Shown here: piece after piece, positions 1-64,000 of the stretch
Layout: each line of letters starts with the position of its first letter
Numbering within the stretch: the first letter of the stretch is position 1
NCBI GenBank assembly: GCA_905160935.1
Contig: CAJHZI010000478.1
Coordinates: 200,001-264,000, forward strand
DNA: 64,000 nt
Reading direction: 5' to 3'
DNA from: Enchytraeus crypticus
Taxonomy: Eukaryota > Annelida > Clitellata > Enchytraeida > Enchytraeidae
Notes under the pieces: generated by a model
The model's database searches: none
What the model was told of the DNA's origin: nothing
Seen by the model: only the letters and a program-made list of their open reading frames with translations
Program-made: the position numbers and the translations under genes

Positions 1-47
<47 letters not shown>

Positions 48-92
48 CAATCTATCGATCTCTCTTGCTGTCTCTCTTTCTGTTCCTGTCTT

Positions 93-137
<45 letters not shown>

Positions 138-215
138 GACTCGCTCTCTCTCTCACACATACCATCTCTCTGTGTTTGCTCTCTCTCTCTCTCTCTCATT
201 CTCTCTCTCAATTCA
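1..215. repeat. (TC)n and (TA)n microsatellites
   Basis: Simple TC tracts at the left edge, 96-133 and 179-198, with (TA)n at 16-42. Low information. Confidence 0.9.
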
Positions 216-377
216 CCCATATCTCACACCCGTATCTTCAGTCTCTCGGCCTCTATATAGATAATGTCCATTCTACTATCATCGCCCTCTGGGGAGCGAA
301 AGTGTTAAACGTTGCTGTAACTCTGTTGCCTCTCTCTCCAGCAACTGATGTTGTCTCAGTCGTTGCCAGTTATCACT

Positions 378-946
378 AGGACTAGGTCTCTAGTGCCTAA
401 ACATGGGTATAAACGGTCTAGGTCTTTAGTGCCTAAACATTGGTATAAACGGTCTAGGTCTTTAGTGCCTAAACATGAGTATAAACGGTCTAGGTCTCTA
501 GTGCCTAAACACGACTTTAAACGGTCTAGGACTTTAGTGCCTAAACACGACTTTAAACGGTCTAGGTCTCTAGTGCCTAAACACGGGTATAAACGGTCTA
601 GGTCTCTAGTGCCTAAACACGGGTATAAACGGTCTAGGTCTTTAGTGCCTAAACACGACTTTAAACGGTCTAGGTCTTTAGTGCCTAAGCATGGGTATAA
701 ACGGTCTAGGTCTCTAGTGCCTAAACATGGGTATAAACGGTCTAGGTCTTTAGTGCCTAAACATGGGTATAAACGGTCTAGGTCTCTAGTGCCTAAACAC
801 GGGTATAAACGGTCTAGATCTTTAGTGCCTAAACACGACTTTAAACGGTCTAGGTCTTTAGTGCCTAAACACGACTTTAAACGGTCTAGGTCTTTACATG
901 GCTAAACACGGCTGTAGTCGGTCTAGGTCTTTAGTGCATAAACAGC
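378..946 (+). repeat. 36-bp minisatellite, about 15 units, open in one frame
   Basis: The unit is close to GGTCTAGGTCTCTAGTGCCT plus AAACATGGGTATAAAC. Because 36 is a multiple of 3, one frame stays open for 14 units and reads (S)LVPKHGYKRSR, with GYK, WYK, EYK and DFK variants (348-905). No signal peptide and no sign of an exon border; probably non-coding, but the variants alternate in blocks. Confidence 0.9.
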
Positions 947-1751
947 AAAAACAGCTGTAACCGGTTTTAAAATGCAGAAGTTACACGATTTTCATATTAT
1001 ATTTTGTCGAATTCCTTAATTCGTTGCAAATTTTTGAAAAATTAAATAACTACAAGTAAACTATTATGGATAAAATTACAGAAGGCACCTCAATATAAAT
1101 ATAAGAAAATTGACACAAAAACTTGTCGAGTCTTACAGTGCGTGTATTTCTTCATATTTGTATTACATTAAACGTATCAGGAATTAGAAAGATTGAAACG
1201 GGACTGGAGTTTTGAGAGATTTTAAAGTATTCTGGTACTAATTTATCTGTATTTGTGAGTGAAAGTACAGAATTTTGGTACGCTAATTTTACGCTTGACT
1301 GCGTTAAACTAATACGTTTCCTTACACATGACTGGTACTTTCAAATACATAAACAGTTACGCTATTTTGCGCTTCATAGTACGAAATAGTACGCTAAATT
1401 TGTATGCTATTTTGCGCTTCATGGTACGAAATAGTACGCTATTTTACGCATCACTGATACTTACGCCACAATACGTTAGACTAGTACCCAGCGTCCGGTT
1501 GTTGTTTACTGAACAGATAGATAGCTGTCGTACACGCCTTGTCTAATCTAATTTTATTGTCTTTTAGTCCATTTCCATTCAATTTTCGCTCGGAAGGCTT
1601 AACCGTTCCCATGGGTGTATGTAGAGATACGACTTGACGAAATCTCTAAACACGGCCCCTTCGCTTTCATCTTCTCCCCGCACCCTTTAACTGACCTTCA
1701 TGATTCCAGTTTTATTACGTCCCTTTCCCTTGCTTCTATTCCGTCTTCATA

Positions 1752-1792
<41 letters not shown>

Positions 1793-1862
1793 ATCTTACA
1801 CTATATCCTATATCAAACATCACTCTCTTCATATAGGCCTATATATATATATTATATATATA

Positions 1863-1905
<43 letters not shown>

Positions 1906-1951
1906 GTTATCTTATACCACATCTTATATCATATCTCTCTCACTCTCTTCA

Positions 1952-2008
<57 letters not shown>

Positions 2009-3100
2009 TTCAGTTCATTTTTGTTGTACTTGTAAAGATTTTCTGTTACACCATCATCGCCAACAGTATTTTTTCTGTCATTATTTTTCTGATAAATTAT
2101 ATGCACGGATCGTTGCCGAAGCAGTAACTTAAATAACTGATCAAAGAGGAAAAGAAAGGAAAAAGTCCGAGAGATAGAAAGATAATTAGATACTTAGAGC
2201 GAGAGATAGAGACCGAGAGAGAGATTTGTTTATTTTAGAGGATTAGTTACTCTAGCAAAACTCTAGTACTTACTCTTTACAAAATAGAGACCTTCTTAAA
2301 AGTAGATAAGCTATATAATGCACACTCCTTAGTCGCAAAAGGTTTATAGTTACATTTATTTATAAATTTATTTTTAAAATTTTATATAAAATTTATTTAT
2401 TTACGAATACATTTATTCATAAATAAGTCATACCGGATTTTCAGGAATACTTGTTTAGAACTATTTTAAAATAACATCGTGTGCAACATATTCAAAAACT
2501 TTTAAACAACACTAGCGTTCACTTAACGCATAATCATCATCACTATCTTCCCTTATTAATAACGATTCATATTAGTTATGTACTAATAATAGCGTTTAAC
2601 ATTCATTTTGAACTAACCATAGCGTTTATTATTCATTATTCAGCCTTCAGAAAAATCAATAGCGTAATTTGACATGACTTGTCTAAATTTCACAAATGTA
2701 AGAACGAATCAAATAATTTCAATTCTGCATAATTACAGTTTATAATCAATAATTTATTGGCTCAGCAAATGAAAAATTATAACATTTAAGAGCTTATCCA
2801 GATTTTACAGTCCATTGAAACATACCAATGCTAAATGATTACCTCTCAATTCCAAATTTTAAACAGAACCCTCCCAATTCCAGATACCTCCCTTCCTATA
2901 TATCCACCCAGAAATGATTTGTAGTTAAGGATTTTATCACCATTCCTCAAATAGTTTCCTAGCATAATTATCTGTTGAGAGACAGCAATTGTATCATTAT
3001 GACTGATAGACAGGGATTATAGTGGAAATTGAGTGTCAGGGGTACGGCCAGAATTTTTCGGGGCCCCTGAAATGTACTTGCAGGTTTCCTAGTATCTAAT
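947..3100. other. No gene seen; AT-rich DNA with microsatellites
   Basis: It holds a partial 45-bp duplication (1357-1460, TACGCTATTTTGCGCTTCAT twice), a TC tract at 1757-1790 and long (TA)n at 1840-2010. Nothing else is recognisable. Confidence 0.6.
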
Positions 3101-3106
3101 GTAAAA

Positions 3107-3236
3107 AAGCTAAGGTTAACGTCCGTTTCCTCACTTGAAAGCGATGTCAGTGACGGGCGAGCCCAGGATTTGAACCCCGCACCTACTGATCCGCGATCGA
3201 GTATCTTACCGACTGCGCCACTGGCTCCAGCCAGAC
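3107..3236 (-). mobile_element. SINE family A copy
   Basis: Family A is about 125 bp. Its consensus runs GCCAGTGGCGATGTCGGTAA, GGATCAGTATGTGCGGGGTT, CAAATCCTGGGCTCGCCCGT, then GTGAGGAAACTGACGTTAAC. GGTTCAAATCC is a Pol III B box. This copy is near full length. Confidence 0.7.
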
Positions 3237-3687
3237 TGTAATGTGGACCTCTAGCAGGGGAACGCACCTCAGAAAATATGAAAGCTAAAGAAAACAGTTC
3301 CACTGCATCTTCCCCCGCTTTACCCACTGCTGATAACTATCCAGAGGTTATAACAGCTTATCGTCTGTTTCTTTATCCGTCGATGATGTTACTGGTGAAG
3401 CAAATGACTCATAGTGTCATATACATATATGTCTTAATTAATTTTGTAATTAAATAGAAATAAAATTGTTAACCTGTGCAAAATCTAAGAAATTTTGGAT
3501 CGCAAAAAAATTTAATTTATAATAATAATAAAAACAACTAGAATGCTACTTTCATCCATGACAACATCGTTACTTTAGATTCAATTGCTCACCTAATCGC
3601 TCTGACTCTATAGTCACATGACAGTTGATACGAAACTCAGTCTATAACCAATACCATTTTAATATTAAATTTAATAAATAAATGCTA

Positions 3688-3744
3688 ATGATAATAATAA
3701 TAATAATAATAATAATACAACAACTGCTACTATTACTACTACTG

Positions 3745-3812
<68 letters not shown>

Positions 3813-3822
3813 GCTACTACTG

Positions 3823-3860
<38 letters not shown>

Positions 3861-3874
3861 GCTACTACTACTAG

Positions 3875-3929
<55 letters not shown>

Positions 3930-4002
3930 GCTACTACTACTACTACTACTAATACTAATAATAATAATAATAATAATAGTAATAATAATAATAATAATAA
4001 AG
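3688..4002. repeat. (ATA)n-(CTA)n trinucleotide array
   Basis: About 310 bp of ATA and ACT/CTA triplets with occasional CTG, flanked on both sides by (ATA)n. The long Leu or Val reading frames across it are artefacts. Confidence 0.95.
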
Positions 4003-4050
4003 GTTTAACGTCCGTTTCCTCGTCCAAAGATGATATCAGGGACGTCATAA
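4003..4050 (+). mobile_element. Dispersed repeat family C copy
   Basis: Family C core: GGTTTAACGTCCGTTTCCTC, then GATGATGTCAGGGACGTC. Further copies lie at 7636-7700, 36139-36195, 45055-45120, 51510-51570 and 52105-52190 (plus) and 15027-15085, 55625-55680 and 55945-55990 (minus). Confidence 0.5.
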
Positions 4051-7000
4051 GACGATAATAAATACTACACTTTTTCCGCTATAATTTAGACTCACTCTGA
4101 TTGATACTTACCCTGTTCTCAGAAAGCTGAAGATAAGCAGCTCTGCTAATCTAAAGTTCCTGACTATCCCAATGCCACTCCCTGAGGCACGCCAGTCCAC
4201 TCAGGTGGAGCGATGGTACAATATCTCAGGTGACCAGTGAACTGGACACTGCAGTGGAAGGTGGAGGTCGCTCCGTAGGAAGGTGTGGGGGGGTGCAATT
4301 CACAGGGGAGGGTGATCACTTCACTCATGTTTGTCGCTTAACCTCTGGGTCACAACAATTCGACAAATTGTCGCCTCTAGGTGCTGGGGTAGAGAGTTCA
4401 GCGTAGATTCTTCACGCTGCTGCCTTTGAAGCTGCTGCCTTTAGCGATGCTGCTGCTTTAGTGCTGCTCTAGTGTTGCTGCCTTTAGTGCTGTTGTGGTA
4501 GTGTTGCTGCCTTGCTGCCTGTTGCTCTAGTGATGCTGCCTTTAGTGCTGCTACTCTAGTGCTGCTGCCTTTAACGGATGCCTTATTGATGGAACAGCTG
4601 ATTTTATGATTTCAGTCTTTCCCAGACCTAACACTGACATTACACTGACATGCGATTGTTTAATCGTATCTACTACACTTTTCTACTGCTACGAGAATCG
4701 AACTCATAAATCTGACTTTAACTCTCTGTTAATCATCTGAAATCTACTGCTTAAACAGACGCTTTAAACACTGAGCCATCTGAACCGTCTAAATTCTGAT
4801 TTCCTATCTGTTGTGTTCACACTAATCGTTAATTAGTTCAGTATTAATTCAGTACCAGCGTTAATCGACGCTTAAGAAACACTTGCAGTTTCGATGATTT
4901 CAGTACACGGTTTAGAGAGGCATTTGAAATCGTGTACTTATTGAACGTATTGAATGAAGGCTTTTATGTGACTTTAGGCTATCACGTGACTGTAGGCTAT
5001 CACGTGACGTTAAGTGTAGAGAAGCTGTTGACAGAGGTGATCAATCAATCGATCAGGTAGATATCGGCTATCCCTACATCGTTATCGATCAATCGAGTTC
5101 TACTGCAGAAGGTATAACAAGCCTTTAAAATGAATTCCCCAACCTCAGCTGAGGATAAACACCCATACTCTAATTCTAAACTGTAGATGAATGCTTTTGT
5201 CAACGAAATGTAACCCTTAGTTGACCGCTAGTATTGTAGAAGGCGACTAGCAGCAGAAGTGGATAAAAATGAAACAACTTCTTGAAAATCAAATTTACTC
5301 CCTAAAGTACTTGTAAGTCTCTCTCTCACTCTCGCTCTAGTGTTCTGCCAATCGGCAGGTTCATGGTACATATTCCTACTCTCAAGTCTTCTTTCACTCT
5401 CCATAGAGAGCGCTCCATGATCCGCAAGTTAATACGTTCAGAGAAGGCAATACCTTACCATTTTTATGTGGGCAAGTAATTTGTGAAAATGGCTTCTGAG
5501 GTAGTCTGCCGTTCTCTTCCTCAGTTTATACTTTGTCGCCTTTTACGACACGTGCAGATAATGGTTGGCTTAGTCTTAAGTGTTCCGGACACAGCACTGG
5601 AAATGTAAGTCTATATTTAATCAGCGGTTAAAGTTGGGAATTGAGAGCTATGGAAACGATCAGAGATTTTTCGGCCCCCTGTAATGCATTTACGAATCTA
5701 ACATTAGCTAAGATAATCTGAAAACTAATAAAATGTTATCTAATATAATATAAGATACAATTAGCTAATATTAGAAAATAGTTATTATCTAAGATTAGAT
5801 AATGGTAGCTAAAATTAGTTAATCGTATCTTATATTAGATACTATTAGCTAATATTAGCTAATATTAGGCCTATCTAATATTAGATACCATTAGCTAATA
5901 TTAGAAACTGTTAGCTAATTTTGGCTAATAGTATATAGTATGGGCTCCTGGCCGGAGAACGCACCTTAGAAAAAATTTGATCTTGTGGAACTGAGTTACC
6001 CTGCGCTCCCCCCTTCCACTTTAACCTCTGAATTTAACGCTTAATATCTTTTGATGAATTCTGCTTATGTAACACTCGCCACTGAAAGAGGAAATAAATT
6101 ATCACAACAATTATAAGCAATTAGAAGTTCACTGTTGTCTATGACAACATCGAGCGTTATGGAACCAACTCAAAGTCGTCGAGTGGATAAAATCAAAAAC
6201 TGTAAAAATCCGGTATACTAATAAGCAATCCAAAGATAGATAATAGCATGAACAATAGAAACAAATTAGCGTCTCAGGCTAAATCCACTGCAGATTTTTT
6301 TAATTTTTATTTTTATTCGCATAGTTACACACATGACGTACCGCAAAGATGATGTCTTTGGGGAAACAAAACCGCTCTATTGTAGTCTTTCATCTATGCC
6401 ATTAGTGCGCTGCCAGGTGTGGAGTCCAATGCACAAATTCCAACACAAAATCTCCTTCTTAACGTGACTGCCTGATACAAAATCAGCCAGATAGCCGACG
6501 TTAGAAATGATTCCTTATGTGCAGAATTACACATAATAAAAATCAAATATTTAAATATTCAAATATAATACGTAGCTTAGAACTTGTCTTCATTAATAGA
6601 AGGGTAATAATAGACATTATTACAATATATCTTTATGAATTTATGCCACGAACCTCTCCACTGGTAGATTACTGAGAGGATACCGGGCTGTTATTTGTGA
6701 AGCTACTGTTGCCTCACATTTCTCCGCAGTCATAGAAACCTTTCAATGTCGTTGTACCAATTGCAAATCTTTACATTTCGTACCGAGGTCGCCTGGACAA
6801 TTTACAAAATTGAATTCAGTCGAGCGAAAACGTCTTTGGCTTCCGCCGTTCTATGGTAGAGCTACCTCACCCCCCGTGGCACCCCCTCACGCTACCAGGC
6901 CCCCCTCCCACATCTCCTAGCCCCGCCCCCACCGGCCCTCCCCCAGGACTAATCGTTTGGGAAGCATTAGAACTACTCTCGTGATGGTTTTGGGTGATTG

Positions 7001-7635
7001 GAATTTTGCTGTTAAATAGTTTAAGACAAGTAGACAATGCGAGAGATGGACAAATTGAAAACAAATTATATTCCTTTGATATCTTGAAAATGTTTGTTAA
7101 CTAGCATGTCCAAAGAAGATGTTTCCGCTAGATGTCTACTTTTAAACTGTTCAAAGAGCATTCCGTCGATCAACGAGTTATCCTGTTAAAGTTTATGATT
7201 AATCTATTTTTCAGCAACACGGACACAAGGCGCAAAATCGCCGAATGCGACAAACGAAGCGTACAGTTTTTCTGAAATGAACCGGACATTACAGAAGAAT
7301 TCTTCCTTACTTTACCGTAGCATACGTGCACTACTTACACCTGGTAAAGATTAAGGCTCGATTGCTTGTTCTTCGCTAAACTAATCTGACATGGATTTAT
7401 TTTATCAGCGACCAACATCAAAAGGATTTCCAGTTCGTGACAGACGCAGTTTCATTAAATTAAACATTTGTGCAGGGGAGGGATTTATATATGGAAAGCC
7501 TTGGTTGGCGCGCTTAGCGGCAATATTATCTGTGTATTCATTAATTCAGGCAGGAATGTAGTTGTTTTATTGCATTTATGTATTTCAGCTTTTGTCAGCA
7601 GTGGCACTGGCATTAATCAATCAATCAATAAGAAT
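4051..7635. other. No gene seen; repeats and relics
   Basis: It holds a GCTGCTGCCTTTAGTG-type array (4385-4585), a tRNA-like relic on the minus strand near 4685-4795, the TTAGCTAATATTAG array (5700-5940), a dispersed repeat with GCCAATCGGCAGGTTCATGG (5330-5500, related to 11290-11480 and 30840-30960) and a short C-rich island (6868-6950). Confidence 0.5.
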
Positions 7636-7794
7636 TTAGCGTCCCGTTCCTGGCCATAAGGCAATGTCAGGGACATCTCTTACAGACTCTACACAAACAG
7701 GCGTCAATAGCACCACACGATGGCGACTGAGTGCACAGAGACCGCAAGAGAAAGCGATATCAAAACAGTGCAAATCCAAGAACCAAACCAAGCA

Positions 7795-8160
7795 GATTCC
7801 AGTAGCACCAGTGACTCCAGTGGCACCAATGACTCCAGTGGCACCAGTGACTCCAGTGGAACCAGTGACTCTAGTGGCACCAATGACTCCAGTGGCACCA
7901 GTGACACCAGTGGCACCAGTGACTCCAGTGGCACCAACGACTCCAGTAGTACCAATGACTCCTGTGTCACCAATGACTCCTGTGGCACCAATGTCTCTAG
8001 TGGCACCAATGACTCCAGTGGCACCAGTGACTCGAGTGGCACCAATGACTCCAGTGGCACCAATGACTCCAGTGGCACCAATGATTCGAGTAGCACCAAT
8101 TACTCCAGTGGCACCAATTACTCCAGTGGCATCAATCACTCCAGTGGCATCAGTTTCATT
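7795..8160. repeat. 18-bp minisatellite, about 20 units
   Basis: The unit is GACTCCAGTGGCACCAAT with GTGACT/AATGACT variants. The 18-bp period leaves several frames open on both strands; the most protein-like gives (N/S)DSSGT repeats from an ATG at 7720 to a stop at 8190, after a non-repeated head [21 protein letters not shown] do not call a gene. Confidence 0.85.
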
Positions 8161-8190
8161 TGCAATAAAGTAATTCTTAAAAGGAAATGA

Positions 8191-8754
8191 GTCAAGTGAA
8201 CTGATCGCCAATCACTCAGTTTGATAAATGCTAATAATATGCATGCATTTCTTCAGGGTAAGAACTATTCTCTAGTCCTCTGGCTCAATTCTCGTATGAT
8301 TTACTTCCTATTTCTCTCCCAGCCTCGCGATCGGAGATATTGTGACGAATTCGAGGAATAATTCTCAAATTTATCACGTTGCCAACAAGGCGGTCTGGAA
8401 CGAGAACTGAAATCAGCGTCTGCAGTGGAACTCCTTCTTCAAGTGCTAGACCGATAAACTGTTGCTGCTATAGAATAGTGCCGTTGGGGGTTCTGTACCT
8501 CTCCCCCCAAATTGATCTACTTATTTGTATAATTTATATATGTATTGATAAAAAGAGCTGTAAGGTAAGGTTAACGTCAGTTTTAGTATTACAAGGAATA
8601 CTATCAGATACGAATCGCTAGGGATTCGAACCAATGGCCTACTGATTCTCAGGCAATCATGCTATGCTATTCATTCGTCAATTCAAACGGAATATTAAAT
8701 AAAAATTTATTTATGAAGTTATTTTTCTAGTATCTTATTTATATATATATATAT

Positions 8755-8832
<78 letters not shown>

Positions 8833-9394
8833 TATACACTGTGAGTAAAAAAACATGTGCGCCGTCTCTCGCCCATAACTTTGGTATTAGTGTACCGATT
8901 TCTTGACTTCTTGCATAGGTACAATCAGGATAACACTTGCTATAAAATAACGTTTTGTTCTCCTGACTCAGAATCAACTCCTGCACTGCTCTGGCATTCT
9001 CTTCTGTTCTTATGCTCCTCGGTTGTTCACTGCCCTTCTTTCTTTTGGTGCTCCCAGTCCGGCGTAATTTCTTTAATAAAGAATCTAGCCTCCCAGCGTC
9101 CAGTTTTTTGTTGAAAATTCGGCAATCAACCTATGTGCGTCATAACCCTTTAAGAGGTAAAGTCTTTTACGAGCGCTTTATCTTCATTAATAAACACCAT
9201 TTTAAAATTTCAACAAAAACAGACTATGTTTGTAAAATTGTCTGTTATTCTTTACATTAAACCGGAAGTGTCACAAAAACAAGATTTAAGATTAATACTT
9301 TTCTTCTTCTTTATAATTCTGAAAATATTTTCAAAATCGGTTCACAAGTGTCAAAGTTGTGGACGAAATACTGCGCACATGTTTTTTTATGACT

Positions 9395-9449
<55 letters not shown>

Positions 9450-10485
9450 ACAACTATGTCTATGTCTACATTTATACGACTTTATGTACATCTATGCCTA
9501 TGGCTATATATTTGTCTATGTCTACAAGTCTTTATCTACGTATATGCCCATGTCCCATGTCTACATGTATGTTTCTTCTACATGTATGTGCCAGTATGTC
9601 TAGATATGTTTAAATGTATGTCTACATTTAAAAGTTCATCTTGCGTCAGTCTCCCCCATTCTCAGGAGTAAGATCTTAATTTATCCCGTTCTACTCTTCT
9701 TATTCGAATTCTTTAAACCAATCTGAAGATTATTGACTTGACGAAATCTCAGATAAGCAACAAGTGTTGCGTGAAAGCAGATAACCCGTCCTGCAGTTAT
9801 CGAATTTACTCGCAAGATTTATTACCAAGCAGGCTAGCAACTCTACAGCTGTGTCAGGAAATGGAATGACGATTTCATTGAAGTGGATTTAAAAGCCACC
9901 GCTACATCTGTGCTACTGTATGAGTGAGTTTATGTGAAGACCATTGAAAAGCTTAAGAAAAATGTATGAAAAGTTATTTTTAAAAGTAAAAGACCCAGAA
10001 ATTTATAATTAGATAAGTTTAGGTATAAGGTATAATTATGTTTTATGTTTTATGTCCATGGTATATTCGAGTATGCTTAGATACGTTTAAGTGTCCATGT
10101 TATATTAAGTGTGTATATCTGATCCTCACTACATCCTAAATTGTCCCGGAATGACTCTATCATCTCTCAAGCTATAACAAAGTTACTTTAGAGAATTTGA
10201 AATTGACAGAATTTAACTTTAATTTAATAAAAGTGTGATTGACATTCTACAGTACATGATTTAAACAGAATATCAGAGTTGCAAGAAATCTATTGCAGGA
10301 TGAAATTTAAACTGTGTAAAATTTATTTTGTAGCGTGTAGAGTTACACAAATGGCTGAGCTATATACATGTATGTATATATTATCTACTTCGTAGATACT
10401 ATATACATACATGTATATGAGGGCCTTTCTGCACACTTATAATATACATTGTTGTAGCTAATAGTTAGAACATAACTAATACTAT
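8191..10485. other. No gene supported; (TA)n tracts and a TCTATGTCTACA array
   Basis: (TA)n at 8740-8830 and 9402-9445, a degenerate TCTATGTCTACA array at 9448-9625, a coding-like relic at 8330-8452 and a hairpin at 10361-10419 (both under findings). Confidence 0.5.
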
Positions 10486-10524
10486 ATGGATTCTTCAGAG
10501 TCAAATGTTCAAACAGGCTCTATA

Positions 10525-11046
10525 CACATACACTGTACACTATATACACTGTACACTATATACACTGTACACTATATACACTGTACACTATATACACTGT
10601 ACACTATATACACTGTACACTATATACACTGTACACTATATACACTGTACACTATATACACTGTACACTATATACACTGTACACTATATACACTGTACAC
10701 TATATACACTGTACACTATATACACTGTACACTATATACACTGTACACTATATACACTGTACACTACATACACTGTACACTATATACACTGTACATTACA
10801 TACACTGTGCACTACATACACTGTACACTATTTATGCTGTACACTATATACACTGTACACTACATACACTGTACACTATCTACACTATACACTATATACA
10901 CTGTACACTACATACACTGTACACTATATACACTGTACACTATATACTCTGTACACTATATACACTGTGCACTACATACACTGTACACCTGTACACTATT
11001 TATGCTGTACACTACATACACTGTGCACTAGTTATGCTGTACACTA
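10525..11046. repeat. 16-bp tandem array TATACACTGTACACTA, about 32 units
   Basis: Very regular for the first 17 units, then degenerate (TACATA, TTTATG variants). Each unit contains the palindromic TGTACA. Two frames stay open by chance and give YTLYT/IHCTL repeats. Confidence 0.95.
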
Positions 11047-11153
11047 GTCAACAGACCCTAGGTTCGATCTCTTATCAGGCCATCATGTGTGACAGGTAGT
11101 GTCACATCAAGCCCTTCCGATCTCCTATCAGTCCTCCTGCTACTCTAAATTAA

Positions 11154-11190
<37 letters not shown>

Positions 11191-12317
11191 AATCAATCAA
11201 TCTCAAAATTCCTCCTTCTTCTTCTCTTATCTTGATCGAATCCAAACTGAACTATAACATTTTAAAAGCTTGATCAGACAGAATCTCGTTCTCTGGTGTA
11301 CTGCATAGTAGCAGGTTCGAGGTACATATTCATTCTCAGGGACAGCTTTCACGCTACCTAAGGAGCACTCCATAGATCAATAAGTCAAACTCTCTCTTAA
11401 AAGATTAGGTCTTGTGCATATCTAATGTGGGTCTGTGCTTGGAAAAAGTATGGCTTCTGCAGTGGTTTTCTGTTGCCTTTCTCAAAAGAAAGAATACAAA
11501 TAATGAATTTGAATTAATTAAATATTTTTAATGACTAATTAAATATTAAAACTGGCCTATACATAGTATTACAGACCAGCCTTTAATTTAAAATTGATCG
11601 TACTTAGCTAAATATAGTACAACTCAATATTTTACTATTACTTTTCTGCACAAGATCACACTTAATCGATATTCGAATTGACTCTTAACTAAAGAAAGCA
11701 TATAACGGGAAATCCATTTGAAATTTAGACATAATTATTGCACAAGAACTATGCACGTAAACGCTCTCTCGTAAAATAGTAAAATCATCATCAAGTGTAA
11801 CTAATATTAGATCTATACACTCTCTTTCTCCCTCTCTTTCTCCCTCTCTTTCTCTCTTTCTCAGCTCTCATGCTTCTAAAGAGCACTTCTTCGATCAACC
11901 AATTTTCCCTTTTACAAAGGAGCCCTTGGTATGGTAAGTATATTTTAAGTTATAGCTACATACCTAATTTACATTGTAATTTATCATTTGGTTTGATCGA
12001 GCGTGGGGATCGAATACGTTAATACGGCTATTGAAATGGTTTACCTTATCTTCTTCAATTCTTACGTAAGCATCACTAACGTCACAGTTTTCTGTTTGCG
12101 ATTAATATATTCTTCAATGCCTTGGAGCCTTGGACTCGACAAGAAAAAGGAGAAACCTTTAGATATTCATGTAAAACTGTGCAAGTTGCAAATAAAGTGG
12201 AGTCAACTGGCGAGTAATATGTTATATCCTGCTAGCACATTGCAATCAGCTGTCTGCTGAGCCAAAGTCTGAAATAAAAAATCTGGTGGCAAACGTTGCA
12301 CAACAATCACTCCCTCA
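11047..12317. other. No gene seen; TC tract and dispersed repeat
   Basis: A tRNA-like GGTTCGATCTC near 11060, TC tract 11153-11192, and the GGTTCGAGGTACATATTCAT repeat (11290-11480). The remainder is unique AT-rich sequence. Confidence 0.5.
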
Positions 12318-12435
12318 CGGGCTAGAGCCAGTGACAAGACACTCGACCACGGATCAGTATGTGTTGGGTTCAAATCCTGGGTTCGCCCGTCACTGACTTC
12401 GTATTAGAGTGAGGAAATGGACGTTATCCTTAGCT
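12318..12435 (+). mobile_element. SINE family A copy
   Basis: GAGCCAGTGACAAGACACTC, GGGTTCAAATCCTGGGTTCG and GAGTGAGGAAATGGACGTTA are present; the body is slightly diverged. Confidence 0.65.
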
Positions 12436-12545
12436 TCTTTACCTTAGCTTTTAGCTTAAAGCAATTATTAATTTAAGTTGTCATAGATAGGTACAAAGAC
12501 CGAATCAGTGTCTATTTGCATGTAGTATTAATCATATGATGGTAA

Positions 12546-12906
12546 CGTGTTATATTCTGTGGTACAGAGTACAGCGCTGTGTAGTATAGAGTACAGAGCT
12601 GTGTGGTACAGAGTAGACCGCTGTGTAGTACAGAGTACAGCGCTGTGTGGTACAGGGTACAGAGCTGTGTAGTACAGAGTACAGAACTGTGCGGTACAGG
12701 TACAGCGCTTCTATGGTACAGAGTACAGCACTGTGTGGTACAGAGTACACCGCTGTGTGGCACAGAGTACAGCACTGTGTAGTACAGAGTACAGAGCTGT
12801 GTGGTACAGAGTACAGAGCTGTGTGGTACAGAGTACAGAGCTGTGTGGTACAACGCTGTGTGGTACAGAGTATAACGCTGTGTGGTACAGAGTACAGCGC
12901 TGTTTT
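12546..12906. repeat. 22-bp tandem array AGTACAGAGCTGTGTGGTACAG, about 16 units
   Basis: Units vary at a few positions (AGAGC/AGCGC/AGCAC, GTGG/GTAG). Open frames cross it on both strands because no unit contains a stop. Confidence 0.9.
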
Positions 12907-13739
12907 ATGGGCGCTATCAACATTTACGCTCGTATACAAAACTTGTCTGTGACAGGTTTGGCACCGCCCATCGTTTGATTAAACTTTCTCAACATACACA
13001 GCTGCCACGAGATCTCTCTGCACGTGTGGAGTTTCCTATTTTTCCATCCAGAAATAGCGCTACATGGAAATATGGAGATATTTCTACTTGCTCGCCTTTT
13101 CCTGGAAAACACTTTGTTTTATCATAGCTATGATATGAGCTGCGTGTTGTTCAATGGTTAATCTATTCATCAATTCATTTATTCATTCATTCAGTAACGT
13201 CTTAGAGACTTCTACACTTACAAAAGTTTACACTTTCCTACACCTTTCTTTCTCAAATTCCACTTTTCTTGCCTTTAATTAAGGAAGTTGATCCGTATTA
13301 AATACTAGTACTGTACTATTTCTTGAAGCCTTTTGTTGGCGAGGTTTCCATTCGGTGTCGTATTAGTAGCGCCGTATTAAGTTAACATTTACTACAAGTA
13401 AGTCTAATTACTCTTAGAGAATTGAATGAGAGAGAACGTGAACCTCGACGCCATTTTAGCTAACAGCTCTTATATGCAAAGTCTTATATGCAAAGTCAGA
13501 ACATTTTAGTGTCTTTTTCATACTTCTACTCAGATGACGTGTAATGTGTCGACTTTTTTTATCTTTACCATTCATGTCAGACGATTTCAATTTATGAAGT
13601 CTAGTCAAGTAAGCGAAGTGATGTAAAAATTATACTTTACGGACGTTTTATTTACACCATTAAAATATTTCACATAAACTAAAATCAATTTTAAATTATA
13701 AAAGCGGGGTAAAAATGACAAAAAAATTTACATTGTCAT

Positions 13740-14160
13740 AATAGTGTACTTTTGTTTGCATTGTATGGATGTGAAACATGGACCTTAAAGAAGGAAGATA
13801 TTAGGAAACTAGAGGCATTGGAAATGTGGATTTGGAGAAGAATGGAGAGGATTAGTTGGACTCAAAAGGTTACAAATGAGGAAGTTCTGGAGAGAGTTGG
13901 TACTGGTAGACAGTTGATAAATGTATTAAGAATAGAAGAGATGGATAGGACACATTCTAAGGGGGGAAAGTCTATTAAAAGAGGTCACAGAAGGTAGAAT
14001 GGAAGGAAAAACAGGCAGAGGCAGGCCGAGATTAGGTATGTTAGATGATTTAAAGATCCACTCATATGTTGACATGAAGAGGAAAGCGAAAGTCATAGCA
14101 GAGTGGAGGCGTTATTTATACCATGGACCTGCCAATAGGCAGTGAGTGCACTAAGAGAGA
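13740..14160 (+). mobile_element. LINE 3' end, reverse-transcriptase C-terminus remnant
   Basis: The open part reads ALYGCETWTLKKEDIRKLEA, then EMWIWRRMERISWTQKVTNE and EVLERVG, the hallmark of the ORF end in many animal non-LTR retrotransposons. A one-base shift near 13960 (GGGGGGAAAG) breaks the frame before GRGRPRLGMLDDLK-like sequence. The same 3' tail recurs at 63675-63915 and, inverted, at 50960-51065. It is an inactive 5'-truncated copy. Confidence 0.8.
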
Positions 14161-14394
14161 GGATTGTGCACTTATCAGAAATGAGCATTGATTATCGATA
14201 TAATACACACACACCTCGTCACGTCTTGACTTCCACTGCAGGAAGAATATTGTCATGAGCTATTATTGTCATTGTTGATAATCCTAAGACACGCCCATTC
14301 ACTTCCTTAGCCCCATCCCCAGGGAAAATCCCACTCCGTGACACTCCCACCCTGGGGAACCCCACCAACCTCATTAAAATAATCATATGGACGG

Positions 14395-14655
14395 GTTTGG
14401 GGAGTGGATATGGCGTAACGGTTAGAGTGTTCGCATCGGATATAAGTGGCCTGGGTTCAAAGCCCAGTTCTGTCAACAAATGATGGATATTCCCTTGGGC
14501 CCATTGAAAGTTGATCTTGTATTGAAGCTTGCTGCCGATTGACGCTATCAATAGCAAAGATAAGATTAACCATGGAAAGGATTAATAATAACCTGTTAGG
14601 ACCATGCAAATCGGTCTCGAAGACCGGACAGCGGCCATGACACCGCTAAAGAAAT
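14395..14655 (+). mobile_element. tRNA-derived SINE
   Basis: A box-like GGCGTAACGGTTAGAGTGTT and B box GGGTTCAAAGCCC are spaced as in a tRNA. They are followed by a non-tRNA body with GCCCATTGAAAGTTGATCTT and an end related to GTGTCATGGCCG/GGTCTCGAAGACC, also seen near 33695. A diverged relative lies at 18085-18270. Confidence 0.65.
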
Positions 14656-15563
14656 TGTCAAAGGTATTATTATTACTATTTTTATTTTTATTTTATTTTA
14701 TTTTTGTAATGCTGCTGTTATTATCTACTTCCTGTGTAATATAGTCTAGAAACTCTAACAAATTAGTTAAGCTAATTTGCCGGTAAATTAGATTTTACGT
14801 AGATTTTATGTTCTGACGAGCTCCATAAAATTATCTCACTTTCTCATCCAGTCTTGTTTGTGACCGCTAAGGTCTTAAATCAAATTTTCAGCTGTTGCTC
14901 CTATCAAGGACCTTTAACGCTGTGTCCCGGTTCTCCATCTAAAATATTTAGTGATTGACGATGCTGAGATTTAAGGGCACTGTGCCATGAATCAGCATAT
15001 AAGATTAGAATTTCTGTTTTAGGACCTCCGTGGGGACGTCTCTGACATCATCCCTGGATGAGGAAAAGGACGCTAAACCATTACTATTGTTATTATTATT
15101 TCAGTTCTCCAGAATATTCTTCAGGATTTCGCTTCGCAGAAGATGGCGACAATAATAAGTGGTCTCTGAACCTTTTAAAAAAGCGATTAGTTTTTATTTT
15201 CCAATCATAATAAATTTAAAGCAGGATATTATTAATGCAGAAATATGATGATCTCTGAAGATTGCAGTGCAAATCTAAGAAAATATCCCGTTAGTACCCT
15301 ATGGTCCCGTACCTAGCTAAACTAACGTTAACCTTAGCTTTTAAACTGGGATTCGAGGTAAGATACAAAAATAAAACAAAAAAAACTAAGAAAGGAAACT
15401 ATGTAGCAAATGCGGTATGTCATGTGGGGGGCCGATAGCCCCCAGGGCCGGAACCCCGCCCCGGGGGCTGCCCACGCCCCGGGGCATCGAATAGTCTGTC
15501 GCCTTTTCCTGCTTTCCACCCGAGCATTCTACCAACTCAACATTATAACAGGTGTAAAATAAG
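14656..15563. other. No gene seen; unique AT-rich DNA with one GC-rich patch
   Basis: Family C repeat (15027-15085, minus) and a GC-rich patch at 15421-15487 that can fold (GCCCCCAGGGCCGG against CCCCGGGGGC). Confidence 0.5.
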
Positions 15564-15637
15564 TGGCTCGTATGGGGATCGAACCCATGACCTTCGCGTT
15601 ATTAGCACGACGCTCTAACCAACTGAGCTAACAAGCC
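15564..15637 (-). tRNA. tRNA-Ile (anticodon AAT)
   Basis: A 74-nt intron-less cloverleaf. Acceptor stem GGCTTGT pairs with ACGAGCC and is followed by discriminator A. The D-arm has TAGCTCAGTTGGTTAGAG (A box). The anticodon stem TCGTG/CGCGA closes loop CTAATAA with anticodon AAT, read as IAU for isoleucine. The T-arm has GGTTCGATCCC (B box). It is very close to animal cytosolic tRNA-Ile. Unlike the SINE copies nearby, all stems pair, so it is probably functional. Confidence 0.95.
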
Positions 15638-16494
15638 CCTTGTTAGAAAGGCTGTTCAACACTTAACGTATTCGCTGTAGTAGATGTGCTGTATGTAACG
15701 TGCTGGTCTGAGACTGGTTCGATGCGAGATCAGTCTCACAGTATAACTGACTGCCGACTATAAACAAGCAATCGAAATAAAGGTTTTTAGTTATTGCTAT
15801 TATAGAGTTATTTAATAGGTTACTAAATTTAAGATATTGCATTTGCTACTGAACAGTTTAGTTTTTTTAATAATTAATGGATTTATTACTGATAGCGCTG
15901 ATTCATAAAATAGTAACAAATATCATACAATTGTTAGAGGTTAAAGGTTAGAGGTTGACTGTTACTTTCGGATATATTATGGATTGCAAATATAATTTGA
16001 TAGCAGATTCTGTACTCTGAAACAAATACTAATACTAATACTAATACTAATAAGTTATAACAATACTAATACTACAGTAACAGTAATAATAAATTCTCTT
16101 AAGAGAATTTTTGTTATTGTATTATATGAATTAGTCCGAAATTCCTCAGTCACATACTGAGCCACTCACTGTATTTAGTTTAGAAATTAAATTCATAATT
16201 CATCCGTAATTCTATGTAGAAATTAAAAGAGATTAAAGGCACCTTTTTAAATGTGGGGTAATGAATAAAAAGTGTTAGCTAACTACAGAAACGGACGTAG
16301 TTCCTAGTTATTGTAACACTAGCTACTGTAATTAGTTACTATTTAGCGTGACTAGTGTAGTTAACTAGTTATCTCTGATCAAAAGTGAATTGAATGAGTA
16401 GTTATTTTCCAAGTAGGTAACTAATAACTCAAACTACTAGTTATTTTTGCGTTACTTGAAACCTAGAGTGAGTTGACATCATCATCAACAACAA

Positions 16495-16625
16495 CAACAA
16501 CAGAATTAGAGTGCTACTGTCATCCGTGACAACATTGATCACTATGGCACCAAATCCAATCCGATTAGCGAAGCTCGGTATGTTCTCGCGTATACTAGAT
16601 ATAAGAAACGGACGTTAAAAGTCTT
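16495..16625 (+). mobile_element. Dispersed repeat family B copy
   Basis: Family B core: ATTAGAGTGCTACAGTCATC, AATGACAACATCGAGCACTA, then AAGCCGGCGAGCAAAA and GGTGCAAATTCCAAAATCCA. This copy is diverged (TACTGTCATCCGTGACAACA). Confidence 0.55.
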
Positions 16626-18084
16626 AGTCTTTATATTGAAATGCAGGACAACGTTTAGCCTTTTAGTTAGTGGTCTGAATTAAGATTACTGCATCAAATG
16701 TTGACATCCAAGTATTCGTGAAACTTCTTGTAGGCTAATTGTGTTACGATTGTTCTTATTTCTGTAACGTGATTGACAGGAAAGTAAGTCTTTAGGACTC
16801 AGTGAAGTGGAAGGAAAAATCATGGATCTAATTAATGGATGAAAAGAAAAGATCATGAGTAGGATCGCAACGTTTGCGTCTTGAAAGGACTAGAACTATC
16901 TTCATGAATGCGCTTCCTTTCAGAACAAATATATTCCTCACGATTTCTAAACTAATCAGGCTTATTGTTAAAAAAAATTCGCAGGATAGAATACATTCGA
17001 GTGCAAGCATAGAAATGACTTACGGTAGAGATTAATCTACATTTACGAAAATTTTTCGCAATTAACATTAAAACATAGAGAATTAAGAAACTGCTGCAAG
17101 AAATTCTTATTGCTAAATAGGCTACTTGAAGACATGCAGTGTTTTTTTCCAAATTCTTCCAAATTTTCTAAAGAAACGTAAACTTGATTTATTCAATTGT
17201 TCCTGTAGCTATCCGTACCAGCGATACTAAGGCACATTTATAAAGCTACACTTATATGAGTTATACTTTTGCTAATCTTGTTATTTTACCCCGTGTTTAA
17301 AAAAATCCCGTAAAGAAACCAGGTTTAAAAAAGACGATTTAATCAATATGTGCTGAATCGCCGCCCGGCTACTTGAAGAAATCCATTTGCGAAAAATGTT
17401 TCAACCGGCACTGAAGTCAAGCGCTGCCTCAGCTACTTGAGCAGACACTGATCGATTGAGCAAGAAATGTGCATTTGATTTGATTGATTCAAGAATCAAA
17501 CGTATCGGCCATATCTACTGGAAGATATCTTCATATGAAAGCAGCGTTCGACTGCAGTCTTGACCCAAATGGAGCAATCATATGAGCGTTTATACATTTC
17601 GTAATGCGTAGAATATTGCTCTATGGATAATCCGATTGTTAAAATGCCAATAAGTATTGTTTGTGGAAATTTCTCAAATGTAACCAATGCGGTTTCAATA
17701 TTGATGATGTTGAAGAGCTTATTGCATACTTCTCGAAATGCAGTCTTTTGTTTTCTTTATGTTTTATTTTCTTTGTTGCACACTTGCGTTTTTTCTGTTT
17801 CTGTTTTCTGTGTGTTTTGGTTGCCCAACTGACGAAGAAAGATATATAAAAATGTATCGTTTATGGTATGGGGTCTCATGACGGACTCATTGCTGCTTGT
17901 TGACACTTTGATTTATGATCACAGCCACGATGGTCAGTAAAGACAATGTTGTCAATATGGAAGCTAAGCAACCAAGGAAAATTAATATTCAAAAAGATAA
18001 TACAGCTTAATCGTAGTATATAGGTTTTAATTCCTAGACCTAAAGAGTAAACTACAGAGTCGAAATATATTTGGGAGGTGAAAT

Positions 18085-18290
18085 ATATTTGATAAGGCGT
18101 GTACTTAGAGTGTTCACCTCGGAATCTATGGTGGCTTCTGTTCAAAGCCCCGGTAAATCATCAATTATTGGCTACCCCCAATAAGTGTCCCAGGAAGGTT
18201 AAAAATGAAAAGGAACTTCCTGTCATTTTGGCGCAATCAACTTCAAAGTTATGATTGATTATGGAAAAGATTCATTATAGCTCCTGCGTC
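18085..18290 (+). mobile_element. tRNA-derived SINE, diverged relative of the 14.4-kb copy
   Basis: It contains AAGGCGTGTACTTAGAGTGTT, a CTGTTCAAAGCCCC B-box-like site and a tail matching GCGCAATCAACTTCAAAGTT. More decayed than the 14.4-kb copy. Confidence 0.5.
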
Positions 18291-19134
18291 TGTCAAGAGT
18301 CTAACTGAAATTAAAAATAAAAGTTCAAATTGGCAGGGGCATTGAAGTGGGGCATTTAAGTGGGGGCATTTAAGTGGGACATTGAAGTCCAATGCTTTCT
18401 CTTCAGTTTTGCCTACTTTAAAGTCTCTACACTCGTGAAATGGGATTAATTAGGATATAGACCTTTTATGATATGTAGTGGTAACTTTGTTCATATAATA
18501 AACAAAGCCTAATGGGGAAGCGGGAAGGGGAGTGTGCTTATATTTCCGGGTGGCAATGTTATTCCATATATTTATTATGTTTTTCGTAATTTATTAACAG
18601 AATAGTGTTTTAAAAATTACAAAAAAATTATATTTCCATTACCTATCAAATGATGATAAACATATGTCTTAATTTACATTTAATATATGTCTATATTGAT
18701 TATCTAGAGAGGATATATTACATTTTTACGATAAATTACGTTGCAGTTGCCTGCCAAAAAACAATTAAGTTTATGATTTCATGGTGGCGCCTCCTAGCGA
18801 AAAAAAATATAAAGTGCGATTTTTCAAAGTAAACACCTTTTATGTAAGGTCTATAGAAATATGCATTTTTGCAGAATTTCTTTATTGTCTTTCTGCATGG
18901 ATTTATTTTTCGCATAACATTTCTTCTTTTTAAATTACTATTTAGTCTATGAAGTAACATTATAAATGTTGTACAATTTTTCAGCTAGACTAGTATGAAT
19001 TACATCTAGCAGTTTTATGTGTTACATATTTGAGGAAGGTCAAAGCATCAGTGGCATTATAATGACATTTTTGTTCTGATATGACAGCAGAAACGAGATC
19101 TAATCAGCTGTAATATCACCGTGTCATGTTGTTA

Positions 19135-19164
19135 TGTCTCTCTCTCTCTCTCTCCCTTTCTCTC

Positions 19165-19207
<43 letters not shown>

Positions 19208-19395
19208 GTGAGTGTGTGTGTTTCCTACATGGTTCATTTGTCTCCTTTTCTCTATGTCTCTCGCTCTCTCTCTTATTATGTGTGTGTGTGTTTCCCACAT
19301 GCTTCATCTTTCTCCTTCTCTCTCTTTATCTCTCTATCTAGCTCTCTCTCTCTCTCTGTATCTCTTTTTCTCTTTCCCTATCTATCTCTATCTCT
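19135..19395. repeat. TC-rich microsatellite cluster
   Basis: TCTCTC with TGTGTG islands; the middle part is duplicated (CCCACATG/CCTACATG with TTCAT, then TCTCCTT). Confidence 0.9.
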
Positions 19396-19830
19396 CTTTA
19401 TATTCACCAGAAACCATTAACCATTTATCCCGACATAATGCGTGAAGCATGACATAAGTCTGTGACAACAGATTAATCGAATTTTTAGCACATTTTAGCG
19501 GTTAAGTAGCTTTAGCGGTTAAGTAGTTATTGCAGCTCTATAAAAGGTCACGTGTTATATATCCATATTAGTTTTTTATACGTCAACTCTAACGATTAGT
19601 TAGAGAATGCGAGCAATTATTTTGTTCGTATAGTTTCACACATGACATTCTGCATGTGCTACATGGTTTCCTTTCTTGGTTTCTGTTTTTGTAGTTTTCG
19701 TTATTTCCTCCATTCCTCTCCATGGTTCTTAGTAATCGTTGCCTTTTGTTGGCGCTTCAATAGCAGCCGGCGCGGATATAAGAATAACCTTCCAACACCC
19801 TCGGGATTTTTTCTTTCAAAGCTTTCAACA

Positions 19831-19937
19831 CTCGGTCTTCCAAGGTGGTCGCCCACAAAGTACTAACCGGCGCGATGGAGCTTAACTTCGTTCAAATGAC
19901 ACGCAGCTTTAACCGACTGCGCTAAATCCCGCCCCAA
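19831..19937 (-). mobile_element. Chimeric SINE-like fragment: tRNA head joined to 5S rRNA-like body
   Basis: On the minus strand, 19937-19894 reads like the 5' half of a tRNA (A box TTTAGCGCAGTCGGTTAAAG). 19893-19831 then matches the middle and 3' part of 5S rRNA (AAGTTAAGC, CGGTTAGTACTTTGTGGGCG, ACCACCTTGGAAGACCG). The match to 5S is clear but diverged, so it is not an rRNA gene. SINEs with 5S-derived promoters (SINE3 class) are known; the tRNA/5S join is what I infer here. Confidence 0.6.
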
Positions 19938-20991
19938 TTGAAGAGAGTATAAATGTATATATGACTGTGAGTTTTGGTATCTTCTAACCTCTGTTAAATC
20001 GACTTTCTAAATCCGAACAGTCGATATTAAAAACTGTTCAACGTCAGTTTTGTCTCTTGAAAAGTCCCCCGTACGAGTCTCTGTACAGAGTCTCCATAGC
20101 GACTAAGACGAGATTTTTATATCTAATAAACTTTTGCAATATTTTATCTATCGCACAGGGTATATAGAATATCTTATATCAAAGTCCGAATCATTTGTCA
20201 CATTTAATTACGTGCAGGACGTAAGCATCTTTACTTATGTATTGTGCATTTATTTGTAAATTTCTCGTTCCTTTCAATTGTAGACTATTCTGTCATAATT
20301 TTTTTCCAATTTTAGACTAGTCGGTTATGCAAGTCCCGTATCTTGTAAAAAGGAAAGCCAATACAACAAAGACTCACCTCAGAAGTTTGAGTTAACCAGT
20401 CAAGAGTTATACTGAGATCTTAGAAGGTTGGACATAGCAGTGGCTTATTGACATGTTCTTTGATAGCGGATCTGTAGGTGTAGAATTCAAAGCTAGTGTT
20501 CTCCTGGTCATTGACAGGTTATCGAGTAGGAAACTGACGTTGAACTTGTCTCTCTGCTAAAGTTGTCATTGAAAATCAGCCACAACATGGTGACATGATG
20601 GTAGAAATTAAGATTGTCTGACTAGGACCATGCATTTTAAGTTTAGAAGAATTAAGAGTGATGAACGCTTGTATGAAAAGTTTACGAATTTTGATATCTT
20701 ATTAAAATAATAATAAACAATCAAAAATTAGTGAAGATTTTTATCCTAATTAAGTATTGTTACTTAACTTTAGAGCTTTTTTCCGAAAGCTTTCTGATCA
20801 ATCGATTAATTCAGATAGTTGATTCATTAAGATTGATTCATTAAGATTAATTCAGCTAATGAACGTAAATCTAATCTGTTTACCTTTTTTACATTTCAGA
20901 TTTAGACTCGCCGTATTAAATCTCGTCAGCTGATACTATTACATACTTTGGTTGCACTTCAAAGGAAAGGTATAAAAATTATTATTACAAA
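19938..20991. other. Upstream region of the prohormone-like ORF; no gene seen
   Basis: Mostly unique AT-rich sequence. A TATAAAAA lies at 20971-20978, too close to the ATG to be a normal TATA box for it, so transcription probably starts further upstream. Confidence 0.4.
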
Positions 20992-21351
20992 ATGATGAGA
21001 TCAGCTTCAGTTCTCTCATTCCTATTGGTTGCTCAAACGCTGACGTCATCTTCGTCTGGACCAATCAGACGCGCAGGATTGTTCGATGGATCACGTGACT
21101 CAGAAGAATTTCTGGGTTTTCCCCATCGAGTAAAAGACGATCGTTTTATCGACTGGAGCACAATCTATGGGGGTGTGGGCGGACCATTGGGGGGCCCTAG
21201 GGCTTTCAAACGAGTACGTCTATCACGAAGCGACGTAGGCGGAAATGGATTTGAACATCCTGAAGACGGGTTTGGGATGCAGGAAGAAGGGATGCAGAAC
21301 TGGAATGCTCTGTTTTACGATCAGTCGAAACGAAAAGCAACGGAAGTTTAA
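20992..21351 (+). CDS. Small secreted prohormone-like protein, 119 aa
   Basis: A single open exon ending in TAA. The first about 20 residues (MMRSASVLSFLLVAQTLTSS) look like a signal peptide. The rest has no cysteine, but has dibasic or tribasic sites at 26-27 (RR), 73-74 (KR) and 113-115 (KRK), the cleavage pattern of a neuropeptide or hormone precursor. Cutting would release residues 28-72, containing FIDWSTIYGGVGGPLGG, and 75-112, rich in Gly and Glu and ending ALFYDQS. The segment is GC-richer than its surroundings, and AATAAA follows about 140 nt after the stop. The IDWSTIYGG stretch faintly recalls the IDLSRFYGH peptide of insect prohormone-4, but the LDL-receptor-like domain of that family is absent, so I do not assign a family. 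A GTACGT right after the KR site could be a donor, in which case the second half would be intronic. Confidence 0.6.
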   Translation: MMRSASVLSFLLVAQTLTSSSSGPIRRAGLFDGSRDSEEFLGFPHRVKDDRFIDWSTIYGGVGGPLGGPRAFKRVRLSRSDVGGNGFEHPEDGFGMQEEGMQNWNALFYDQSKRKATEV

Positions 21352-21489
21352 AATCCGAGACTGTTCATGATGAATGTTCAAATGACCCAAGAGGTATCGG
21401 CTACTCTAAAGATGCATCGTTGTCTTTATTCTTCTATTGCTTGAAATCTGAGACCGTTCATTCTGTAATATACTGACCTCACAAAAACC

Positions 21490-21495
21490 AATAAA
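21490..21495 (+). promoter_or_regulatory. Poly(A) signal AATAAA after the prohormone-like ORF
   Basis: A canonical hexamer about 140 nt after the stop codon at 21351, in a T-rich setting; it supports a real transcript end here. Confidence 0.5.
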
Positions 21496-21595
21496 ATCTA
21501 AGTTTAATTATGTTTCCGTATAGAAAGCATACTGTCAGACACTGTCCTTGCTGATTTAAAAAAAGAGAAAACCTCTAGACCATGGAGACCTTACA

Positions 21596-21712
21596 ATAGG
21601 GACGTCAGGATGATGTCAGGGACGTCAGAATGATGTCAGGGACGTCAGGATGACGTCAGTGACGTCAGAATGACGTCAGGAACGTCAGAATCATGTCAGG
21701 GACATCAATATT
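21596..21712 (+). repeat. Tandem TGATGTCAGGGACGTCA array with three perfect CRE motifs
   Basis: About seven units of 16-17 bp. Three units carry the exact palindrome TGACGTCA (21651-21658, 21660-21667, 21671-21678), the binding site of CREB/ATF factors; others are half sites (GACGTCA). The unit resembles the GATGATGTCAGGGACGTC core of a dispersed repeat found at 4003, 36139 and 51510, so it may have arisen by local amplification of one such copy. Confidence 0.7.
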
Positions 21713-23474
21713 TAAGGAAAAGGCGTATTTGGTAACTATACATGTGTGCCAACTATCACTAGGTCCTTATTGAAAAAAATGTATCAATTAATTAAGATTC
21801 GAGAGACGAGAGTTCAACTGTTAGATTAAGTAGAACAGAAGAAAAGAGTACTACAGATAAGATAAAAATATCAAATATTGAAAAACGTCGAGAAACAGAA
21901 TATCTTACTTTGCTTATTGGACATAATGGCATATGAATGGATATAATATTACGATAATTCCGAAAAAGTACGCCTAATCTAATATTCAAAAATTGCAGTA
22001 AAAGAATGACCTGTTATGATTAAATTTACAGTTGGCAGGTCTAGGCCTTATTTCGCAGGTGCCAAAAAACATTCTATCGTTAACAACACGATTTCAAGCA
22101 AATTAAATTTTCACAATTGTACATACTAATTTTCTGGATAACCCGTAAGTACTATGTGCTGTACTACACATTCGCTACCCGAGCCTAAAAGTTAATTAAT
22201 GAGCAATTTCGCATTGAATCCAAATATTTTAAATTAAATTTTTGATGATTAATCTTTACTTTGTAAGTCTTTTTATCGTTATTTTTCTATTTTGTATCTA
22301 TTTTGATTTCTTCACTTGTGTCGATGCTGTTTTTTGACGGTTATTAGTGACGCATTAAGCCTCCACGTGTAACACTTGTTTGCTGGTTCAGCTAAAACGT
22401 TCAAGTTCTTTGCTTCGTTCCTGTTGTCTCGCCTGTTAATTTCAGATTTTCTGATAAACTGCCTGCCATACATTCGTCTTCATTAGCGTTGATTGTAAGA
22501 GGAATGGCCGTGGACACAACCCCGGTCTCATGCTGCAGACAATCTGATTTATTTTTGTTCTTTTTCATCCTGTTCCTATCCCTCCCATTTCCTCGTCCCA
22601 CCGGGTCCCCTGCCCATTGGAAAGAAATTTAAACGTCTGAGGGGAGTGTAGTCTGTCAGTGAGTAGGCGAAAGCATCTCTGTCGAGATTCGAGAATTTTC
22701 TTGTAAGTTCTAAATTATAGAAGTTTGGTCATCAATATATCCAACGCTTTCATTAGTGTATAAGCTACTACAAGAAATACTTTCCGACTTCGGGGGGTAA
22801 TCAGGGGCGTAGGGATGGGCTAGGGGCTTCATCCCCATAGAAATGATTTTTAAAGGGATGTCGCTTTGCTTCTGAGAGTAGAAAAAGTCGTCACTTTAAT
22901 AAGTAAAATTAAAAAATTAAATGCCGGACCCAGCCCCCGAAAATATTTTCTGGCTGCACCTCTGGGGGAACGCAAGGAACTCATTTCCCGCAACTCTCAC
23001 TTTTTCTAATGTGCACTCCCCTTGGGGGCCATATTAGAAACCATGAGACCTGTAAATACGTTACTTAATTAAAGGGGGCCTGAAAAGTTCTGACCGTTCT
23101 CCTAACTCTTAGTCCCCATTTTAACCAATGTTTGTAATTTCAGGTTAGACTAATCAAAATGAATGAAGTATTATCTACAAGAGTTTAACTACTAAAATTC
23201 AAATATAAAAGAAATATAAAAAATCTAATAAAAAATATGAAGTAAAATGGAATAGAAAAAAGCTTCTAGCAAAATGTTCCTGAAAAATTGATATAAAAAC
23301 CAGGAAAACTCGAGCTTTCCGCACTCCAATAGTTGCGTTTTCATTAAAAGGAAATGTAGTAGAGGTTTGAGGTTCAAATTAAAGGTTTCGTAGGCGATCG
23401 ACATTTGGTAATATTGAAATTAGTAAAATAGCGGAAGGAGTTAGGTGAAATTTTAGTACGACTCGTATTTATTC
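21713..23474. other. No gene supported
   Basis: Unique AT-rich sequence. A 42-codon ORF with a hydrophobic core at 22504-22632 is discussed in the findings. Confidence 0.4.
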
Positions 23475-23592
23475 TCAGCACTTATCCCCAGTTGCATCTA
23501 GCTTCAGCTGTACCAAGCTTCAGTTGCACATAGCTTTAGTTGCACCTAGCTTCAGTTGCACCTAGCTTCAGTTTCACCTAATTTCAGTGTGC
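23475..23592. repeat. 16-bp array CTTCAGTTGCACCTAG, about 7 units
   Basis: Tandem units with small changes (ATAGC, CAAGC, TTTCACC). Confidence 0.85.
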
Positions 23593-23665
23593 AATACCAC
23601 CCTACACCAATTTAGGGCTGCAATTGTTACATTTTAATTTAAATATGTACAAATTTCGCTGGGTG

Positions 23666-23795
23666 GAACCAGTGGCCATGTCGGGAAAATATCCAATCGT
23701 GGATCAGTATTTGTGGATTCAAATCCTGGACTCGCCCGTCATTGATATCGCTTTCGAGTGAGGAAACTGACGTTAACGTCGGCTTCACAGCTTTT
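23666..23795 (+). mobile_element. SINE family A copy
   Basis: GGATTCAAATCCTGGACTCG (B box) and TTTCGAGTGAGGAAACTGAC identify it; the 5' part is diverged. Confidence 0.65.
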
Positions 23796-25104
23796 CCTAA
23801 ATGCCTAATATTACAACAGCGTTGCAGAATACGTTTTCACTGTAGTTATGCTTTGCTTATAGAAATTTTACGTCATCTTTGACTCCGTCGGAATTCATTT
23901 AGGTCAAGTAGCTTAAGCCTAGCTTACGGAAACTTCAGAGAATTTCAAATTTACCTGCCGAATCACACTCCTCCACAAAATCTACGATTAAATCCTAGTT
24001 CTCCAGTAGAAGAAACTGAAATTTCTGGAAATTTCCTCTCAATTCTTAATTAATTTCAGTAACGGAAGTGTCAGAAATTGAAGGCACTACATGTACTACG
24101 TCTACATTTAATTTAATTTCTCATCGAAAGACATGAAAATAAACGAAATTCACTGCTTGATCGGAGATGAAAGAAATACTTGAAATTTAATCATCGGACA
24201 AATTTTCTATCTGTCTCGATCTAAGATCATTCGCAGTTTAAAAAGGAGCAGTTAGGCTTAAATACAATTTTATAAAATGCAAAGAGATATATTATATAAA
24301 TTGTATGAAATAGCCTATAAAACGAGCTATTATAGGTAATTATAGACTGTAGACCCCAGAGAATATGATGTAATTTAATTCTGTAAAAGTAATTTTAGAC
24401 AAAGCTATTTATCAGCATGAGAAAGAGAGATTAAGGATTGAATAATAAGCTAAAATTTCACCAATCATTACTGGCTATTATTTTGAAATAAAGAACTAAA
24501 CGAGATCTTATTTAAATCCCAGCTGGGAGTCTCTTCAACAGTCACATCCCGGTAGGCTACTTTCAAACAAAATCATGGCTGACTGTTGATTCTCTCTCTG
24601 TCTCTTTTTCTCTGTCAGTCTGTTTCTCTCTTTAATCTGCTAATATCTTAGAAACATTGAACTTGGGATAAGAACTCATCGACCGAGCGGTATAGTTTTT
24701 TTTGTTGATGCTATTGGTATCGTTTATTTGTTCATCACAGCACAGATCATACAAATAACATGGACGTTCATGTAGTTAGATAAACAAATAACAATACGAA
24801 AGAGGCTACCATAAAAGAGCCATCGCTCCGTTCGGTAATACCATAATTAGTAGCAATGGCAGAGTCTATTTGAGTCAGAAATGGAAAAATTTCTATTACA
24901 CTACCAATTACAGTTGATAGTAGATAGCTTATTGTATAGTTGATAGTCCATTGACCGAAAAGCTAAGGATCCAAATTCTAATCTCGATCTTGCTTGATTT
25001 AATTTCAGACTCGGTTAAACAGAATCTGTCGTCAAACTATACTGCTTGCTATAAAGTCTTAAGACTGCCCCAGAATTGTTGAAATGAGGGTGGACTCATA
25101 ATAA

Positions 25105-25245
25105 TAACAACAACAATTAGAGTGCTACAGTCATCAATGACAACATCGAGTACTATTGAGTTAAAATCAAGCTGGCGAGCAAAAAAAGAAGGTCCAAAAA
25201 TGGTGCAAATTCAAAAATCCAGAAAATCAGTACAAAGTAATCTCA
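25105..25245 (+). mobile_element. Dispersed repeat family B copy
   Basis: Near-consensus copy after AACAACAACAATTAGAGTGC. Family B has no evident Pol III box in the part seen, so its class is unknown. Confidence 0.6.
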
Positions 25246-25684
25246 TAATCTCCTGAAGGAGCTAGTAACGCTAACAGTTAATGTAATGTAGTAGGCCTAC
25301 ATGTATTTTGTAACTAGTATTTTATTTGCTAATAGTTTTTTTGTTGCAATTGTTGTTGTTATAACATAATTTTGTTATTATGTATCTGTCCAAAGAATTA
25401 GAGAAACTGGAGCTGACGTCACGATTATTTATCACAGTAAATATTTATTAACAGACAATACATTTTCTTACTAATCAGTGACTATATTCTTGATTGACTA
25501 TATTCTATATTCGCCCAGCATAGCGTTCAACAGAGAATATTGTAATAATATTTCTGTTCGAAATATTATTGTAATAATATTTTCGGATTCTCGAGCTATA
25601 GTATAAAACATATAAACTTATATGGCTAAGTACACAGTGCTATGCACTTATCATCAATAATGACATCGATCGCTTTCTATAACA

Positions 25685-25830
25685 TAACATAACAATCATT
25701 AGAGTGCTAGAGTCATCAATGACAACATCGAGCACTATTGATACAAAATCAAGCCGGCGAGCAAAAACAAGGTCCAAAAACGGTGCAAATTTCAAAATCC
25801 ATAAATTCGGCCCAAAGTACAGTGTACAAT
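25685..25830 (+). mobile_element. Dispersed repeat family B copy
   Basis: A second near-consensus copy within 0.6 kb of the first, same orientation, with AAGCCGGCGAGCAAAAACAA. Confidence 0.6.
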
Positions 25831-25899
25831 ACCACACGATTAAGAAGTTAGATCGTTTTTTAATGAATTGTCCTGGCGGGTCTATCGGTCCAGTGAATG

Positions 25900-25995
25900 A
25901 TTAGTAATTCTGTTCCCACAGGAATCGAATCTACGACATCTGGAACAGCGGTCTTTAACTTCATGATGTAATTCTGACTGAATCAACCCACTGAG
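25900..25995 (-). mobile_element. tRNA-like SINE head
   Basis: On the minus strand GTAACTCAGTGGGTTGATTC (A-box-like) and GTAGATTCGATTCCTGTGGG (B box) are tRNA-spaced, but no stem set closes, so it is a decayed tRNA-derived element and not a gene. Confidence 0.5.
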
Positions 25996-26490
25996 TTACA
26001 GAAGCGTTCTATTCACTGTCTGGTATTACCATTATGATCTACTGTAAAGGAAGGCCTGTTAATAGCTACATCGACCGACAAAACTGATCCCAATACAAAT
26101 AATGTACCACAAGGACTGCACAATTTATCAAACCACCATTTAGCATTAGAAATCCACGATGGAGCATTAGTTAGGGGAGTTATATAAGTGTATCCGTTGT
26201 CTTCCTCAGCCGATGCTCACTCCTCTTTTACAAGTGTCCACTTTGAGTTTGACTACCAATATACATGTACATTTATAAAGTCTCTTCTAATGTCATACAA
26301 AAAAAGCAATTAACTATTTTCGAGCCCAATTGCACTTCAGCAATGCCATTGCTAGGCTTCATTATTCTTGCGAACAAACTGAAGTCTTGTATAATCTTGC
26401 TTCATTTATAGCTAGAAAACTCAGAGCAATTTTAACTTCGGGAATCTCGATTATAAAATCATATCACAGAAGAACGAAGGCACACCTTCA

Positions 26491-27202
26491 ATGGCCCTGG
26501 CTAAAATATCTGAAAAGAAGGAAGCCGAATTCAGAGATTTCCTGCAGTTTATATTTCGACGCAGCAGTGTCGCCGTGTATCGACTCAATGAGTTTCTCCA
26601 CAAGGACTTTCCTTCATTCGCCCAGGCAGCCCAGAGAGCAGACGACATCATGGAATCCAAACCTCAGAAGAAGAAGAAGAAGAAGAACGCCAAACCAGCG
26701 CGGATATACAATCTCAAGATAATGAAGCAAATGGCGGACGAGATGCTGGAGATGGATTTGATTGAGGACTCACAGCGTCTCGTGGATTTTCTTGACATTT
26801 CCGGACGACTCAGATGCGCAAGTTTAATGGCGGGAAACCTCGTGAAGGGAGTGGAAAAACTGAAACTAGGGGACACCTCTTCCATCAACTACTTCCTCGC
26901 CCAGTGGAAGTACTTCACAAAGCTGACCACCGATTTCTCTGTTATGGAATTCACGGGGAAACTACCTGAGAGCTTGACGGAGGTGGAGAAGAAGTACTAC
27001 GCCTGGCCAGTGGCCGTCAGAACGGCTGGATACGCAGCGAGGCAGGTCCTCAGCCGCTCAGGCACCGTCCTGGGCATGCCCCTGCTTCCCCCGGACCCTT
27101 ATCCTTTTAGAATGAAGATGTATGGGCCGGAGTTTGTTTTGGCTGTGAAAACTGAGGATGAGAAGCGAGACCAGGATCCTGGAATGGCCTTGTTAAGCAA
27201 GG
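26491..27202 (+). CDS. Exon 1 of the unrecognised 287-residue gene
   Basis: 237 codons plus one base, leaving in phase 1 at a strong AAGG/GTAAGT donor. It encodes most of the protein, including KIMKQMADEMLEMDLIEDSQ and LPESLTEVEKKYYAWPVAVR. Confidence 0.8.
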
Positions 27203-30200
27203 GTAAGTCTGCGTGATGAATTGTGTTCAGAAAATACGCAACAGATTTCCTTTTCTTCTTCCCTGCTGGTTTCCTTGAAGTTCTTTGAGCAGCATTTGCT
27301 TTCGTTATTCTGCCTTGTATCTAAATCATTCTCAAAATTTTATTATTTACTTTTTTCTCTCTTAATCTATCTCTCTCTATCTCTCTCTCTCATTTTTTTT
27401 CTAAGTACGTCAACCTTTGTTTTCTCTTCTTTCTCTCTGTCTATCTTCTCTCTTTCTCTGTCTCTGTCTCATTCTCTGTCTCCATCTCCCTCTATCTCTC
27501 TCTTTCTATGTCTTTATCTCTCTTCTCTCTACCGACCTGTACTACAGCCAGAATGAGCCTAAATGAACGCATAATATAGGCCTACGCGTAGTATAAATGA
27601 CTGCATTTAACATAATATTACTCATAACGTCTCAAAAGCTTTGCAACATTATATCAACTTTGAACTGCAATACAATTTACATAATACTACTCCAGGTAGA
27701 ACAAATCCAAAGCGTGCTTTTTGACAGTAAAGGTTGGATGAACTGAGATAAATACAACGACAGCATGATGCATATCATTATGCGCTGTACACTATTTTCA
27801 AAAATATTATTATAAATTCTAAAATCTTTTGGAAGCGATGGAAATTGGAAGCATTATTCTCATATCTGCATTACTCTACTTACTATGGTAAAACGCTTAC
27901 TAATATCCTGTCATATCAATAAACTATGAGGATTTAATGTTCTTTTTCACTGGCTGGAGCCAGTGGCGATGTCGGTATTATAATCGACTGTGGATTAGTA
28001 TGTGCGGGGTTCAAATCCTGGGCTTTCCCGTCACTTACATAGCTTTCGAGTGAGGAAACTGACTTTAACATTAGCTTTACAAGCTTTTTTCCACACCCAT
28101 CTATGATATCAGGACTCGGAGCTTCTCGTAAAAACAAGTATCCTGAACACATCCGTGTCTATCCGAGTATCCACGTATCCATCGAGATTCTCTACGGCGC
28201 GTAACTGGACACTCTCCGGATGAAGTATTATTATTATTCTATCAAATTATTGTAATATTATTATAATTATATAACATTGTTACTATGACATTATCGAGTA
28301 ATTCAAGTGCACTTTGGTATGCGAAGACAGGTAAGCCGGTTAAAAGAGGATTCGCAATGCCTGACGTTAAGGACATAGAGCCAAGCCTTCTACAGCCCAT
28401 AACCAACAAGGGTAAGTGTCGTCGTACCTCAATGGCTGAAGCCAGTGGCGACGTCGGTAAGATACTCGACAGCGGATCAGTATGTGCGGGGCTCAAATGC
28501 TGGGCTCGCCCGTCACTGACATCGTTTTCGAGTGAGGAAACTGACGTTAACCTTAGCTTTTTTAGTTTTTATATTGACACTTCAAAAAAGGTTCTCAGTT
28601 ACATTGGCTACAGTCTGGCTCAAGGAAAGTTACCCACCTCTAAGAAAAAATAAACATCTTTCTAATACGTTTCTAGAAATATACAATATCGAAGGTTTGT
28701 ACATTTTGGAAATATTTCTTAAAAGCATGTAAAAGTATACAGGTCTTATCACAGCATTTATTTTTTTTAAAATAAACACACCATTTTAGAAATCATAGTT
28801 TGATATTAATATACCTGTTGTTTTTGTTAGACACAGTTTTTGCAGAAAACCATCATGACGATGGCAGAGTTGATCAAAACTTGTTTTAGCAGAAGTTACT
28901 AGAGATTTCAGCTAGGTGTCATTTACACAACAACAAAAGCGTTTAAAAGCTCTCTTATTAGTTTAGGAATTAGCTTAGACGAGCTAACCTAAATCATTTA
29001 ATAAAGAGGGAGTCAAGTTGCAATGTAAAGATAGCAGAATGACTTCGGGCATAAGCTGGCATGATTTTTTAATCAACCTGGCATCTTATCTCAAGACAAA
29101 GGCTATCTTCGAACTAGGGTCAAAAATTAAATGTTCAGTATTTCGTTTAAAACAAACATTTTAAGAAGTTTTATATTTTTAATATTAATTTCATATTTTT
29201 AAACAATAAATGTATTACTAAATTCATTTATGTAGTTACAATGCATTTACTAAATGTATTTAGTAAATATGTTTACTATGTAGGTCTATAAATATATTTA
29301 CTATGTAGGTCTATAAATATATTTACTATGTAGGTCTATAAATATATTTACTATGTAGGTCTATAAATATATTTACTATGTAGGTCTATAAATATATTTA
29401 CTATGTAGGCCTATAAATATATTTACTATGTAGGTCTATAAATATATTTACTATGTAGGTCTATAAATATATTTACTATGTAGGTCTATAAATATATTTA
29501 CTATGTAGGTCTATAAATATATTTACTATGTAGGCCTATAAATATATTTACTATGTAGGTCTATAAATATATTTACTATGTAGGTCTATAAATATATTTA
29601 CTATGTAGGTCTATAAATATATTTACTATGTAGGTCTATAAATATATTTACTATGTAGGTCTATAAATATATTTACTATGTAGGTCTATAAATATATTTA
29701 CTATGTAGGTCTATAAATATATTTACTATGTAGGTCTATAAATATATTTACTATGTAGGTCTATAAATATATTTACTATGTAGGTCTATAAATATATTTA
29801 CTATGTAGGTCTATAAATATATTTACTATGTAGGCCTATAAATATATTTACTATGTAGGTCTATAAATATATTTACTATGTAGGTCTATAAATATATTTA
29901 CTATGTAGGTCTATAAATATATTTACTATGTAGGTCTATAAATATATTTACTATGTAGGTCTATAAATATATTTACTATGTAGGTCTATAAATATATTTA
30001 CTATGTAGGTCTATAAATATATTTACTATGTAGGCCTATAAATATATTTACTATGTAGGCCTATAAATATATTTACAATGCATTTAATAAATGTATTTTA
30101 ATGCATTTACTGATTGTATATATTTAACTATATCTCCTCAGTAGGCCTATATTTCTAGAAAGTGATATCCTAACAAATAAACACTTCTATATAGTCTTAA

Positions 30201-31125
30201 TGGGGTGAAGTAGGCTTAGCCTATACGCTGAATGCCACAGTAGCGCTAAGATTGAGATTCAGCTTTAAGTTTGAATACTAATAAAACGTAACAACGAAAG
30301 TTGAAATTAGACTATCTTAAGTTTGAAGGGTGATAGATCAACTGAAATCATTAAACAATAGACATGCACCAGGGTGTTCTCGCTTTAGTTAGACAGCAAC
30401 GAACAGCGGAGATCAGCTCGTGGTTGAAGGAGGCGACTAGTAGCGATAGTGTATTATCTGCTAAGTCAACATTGTTACACTGTAGGCTCCTTGAATGCGG
30501 AATACTATTTATAATTATTGAAAGTTTAAAAAGCTAATGTGAACGTCAGTTTCCTCACTAGAAATCGATGTCAGTGACTGGCGAGCCCAGGATTTGAACC
30601 CAGCACATACTGATCCGCGGTCGAATATCTTACCGACATCGCCACTGGCTCCAGTAAGATAATAGAATCTCATGTCTCTTCCTGAGAGAAACGGACGTTA
30701 AACAGCGCTTCTTGATCATGACTGCTTGAATGAAACAATGGTGTGCGCCAAGTAAGGAAATACTTTTCATTACGTATATGTATTTAAGATATTTCTATAC
30801 AGGAAGCATAAGGTTCGGATAAGGCCAAGCCATTTTTGAAGCGATTAACTTGTTGATCTATGGAGTGCTCTTTATGGAGCGATAAAACCGACTCCGAGTA
30901 AGAAATATTTACCTTAGTCTGGTCACTTGGCGGAACATTCGAGAGAGTGATAGGAATTTTATCAATAATTAATTGTAAGCTGCTTTATAAGTGCATTGCA
31001 ATATGATACAATTCTGAAATAGTTGCGTTGATTTTAGTTCTCTGTTTCATACAGCGCTGTTTCTAAACTTCAACGAAAGCATGCTACCAGCTTCCAAGAA
31101 AAGTGCACCAGGAAAGAAACGATAG
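26491..31125 (+). CDS. Unrecognised three-exon gene, 287-residue basic helical protein
   Basis: Exons 26491-27202, 28331-28411 and 31055-31125 join through GT-AG introns, all in phase 1 (donors AAGG/GTAAGT twice, acceptors GACAG and ATACAG), and end at TAG 31123-31125. The start is the first ATG after an in-frame TAG at 26413. The protein opens MALAKISEKKEAEFRDFLQF, has a run of seven lysines after residue 55, a helical middle (MKQMADEMLEMDLIEDSQRL), a Trp/Tyr-rich segment (NYFLAQWKYFTKLTTDFSVM), a Pro-rich MPLLPPDPYPFRMKMYGPEF and a basic end SKKSAPGKKR. No signal peptide or clear membrane segment. I do not recognise the family. Exon 1 is strongly coding-like: long, GC-richer than its flanks and low in repeats. 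Intron 1 holds two SINE copies and intron 2 a 25-bp satellite. An upstream non-coding exon is possible, since a CACAG acceptor lies just before the ATG. Confidence 0.75.
27340..27535. repeat. TC-rich low-complexity tract in intron 1
   Basis: Degenerate TCTCTC/TTTCTC sequence shortly after the exon 1 donor of the 287-residue gene. Confidence 0.8.
27951..28085 (+). mobile_element. SINE family A copy in intron 1 of the 287-residue gene
   Basis: It starts GGCTGGAGCCAGTGGCGATG and contains GGGGTTCAAATCCTGGGCTT and GAGTGAGGAAACTGACTTTA. Confidence 0.7.
28331..28411 (+). CDS. Exon 2 of the unrecognised 287-residue gene
   Basis: 81 nt, phase 1 to 1, acceptor GAAGACAG and donor AAGG/GTAAGT. It encodes KPVKRGFAMPDVKDIEPSLL, then QPITNK. 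The acceptor was chosen because it keeps the frame; its pyrimidine tract is weak. Confidence 0.65.
28432..28565 (+). mobile_element. SINE family A copy after exon 2 of the 287-residue gene
   Basis: It contains GAAGCCAGTGGCGACGTCGG, GGATCAGTATGTGCGGGGCT and CGAGTGAGGAAACTGACGTT. It starts about 20 bp after the exon 2 donor. Confidence 0.7.
29270..30076. repeat. 25-bp satellite, about 32 nearly identical units
   Basis: The unit is TAGGTCTATAAATATATTTA plus CTATG. Over 800 bp almost the only change is T to C in TAGGTC/TAGGCC, in five or six units. It lies in intron 2 of the 287-residue gene. The flanks (TTACTAAATGTATTTAGTAA, AATGCATTTAATAAATGTAT) are older, degenerate relatives. Confidence 0.97.
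30535..30658 (-). mobile_element. SINE family A copy
   Basis: Inverted copy with CAGTTTCCTCACTAG, GGCGAGCCCAGGATTTGAAC and GCCACTGGCTCCAG. Confidence 0.7.
31055..31125 (+). CDS. Exon 3 (terminal) of the unrecognised 287-residue gene
   Basis: It follows a good acceptor (TTCATACAG) in the required phase and encodes LFLNFNESMLPASKKSAPGK plus KR and a stop. The lysine-rich tail and correct phase support it. A 25-bp tandem repeat begins about 15 bp after the stop, in the presumed 3' UTR. Confidence 0.65.
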
Positions 31126-31138
31126 TAGAGACAGTGAT

Positions 31139-31338
31139 GTCAGTATCAACAGATTCTCCACAAGCTAGTATCAACACTTTCTCCACAAGCCAGTATCAAC
31201 ACTTTCTCCACAAGCCAGTATCAATACTTTCTCCACAAGTCAGTATCAACACTTTCTCCACAAGTCAGTAACAACACTTTCTCCACAGGCCAGTATCAAC
31301 ACTTTCTCCACAGGCCAGTATCAACACTTTCTCCAATA
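31139..31338. repeat. 25-bp tandem array in the presumed 3' UTR, 8 units
   Basis: The unit is CAGTATCAACACTTTCTCCA plus CAAGC. It is unrelated in sequence to the 25-bp satellite at 29.3 kb, and starts about 15 bp after the stop of the 287-residue gene. Confidence 0.9.
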
Positions 31339-33340
31339 GACTCCGTCATCTTCAATTATTTATAAATTCTTTAATTTAATTAACGGGGATTGTTGTAGAG
31401 TGAAAGCAGATAATCATCCTTTTAGACAGTTTGAAGAACAAGAACTTGGGACTCGTCTAATCTGTAGAGAAGTCACACAAAATGGTCAAGTCATAATTCA
31501 CTAAACTGACCTGTCGCTAGTAAAGTTCTTAAGAAATTCAAGTATGTTTAATGCAGAGCTTATGTTTTGTGCACATTGTTACTTCATACCTCGTTGTAGA
31601 TTTTACTCTTACTTATTGTTGATAATAAATAATAATTGCATTACAATTTTTGTCATGAAATAAGCAAGTCAGAAGTCAGCCCGTTAACGTTTCGACTTAA
31701 ATACGAAAGCGTCGCCTACTCAAACAGGCATCTGCTAACTAACGTTACTGTTGAGAAAGGCTCGGTTACATCAAGTTACGAATTACAAGCTAAGTCGAGC
31801 TCTACAAGCATGTTCGTATTATTGTTATGTGCGATATTAAAAGAGAATAAAACTAGCGCAGCACTGACTCTTGTAGAGATGCTATGCGAATTGCTTGACT
31901 ATACTAAATGATGAGTCAATAACGTGAAGACATAATTATAATTTTGGTTGCATTACTCTTCTCATGGCTAAGTACGAACAACAAACAGTTCTATTTTTTT
32001 TTATAACAGATCGTTCTAATCAAGCAGCATAGTTTATACTAGATCATATTATTTAACACAGTTTACATTATACACCATAATATTACGTTACTAACGCTCT
32101 GTGTATAAAGATGCGTCGAGTGCAATACGAGTAGAAATCTGCAAATTTTGAGAAAACTAAGCCATTAAATCAGCGGACAATGATTTTAGAAGATTAAAAT
32201 GCAGTAAAGAAATAAGGAATACCAAATCCGGGCAACTTGTACTAGGGTAGAGGACCCAAGGATCTAGATTTTATTGTACGTAATTGTTGTAAAGTATAGA
32301 GATGCTTTTACACGATATACTTTATTAAAAATGTACATATAGCATTAGTAACGAAAGTCGAGCGCAAGCGGCGAGCAAGCAAAAATAGAATTATATTATA
32401 TTGAGTTATCTTAACAAAAATACAACAAAATTAAAATTCTCATGAATGCAAGTATTTTAAGATCAGCTACATATGATAACTAGTACAGAAATACGATAAT
32501 ATAATTCACAAATAAAAACTAATTCCCTCGACTACTTAAAATCATATATTTGACAATTCACGATCATTTATCAGCAGCTGTTTCGCCTACGAAGTGACCC
32601 CGCGTATACTACACGAGTTCTAGAGGCGACTAAACAGGACTAGCGACAGGTGAAACACTGCTCAAGTCTTTTTCATGCTAAAGGCCACCAGGTGATTTGA
32701 TAAAGACGTAAATTTGAGATAGAACTGAACCGTTGATAACTGTGTAATGTACGCAAGTACTTGAGCGGGAAATAGCTACTTGAAATATGTGAATTAAGAC
32801 CCAACTAAACTGCATTAGGGCCTACCATTTGGTGAAAGAAGAAGAGAAAATGTATTTAGTAGTAAATGCTAGCATGCAACATTCGCCGCGACTTATGATT
32901 TCAATGCTATCGACGTTCTTTATGGGCGAAGAAACGGACGTTAAATCTTTACCACTATTGATGTCGTTAAGCATTTTATTATTATTAGTATGATCATTGT
33001 TATCATTGCGATGTAGGACATAGAGGAATTGAGACAGTCTAATCGTATCCCGAACCTAGTTAAACTGGGAATTAAGGGAAGATGATGATGATGATGATTA
33101 TTATCATCAATGGTCATCGAAGTAACATCAGCGACTGGCGGGTTAGAGATTCAATCTCTCATCGACACACACAACAATAATGTTAATAGATCGATTAACA
33201 CCAGTATAAGAGTCGAGGATACCGGTATATAACCAAAAAATAGAAAAACGTCACAAATATTAACATCATTCTAGTTCTTTGTCTTATAGCAGGTGCAAGA
33301 TTCAGATTCTTACAGTTTTTAAATTCGTGCTCACTATAAT
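31339..33340. other. No gene supported between the two plus-strand models
   Basis: An open frame at 31636-31911 (91 codons, with SMFVLLLCAILKENK) has no recognisable domain or exon borders. An AATAAA at 31624 could end the 287-residue gene transcript. The rest is AT-rich. Confidence 0.4.
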
Positions 33341-33364
33341 TAACCCTATTCATCATTGCAACAG

Positions 33365-33658
33365 ACAACTAACACATCAACGATTGACCCTATCACACAA
33401 CAACATCTGTGCTTTAAAGAAACACAGTGCTCGTATGAAGCACAACTTCCTCGTTTAGAGGTAGGGTTCCCACTGTCTTCAACCAGCCACTATACAATAA
33501 CCTCGCATACCAGACACCCAGTTCGTGTGAAGAAATCGAGGCTAAAATACATGACCCCATTTGCCGAAAAGCTACAGACAGATTTAACTCAATTTAGAAA
33601 GCTATCCACAGATCTAGCTAAATGCAGAAACAAGGCTAAATCAACTACAGGGAGTTAA
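33365..33658 (+). CDS. Possible terminal exon, unrecognised
   Basis: After a good acceptor (CATCATTGCAACAG, exon from 33365) the frame stays open for 97 codons to TAA 33656-33658. It encodes TIDPITQQHLCFKETQCSYE, HPVRVKKSRLKYMTPFAEKL and TDLTQFRKLSTDLAKCRNKA, a basic, helical-looking end with coding-like composition. No family recognised and no upstream exon found. Entry would be in phase 0 from the acceptor chosen. It could instead be a chance frame. Confidence 0.35.
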   Translation, partial: TTNTSTIDPITQQHLCFKETQCSYEAQLPRLEVGFPLSSTSHYTITSHTRHPVRVKKSRLKYMTPFAEKLQTDLTQFRKLSTDLAKCRNKAKSTTGS

Positions 33659-33746
33659 TAATAATATCCTCCAACAGTTTCTATAGCGGTGTCATGGCCG
33701 GTGTCCGGTCTTCGAGACCACTTTACAGCAATTGATTAAGCTGGTA

Positions 33747-33876
33747 AAGCTAAGGTTAACGTCAGTTTCCTCACTCGAAGGCGATGTCAGTGTCCGGCGA
33801 GCCCAGGATTTGAATCCCTCACCTACTGATCCGCGGTCGAGTATCTTACCGACTTCGCCACTGGCTCCAGCCAGTG
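33747..33876 (-). mobile_element. SINE family A copy
   Basis: Inverted copy ending in a small palindrome, CCACTGGCTCCAGCCAGTGG, where the element meets its own start. Confidence 0.7.
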
Positions 33877-34484
33877 GCGAAGCTTTAGTCGCCTTCTACG
33901 ACACGTGCAGTTACAGATATTTGTTGGATACTCAAAATAGCCTCCTATGAAGCAACTGCAAATTTCTAAATAATTAATTATACTATCTCAGTGTATTAAG
34001 ATAATAAATCATAGACGACATTGTCAATATGACAGTAACGTGAGAGAGAAGTTTAAACGCTATAAGTAGGTACAACATTAAATACAGTGCCAGAGTTCCA
34101 GGCGGCTATGGAAAGCTAGTTCACATTGACTGACCGATCGATTTCAAAGTCTGACGAAAGATTGTATATTAGATAAATTAGAGGTTCGAGTATTGATAAA
34201 ATCTCTACACCCGTGAAGATTTCTGCTTCCTTCAACACAAATCAAAATATTTTTGCTTAGTAAGGTGTAATTGTATATATTTATCACGAGTTAAAATAAT
34301 GCTTATCAAGTTTTGCAATATTAAGAGAATATTTTGCAATATTAAGTAACTGTTGTATTATTCATTTAATTGAATTCCCAATTTCTTTACAATGTTCACT
34401 AGGTGTTAAACACTACATTCCGCACACTTAAAATACTCATGCATGACATACAAAGATCTTAATAACAGATACAGAAAAAAGTAC

Positions 34485-35359
34485 TCACTTGTTACTAGCA
34501 TGCCCCTCTATGGCTATACTACAGCGTGCCTCTACGTCAGTCCACTGTCCATCATAATCTTCAGGTTTCAGGTCTGCAGGAGATCTGCGCTTTCTGTGGT
34601 AACACAAACAGCAGAGTAAGTGTCGTAATATAATATCGGTATACTACTACAACTCAGCATCATCATCATCAGCAGCAGCAGCATCATCATCATCGTCGTC
34701 GTTGTCATCAACATTATCATCATCATGATCATCATCACAATCATGATGATCATCATCATGATCATCATCCCATAGTAGCTAGGGTCGGGATATGAATAAA
34801 CCTTCTCCACACCCCTCTGTCCCACACTGTATCAACAATAATCTCCCAAAATATTTCAGCTACTACAGAAAAAAGGTTAACATTCTCTGCGCAATCCAGA
34901 CTTACTAATTCCTGCATAGTGCCTGTGCTGAAATTATAATACTATAATTTCTAAATAGGAGATGAAGATGTTTAAAAAGACAACTATCAACTGTATAGTT
35001 ATATTTATCAAGCCATGATAAATGAAACAAACTGCTGGAAACAAGCATCCTACTGTGTACTTACTGTTATATAATTTATATTCGGCGATGCAATCAAAAG
35101 ATATATTTAGTAAGATCTCCATCGACACGAGATTATCTTGAGTGGAAGAAATTCCTCTTAGCGTTCCCAAATTGCAAAGGTAATGGTGATTAAGGCCTTA
35201 GTTCAAGTTGCTATTTTATAACACTGCATTAATTTTCCAGTAAATAAGGGTGCTATAGAAGTCTAGTAAATTAAGGGTCAGATTTTTTATAAAAATAGAA
35301 CGAGACAGATATTGAGAAATAGATAAGAGAAATGGGTGTCCAAAGAGAGAGAGAGAAAG

Positions 35360-35401
<42 letters not shown>

Positions 35402-37422
35402 GTTGAGAGAGAGATGGAGGTAGAGGTAGAGAGAGAGAGAGAGAGAGAGATAGAGGTAGGGAGAGAGAGTGAGATACAAGTAGAGAGAGATAGAGGAGAG
35501 GGAGAGGAGATAGAAAGAGAGAGAGAGGAGAGAAAGAAAGAGATAGAGATGGAGATAAAGAGAAAGAGAGAGAGAGCAGCTTTGTGATTACATAAATTAT
35601 GCATTTGTCTAACGAAAGAGTAGCGTAATGAAATCAGCACCTGTCGCCCGGTGATTTTCTTGTTATGACTTCTACATCGTGAAACACAACGGCTGAACCT
35701 CCCCCAGGCGTCACAAGTATGTCTCCCTGTATAAATCAATCAATCAGTCAATCAATCAATCAATCAATTTAGATGAATATTGAATAATAACTACAAAACA
35801 ATTGAAATTATTTTACTTTAATATGTAATAAATGCATTTGGTTGGTGAGCACCTAGGCTCCAGAAATTTCTACAAAAACTTAAACGAATGGACAAACTTG
35901 ACCGGAGAAAGTCTATTCGTATCCCAACCCTGAGAAACTGAAACTAGGATTCAAGGGAAGAAGATGATGATGATGATTATTATTGTTATTATTGTAAATC
36001 ATACTTTAAAACTCTTTAATTAAATAAGACCTCTATTATCTTCTGTAGTCCAAGGTCTTTTATAGTTCAGGGCAATAATTAATAATAATAATAATAATAA
36101 CAATAATAAAACTCACAAGTTATGGTATTAATAAAGCAAAGGTTTAACGTCCGTTCTCTCATACAAGGATGATGTCAGGGACGTCTCCATCACATGTCAC
36201 AACAAGCCGATTAATCCACAAGATTTGAAAAAATGCTTTGAAAAGAAAAAGTGAGATTCTAAACGGTGCCATATTCGATGATCAAATATAAAACTTTATA
36301 TTGCAAAAGTATGCTAGTTATTATATCAGCTGCCGGAAATGTATAACTCATTCCATTTGACAGAAACTGGAGTATTTTTGCCATAATTTCATTTGACTAA
36401 ACATATGCCTATGTCTGTAAACTGCAGACATAGACATTGGAAAGGAATTCAATTCCAAATTATCATCATCATCGTCATCATCTTCCCTCAAATCCCAGTT
36501 TAGCCAGGATCGGGATACGAATAGACAGTTTATCCATTCGTTTAAGTTTTTGTAGCAATTTCTGGAGCCTAGGCGCTCACCATTGGTCTATTCCTCAAGC
36601 AACCCAGACACAACATGGGGAAAATCAATTCCAAATTATCATACTCGAAAAATTCAATTTTTAATACTTCATTAAAAGTCAGCACACATTAATTATCAAT
36701 AGAAATCGCTAAAGTCACTATAGCCAGCACTATGACACTATTATAGCCAGCACTATGACACATTCATAGCAGACTATAAATAACTACAGAGAACCTTAAC
36801 AAGACTGGTGGCTATGTCTCCGTTCCTGTCCATGTCCTGATGAGTCAGCACGTATTTCGTCGCCTCCTTCGTGTTCTTCTCACTCAGAGTCCCCACTGAC
36901 TTGCGCTTCTTCATCTTCGGCTGCAACAGTGTGCCTGTCAGCAATCAATTGATCAGTCAGTCAATTAATGAATTCTTCAGTCAATACATCAATTGATAAA
37001 TCAATAATCCTATCAATCAATCAGTCAGCGTAAATCAGTCAGTCCATTAATAAAACAGCCAATGAATTAATCAGTACGTCAGTTAATCAAATAGCCTATC
37101 TGTCAATCAAATAGTCAGTCAACAGCGTATGCTTACACAGCACGCAAGTACACAACGACTACTCGCTAGTCAGGCTATAGACACACGTAAGCATTACGCT
37201 CATTGGCAGAATTGACTTACCAGCAATAGCTAATACATAACAGTAAAAATACTGAAAGTTTAACATACGGTTTTCCATACAAATATGATGTCAGGAACGC
37301 CAACACACATATCGATCTATATCGATGTGTAATAAAGACATAAATGATTGACAAAATCAGTCATAAAGAGATTTTTAAATTTCTTTATACTAAAACGTGT
37401 ATTTGTAAGGGAGATAGAGATC

Positions 37423-37484
<62 letters not shown>

Positions 37485-38001
37485 AGAGGGGAATAGAGAA
37501 ACAGTGAGAAATGAGAAGAAGGGTCAAGTGGAGAAAGGGTGCATAATATAAGTAAACTCAAAAATTAACAGTGTACCAGATTCTACTTCATAAAGAGCTC
37601 CATCTAATTTAAATTACGTACATAAATAATAACAGTATTTTGTAATCTATTATAGCTTCTAAACTTGTGTAGAATCAATTGCTCCTGCTATACGAGTCCG
37701 CATATAAGCAAGTAGGTGTATGAAAACTAAAACTAAACTTAAATTTTATCCTTATCATCATCAGCTTCCCTTAAATCCCAGCTTAACCAGGGTCGGAATA
37801 CAAATGGACTGATCCATTCGTTTAAGTTTTTTAGCAATTTCTGGAGCCTAGGCGCTGACCAACCGAATGCCCTTTCTGACGTTGGTTTGGATCTTGTTTT
37901 TATTTCGCCTTCTACAACATGTGCATATTTGCATGGTTGGTCTAATCATAAATTATATCATATATATATCTAAATCATAAATTATATCATATATATCTAT
38001 A

Positions 38002-38038
<37 letters not shown>

Positions 38039-39007
38039 TATACAGAGATATACTGAGATTGATACTGAGATTTTAAAGTATGATATAAAAATGTTACAGA
38101 ACTGGTCTAGGGATTGGCTAATGGAGTTCAATGCTGAGAAATGTAGAGTTATGCATATAGAGAATAATAATTTAGAAATTGAGTATACATTGAACAATAT
38201 AAAACTAAAATCCACAAACAGTGAGAGGGATTTAGGAGTCTTTGCGGATAGCTCTTTTAAATTAAGTGAAAATTGTAATAAAGTTGTAAAAAGTGCTAAT
38301 TGTGTATTAAGAATGACTAAAAGAACAATTACATGTAGAAATTAAGATATTGTGGTAAGGCTATATAAGGCTCTTGAACGGCCCAAACTTGAATACTGCG
38401 TTCAGGCTTGGTGCCCATATCTTAAGAAAGATATCGATAAATTAGAAAGGGTACAAGCCAGAGCAACAAGGCTGGTATTTGACTGTCAAAAACTTAGTTA
38501 TGAGAATAGATTAAAATTCGTAGGAATAACCCATTTAAGTGAGAGAAGAACTAGAGGAGATTTAATAGAAGTCTTTAAGATACTCAAAGGCTTCAGCAAA
38601 GTTAACCATAGTATTTGGTTTAATTTATCAAACAACAGAAACACAAGGGGACATATGTAAAAACTTAATAAATTTAGAAGTAGACTAGATTTAAGGAAAT
38701 TTTTCTTTAGTCAGAGAGTTATAAATGCTTGGAATAGTTTGCCAAGCGAAGTTGTGGAAGCAGAATCAGTGAATGCTGTTAAAAATAAATATGATAAACA
38801 TAAGAACATGTAAATTAGATGCTAATTGCATGTTCAGTGTTATACAGTACATAGGCTACGTACAAATTTCACATGTTGACATGAAGTCTATATGATTTGA
38901 TTTATATTAATTGGTTTTAGTTAAGAGCCTGACGAGTCTTAAACAAGCATATAATTGCTTCCTGACTCTGTAATGTTATGTTATATATTTCTGTATAATA
39001 GAGATGA

Positions 39008-39087
<80 letters not shown>

Positions 39088-41832
39088 TTCTACATCTTGA
39101 AAATCTCAAGTTAAAATGGAAGCAAAATGTTTTAAGATTTATTTTAGGATCTGAGATTTTTATAAGTTGTAAGAGAAATAAAAACACTCCGCAAATATTA
39201 TAGTAAGCAACGAACAAAACACCTTAATAAATATAATAGAACAGCAAAATGAGTAATCGAAATAACAAAATCAAGAATCACTAATCAATAATTATCAACA
39301 ATTATAACAATAGTTATCAATAGTTAAGTCAGAGAATGAAACAATGAACAGTCTGTATATTTGATGCTACAAGCTCATTAGAACACTATATAATTCACAA
39401 TACAGCCTCAAACGGACCAACGGTAGATAAAAAAACTATAACAATGCAACAACATGTTATGCTACAACTGCATAAACATTAGAGAAAGATTTTAAAATAT
39501 TTAACAAACACTGAAATATAAATGCGTTTCCTCTGTTCAAACTAGAAAGTATAAATTTTACGATAGAAACAGTGTCTTAACTTCAACGAGTCAAAAGCTG
39601 AAAACTTATTTGTAAATGTGGCTTTTAATTCAACACAGCTACTTAACTTGCCTCGATAGGGACTGTTCCAGAACAATTCCTCAGCTGATGGTGTTGATAA
39701 ACATACTACATATTTACTTAAATTTCAATAAAATTTTGCAATTGTATAATAATTAATGAGTAATAGGGAACATTATAATGTGTGTATATATATATATTAT
39801 ATATATATATATCTGGATCAAGTGAAAATGTCGGTAAGCTATTCGACCATGGATCAGTATATGCTGAGTTCAAATCCTGGACTCGCTCATCACTGATATC
39901 GCTTTTGAGTCAGTAAACTGATGTTAACATTAGCTGTAGCTTTTAGCGACATAACCATGTATGCATGCTTAGACATATCTTAATACAGTAGACACCACAG
40001 GGCGTTGTAACACTAGTAGATAATAATATTGGTCGATTAGTCCGGAGCAGCTTTGAATCACACTGCTCAAGAAATAGATCTATTCGTAAAAACTTTATTT
40101 ATTGTAAAATCTATACAATGATTAAATTGCTTTGATTAACTACATTAAGTTAATTCTCGTCAGTAACTGTTGATTGATACGGTAAAATTAAAACAATTTA
40201 AATGGCACTGATTAATAATATCAAAGGAACCTAGAAATAAATAAAAAATACATAGACAGTAATTAAGCAAAGAAGTTTGTAGCACATGAGGCAAGTCATA
40301 ATCAATTGTACAAATGTATGCATCAGACAACCTTCTATTGCATTCTGTCCTAGAGTAGAGACGTGGACAAATTAATAATAGAATATATATATACATATGA
40401 TAAGATGACAACAGGTGTCTCACCCAACTCCACGGTGCCTTCAGGCCTGTGATCTAGCCACACCTCTCCCTGAGACTTGGATCTCCTGTGGGACTTCGTC
40501 GTCACCAGCGGCTTCTACAAAAAATCAACACAGAATCTGTCGCTATTGACTTTCTTTAGAAGCAAGACAAGAAGTAACTATAAAAACCCTACACAAAAAA
40601 ATGTTGTGACAAGTTCATATTATGAAATTCCTTGTGAACAATTTATATGGCATTTAGTACTGAATTACATTATATCATTAAATTTCATTATAAAACAATG
40701 AAATTTAATTGAAATCTAAACTACTATTAACATTTATTTTAATTACAGTGCATGTAGAAAAGAGAAACACAAACAAATCAGATGATTAAAACGTCAAAGT
40801 AAATCTAGTTTAAGCAATCACTCACGGGCTTGAGGGGAGGAGGGGACCTGCCCCGGGGTCCTCTATTAAGCGGCCTAGCATACGACGGCTGAGCCCCCGC
40901 CCCCCTCACAGCACTGGCCACGCCTCCCGGCCTCCTCGACCCAGCCACAGCTGCCGCCGTCAACCCGTCGGCCTCCATCACCGCGGAGAGATCGGGTTCA
41001 GACTGAGCGGGGTAGATACGAGACAGCGCCCCCCCGGCGGACCGAGCCCCCGAGGCCAGGCCCCCTGGTGGAGCCCTCGGGCGGGTCTGGGGGGTCCTGG
41101 CCGTGTCCATGTCGCTGTCGTGGTGGTTGATGATGTTACGCAGGAGGTCGAGCTTGTGTTGCTTGGCGTTGAGCCGAGCCATGTTCTCCTGGTTGAGTCG
41201 ACGCGTTGCCTGCTCTATCTTGTGGTTGTATTGCTGCTCCGTGAGCACGAGCTTAGCCTTGTAATCCTGTCGCAGGCGGTCCTTGTCCATCTTCTCCTGC
41301 AGAATGTTCCATTCCTTCTCTCCTATCTGTGGGACAATCATACGATCAATCAATCAATCAATCAGAGAGTCAGTACTTGTTCATATTATCCTGCAGAAAG
41401 TTCCATTCCTTCTCTCCTATCTGTGGGACAAGCATCAATCAATCCACATTGTGAAGATTTTAACTTTCAAAATTTGTCCTTCAAGTGGAGTACCAGTTGA
41501 ACAGCCAGATGAATAGCAAGCTTGGATCATAAGCAGGAGACCATTTGCTCAAATCTAACAGGCCTATCTTTTACAGTTCCCTTGCGATACAGAAACAGCT
41601 TTTAAACTTACCTCTACATCTTTTAGTAGAAAAGAAAGACAAAATCATGTATAATAATAATAGATAATAACAATTAGAGTGCTACAGTCATCAATGATGA
41701 CAACATCGAGCACTATTATTAAGTCAAAATCAAGCCGGCGAGCAAAATGAATGGTCCAAAATGGTGCAAATTCCAAAATCCAGAAAATCAGTCCAAAGTA
41801 TAAAGTATATATATATACACACATATATATAT

Positions 41833-41875
<43 letters not shown>

Positions 41876-44682
41876 GTAGGATCAGACCTCTTTCTCGAGT
41901 TCCCGCCTCTCTTGCTCGTACAGAGAGTTCCTGGTCTGCAGCGCTTCGTTAGCTTTCTCCAGACTGGACAGTCGTCTCTTAGCCTTGTTCATCTCCTGCA
42001 CGCGAGAATTAGACTCCTCCTCCAGTTCAGCCAGGCGTCTACGCAGAGAAGAGTTCTCTGAGTCTATCTCTAGCATTCTGTTGCGTAGTCTCTCTTCTAC
42101 AATCAATCAATCAGTCAGTCAGTCAATCATTCAATCAATCAGCTCAGCCAGGAGTCTACGTAGAGAAGAGTTCTCTGAGTCCATCTCCAGCATTCTGTTG
42201 CGTAGTCTCTCTTCTGCAATCATTAAATCAATCAATCAGTCAATCATTCAATCAATCAGTCAATCAATCAATTAATCAATCAGATCATCCAGGCATCTAC
42301 GTAGAGAAGAGTTCTCTGATTCCATCTCCAGCATTCTGTTGCGTAGTCTCTCTTCTACAATCAATCAATCAGTCAATCAATCAATCAGTCAATCAATCAA
42401 TCAACAGCTCAGCCAGGCGTCTAGTTAAAGAAGAGTTCTCTGAGTCTATCTCTAGCATTCTGTTGCATAGTCTCTCTTCTACAATCAATCAATCAATCAA
42501 TCAATCAGTCAATCAATCAACCAATCAATCAATAACTCAGCTAATAAAGCAAAACACGCACTATAATTTCTAGAATTCTTGTTTAATAAATTTAAGAAAT
42601 CAGAAAGGATCTGTATCACAAAATAGTAGTACAAATACCAGGATCAGATAAATAACTTCAAATACAATTACATGTCAACAAAATTATATAAAAAATTTAG
42701 ACATCACTACAAAACTACCATGTACTGCATTTTTCCTCAAATAAGAAAAATATGCAGATAATAATAGTAGATAATAATAAACATCTAAATAAGGAAGATA
42801 AAGTATAACTGTAGACAAAACCTTTCTTGCTGAGATCAGCGGACAGAGTGGATCTTCGCATTTCACGATCTCTCAGAAAGTTCATCAGCAAACTGAGCGT
42901 TCTGTCATCACTGGGTTCTGTTAGCTAATCAATCAATCAATCAATCTATTAACTGAGCGTTCTATCATCACAGGATTCTGTTAGCTAATAAATCAATCAA
43001 TCAATCAATTAACTGAGCGTTCTATCATCACTGGATTCTGTTAGATAATCAATCAATCAATCCATCAATCAATCTATCTATCTATCAACCGATCAATCAC
43101 TCAATCCATCAATCTGTCAGTCAGTCCATAAATTTTTCAATCAATCAACTAGTCCATCAACCAGTCAATCAATAAATCAAGCAAGCAATCGGGTGACTGG
43201 TAAATGTAATCGATCAGTATATTAATCGATCAAAAAGCTACTCAGTCAGAAGAAATTACATCAGAAAACTTCACAAGCAGACATTACTGCGGCAAAGAAT
43301 TCATTTCATAAATCACCTAAGTCAATTAACTAAGAAATTAATAGCCAATAATAGTAAACCTAAAGTAAAAGTAAACTTAAATAAAACTAAGTTCAACATC
43401 TGCCTAGCTTTGGCAAGGCTACTGTTAATGTCACTAGGATTGAACCAATGATCTTGTGCTTAATCATTTATATGACCTTGAGCTTAACAAAGATATTCAG
43501 AGTCAGATATAACTGTGTGAAATTCTATCATATTTAGTTCTCCAATCAGAGATAATGTAAAAGCTGGTAAAGCTAATTCTAACGTCACGTTTCCTCACTG
43601 AAAGCCTTATCAGAGAAGGGCGAGCCCAGGATTAATGTAGTTTCCTGCTGTTCACTTAGGTTCCTGCAGAGGTTCAGTGGCTCAAGAATTTACTGCGAAT
43701 GGCAGACAAAGATACTCTACTGATATGGCTAGTAAGTTTTGTAAGCTCTATCTAGAGCTGCCCTCAGTTGTCTGCAAGTAGTCAAATTCAACCGTGCTAA
43801 ATGAACGTAGACACTTAAAACGACAGAGCAGGCGCTTACTATGAGAGAAGGAAAGGGAGGCCCCAGGCTGTACAGCATGGGTTCTGGTACATACACATCT
43901 GCCTTATCTGCTCATCAATCAATCAATCAATCAATCAATCATACAATAAATTAAAAGTCAGAAGACTATTTAAAATGTAACAGATAACAACAAGTAAACA
44001 ACAGTTATAGAGATTCCAGATTAAAGCACAAATTATCTTATGCCTAATTAAACATCAACAAGAAGACTATACATCAATAATTTGACGTTTCCTCAAGATG
44101 AGGAAAAGGACAATAAACTTTTAAATGCACTAAATTAAATACATTAAAATGTTATCATAGTCACTAATAGTAGTGCTATTATTACCAGCAGCTGAAGCAT
44201 GGGAAGCAGCAGCTGTGAGTGCTTCCTTATACTGCTGGTTGATCTTGCGCCGCCCTGGTGTCAAACCCACGTCAATAGCAGCGCCCTGAGGTCTTGCTAC
44301 CTGAACCTCTTGAGTCATCTCCGCAAACTTCATCACTTGCTGTATCCAACAATCAATCAATCAATCCATCAATCAATCAATCAATAGCAGCACCCTGAGG
44401 TCTTGCTACCTGAACCTCCTGAGTCATCTCAGCAAACTTCATCACTTGCTGTATCCAACAATCAATCATTCAATCAATCCATCAATCAATCAATCAATAG
44501 CAGCACCCTGAGGTCTTGCTACCTGAACCTCCTGAGTCATCTCAGCAAACTTCATCACTTGCTGTATCCAACAATCAATCATTCAATCAATCCATCAATC
44601 AATCAATCAATAGCAGCACCCTGAGGTCTTGCTACCTGAACCTCCTGAGTCATCTCAGCAAACTTCATCACTTGCTGTGTCC

Positions 44683-44722
<40 letters not shown>

Positions 44723-47135
44723 GTCAATCAATCAATCAATCAATAGCAGCGCCCTGAGGTCTGGCTACCTGAACCTCCTGAGTCATCTCAGCAAACTTCA
44801 TCACTTGCTGTATCCAACAATCAATCAATCAGTCAGTCAATCAATCAATCAGTCAGTCAATCAATTGGTCAATCAATCAGGCAATCAGATAATAATGCAA
44901 ACATGCACAGAAGAGAAGTCTCAAATACAAAAGATCAACAAGACACCACTAAATATAACAAAACTGTCAATATATTTTTTTAAAATACAAACTAGCATCC
45001 TGCTTGTCTCCACTCAACGCTAGGCACTAAATCAATCAATCAAACAATAAGAATATAACGTCCGGTTCCTCGCCATAAGGCAATGTCAGGGACGTCTCTT
45101 GCAGACTCAACACAAACAGGCGCCAAAGCACCACATGATGACGACGAGTAAACCGAGACAACAAGGGTATCCGTAAATATAATTATCCCTTAAGGTGTGG
45201 AAGTTACAATAGAATAGACTGAAGCCTCAGTGGGTCGAAACGTTCATAGAACTATTGCAAGAGAATATGCATCTATATCAATTATCATCATCATCATCAT
45301 CTTGCCTTAAATCCCAGTTTAACCATGTATATCAATATATATAACCGTGTGTATCAATAATAATTACACTTGGAAATATTCTACTTCCCTGATGTTTTTA
45401 AAACACAAAACACAATGTTAGTTCAGTCTGTTGCTATAAAAAAAGCAATTAGAAATCTTAAATATTATTAAATCTAATTAGAAGTTTAAAATATATGTAT
45501 TCAAAACAATGACTATAATATTCAGTAGAAATAATTAGCTTTTAATTTCTATTATTTCTACTAGAAGAGAATAGCTACCAGTAAAATTTAAAATTTCATA
45601 CATCATCATCATCATCATCATCTTCCCTTAAATCCCAATTTAAACAACATTGGGATAAGAATAGACTTTCAAGGTTTATCAATTCGTTTAAGTTTTTGTA
45701 GCAATTTCATACAACCAATTAATCAATTAATCAAATAATGACAAGTAACTTACAATAGTTTCGTCGTACTCGCTGGAAGCAGGATTGACGCAGACTATCA
45801 TACGCACCCTGCCCTCGCCGTCAAAATAATTCTTGAACAAGTGTGTCAGTCTAGAATCACGGTACGGCACCATCTGCTTGTGTATAATATATAAGAGAAC
45901 AAGGATTAATATTAAAATGTACATATTTAACATATAAAGCAGGCATACGTTTAAAACGATTTTTTAAGCGGAAACTTTAGCCATTACTAGCGTCTTAGAA
46001 AATTGGTGATGTTTTGATGATATAGTTTTGCTTATGCCATTGCAAATATTGCAATAATCTCTGGCAGATGTTAATATGATGTTGTCTTGTTGGCTTACAA
46101 TAAGGCAACTATGAGAGGTAATTAGAGGATTCCAACCACCATCTCAGCCATCTAGACCTCCAAGCTTGTACAGAGTTCTAATTTAAAGTAATATATTTAA
46201 AAGTTACAATTAATAAAATAACATCAGCACAGTGTTTTAGTATTCACAAATTTGATATAAAGCAGTTTAGGTTTCCGATTTCTCACATCATATATATGAA
46301 CAGTCTAAAAACACAACTTGTATGTCTTATGATCAATAAACTGAGGCGGACTGAACAAACCTGCTTTGGTTTGCTAGGATCAGACTTCTGGTTCTCTCTC
46401 AACATCTCTATACAGGTCCTTAAGACCATCAGAGACTGGTTTATACTGCCTGCAAAGCATAGGTATATACACAGTGTTTAGAGTCAATACAGACTTCAAT
46501 CTAAACTAACCATATAAATGAATATTTCATATATAATAGATTTTAAATGAACATCCAAATGATACAGGAAGAGGGAATCATGCTGAATCTCATAGAAAGG
46601 AAGAAAGCAAGACCCAGCGTAAGGTGGATGGATGAGTTGAAACTAGCAATGAGGTTGAAGCTCCTGCTCTCAAAGAGCCACCAATAGATAGAGTGGAAGA
46701 GTTTAGTCTACCTGATCACCAGAGGTTGTACAACTTGATGGTTCAAGTTGAAAAAGGTGAATTAAATTATAATAATAACACTTGAAAATTTGTTCTCATT
46801 CATCATCATCTTCCTTTAAATCCCAGTATAGCTAGGATCAGATTTTTTAGAGTCAGTTTTTTCTTAAGGCATTAAAATACAACCAAACAATCCCCCGTGT
46901 TATAGACCAACCATGCACTGCACGTGTTGTAAAAGGTGACATAAAAATAAGATGTCAATCATCTTCACTGATGAAAACAAATTTATTATACAATTTTTCT
47001 TCTTTGCAATCTTCTTCAGCAGTCTTCCACGACTTTAAACACTCTCAGTTAGCTGAAGCTAGGATAAGTACATGACCAACATTAATGCACTAATAGAGTC
47101 CAATGAAATCAAGTATTTTAAGACTAAACATAGAA

Positions 47136-47172
<37 letters not shown>

Positions 47173-50100
47173 TATGTTTTATTTTAAAAAAATACACTTA
47201 AATATGCACACACACTAGGCCGTCAGAGAGGTTTTCAAAAAACCTATCTAGTTGATAATATAACTACAGCACTATAAACTCAACCCACCTGCCTCTCTCA
47301 GTCTGTCCCCAGCATTACCAGTCCTAGTCAATCTCTCACTGCCAGCCAGGTCAACCAGCGCTAGCTGACTCACACAGATCTTTGTGGCGTCCTGTACCAA
47401 TACATTAATTAATCAATCAATCAGTCTATTCATCAATCACTCAGTCAATCAATCTCTCTGTTCATCAATCAATTAGTCAATCAATCAGTCTATTCATCAA
47501 TCACTCAGTCAATCAATCTCTCTGTTCATCAATCAATTAGTCAATCAATCAGTCTATTCATCAATCACTCAGTCAATCAATCTCTCTGTTCATCAATCAA
47601 TTAGTCAATCAATCAGTCTATTCATCAATCACTCAGTCAATCAAACTCTCTGTTCATCAATCAATTAGTCAATCAATCAGTCTATTCATCAATCAATCTC
47701 TCTGTTCATCAATCAATTAGTCAATAAATCAGTCTATTCATCAATCACTCAGTCAATCAATCTCTCTGTTCATCAATCAGTCAATCAATCAATCTATTCA
47801 TCAATCAATCAGTAGAGATGTACCGGATGCTGGTTCCGGTTTGACCAGATTCTGGCATTTCTTGCAAATCTGGTTCCAAAAGATTTTGACAAGTCCAGCC
47901 GGATATGTTACCGAATTTGGCAATCATTTTGTATATAAAAGGTAATCAATTTATAATTCAAAATTAGCTTCAAATTTACCTCAAAGAAGAGGAACATATG
48001 ACAAAGAGAGATGGATATTAACTGATACGATATGACAATAAGCTGATTGACATAAAACCAGTTTGAGATTATGCAGAGTGAGAGAGCCCTCGAACGATAA
48101 AAAAGCATGAATGATGAGCTAGGGACTGATTTTCTGGATTTTGGAATTTGCACCGTTGTTGAACCTTCATTTCACTCACTGGCATGATTTTGTCTCTATA
48201 CTGCGCTCGATGTCGTCATTGATGATTAGCACTATAATTGTTGTCATGAACTGTTTTTAATTGTAGCCTTTGAGGGCATGCATTAGAGCCTTCGGGCCTG
48301 TTTGTCAGTTTTCACGTCATTCTATGTGTACGGTGTCATTGTGATTTTCGTGAAGAAAAAAACATCTATCTATCTATGTTATGTTAATGAAATAATGCTT
48401 AGTATAAGAGCCTGTTACCATAATATTGTCATTGATGATTGTAGCACTCTAATTGTTGTAATGCTATGTTAAGTTAGGGAAATAAAGGAGTTCTTTGTGC
48501 CTGTTACCTGCAAGACTTCCTCTCCCAATGGATCCAGTGGAGCCTGGACTACACGGATACAGAACACGCTGTGACTACGTGATGATTCTGTGTTCAACGC
48601 TGTGTGTGCCACCTTACGTCTCTTCTGTCCTGTACACATACACACAGATAAAACACGCTGTTACTACATGAACAGTGTTCACCTTACGTCTCTTCTGTCC
48701 TGTACACATAAACACACATAAAACACGCTGTTACTACGTGAACAGTGTTCACCTTACGTCTCTTCTGTCCTGTACACATAAACACACATAAAACACGCTG
48801 TTACTACGTGAACAGTGTGCACCTTACGTCTCTTCTGTCCTCTACACATAAACACACATAAAACACGCTGTTACTACGTGAACAGTGTTCAAGTTGATAT
48901 TCTATGACAATGACTGACCGAAACGAGAAAATTATTTAGAGCAAGTCTTTATCATAATTATTATTTAGTAATATTTTATTAAATGTATTAACACTTTACA
49001 AGATTTATTCTAACTTTTATACTATTTAAATGAAATTACAAAGAGCTTACACTGATCATAAGCTGAAGCAGTAGTAGAGCAAAACACCATTTCTGTATGA
49101 ATTGCCATTTCTATTTAACGCAAGTTTCCACATTCTAGAAATGATTGTTCAAAGGAAACTATGCAATGCAATGATCCTACATATAAATTATAACGAGAAA
49201 ACTAGCTAATAGTTTAAAGCGATAGAATTATAGATTATACAGTAGATAAGGAATGACCAGCTAACCTTTGACAAACATATCGTAGGCGTCCTCGGGTGAT
49301 TTAGCCTCCATCTCTACCACCCCACTGACATACATGTTATGTTCACTATCCTCCCGCAGTATCTTAGAGGTGGGGGCTCTGTGGCAATCAATCAATCAAT
49401 CAGTCATTAGAAGATAGTTCTGTGTCAATCACAATCGATCAATCAGTCATTAGAAGAGAGGTCTGTGGCAATCAATCAATCAATCATCAGAAGAGAGCTC
49501 AGTGTCAATCACAATCAATCAGTCATCAGATAAGAGCTCTGTGGCAAACAATCAATCAATCAGTCATCAGACAAGAGCTCTATGGCAATCACAATCAATC
49601 AATCAATCATCAGAAGAGAGCTCTGTGGCAATTAATCAATCAGTCATCAGACTAGAGCTCTGTGGCAATCACAATCAATCAATCAATCATCAGAAGAAAG
49701 CTCTGTAGCAATCAATCAATAAGTGATCAGACTAGAGCTCTGTGGCAATCACAGTCAATCAATCAATCATCAGAAGAGAGCTCTGTAGCAATCAATCAAT
49801 CAGTCATCAGACAAGAGCTCTGTGGCAATCATAATCAATCAGTCAATCATCAGAAGAGAGCTCAGTGTCAATCACAATCAATCATCAGAGGAGCTCTGTG
49901 TCAATCACAATCAATTAATCAATCAATCAGTCATCAGAAGAGAGTTGTGTGTCAATAAAGCAATCAATCAATCATCACGAGAGAGTTGTGTGTCAATCAT
50001 AATCAATCAATCAATCAATCATCAGAAGAGATCTCTGTGGCAATAATCAATTAATCAGTCAATCCTCAGGAGAGATCTGTGTATTAGTAAATCACAATCA

Positions 50101-53100
50101 TTAGAGGAGAGTTGTAAATCACAATCAATCAATCATTAGAAGAGAGCTGTGAATCAATCAATCAATCAGTCAGTCAATCATAAGGGCGAGAGCTGAGCAT
50201 TAGTAAATCGCAATCAATCAATAATTAGAAGAGAGCTGTGAAACAATCAATAGTGAATCAGTGCTGTGAATCAGTCCATCACAATCAATCAGCTAATCAT
50301 TAGCAGCGATGCTAAACCTAGATCGAATGATCTACTGCCTCAGCCCAGTACAGGCAGGTCATGGAAGCAGAAGATGACGAAAAAGCCAGTAAAGATTCTG
50401 AAGAAATAGTCTTACATTACATAAGAGAAACGAAGGAAAGAGTCACAAAAGTCTGGAATTTGTGATATGACCAATTGTTGATTTATGGAAACAGTAATTT
50501 ATAAGCAGGGATGGACTAGTAATGCAACTTCTCTAGTAGATCATAGATTTATCTTGGTACTAACTTGTATCGAGTGATGAGCGCATAGATATATAAACAG
50601 TACTAACTTGTAACCAGTGATTAGATCATAGATATATAAACAGTACTAACTTGTAACCAGTGATTAGATCATAGACATATAAACAGTACTAACTTGTAAC
50701 CAGTGATTAGATCATAGATATATAAACAGTACTAACTTGTAGCCGGTGATGGGGTCATACTGTAGCTCTTCCAGCAGATCGTAGATGTAGTTGTTGTATA
50801 TCTCAACGTACGACACAAACACTGCATAGTTGTTGTCCTCATCTATATCATTCACGCTGTACGTCTCTCTAACTCTGGATAATCTACCGCTACCTCCCTC
50901 CCTCCTGAAGTAGAAAACAACAACACGGAGTCTTACACTAATATAATAATAATAATCTCTCTTAGTGCACTGCCTACTGGCAGGTCCATGGTAAATAACG
51001 CCTCCACTCTTCTCCGTCTTCCGCCTTCATCTTCATTTCCACATATGAGTGGGTCTTTAAATCATCTAATAATAGTAATAATAATAATAATAATAATAAC
51101 AACAATTAGAGTGCTACAGTCATCAATGACAACAGCGAGCACTATTGAGTCAAAGTCAAGCCGGGGCGCAACTACATGACTCCTGAAGTAGAAAACAACA
51201 CAGAGCTGTACACTGATCCATTTCAATGTGTTGATCCATTTGGCTGGAGTCAGTGGCGATGTCGGTAAGATACTCGATCGCGGATCAGTATGTGCGGGGT
51301 TCAAATCCTGGGCTCGCCCATCACTAACATCACTTTAGAGTGAGGAAACTGACGTTAACATTAGGTTTACCAGCTCTTTGACCAGAGTCTCACATATCCT
51401 ATATCTAGCGTCCATGCAGTATCCAAAAAACATAAAACAACTGTGAAATAGAAGAGAACGATCAATTAGTGCGATTGCATTATTATTCATCTATAATAAT
51501 AATAGTAAAGGTTTAAAGTCCGTTTCCTCATACAAGGATGATGTCAGGGATGTCCCCCATCACATTTCACTACAAATAGTAATTATAATTAATAGTATTA
51601 GAATTCTTTATTATAATATATGAATATACATGCATATATGAAGGAATCTCAATCATTAGCTCAATAGAATCATTACTTCGTAGAAAATTTATTGTAGAAT
51701 ACTATTTGTACAAAAGTAGTGATTAATGAAAGTGGTGTAATATGTATACACAAATTAACTTAGAAAACTAATGTCGTAATACCCTGGCGCTGGCGTCTTT
51801 GGTGTGGCAGCAGAACTACCAAACTTAGGCATTATATCTCTCCTCTGCCTCTCTAACATAGCATCGGCTTCTGTCTGCACTTCAAACCCGTTCATCTTGT
51901 CAGGTTTAAACACCTGCATCAATCAATCAATCAATCAACAATCAATTTACTTCATCAGCTTGATTAGCACTAAAACTCATTTTTCCTACCTGGCTTAACA
52001 GCATCAATTAATCATTAATATCAATCAATCAATGTACATCATCAATTTGATTAGCAGTCAAAGTTGTTCATACCATCTGGCTTAAACACTGGCATCAATC
52101 AATCATAGTAGTAATAGTGAGAGCTTAACATCTGGTTCATCATACAAGGATGATGTAAGGGATGTCCACATATCACAGGTCACTACAAGTCGATTCATAT
52201 AGATGATTCAAAAAAGTAGTAGAGAGAGAGAAAAACAGGTCCTACATGGTGCCGGTCCTGTGATAGAAAAACAGTCAGGCAAGATAATACAAATCTATGG
52301 CGGAAAGAGATGTGAAAAAAGTTTCAAATAGTAGTTTCCCAACATCAGTTTATCTGAGATTCAAAGGAAGATGATGATGAATAACTACATAATAAAAACT
52401 CAAACACCTAATGCTCTCGTTTCATCACATTTAATCTTCGCCTGGCAGCGAATACAGGTTGATGAGCTTACGTATTTCTTAGCCTGCAGGTCGTTGATGC
52501 TGTTGAAGATAACATCCAGACATCTCGGCAGAACACCCTGATCCTGAGGTGAGCCAGTCATAGTGTAGGTCTTACCCGAGTTAGTTACTCCATAGGCAAA
52601 TAGTAGAGCTATCATAAATCAATCGATCAATCAATCAATAGATTAAACCAATACATTTGCAGTCAGAAACAAATCAAAAAGATTTAATATGGTATGGGAC
52701 AGAAAGGAGTGGAGAAGGTTCATTCATATCCCGACCCTAGTTCAACTGGGATTAAAGTGAAGATGATGGTGATGATTTACAGTCAGAAATATCAACAGTA
52801 CACTGCGGTTCTGTATTAACACTATCTTAGATATAGATCTTGACGGAGTAAGCCGCTTGATAAGTAAAAGCTCTGTCACTAAAACTCAGTAGATAAAATA
52901 ATACACCATGTTCCGTACATAAAGTCTGACATCAGCGAATATGTCGTCATAACTATATTGTAAAACTTGAATTAAAGTGCCAAGATTATTATCTCAGATA
53001 ATGTCCAGTAAAATGGAAAAATCTGACAAATTTTAAAATCACCTGTACATTGTACAAGCCTGATATTTTACACGTATCTGCGACTCTGGAGACTCATTTA

Positions 53101-55584
53101 AATCTAGGATTAATCAAGATTTAATTTTCTTCACTTGTCCTTTTATTTAAAGCCTAAAGATATTCTCATGCATCTAACACATTGGGACAAAATATTTACA
53201 CATCAAAAAAAGGTTATTACCATTTTTTCCACTAAGAACATCTTCCACGAGCGGAAGAGCAATGTGATCAAAGACGGCTTTCTGCGACGTGCCGTCATCA
53301 AACACTCTCTGAAATGTGTTCTGTGTCTACAGCAAACAAAACAATCACACCACAATCATATCATTATATACTCATCATCATCATCTTCTCTTAAATCCCA
53401 GTTTAACAAGGGTTGGGATACGAATAGACTTTCTATCCATTCGTTTACATTTTTGTAGCAATTTCTGGAGCCTAGGCGCTCACCAACCGAATGCCCTTTC
53501 TGATGTTGGTGACACAACATTATACACTACTGATAGTTAATGTAACATCGAAGACAGTTATAAAACAATAACTAATTATTTCTAGTTTAAGAAATGCTTT
53601 TTTCTTAACCACAAACCAGGCCAAGGACCTGGTTTGCTACTGCTAGTAATGCAGAGTCATTAGTATAGTGTAATGTTCTATATATAATGTAATACAGTTC
53701 TTAACGTAATTGTATTATTTCATGTAATTGAATATGATGCAACATGAGAGACTACATAAGTGGAGATCATGATCATGTTTCTACATGCATCTCTGTTCAT
53801 TGTTAACATACAGTTCTCTCTCCCTCTCTTTCATTGTTGGTCTGATCATTTCAGTTTCCGTTATCTGCAGAACGGAGATATAAATGATCAGAGCAACAAT
53901 GAACAGAGACAGATGAAGGTACATGACCATGACCGCCCAGGCTTGGAACAGGCACGACACATGAAGAAGAATTTAATGCAGTATGTAGTGTATTTGCATA
54001 AAATTCTTGTAAATCATGTAAATTCATTAATTTTATTCATGAAGAAGAATGTCGTGCATCTATACTGCATTAAGATAGTTATCTAAAATTCAACGTCAAA
54101 CTAGTACCGACGCATTAATTAGTTCTGTAATGTCATTAAATCAAAACTTCCACAAAACAAATTAGGCCACAGCTTTAATTCATAAAAATCTTGAGTAATA
54201 GGATAAACAAAACAGATCATACCTCTTTCAAGGGATTTCCATTCCTCAAAGCGACTGCAGACTGTCGAACAGCAAAAATAACATCAAATTTATCTGATAA
54301 CCTGCCAACAACATCCCATTTATGGTATAACATACAACTAAACTTAGATACGTTCATGATATGTAAACGGTAGAATACATAAGCTTAGATATGCATACTT
54401 ACAAAACATACAGGATTTTAATTTATAATGACCTATCACTCATGACACAAAATTTGAATATAAGATCCATCTACATGAATATTATGTAAAATCTGATCCT
54501 TTAATATTCTGACACTATCATAGAATGCTAAACTCATAGATAATAAATAATTAATTCTCACAGATAATAAATTAAAAAAAAAAATTAAACACGCATTATA
54601 ATGAAATGATCAACTGTGTTGATATCTATCACTTTTTAATAGCACATGTTAAATCCGTTAGGCAATTTAGTTCATTTTCAGTATAACCAATCCAGTGAAT
54701 GTCAGAGATTTAACTCTAGGATATGCGCGGCTGGGATTCGATCCCACGAGGGTTCAATTCACCTAAGTATCTGTCATTTAAAACTTCATGACGTTACCCC
54801 TACTCTATTAAGACATTCAAATTACTTCAATAATCACAATAAAGATTAGAGCAAAACTCTCGAGCACCTCAGGAGGGCTGACTATGATAGAAGTAGGTCC
54901 TGATAGTTTGACACAAGAGCCCAGGTTCTGATCTTCCAATGGTCGTATCCTGCAGAATACCTACCAGCACATAGCACCACATACTAATACATAGAATATA
55001 TATTTGTTAAAAAATCGGAATGGTCATTGATTAAAGAGATTAAATATTAAAAGATGTCCATGGATCATTTCATTTAAAAGGACTAAATATAGAGACGAGT
55101 TAAAGCTAAGTTTAGCATCAGTTGCCTGTCTTAACAACATGCCAGCAAATGGAGACAGGACTGGATTTGAACCATGCACGCACTGACAGACAGTCTGACA
55201 ACTTGAAGACAAATCTGCGGTTCGACCCATTGTATATACAAGAAACAACTTGATAGCTCGCCAGATATACTTATTTAAAATTCTCGGACTATATAATAAA
55301 GATGTATCATGCAATTAAGTAAGAGTTACCGGTACAGCAGAATGCTATCTAGCTGACTACCACATTGTTGTTGAAAGCCAGTTATGAAAATCCATTGCTA
55401 GTCGAAATAGAAATACTCTGTCTGTTTTTTATAAATGAAAATTGAGAAGAGAAAATTAAACTAGAAATCAGCATATGAGTCCTATATGTACTTATCAATA
55501 CAAATACAATCAACACAAACTTCCACGGGGTCTGTCTGTCTGAACGACGGCTTCCTGGGAGTTTTTCTCGGAGTCTTTGAGCTT
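34485..55584 (-). CDS. KIF23: Kinesin-6 motor KIF23/MKLP1 (centralspindlin), 21 exons, first exon not found
   Basis: Plus-end-directed mitotic kinesin. With RACGAP1 it forms centralspindlin, which bundles midzone microtubules and drives cytokinesis and midbody assembly (family knowledge). Seen: 21 minus-strand exons with GT-AG borders and matching phases, joining to about 914 codons against about 960 in human. In order: basic N-tail ([11 protein letters not shown]), motor start CRIRPL, P-loop GVTNSGKT, the long loop-6 insert of this family, [15 protein letters not shown], switch I NTESSRSH, switch [26 protein letters not shown], neck [17 protein letters not shown], coiled coil, low-complexity linker, the RRSKS motif before WLDH, and a C-tail with RKRRS and [12 protein letters not shown]. 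The P-loop has Asn where human KIF23 has Gly, as in KIF20-type kinesins. Introns carry many SINE copies. The exon with the start ATG should lie above 55.6 kb and was not found. The C-terminus is either a TGA at 34485-34487 or one more exon. Confidence 0.95.
34489..34593 (-). CDS. KIF23: KIF23 exon 21: C-terminal RKRRS and WTDVEARC
   Basis: Phase 2 in, acceptor CCACAG. It encodes [20 protein letters not shown], then [14 protein letters not shown], matching the vertebrate RKRRSS...EWTDVETRCSVA tail with its nuclear localisation-like basic cluster. The end is ambiguous: AACAAG TGA gives a stop at 34485-34487, but AA/GTGAGT is also a near-perfect donor for one more exon. Confidence 0.9.
34660..34770. 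repeat. (ATC)n/(GAT)n tract
   Basis: Imperfect ATC triplets, probably the tail of the inverted family D fragment at 34775-34830. Confidence 0.7.
35340..35578. repeat. GA-rich microsatellite beside kinesin exon 20
   Basis: GAGAGA, GATAGA and GGTAGA tracts in the intron after exon 20. On the transcribed strand it is a long pyrimidine run. Confidence 0.9.
35641..35726 (-). CDS. KIF23: KIF23 exon 20: [19 protein letters not shown]
   Basis: Phase 0 in, 2 out, acceptor TACAG, donor GACAG/GTGCTG. It matches the GDIYKT...GGG...V.FTDIE block. If the intron is retained, the frame ends two codons later at TGA (35635-35637), giving a shorter C-terminus. Confidence 0.92.
36463..36625 (+). mobile_element. 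Dispersed repeat family D copy
   Basis: Family D runs from (ATC)n through TTAAATCCCAGTTTAACCAG, GGGATACGAATAGAC, TTTTTGTAGCAATTTCTGGA and GCCTAGGCGCTCACC. Other copies: 37755-37950, 45603-45710 and 53370-53520 (plus), 35845-35975, 52690-52775 and 33040-33095 (minus). The fixed (ATC)n end looks like a SINE tail. Confidence 0.6.
36719..36772. repeat. 20-bp duplication TATAGCCAGCACTATGACAC
   Basis: Two tandem copies plus a partial third, just downstream of kinesin exon 19 in the transcribed direction. Confidence 0.6.
36795..36934 (-). CDS. KIF23: KIF23 exon 19: [15 protein letters not shown]
   Basis: Phase 1 in, 0 out, acceptor TGACAG, donor AAG/GTTCTC. It encodes [20 protein letters not shown], then [20 protein letters not shown], matching the KYMLTHQELASDGEI block of the vertebrate C-terminal domain. 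It follows a 3.5-kb intron filled with repeats and a LINE fragment. Confidence 0.94.
36940..37130. repeat. (AATC)n/(AGTC)n degenerate array upstream of exon 19 acceptor
   Basis: On the minus strand this is (GATT)n ending at GCTGACAG, the exon 19 acceptor. No coding duplication here. Confidence 0.8.
37405..37480. repeat. (GA)n microsatellite
   Basis: Simple GA run with GATC/GATA at its left end. Confidence 0.9.
37755..37950 (+). mobile_element. Dispersed repeat family D copy, longest
   Basis: The fullest copy in the window, continuing past GCCTAGGCGCTGACCAACCG into GCCTTCTACAACATGTGCAT. Confidence 0.6.
37975..38040. repeat. (TA)n microsatellite next to the LINE fragment
   Basis: (TA)n preceded by two copies of ATAAATTATATCATATATAT. 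Confidence 0.85.
38050..38815 (+). mobile_element. Jockey/CR1-like LINE reverse-transcriptase C-terminal fragment
   Basis: Two frames, broken by a stop at 38343-38345, give [20 protein letters not shown], then [54 protein letters not shown] and [20 protein letters not shown]. This is the thumb and C-terminal end of a jockey-superfamily polymerase. The element is 5'-truncated, has at least two nonsense changes and lies in a kinesin intron on the strand opposite to the gene. Confidence 0.88.
39013..39083. repeat. (TA)n microsatellite
   Basis: About 35 TA units in the large kinesin intron. Confidence 0.95.
39819..39940 (+). mobile_element. SINE family A copy in a kinesin intron
   Basis: GAGTTCAAATCCTGGACTCG and a decayed body; more diverged than the others. 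Confidence 0.6.
40424..40514 (-). CDS. KIF23: KIF23 exon 18: RRSKS regulatory motif
   Basis: Phase 0 in, 1 out, acceptor TTGTAG, donor TTGG/GTGAGA. It encodes [20 protein letters not shown], then [10 protein letters not shown]. In human MKLP1 the matching RRSRS holds the Aurora B site and the 14-3-3 site that control centralspindlin clustering. Both serines and the basic residues are kept here. Confidence 0.93.
40826..41326 (-). CDS. KIF23: KIF23 exon 17: end of coiled coil plus low-complexity linker
   Basis: 167 codons, phase 0 to 0, acceptor CCACAG, donor CCC/GTGAGT. The first about 75 residues are coiled coil ([20 protein letters not shown] and on, ending [14 protein letters not shown]). 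The rest is a disordered Pro/Ala/Gly/Arg linker with SRRPGG and [13 protein letters not shown]. The linker is far more GC-rich than its surroundings. One short copy of the exon start lies at 41392-41420. Confidence 0.93.
41345..41440 (-). repeat. Copy of the kinesin exon 17 start (acceptor plus 29 nt)
   Basis: On the minus strand CCCACAG/ATAGGAGAGAAGGAATGGAA is repeated with its acceptor at 41420, 94 bp upstream of the real one at 41326, after a short (GATT)n stretch. The copy diverges after CTGCAG. Confidence 0.9.
41665..41805 (+). mobile_element. Dispersed repeat family B copy in a kinesin intron
   Basis: It carries AATTAGAGTGCTACAGTCAT, AAGCCGGCGAGCAAAATGAA and GGTGCAAATTCCAAAATCCA, and is followed by (TA)n. 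Confidence 0.6.
41888..42096 (-). CDS. KIF23: KIF23 exon 16: coiled coil
   Basis: Phase 1 in, 0 out, acceptor TTGTAG, donor GAG/GTCTGA. It encodes 70 residues of heptad-rich Glu/Arg/Leu sequence ([20 protein letters not shown] and on). This is the dimerising stalk. Three truncated copies of its 5' part sit upstream (42140-42478). Confidence 0.93.
42140..42540 (-). repeat. Three truncated copies of the kinesin exon 16 start
   Basis: Copies with pseudo-acceptors at 42213, 42354 and 42478 (117-141 bp apart) repeat the first about 75 nt of exon 16 (AGAGAGACTACGCAACAGAA onward). Each is preceded by (GATT)n and TGCAG or TGTAG. Each diverges into GATTGATT, which brings a TGA in frame in copy 1. Confidence 0.95.
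42822..42924 (-). CDS. KIF23: KIF23 exon 15: start of the stalk
   Basis: Phase 0 in, 1 out, acceptor GATTAG, donor AAAG/GTTTTG. It encodes [20 protein letters not shown] and [14 protein letters not shown], equivalent to the DEQTLPRLIEALEKR region. The acceptor is set by phase; a closer AACAG would be out of frame. Two copies of its first about 30 nt lie upstream. Confidence 0.9.
42945..43060 (-). repeat. Two truncated copies of the kinesin exon 15 start
   Basis: 60-bp units at 42984 and 43044 repeat CTAACAGAAYCC...GATGATAGAACGCTCAGT and then stop at TAA. The nearer copy keeps TTAG before CTAACAG; the further one has TTAT. Confidence 0.92.
43562..43636 (-). mobile_element. SINE family A fragment in a kinesin intron
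   Basis: Only the AACGTCACGTTTCCTCACTG to GGGCGAGCCCAGGATT part remains. Confidence 0.55.
43840..43907 (-). CDS. KIF23: KIF23 exon 14: [16 protein letters not shown]
   Basis: Phase 1 in, 0 out, donor ATA/GTAAGC. Two acceptors nine bases apart (43907 and 43898) keep the same frame, so residues DKA may be optional. The encoded [17 protein letters not shown] aligns with the EPLV...FPPLPS segment of vertebrate KIF23. Confidence 0.85.
44186..44339 (-). CDS. KIF23: KIF23 exon 13: motor end and neck
   Basis: Phase 0 in, 1 out, acceptor ATACAG, donor GCTG/GTAATA. It encodes [20 protein letters not shown], then GLTPGRRK and an Ala-rich stretch. In vertebrates this neck region precedes the RACGAP1-binding part. 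The first 69 nt are repeated four times in the upstream intron (44383-44807). Confidence 0.96.
44383..44880 (-). repeat. Four copies of the kinesin exon 13 start
   Basis: Pseudo-acceptors at 44448, 44561, 44674 and 44807 each carry ATACAG (one has ACACAG) plus 69 nt of coding sequence for [20 protein letters not shown] and AID, then (GATT)n with an immediate TGA. Spacing is 109, 113, 113 and 133 bp from the real exon outward. Confidence 0.97.
45754..45873 (-). CDS. KIF23: KIF23 exon 12: [19 protein letters not shown]
   Basis: 40 codons, phase 0 to 0, acceptor AAGCAG, donor ATT/GTAAGT. It encodes [20 protein letters not shown], then [19 protein letters not shown], close to vertebrate KIF23. 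Confidence 0.97.
46361..46449 (-). CDS. KIF23: KIF23 exon 11: [16 protein letters not shown]
   Basis: Phase 1 in, 0 out, acceptor TTGCAG, donor CAG/GTTTGT. The alpha-4 helix motif [11 protein letters not shown] is intact and followed by a short variable loop. Confidence 0.95.
47289..47391 (-). CDS. KIF23: KIF23 exon 10: switch II (LVDLAGSER)
   Basis: Phase 0 in, 1 out, acceptor GTACAG, donor GCAG/GTGGGT. It encodes [20 protein letters not shown] and [11 protein letters not shown], the most conserved kinesin block. A 64-bp tandem array starts right next to its acceptor. Confidence 0.97.
47398..47815. repeat. 64-bp tandem array, about 6 units, beside exon 10
   Basis: The unit combines TCAATCAATCAGTCTATTCA, TCAATCACTCAGTCAATCAA and TCTCTCTGTTCATCAATCAA plus TTAG. 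It abuts the acceptor of exon 10 but contains no coding copy. Confidence 0.93.
48110..48246 (-). mobile_element. Dispersed repeat family B copy in a kinesin intron
   Basis: Inverted copy (TGGATTTTGGAATTTGCACC, then TCGATGTCGTCATTGATGAT). A 40-bp fragment of the same family follows at 48425-48465. Confidence 0.6.
48508..48629 (-). CDS. KIF23: KIF23 exon 9: switch I (NTESSRSHS)
   Basis: Phase 1 in, 0 out, acceptor GTACAG, donor CAG/GTAACA. It carries [20 protein letters not shown], then [13 protein letters not shown]. Thr replaces the usual Arg of the NRESSRSH motif. Three shortened copies of its start lie upstream. Confidence 0.95.
48640..48890 (-). repeat. Three shortened copies of the kinesin exon 9 start
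   Basis: 70-bp units with pseudo-acceptors at 48699, 48769 and 48839 (GTACAG, in the last GTAGAG) repeat GACAGAAGAGACGTAAGGTG, then skip to AACACTGTTCACGTAGTAAC and AGCGTGTT, a compressed version of the first about 75 nt of exon 9. Confidence 0.95.
49266..49378 (-). CDS. KIF23: KIF23 exon 8: [17 protein letters not shown]
   Basis: Phase 2 in, 1 out, acceptor GCCACAG, donor AAAG/GTTAGC. It encodes the ILRED...NMYVSG strand and the [12 protein letters not shown] helix. Its acceptor context is reiterated many times upstream (49386-50300). Confidence 0.95.
49386..50300 (-). repeat. Reiterated exon 8 acceptor context, 15 or more units
   Basis: On the minus strand each 35-50-bp unit reads (GATT)n, GCCACAG/AGCTCTCTTCTGATGA. 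The real exon 8 border is GCCACAG/AGCCCCCACCTCTAAG, so only the acceptor and about the first 11 nt are shared. Units vary (TGACACTGAGCTC, TGACACACAACTC). Confidence 0.85.
50541..50745 (-). repeat. Four extra copies of the kinesin exon 7 donor
   Basis: 43-bp units. The real border is TACAA/GTTAGT at 50737, with copies at 50694, 50651, 50608 and 50565. Each holds the last about 16 nt of the exon (ATCACTGGTTACAA) and 25 nt of intron. Three copies keep a perfect GTTAGTAC donor; the outermost is diverged (CGATACAAG). Confidence 0.95.
50737..50904 (-). CDS. KIF23: KIF23 exon 7: [19 protein letters not shown]
   Basis: Phase 2 in, 2 out, acceptor CTTCAG, donor TACAA/GTTAGT. It covers the end of the insert and the highly conserved [16 protein letters not shown] core. 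The last 16 nt and the donor are repeated four more times in the following intron (see 50541-50745). Confidence 0.96.
50960..51065 (-). mobile_element. LINE 3' tail, inverted copy in a kinesin intron
   Basis: On the minus strand it reads through CCCACTCATATGTGGAAATG, a GGCGTTATTTACCATGGACC-type stretch and GCCAGTAGGCAGTGCACTAA, the same tail as at 63.8 kb. Short. Confidence 0.7.
51100..51168 (+). mobile_element. Dispersed repeat family B fragment
   Basis: AACAATTAGAGTGCTACAGT followed by GACAACAGCGAGCACTATTG; truncated at AAGCCGGGGC. Confidence 0.55.
51242..51372 (+). mobile_element. SINE family A copy in a kinesin intron
   Basis: A close match to consensus: GGCTGGAGTCAGTGGCGATG, GGATCAGTATGTGCGGGGTT and GAGTGAGGAAACTGACGTTA. 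Confidence 0.7.
51783..51913 (-). CDS. KIF23: KIF23 exon 6: loop-6 insert, first half
   Basis: Phase 0 in, 2 out, acceptor ATGCAG, donor GG/GTATTA. It encodes [20 protein letters not shown] and [14 protein letters not shown]. This is the kinesin-6-specific insertion in the motor, recognisable by the MLERQRR stretch. Confidence 0.93.
52472..52608 (-). CDS. KIF23: KIF23 exon 5: P-loop exon
   Basis: Phase 1 in, 0 out, acceptor GATAG, donor TAC/GTAAGC. It carries [19 protein letters not shown], the nucleotide-binding P-loop, then [18 protein letters not shown]. The Asn in the P-loop replaces the Gly of human KIF23. Confidence 0.97.
53221..53326 (-). CDS. KIF23: KIF23 exon 4: motor core up to the P-loop strand
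   Basis: Phase 0 in, 1 out, acceptor CTGTAG, donor ATG/GTAATA. It encodes [20 protein letters not shown] followed by [15 protein letters not shown], which matches the vertebrate segment before LLFTYG. Confidence 0.95.
53370..53520 (+). mobile_element. Dispersed repeat family D copy in a kinesin intron
   Basis: (ATC)n then TTAAATCCCAGTTTAACAAG to CCGAATGCCCTTTCTGATGT. Confidence 0.6.
53765..54075. repeat. Nested foldback (inverted-repeat) structure
   Basis: Inner arms GTCTGATCATTTCAGTTTCC / GGAGATATAAATGATCAGAG and ATCTCTGTTCATTGTT / AACAATGAACAGAGACAGAT face each other around CTGCAG. A second outer pair, GCACGACACATGAAGAAGAA with TTTAATGCAGTATGTAG and ATGTCGTGCATCTATACTGC, lies to the right. 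It could be a MITE or local inverted duplication; no terminal duplication was confirmed. Confidence 0.55.
54223..54261 (-). CDS. KIF23: KIF23 exon 3: 39-nt micro-exon
   Basis: 13 codons, [13 protein letters not shown], phase 0 to 0. The acceptor GACAG follows a good pyrimidine tract and the donor is GAG/GTATGA. It aligns with the RNGDYKE part of vertebrate KIF23. The start was chosen by phase: a second AG six bases downstream would break the frame. Confidence 0.8.
54570..54850 (+). mobile_element. Dispersed repeat family F, copy 1
   Basis: About 250 bp shared with 60890-61140: AACACGCATTATAATGAAAT, GCGCGGCTGGGATTCGATCC, ACGAGGGTTCAATTCACCT and ACTTCATGACGTTACCCCTA. Tandem TTCGA/TTCAA sites recall a tRNA T-arm. 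The copy ends about 20 bp from the donor of kinesin exon 2. Confidence 0.65.
54868..54960 (-). CDS. KIF23: KIF23 exon 2: first motor strand (CRIRPL)
   Basis: 31 codons, phase 0 to 0, acceptor GGTAG, donor GAG/GTGCTC. It begins [11 protein letters not shown], the conserved kinesin beta-1 segment, and ends VSPPE. A diverged tRNA-like repeat ends just upstream on the plus strand. Confidence 0.93.
55521..55584 (-). CDS. KIF23: KIF23 exon 1 of those seen: basic N-terminal tail
   Basis: Acceptor TCTCAG, entered in phase 2, leaving in phase 0 at donor GAA/GTTTGT. It encodes [20 protein letters not shown] and one more residue, matching the KTPRKP stretch that precedes the motor core in vertebrate KIF23. 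The initiator Met must come from an upstream exon. Confidence 0.85.
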
Positions 55585-58500
55585 CTGAGATACAAAAACA
55601 CACACCAAAAAATTAGTCGATAAGATAATTTGTCCCTGACATCGTCCTTGTATGAAAAAACGGAAGTGAAACCTTTATTATTATATTACTATATAATAAT
55701 CGGTTTTAAACCTCAAATTGAATATTAAACACGTTTAATGCTTTATTCAAGCGTAAGACATCTTATCCCACCATAGACATACTCTATCTATCGTTACCAT
55801 TTCTTAATCACCCGAGAGGCTTTCGTTTAGGGCCATACTTCTCCTCAGCGCATTTCTTTAAATTACATTAAATTACATTTCATTACATTTCTTTAAAAAC
55901 AAATTGGTCTGGATGAATTGAACTGTAGTGATGTATGCTGTGGACGTCCCTGACATCATTATTGGATTAGGAAACGGATGTTAAACATTTATTATTAATA
56001 TTAATTTTCCCAGCAAAAGGAAATTTAAGTACATTTTTCATGTATCAAACATTTTTAAAAATCTCTATCAATAAATCTTCGCTGTTTAAAACAGACAGTA
56101 GTGAAGGGGAGACATCATTACACACTATCAGTTTCTCAAATAATTAACATGTAGCATGACATAAAATGGTAAAAAAGCATATTAAAAGTTTACAAAATCA
56201 AGGCTAAAAAATCATGGCCCACATAAGCGACCAATTAACTAGTAGTTGTTAAGAGTGTTTCCTTTTATATTTCTAAAATTAACTTTACGATAATTGTTTG
56301 AGAGGGGGATTAAATGGAAAAAATTGTAGGTTAAAATAAAATCACCCTAAATATAATTATATATAAATTTACATCAAGTTCAAAAAGCATAGAATCGCAG
56401 ATGATCAACAGAACCCTTCAACTCTAAACATTCATTCATTACATTATAGACTGTTTTACAGGATCATGCTGTTATATTCATTCGTGCTTATAATTAGCCC
56501 TACTAGCGCTGCGGTGGATTTTAAGTATTGAAGTTTCTTAGAGTGGCCCTTATGTAAAATGACTCCAAACTTTTGACTGTAATTACTATTTTCAAGACTG
56601 AAATTCTTATTTTTATTTGACTGAAATATTATATTATGAAATATTAGAAATGCAAAACTTTTTAAAAAAATGTAAAAATATGAAACATAGGTAAAAGTAA
56701 AAGTTAAAATATAAGAGATGAAAAAATCTAAAATAAAGGTCAAAAATCCAAAATAAAGATAAAAATAAGAAACAATGGTAAAAATATTTTATAATTCTGA
56801 AATATGTGACTGAAATTATTATTTTTAATTGTATTATTACAATTAATTGTTATTTTTAATTGTATTATTACTATTAATTTACTATTGACTGAAGGCTTCA
56901 ATTCTACGCTAAGAATTACAGGTTAGTTAAAAATAAAAACAATTCGAAATGAAGCAGTGATGTACTAATTTAACTGGTATATTGATATGTACGAAAGTCT
57001 TAAAAGAAAGATAAATTTTAAATAATCTCTTAGCATGTTAACAAGTACTAGATAATCTAAAACATCATTAAGTTTTGAATATTTTCATTATTATGATGAT
57101 ACTTTTCTGAAATTTCAATATCTTAAAGATGTGAGCCTAAGTATTTTTGTGTCCAGCTTTCAATGGTTGCAGTTTGCGAGTTAAGTACTTCATCTACTTT
57201 GACAACGAGCATTATATAACAAAATGTATTTCACCTAATCAAATAAAAGTAGAATATAATAATAGGCCTACATAATAATTAAATCCATATTTAACTTTAC
57301 AAAGATGCATCAGAATTGGTAATATGAATCTCTATTTTTATCATCACAATACAAACATTAACAGGCATTAAAAGGAAAAAATGCATTAAGTTAAAATATT
57401 TAAGAGCCTAATTTATTGCCCGGTTTCAAAGCCAAATATGTATAGTTTCTTACTTCATATTGACGATTGCCGATTCAGATTAGATTTTTCAGAATAATGA
57501 GATTAAAGTTATCCGCTTCAATTAGGAATAAATGTCGGCATATATTTACTAGTTCATGTATTTTAAAATATATTTAATTTAAAATTCAATCAAATAAATA
57601 ACAACAACAGATCTCAAATCATCCGCCTACAAACATGCATTGGCCAATCAGAGGGCAGCATTTCTTGAAATAACTTTATTTCTTCTTTATTGTGAAAAAC
57701 GGCATCTTGAAAATGCTCATAAAATGCCCGGGATCGCACCGTGAAATTGTACATAAATTTAAAAGATTATGAACACATTATGAAAAGTAATCCTTGCTTG
57801 TAGAACTGACTGATGATGTGGGTTTGACGTCAAGGTCAGAAGAACTTCACTTAAAGAAATCGCAGATTACCGCTGATTTTCTTTGCCCAAAGATCTATGG
57901 CTTTCCCATCGTGGAAGAAGCGGGTTCAAATCTGTTGGTCATCTTCATCGTGAATTTCCTTGTTAGAAGTCCAGTCACTCACTTATACTGTGCAAACATG
58001 GTACACTGAGACTGCATGCTTTCAGGATTCAAGAAGAGCATCTGAGCAGGCCATTGAGCAACTATACTTAATCTATTTTACAAAGGTTTTGCTTTACCCA
58101 ATCCTTAATCTAGTATTGTGCTTGGGATTTGTGGAGTATACATATGCATAACGACATTGGCATAACCACCGGGGGACACGTTCCCCCAGAATTTAGAGTG
58201 GGGGGACATGCATGCAAATGTCCCCCCAGAATTTAAGCTCAAACATATATATATATACTTTATATAAGAAATTTTGCTTATTTTCAATGTTGCTCAATAA
58301 CTGCATGTGTAAGTAGTAGCATTTATAGAGCCGTGCTGTAGATCGAGTGGTAAACTGACAGCTTCCATGATATTAATTATTGGCATAGCTGTTGTTGTAC
58401 TGTGTATGCAAATGTCCCTGTACTTCGGACTGAATTTCTGGATTTTGGAATTTGCATCGTTGTTGGACCTTCTTTTTGCTCGCCGGCTTGATTTTTGTCT

Positions 58501-58895
58501 CAATAGTGCTCGATGTTGTCATTGATGACTGTAGCACTCTAATTGTTGTTATTTATATTTATGCTCGGCCAAAGACTCCTGTATCACAACCTTTAGTAGT
58601 ATGTAGGATATATGGATGAGCGACCGTTGGTAAGTAAGAGTGACGAAATATGGAAGAGTGCCAACTAGTCCAGCTAAGCGGGATGAAACTATACAGGCCT
58701 ATCTAGAGATCGCGGCTGCATATTGTATCTTGAGAGGTCAATTTATCAACCATCGGTAGATGTTCAGATGCTCTGAAAAATGTGCACAACGGTTTAGCTT
58801 ATGGTGTTAGTTACAATATAAATTCATAGACAGTAAACCAAGTTCTGCATAATTGCGTCATGGATAAATTTCTGTTAAAGACCAAGTAGCCACGT
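55585..58895. other. Region upstream of the kinesin exons seen; no exon identified
   Basis: The start exon of the kinesin (ATG and a few codons, ending in phase 2) should lie in here or beyond, but a short exon cannot be picked out by eye. The sequence is AT-rich with family B and C copies. Confidence 0.4.
58425..58555 (-). mobile_element. Dispersed repeat family B copy
   Basis: Inverted near-consensus copy (GATTTTGGAATTTGCATCGT, GCTCGCCGGCTTGATTTTTG, CATTGATGACTGTAGCACTC). Confidence 0.6.
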
Positions 58896-59049
58896 ATGGT
58901 AAGAATTAGTATATTACTAAATTCGATTTTGAATTCTGAAAGTTGCAAATGCAATTTTGTAGTATTATTCAGTGTTTTGTTAAAAAATCTCGAGGAATTT
59001 TGCGCACGACGCTGCTTCTACCGTGCAGGGCAAGGCCACTGCCAGTGGA

Positions 59050-59300
59050 TAGTTGGTGATCTTCAGCACCGTGCTGTTCATGATGATCTTCAGCACCGTG
59101 CTGTTTATAATGATCTTCAGCACCGAGCTGTTTATGAATATCTTCAGCACCGAGCTGTTCATGACGATCTTCATCACCGAGCTGTTCATGATGATCTTCA
59201 GCACCGAGCTGTTCATAATGATCTTCCCCTTGCTGATCATGATCAGCACAGCGATGCTCATGATGTACGTCGGCACTATATTGTTCAAGATGATCTTTAG
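59050..59300. repeat. 27-bp tandem array, about 9 units, open on both strands
   Basis: The unit is near ATGATCTTCAGCACCGAGCT plus GTTCATG. The plus frame (58896-59300) gives LQHRAVHDD repeats after ARRCFYRAGQGHCQWIVGDL; the minus frame is open too (58980-59327). The 27-bp period explains the open frames. I do not call a gene. Confidence 0.8.
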
Positions 59301-60889
<1,589 letters not shown>

Positions 60890-61145
60890 GATAAAAAAGT
60901 AAACACGCATTATAGTGAAATAATCAACTATGTTGATATCCTTCACTTTTTAAAACCACACACTTTTAAACCGTTTGGCAATTTATTCCATTTCCCGTGT
61001 AACCAGTTGAGCAAATGCCCGAGATTTTACTCTCAGATCAGCGCGGCTGGGGTTCGAACCCGCGAGAGTTCAATTCACCTCAGGATCTGTCATTTAAAAC
61101 TTCATGACGTTACCCCTACGCTATTAAGACAGTCTAATAAAGAGT
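60890..61145 (+). mobile_element. Dispersed repeat family F, copy 2
   Basis: The partner of the 54.6-kb copy in the same orientation, with GCGCGGCTGGGGTTCGAACC and TTCATGACGTTACCCCTACG. Confidence 0.65.
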
Positions 61146-61255
61146 GTTACTTGCATTGAATTGTTGCTTGGATAGAATTCGATGCAAGATGATCTGATAA
61201 CAACTTCATATATAGAGATGAAAAGTTAGGCTGAGGATAGAATTGGTTGGAAGAA

Positions 61256-61296
61256 TTAAATGCCATGGATCTGCCGTTAGGCAGTGCACTAGACAG
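61256..61296 (+). mobile_element. Short LINE tail remnant
   Basis: About 40 bp matching the CCATGGACCTGCCAGTAGGCAGTGCACTA end of the LINE tails at 13.7 and 63.8 kb. Confidence 0.5.
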
Positions 61297-62082
61297 ATAG
61301 ACATTGAATTGTATTAAATTTATTTTAAGAGAAATCAAAGACTTTAATAGCTTTAATAAATAAAACACATATAGTACAAAAAGCATTTAAAATTTACGTG
61401 AATGATATGCAAATATATTATAGAAGAATAAGTAATAAGCATTGCACTGTCCTGACACACAGACCTAACGACAACTGGGACTAGACACTACGCAGACAAA
61501 ATCTAACCGGAATGAATATAATACCACAAAAATATCAGTAGAAATTATTTAAAAAAAAACTATTAACTTAAATTCTTAGTATTATAGAAAGAAATAAGTT
61601 CAGTGAAGTATGAAATTAAGAGAAATTTCAAACAAACGTTCATCATTTCGATAGGATAGAAAACCTGTAAAACCAATTGCACGCACTCTGAAGAAGAAGG
61701 GTTATATTATTGTCAGTCTATGCAAGACATGCCCGAGTTTATAGTCACAGTAAATCGCTATTTATCAAGCCTAGTCCAGGGCATAAAGTTAAGTTAAATT
61801 CCAAGTTAACGATCAAATTAATCTTTAACTTCCACAGTGCTAATATTTGCATTGTATCATAACAAAACTCATTTCAATAGAATCACAAGGGCATAGATTA
61901 GCATTTAAATTATAATTAATTAAACCTTTTTATTACAGTATGAAAGCAGATATTACTAAAAAAGAAATAATAGTATAAGTTGCACAATTTCAAAGTGAAA
62001 TATTACTCAATATTTCGTTAATTACTAGTGCGGTTATACTTTCAAATTAATTCTTTTAAACATAGTACAAGCAATCAACATG

Positions 62083-62165
62083 CATCATATTATGGTATCA
62101 TATCATGGTATCATATCATGATATCATATCATGGTATCATATCATGATATCATATCATGGTATCA
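62083..62165. repeat. ATCATATCATGGT/ATCATATCATGAT array
   Basis: About six 13-bp units, self-complementary in part (ATGATATCAT), ending at CACCCGGCG. Confidence 0.85.
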
Positions 62166-62249
62166 CCCGGCGATACAATAATACGGCTAAATGAGCGTCA
62201 ACTTTGAATGTACTTTCAAAATAATTTTACGGAATCAGCCAGGAATATG

Positions 62250-62372
62250 CAATGGACTATGTGACAGAATAAGTGATAGACTACGTGACAGAATATGTGA
62301 TAGGATATGTGATAGAATATGGGACAAAATATGTGATAGAGTATGTGATAGAATATGTGATAGACTGACTCA
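62250..62372. repeat. 12-bp array GATAGAATATGT, about 10 units
   Basis: An open frame across it reads CDRI repeats (62191-62400) because the unit is a multiple of three; no other coding sign. Confidence 0.85.
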
Positions 62373-62400
62373 GGTAACTGCTACACATATAACTACATAA

Positions 62401-63674
62401 GGATTGGACAGTATGTAATGTATACATATCAGATTAAACATGGTACTATCAAATTTAATATTAAATAGCAGACAGACTAATATATAATGTATAATCCCCG
62501 ACAGTAAAACAAGGATTTAGCACCTGTTTCTTTGCCTGTCAGAGACGGATCAGCATTGACAATACACTGGTTGATACATTCAACACAGAATTTAAAAACT
62601 CTAGGTACTGCATAAAAGCTTCAGCTGGATTCTACAACTTTACAATGTACTTTGTGTAGTAGAAAGTTATAAAGGATATGAACTGAAATATGTACTAGAA
62701 TTGACTAATTTACAGGTACTGTCAGTAAGTGATCCATTACAGAATACTACATGGACTTTTATTCTACACAGAGATTTCTGTACATACTTTACAAAATCCT
62801 ACATTAATTATTGAGAAGTCCAATCGTAATGCACCATCAATAAGGTGCTTAAAAATATGATCATAAAATCAAATGATGGTACAGTAACAGCTAATATATT
62901 AAAGAGATCACAGTAACCATTAGGAAATAAAAATCACGTAAACATTTCCAGAGTCATAGATAATTTAAATATATTCGACAATATCAGATAATTTACTCTT
63001 TCACTTACGAAATGCAACCACAAAATACAATATTAAAGTATTTAAACATAAGAACAAGTAGATCACAAAGAATCAACAATTATCATTTGATTTATCGCAG
63101 TTGCTCAACGCTAACAGTGAAATAAAAATTGAATCAAATTACAGAACACCTGTTAGAATATTGATATTTACATTCTAATTAGCTGAACATTTTTGCTAAG
63201 CAACTAAAACAGCGTAAAAAGCAGAGACGTCTCAAGGTACAAGAAAACTGCAAAATTCAACAATTTCTGTATCTCAATTCGACAGGGCACAGAGTTATAC
63301 AGAGTTATTACACTGCTAACACTGTCTGGCAAGTCAACTGTCCGTAAAACATCTATCACAGAAATATTTCAATTTAAATTTATGGTAAATATATATTAAG
63401 TTCAATTTAAAGTTATTTAACATTACAGTAACAAATACATAAATATGATCCTTTATTTTTCTGTCAATTTAAGAAAGAATAAATAAATTGTAAAAATTAG
63501 TTCTAATTAATAGGAGAATGAGGCCTGGTAAGGAATATATGAAGTATTGCAATACATTTCAAAGTTACAGCATAATCACAGGGGTAACTACAAGTTGTCA
63601 CTCTACTAAACCTATTCAATATCTCTCTGATCGATTAGGCTTGTATTTTATCACATAAAGCAAATATTAGAAAT
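62401..63674. other. No gene seen; unique AT-rich DNA
   Basis: No exon-like frame, RNA gene or repeat recognised on either strand. Confidence 0.5.
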
Positions 63675-63915
63675 AGGAAGAAGAGAAGAAATAGGAAGAA
63701 GAGATGGATAGGACACATTCTAAGGGGGAAAGGTCTATTAAAAGAGGTCATAGAAGGCAGAATGGAAAGAAAAAGAGGCAGGGGCAGGCCGAGATTTGGT
63801 ATGTTAGATGATTTAAAGACCCACTCATATGTGGAAATGAAGAGAAAGGCAGAAGACAGAGAAGAGTGGAGGCGTTATGTACCATGGACCTGCCAGTAGG
63901 CAGTGCACTAAGAGA
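63675..63915 (+). mobile_element. LINE 3' tail, second copy of the 13.7-kb family
   Basis: About 90 per cent similar by eye to 13935-14150 (GATGGATAGGACACATTCTA, GAGGCAGGGGCAGGCCGAGA, ending CTGCCAGTAGGCAGTGCAC). Only the last part of the ORF and the 3' end are present. Confidence 0.75.
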
Positions 63916-64000
63916 AAGCAAATATCATATTGTTTCTAAGCCAATGAAGTTCTAAAGCACAGAATTAACAGAGAATAAGCTTAACAGTGCTACATCCCAA

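Follow-up and report, generated by a model that had tools for sequence, protein, structure and literature searches.

Tandemly copied exon edges in a KIF23 gene of the annelid Enchytraeus crypticus resemble the 'mirage' minisatellites of amphioxus

Exon edges in the KIF23 gene of the annelid Enchytraeus crypticus are repeated in tandem within the neighbouring introns, and these repeats are real. We consider it probable, at roughly 0.7, that they are 'mirage'-type arrays: ordinary minisatellites that by chance lie across exon edges, whose decoy splice sites would be ignored in splicing. Here we describe, each as directly observed, the copies themselves, the frequency of such copies in a sample of other genes, the background rate, and the stop codon that is met after every decoy acceptor of KIF23.

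Exon edges are tandemly copied in KIF23

The window, by which we mean the whole 64-kb stretch of DNA analysed, holds the gene on its minus strand (Table 1). Joined at their splice sites, the 15 exons a-o give one open frame with zero stops. The product matches PF00225 at E 2.9e-93, its named protein matches are mostly animal KIF23 (those of Owenia and Capitella are 58-59% identical), and its closest structure relative is the kinesin chain 5x3e_A, which we take to be ZEN-4. COX1 in the assembly that contains the window is 95% identical to entries from Lumbriculus and Enchytraeidae and, like the KIF23 relatives, indicates an annelid host. Exons p-s were placed by tblastn with P0001, a protein 68% identical to the KIF23 product (E 1e-7 to 1e-16); the same query gave a weak match for a candidate N-terminal exon at 55586-55518 (E 0.14). 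The exons lettered e, f, g, k, m, n and o are numbers 7, 8, 9, 13, 15, 16 and 17 of an initial annotation of this DNA.

Table 1. Features of the KIF23 gene and its edge arrays. Coding lengths and identities of the extra copies are from BLAST within the window.
Feature	Position	Strand	Extra copies	Decoy first bases	True site	Coding nt per copy	Identity	Remark
KIF23 (MKLP1-type kinesin) gene	34489..55586	(-)						19 coding exons a-s plus a weakly supported N-terminal exon
Exon k (13) acceptor array	44340..44880	(-)	4	44448, 44561, 44674, 44807	44339	68	94-95%	
Exon n (16) acceptor array	42097..42533	(-)	3	42213, 42354, 42478	42096	74	90-91%	
Exon m (15) acceptor array	42925..43072	(-)	2	42984, 43044	42924	34	90-93%	no AG at the 43044 decoy
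Exon o (17) acceptor	41327..41444	(-)	1	41420	41326	48	89%	
Exon g (9) acceptor array	48630..48891	(-)	3	48699, 48769, 48839	48629	20-26	94-97%	GATT-free
Exon d acceptor	51914..52105	(-)	1	52089	51913	32	77%	diverged copy at 52105-52058; AG one base off
Exon e (7) donor array	50537..50736	(-)	3		50737 (exon end)	23	77-92%	43-nt unit; each copy holds the exon end and GT, and all lie downstream of the true end
Exon f (8) minisatellite	49379..50082	(-)						acceptor and GATT repeated; coding copy stops at AGC
(GATT)n abutting exon r acceptor upstream	35727..35768	(-)						copies absent

Searching the edges of exons a-o against the window by BLAST yielded confirmed matches with E values from 1e-4 to 1e-45. 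The initial annotation had proposed copied edges at seven exons, with coding stretches of 11 to about 75 nt. This holds for the acceptors of exons 9, 13, 15, 16 and 17 and for the donor of exon 7, with 20-74 coding nt in the confirmed arrays, but not for exon 8, which copies its acceptor only. There, TRF delimits 16.7 units of 43 nt, seven of them with an exact CACAGAG; past the AGC the unit resembles the exon no better than a shuffled exon does (P=0.54), and BLAST of the exon f edge against the window gave zero matches with at least 5 coding nt, so that we reject coding copies at this exon. Decoys had been placed correctly to the base at 44448, 42213 and 48699, the predicted donor copy at 50694 is present, 43 nt past the true end of exon e, and the arrays do form rows of decoy splice sites; the diverged copy at exon d is new to this analysis. 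Exons p-s lack edge copies within the window. Weak matches were left out (five of exon n, 8 coding nt; four of exon r, 5 coding nt; GATT-rich array near 47450-47811).

Beside the true exon g acceptor, the intron end at 48642-48671 resembles the interior of the exon at 48551-48582 (local score 35, against a maximum of 23 in 5000 shuffles), which suggests that the array has overwritten the 3′ terminus of this intron. The innermost position of the complete exon in each array is a geometric necessity and carries no evidential weight.

As had been proposed, each array has its own unit and the set is not one dispersed element; the genome-wide search behind this statement, run over 802 contigs totalling 524 Mb, used unit k only. 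Outside C385 the matches listed, with 40 of 167 candidates scored, were one single-copy paralogous exon at 78%, GATT stretches, and about five uninspected alignments at 70-72% in GATT-rich sequence. On these matches we reject a dispersed element for unit k.

In a KIF23 paralogue on C429, tblastn placed 14 exon ends, some of which are not true splice sites, and none of them carries an edge copy; GATT stands upstream of its acceptors j and k and close to h. Its exon limits from e to k agree with those of KIF23 so far as tblastn can place them; this suggests that the introns are older than the arrays. Among the other loci, paralogous exons in L019 and L021 have 2 versus 13 matching offsets, which may reflect turnover of the arrays.

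Edge copies occur in other genes, with an excess at acceptors

Copies in other kinesin loci and in kinase exons rule out that edge arrays are unique to KIF23. By BLAST, KIF23 has them at 6/19 acceptors and 1/19 donors, and the PF00225 exon segments of 20 other kinesin loci at 15/73 and 6/73 (at least 12 coding nt; copy number up to more than 10). Kinase exons, sampled as the first 20 rows of the kinase list with an open frame up to 150 aa, have them at 4/20 acceptors, including the doubtful L037 and L039, and at 2/20 donors. The three sets together give 25/112 acceptors and 9/112 donors (p=0.005), or 23/112 acceptors once L037 and L039 are removed (p=0.012 versus donors). Left out of the 73-segment count were L029 (inverted matches plus one direct at 71%), segment 2 of L021 (inverted), segment 3 of L030 (copy 4.6 kb distant) and segment 1 of L014, where the copy on the donor side is found upstream of the exon and, if counted, makes the kinesin donors 7/73; the L031 array extends into the coding match itself. 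Interior matches of L045 and inverted matches of L039 were left out of the kinase count.

When exon edges and random points were judged by equal criteria, copies were present at 19/84 acceptors (KIF23 5/18, kinesins 11/50, kinases 3/16; the kinase acceptors L037, L039 and L050 are doubtful), 9/89 donors, 105/996 random noncoding points and 83/946 random AG points, where points within one locus are not independent. Acceptors exceed both random points (p=0.002) and donors (p=0.04), and the excess over random points persists at 14/66 without KIF23 (p=0.014); donors versus random points give p=1.0. The coding-side filter excluded one KIF23 acceptor and one kinesin donor. Because sample edges were predicted from domain matches with a weight matrix derived from KIF23, some are misplaced; an acceptable splice site was lacking for 23/73 acceptors and 19/73 donors in the kinesins and for 4/20 and 3/20 in the kinases. 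Tandem repeats found by TRF with a period of at least 12 make up 11.2% of the noncoding DNA lying more than 150 nt from exon matches in the kinesin loci, and cover 11/73 acceptors and 8/73 donors there and 4/19 and 1/19 in KIF23. Donor edges are copied at the background rate and acceptors about twofold above it, an excess that background minisatellites alone do not account for.

A mechanism acting at 3′ splice sites, such as transcription- or RNA-linked breakage and repair that multiplies acceptor edges specifically, would fit this excess, seen against both random points and donors and in the BLAST counts. Within the window, copies occur at 12/224 random points, below the kinesin-locus background, and the 5/18 KIF23 acceptors are a fivefold excess over these (p=0.005), which could reflect such a process. 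However, donors carry arrays as well, about as often as random points do, and the acceptor excess is about twofold in samples that are small and partly misannotated. In addition, the units contain intron as well as exon, so that spliced RNA was not the template. We consider a splice-site-tied process unlikely.

Sense-strand GATT tracts precede acceptors

Runs of (GATT)n of at least 11 nt number 61 in the sense orientation (minus strand) and 0 in the antisense orientation in the window, and 55 of the 61 lie inside 41300-52700. Such tracts stand within 60 nt upstream of 9/15 acceptors of exons a-o and downstream of 0/15 donors; they therefore also precede acceptors without copies. Sense tracts at most 60 nt before acceptors are found at 10/19 in KIF23, 9/50 in the kinesins and 2/16 in the kinases, together 21/85 compared with 0/85 for antisense tracts; after donors, there are 0/90 sense and 2/90 antisense. 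Of 3327 windows drawn at random from the kinesin loci, 65 hold the tract in sense and 3 in antisense orientation. GATT runs in the 20 kinesin loci number 92 in sense and 12 in antisense orientation, sense runs being the more numerous in 15 of the 17 loci that have any (p=0.002). Across the genome and free of annotation, CAG lies 2-20 nt after (GATT)5 5380 times and before it 2303 times, a 2.3-fold difference, with symmetric CTG counts (6360 after, 6204 before) as the symmetry control; the CTG counts (6360, and 6204 as (AATC)5N{2,20}CAG) are inflated by GACT tract variants and are no evidence by themselves, and all four counts include overlapping starts within one tract.

The initial annotation had (GATT)n as a possible trigger, with the exon edge carried along during slippage or break-induced copying. 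Of the five KIF23 acceptor arrays that hold up under equal criteria, four (k, m, n and o) do have GATT before the acceptor, and at exon k the junction falls on an exonic ATTGA in register with the tract, as it possibly does at exon m on TGAT. Yet over the 85 acceptors, copies accompany 6/21 with GATT and 13/64 without (Fisher p=0.55, no association), and outside KIF23 only 2/14 acceptors with copies have GATT. Moreover, the exon g array and the exon e donor array lack it, and the paralogue has GATT without arrays. GATT tracts and edge arrays occur independently, GATT as a general trigger is not supported, and we regard this explanation as quite unlikely. Junction microhomology as a general mechanism was likewise rejected, a junction in register with the tract being clear at one of five GATT arrays (k) and possible at one more (m).

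(GATT)n is free of AG and GT, contains TTGAT every 4 nt, and contains TGA in every frame. The branch-point consensus is YTNAY, which TTGAT fits. We would treat the tract as a second, independent feature, a sense-strand microsatellite right before acceptors, which has probably either grown out of branch-point sequence or been tolerated in that role. A further reading, which we put forward tentatively and as having less than an even chance, is that the strand-locked tract may be a working 3′ splice-site module, with serial TTGAT branch points in an AG-free stretch ahead of many of the acceptors. In some genes, entire modules consisting of branch tract, AG and exon start would then be copied in tandem into rows of nearly equivalent 3′ splice sites, with only the last one used.

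The decoys lead to early stops

Of the 14 decoy acceptors in KIF23, 12 have AG in register, and reading into any of the 14 meets a stop after 11-28 codons; behind the k and n decoys this stop is a TGA from the GATT tract itself. Over the 85 acceptors in KIF23, kinesins and kinases, AG is preserved in 60/66 copies. Over 69 coding nt, three of the exon k decoys match one another exactly and the fourth has 2 differences, while each differs from the true exon at 4 positions, all synonymous (0 nonsynonymous); near-identity of this kind would be expected of homogenised arrays. The decoys other than those of k differ from their exons by 24 nonsynonymous and 14 synonymous changes, as fits drift; the nonsynonymous share, 63%, is nevertheless below the 74-85% expected without constraint. 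This low share and the purely synonymous differences in k could also result from a selected role.

If the decoys were functional, alternative or poison splicing would tune KIF23 and other genes via nonsense-mediated decay, and retained AGs, universal early stops and the synonymous differences at k are all in line with this. However, none of these arrays was found in the paralogue, the copies of n, m, o and d alter amino acids, and donor arrays are no commoner than background. We think such a function very unlikely, and predict from the sequence that the decoys are skipped in splicing.

That the arrays are an assembly artefact is hardly credible: tandem arrays are a classic assembly problem, but these are shorter than 1 kb with copies that vary in sequence and tract length, and the species paper describes an assembly from PacBio and Illumina reads with gapless scaffolds (525.2 Mb, 910 scaffolds, N50 1,254,661).

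Origin and significance of the arrays

We propose that these arrays arose as boundary-spanning minisatellites. Minisatellites occupy about 11% of noncoding DNA near the sampled genes, and in such a setting tandem duplication by slippage or unequal exchange would occasionally take a unit across an intron/exon boundary, and that unit would then be multiplied into the intron. The spliceosome, we infer, chooses the copy that is continuous with the complete exon and with the splice site paired to it. Splicing to a decoy would bring in a premature stop, so arrays would persist only where the decoys are ignored.

We see the arrays above all as a natural testing ground for the choice of 3′ splice sites. 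Should near-identical upstream decoys truly accompany about a fifth of acceptors, this laboratory worm would provide very many natural experiments on how one such site is selected over its near-copies, and on whether new introns are seeded by boundary duplications.

Comparison with known boundary repeats

Intron gain by tandem duplication has been described in which the duplicated boundary segment carries branch site, pyrimidine tract and acceptor. The duplication in KIF23 likewise crosses the intron/exon boundary, but it shows decoys in old introns only and no new intron; relative to the paralogue, tblastn finds exon limits e-k in common. In duplicated human genes, internal tandem repeats at exon-intron boundaries (PMC2812944) are similar in that minisatellite units, of about 30 bp on average, are repeated across the boundary. 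These are described as altering or creating introns in primate paralogues, whereas the KIF23 exon limits e-k match the paralogue. Among the matches listed in open-licence PMC literature, neither annelid boundary repeats nor GATT tracts before acceptors appeared, which is weak evidence of novelty.

The closest counterparts are the 'mirage' minisatellites of amphioxus, which run counter to the initial annotation's remark that it knew of no described gene with repeated exon edges. They are reported from the Adh gene, the globins BflGb6 and BflGb9 and troponin C, with similar imperfect repeats in PGBD5, as tandem repeats of 10 to about 160 bp across an intron/exon boundary at acceptors or donors; AG or GT is retained in many copies, and regular splicing is reported or suggested as kept. 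The KIF23 copies similarly span the boundary with coding sequence (at d, e, g, k, m, n and o, not f) and mostly keep their splice signals, as the counts of retained AG above show for KIF23 and for the 85 acceptors. Because the amphioxus mirages have the same structure, the KIF23 arrays are not a new category. Compared with the amphioxus cases as so described, the host is an annelid and not a cephalochordate, a difference of host range rather than of structure; seven edges are affected in one gene, as are about a fifth of the tested acceptors; and sense-strand (GATT)n stands at a quarter of the tested E. crypticus acceptors. What goes beyond the described cases is thus the annelid phylum, a frequency given with its background rate, and the strand-locked GATT tract, which adds a strand-biased microsatellite associated with 3′ splice sites. 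'Mirages' would no longer be a curiosity of lancelets but a class that may be widespread.

Exon-like intron ends and kinesin paralogues

The 3′ end of the intron preceding exon g of KIF23 (window 48642-48671) is similar to the interior of that exon (48551-48582). Because of this resemblance, the sequence suggests that exon-derived material may now supply the splice-site context of exon g.

Paralogous kinesin exons at two other loci, L019 (contig C405) and L021 (C617), have one edge array in common, in which 2 and 13 offsets match; at this array too, the intron end appears exon-like by eye.

A second KIF23-like gene (L054) lies at G000:C429:746900-756899. Identity to KIF23 is 50-82% per exon, and the limits of exons e-k are common to both genes, as far as tblastn shows. 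We found no edge arrays at 14 exon ends placed by tblastn in L054, some of which are not true splice sites.

Other features

Other features of the window
Feature	Position	Strand	Details
ORF, 266 aa	26416-27213	+	strong coding score (kinesin-trained)
Retrotransposon-like frames	37974-38660	+	reverse transcriptase-like
Satellite, 25-bp unit	29264-30080		32.7 copies, 98% alike; TRF
Further array	382-944		TRF
Further array	7798-8149		TRF
Further array	10526-11046		TRF
Further array	12558-12903		TRF

Pfam searches gave no match for the ORF or for window 37974-38342, part of the frames that we take to resemble the reverse transcriptase of a non-LTR retrotransposon. Elsewhere in the genome, COX1-like partial matches containing stops occur on contigs C361, C424, C796, C373 and C166; their source is probably mitochondrial DNA copied into the nucleus.
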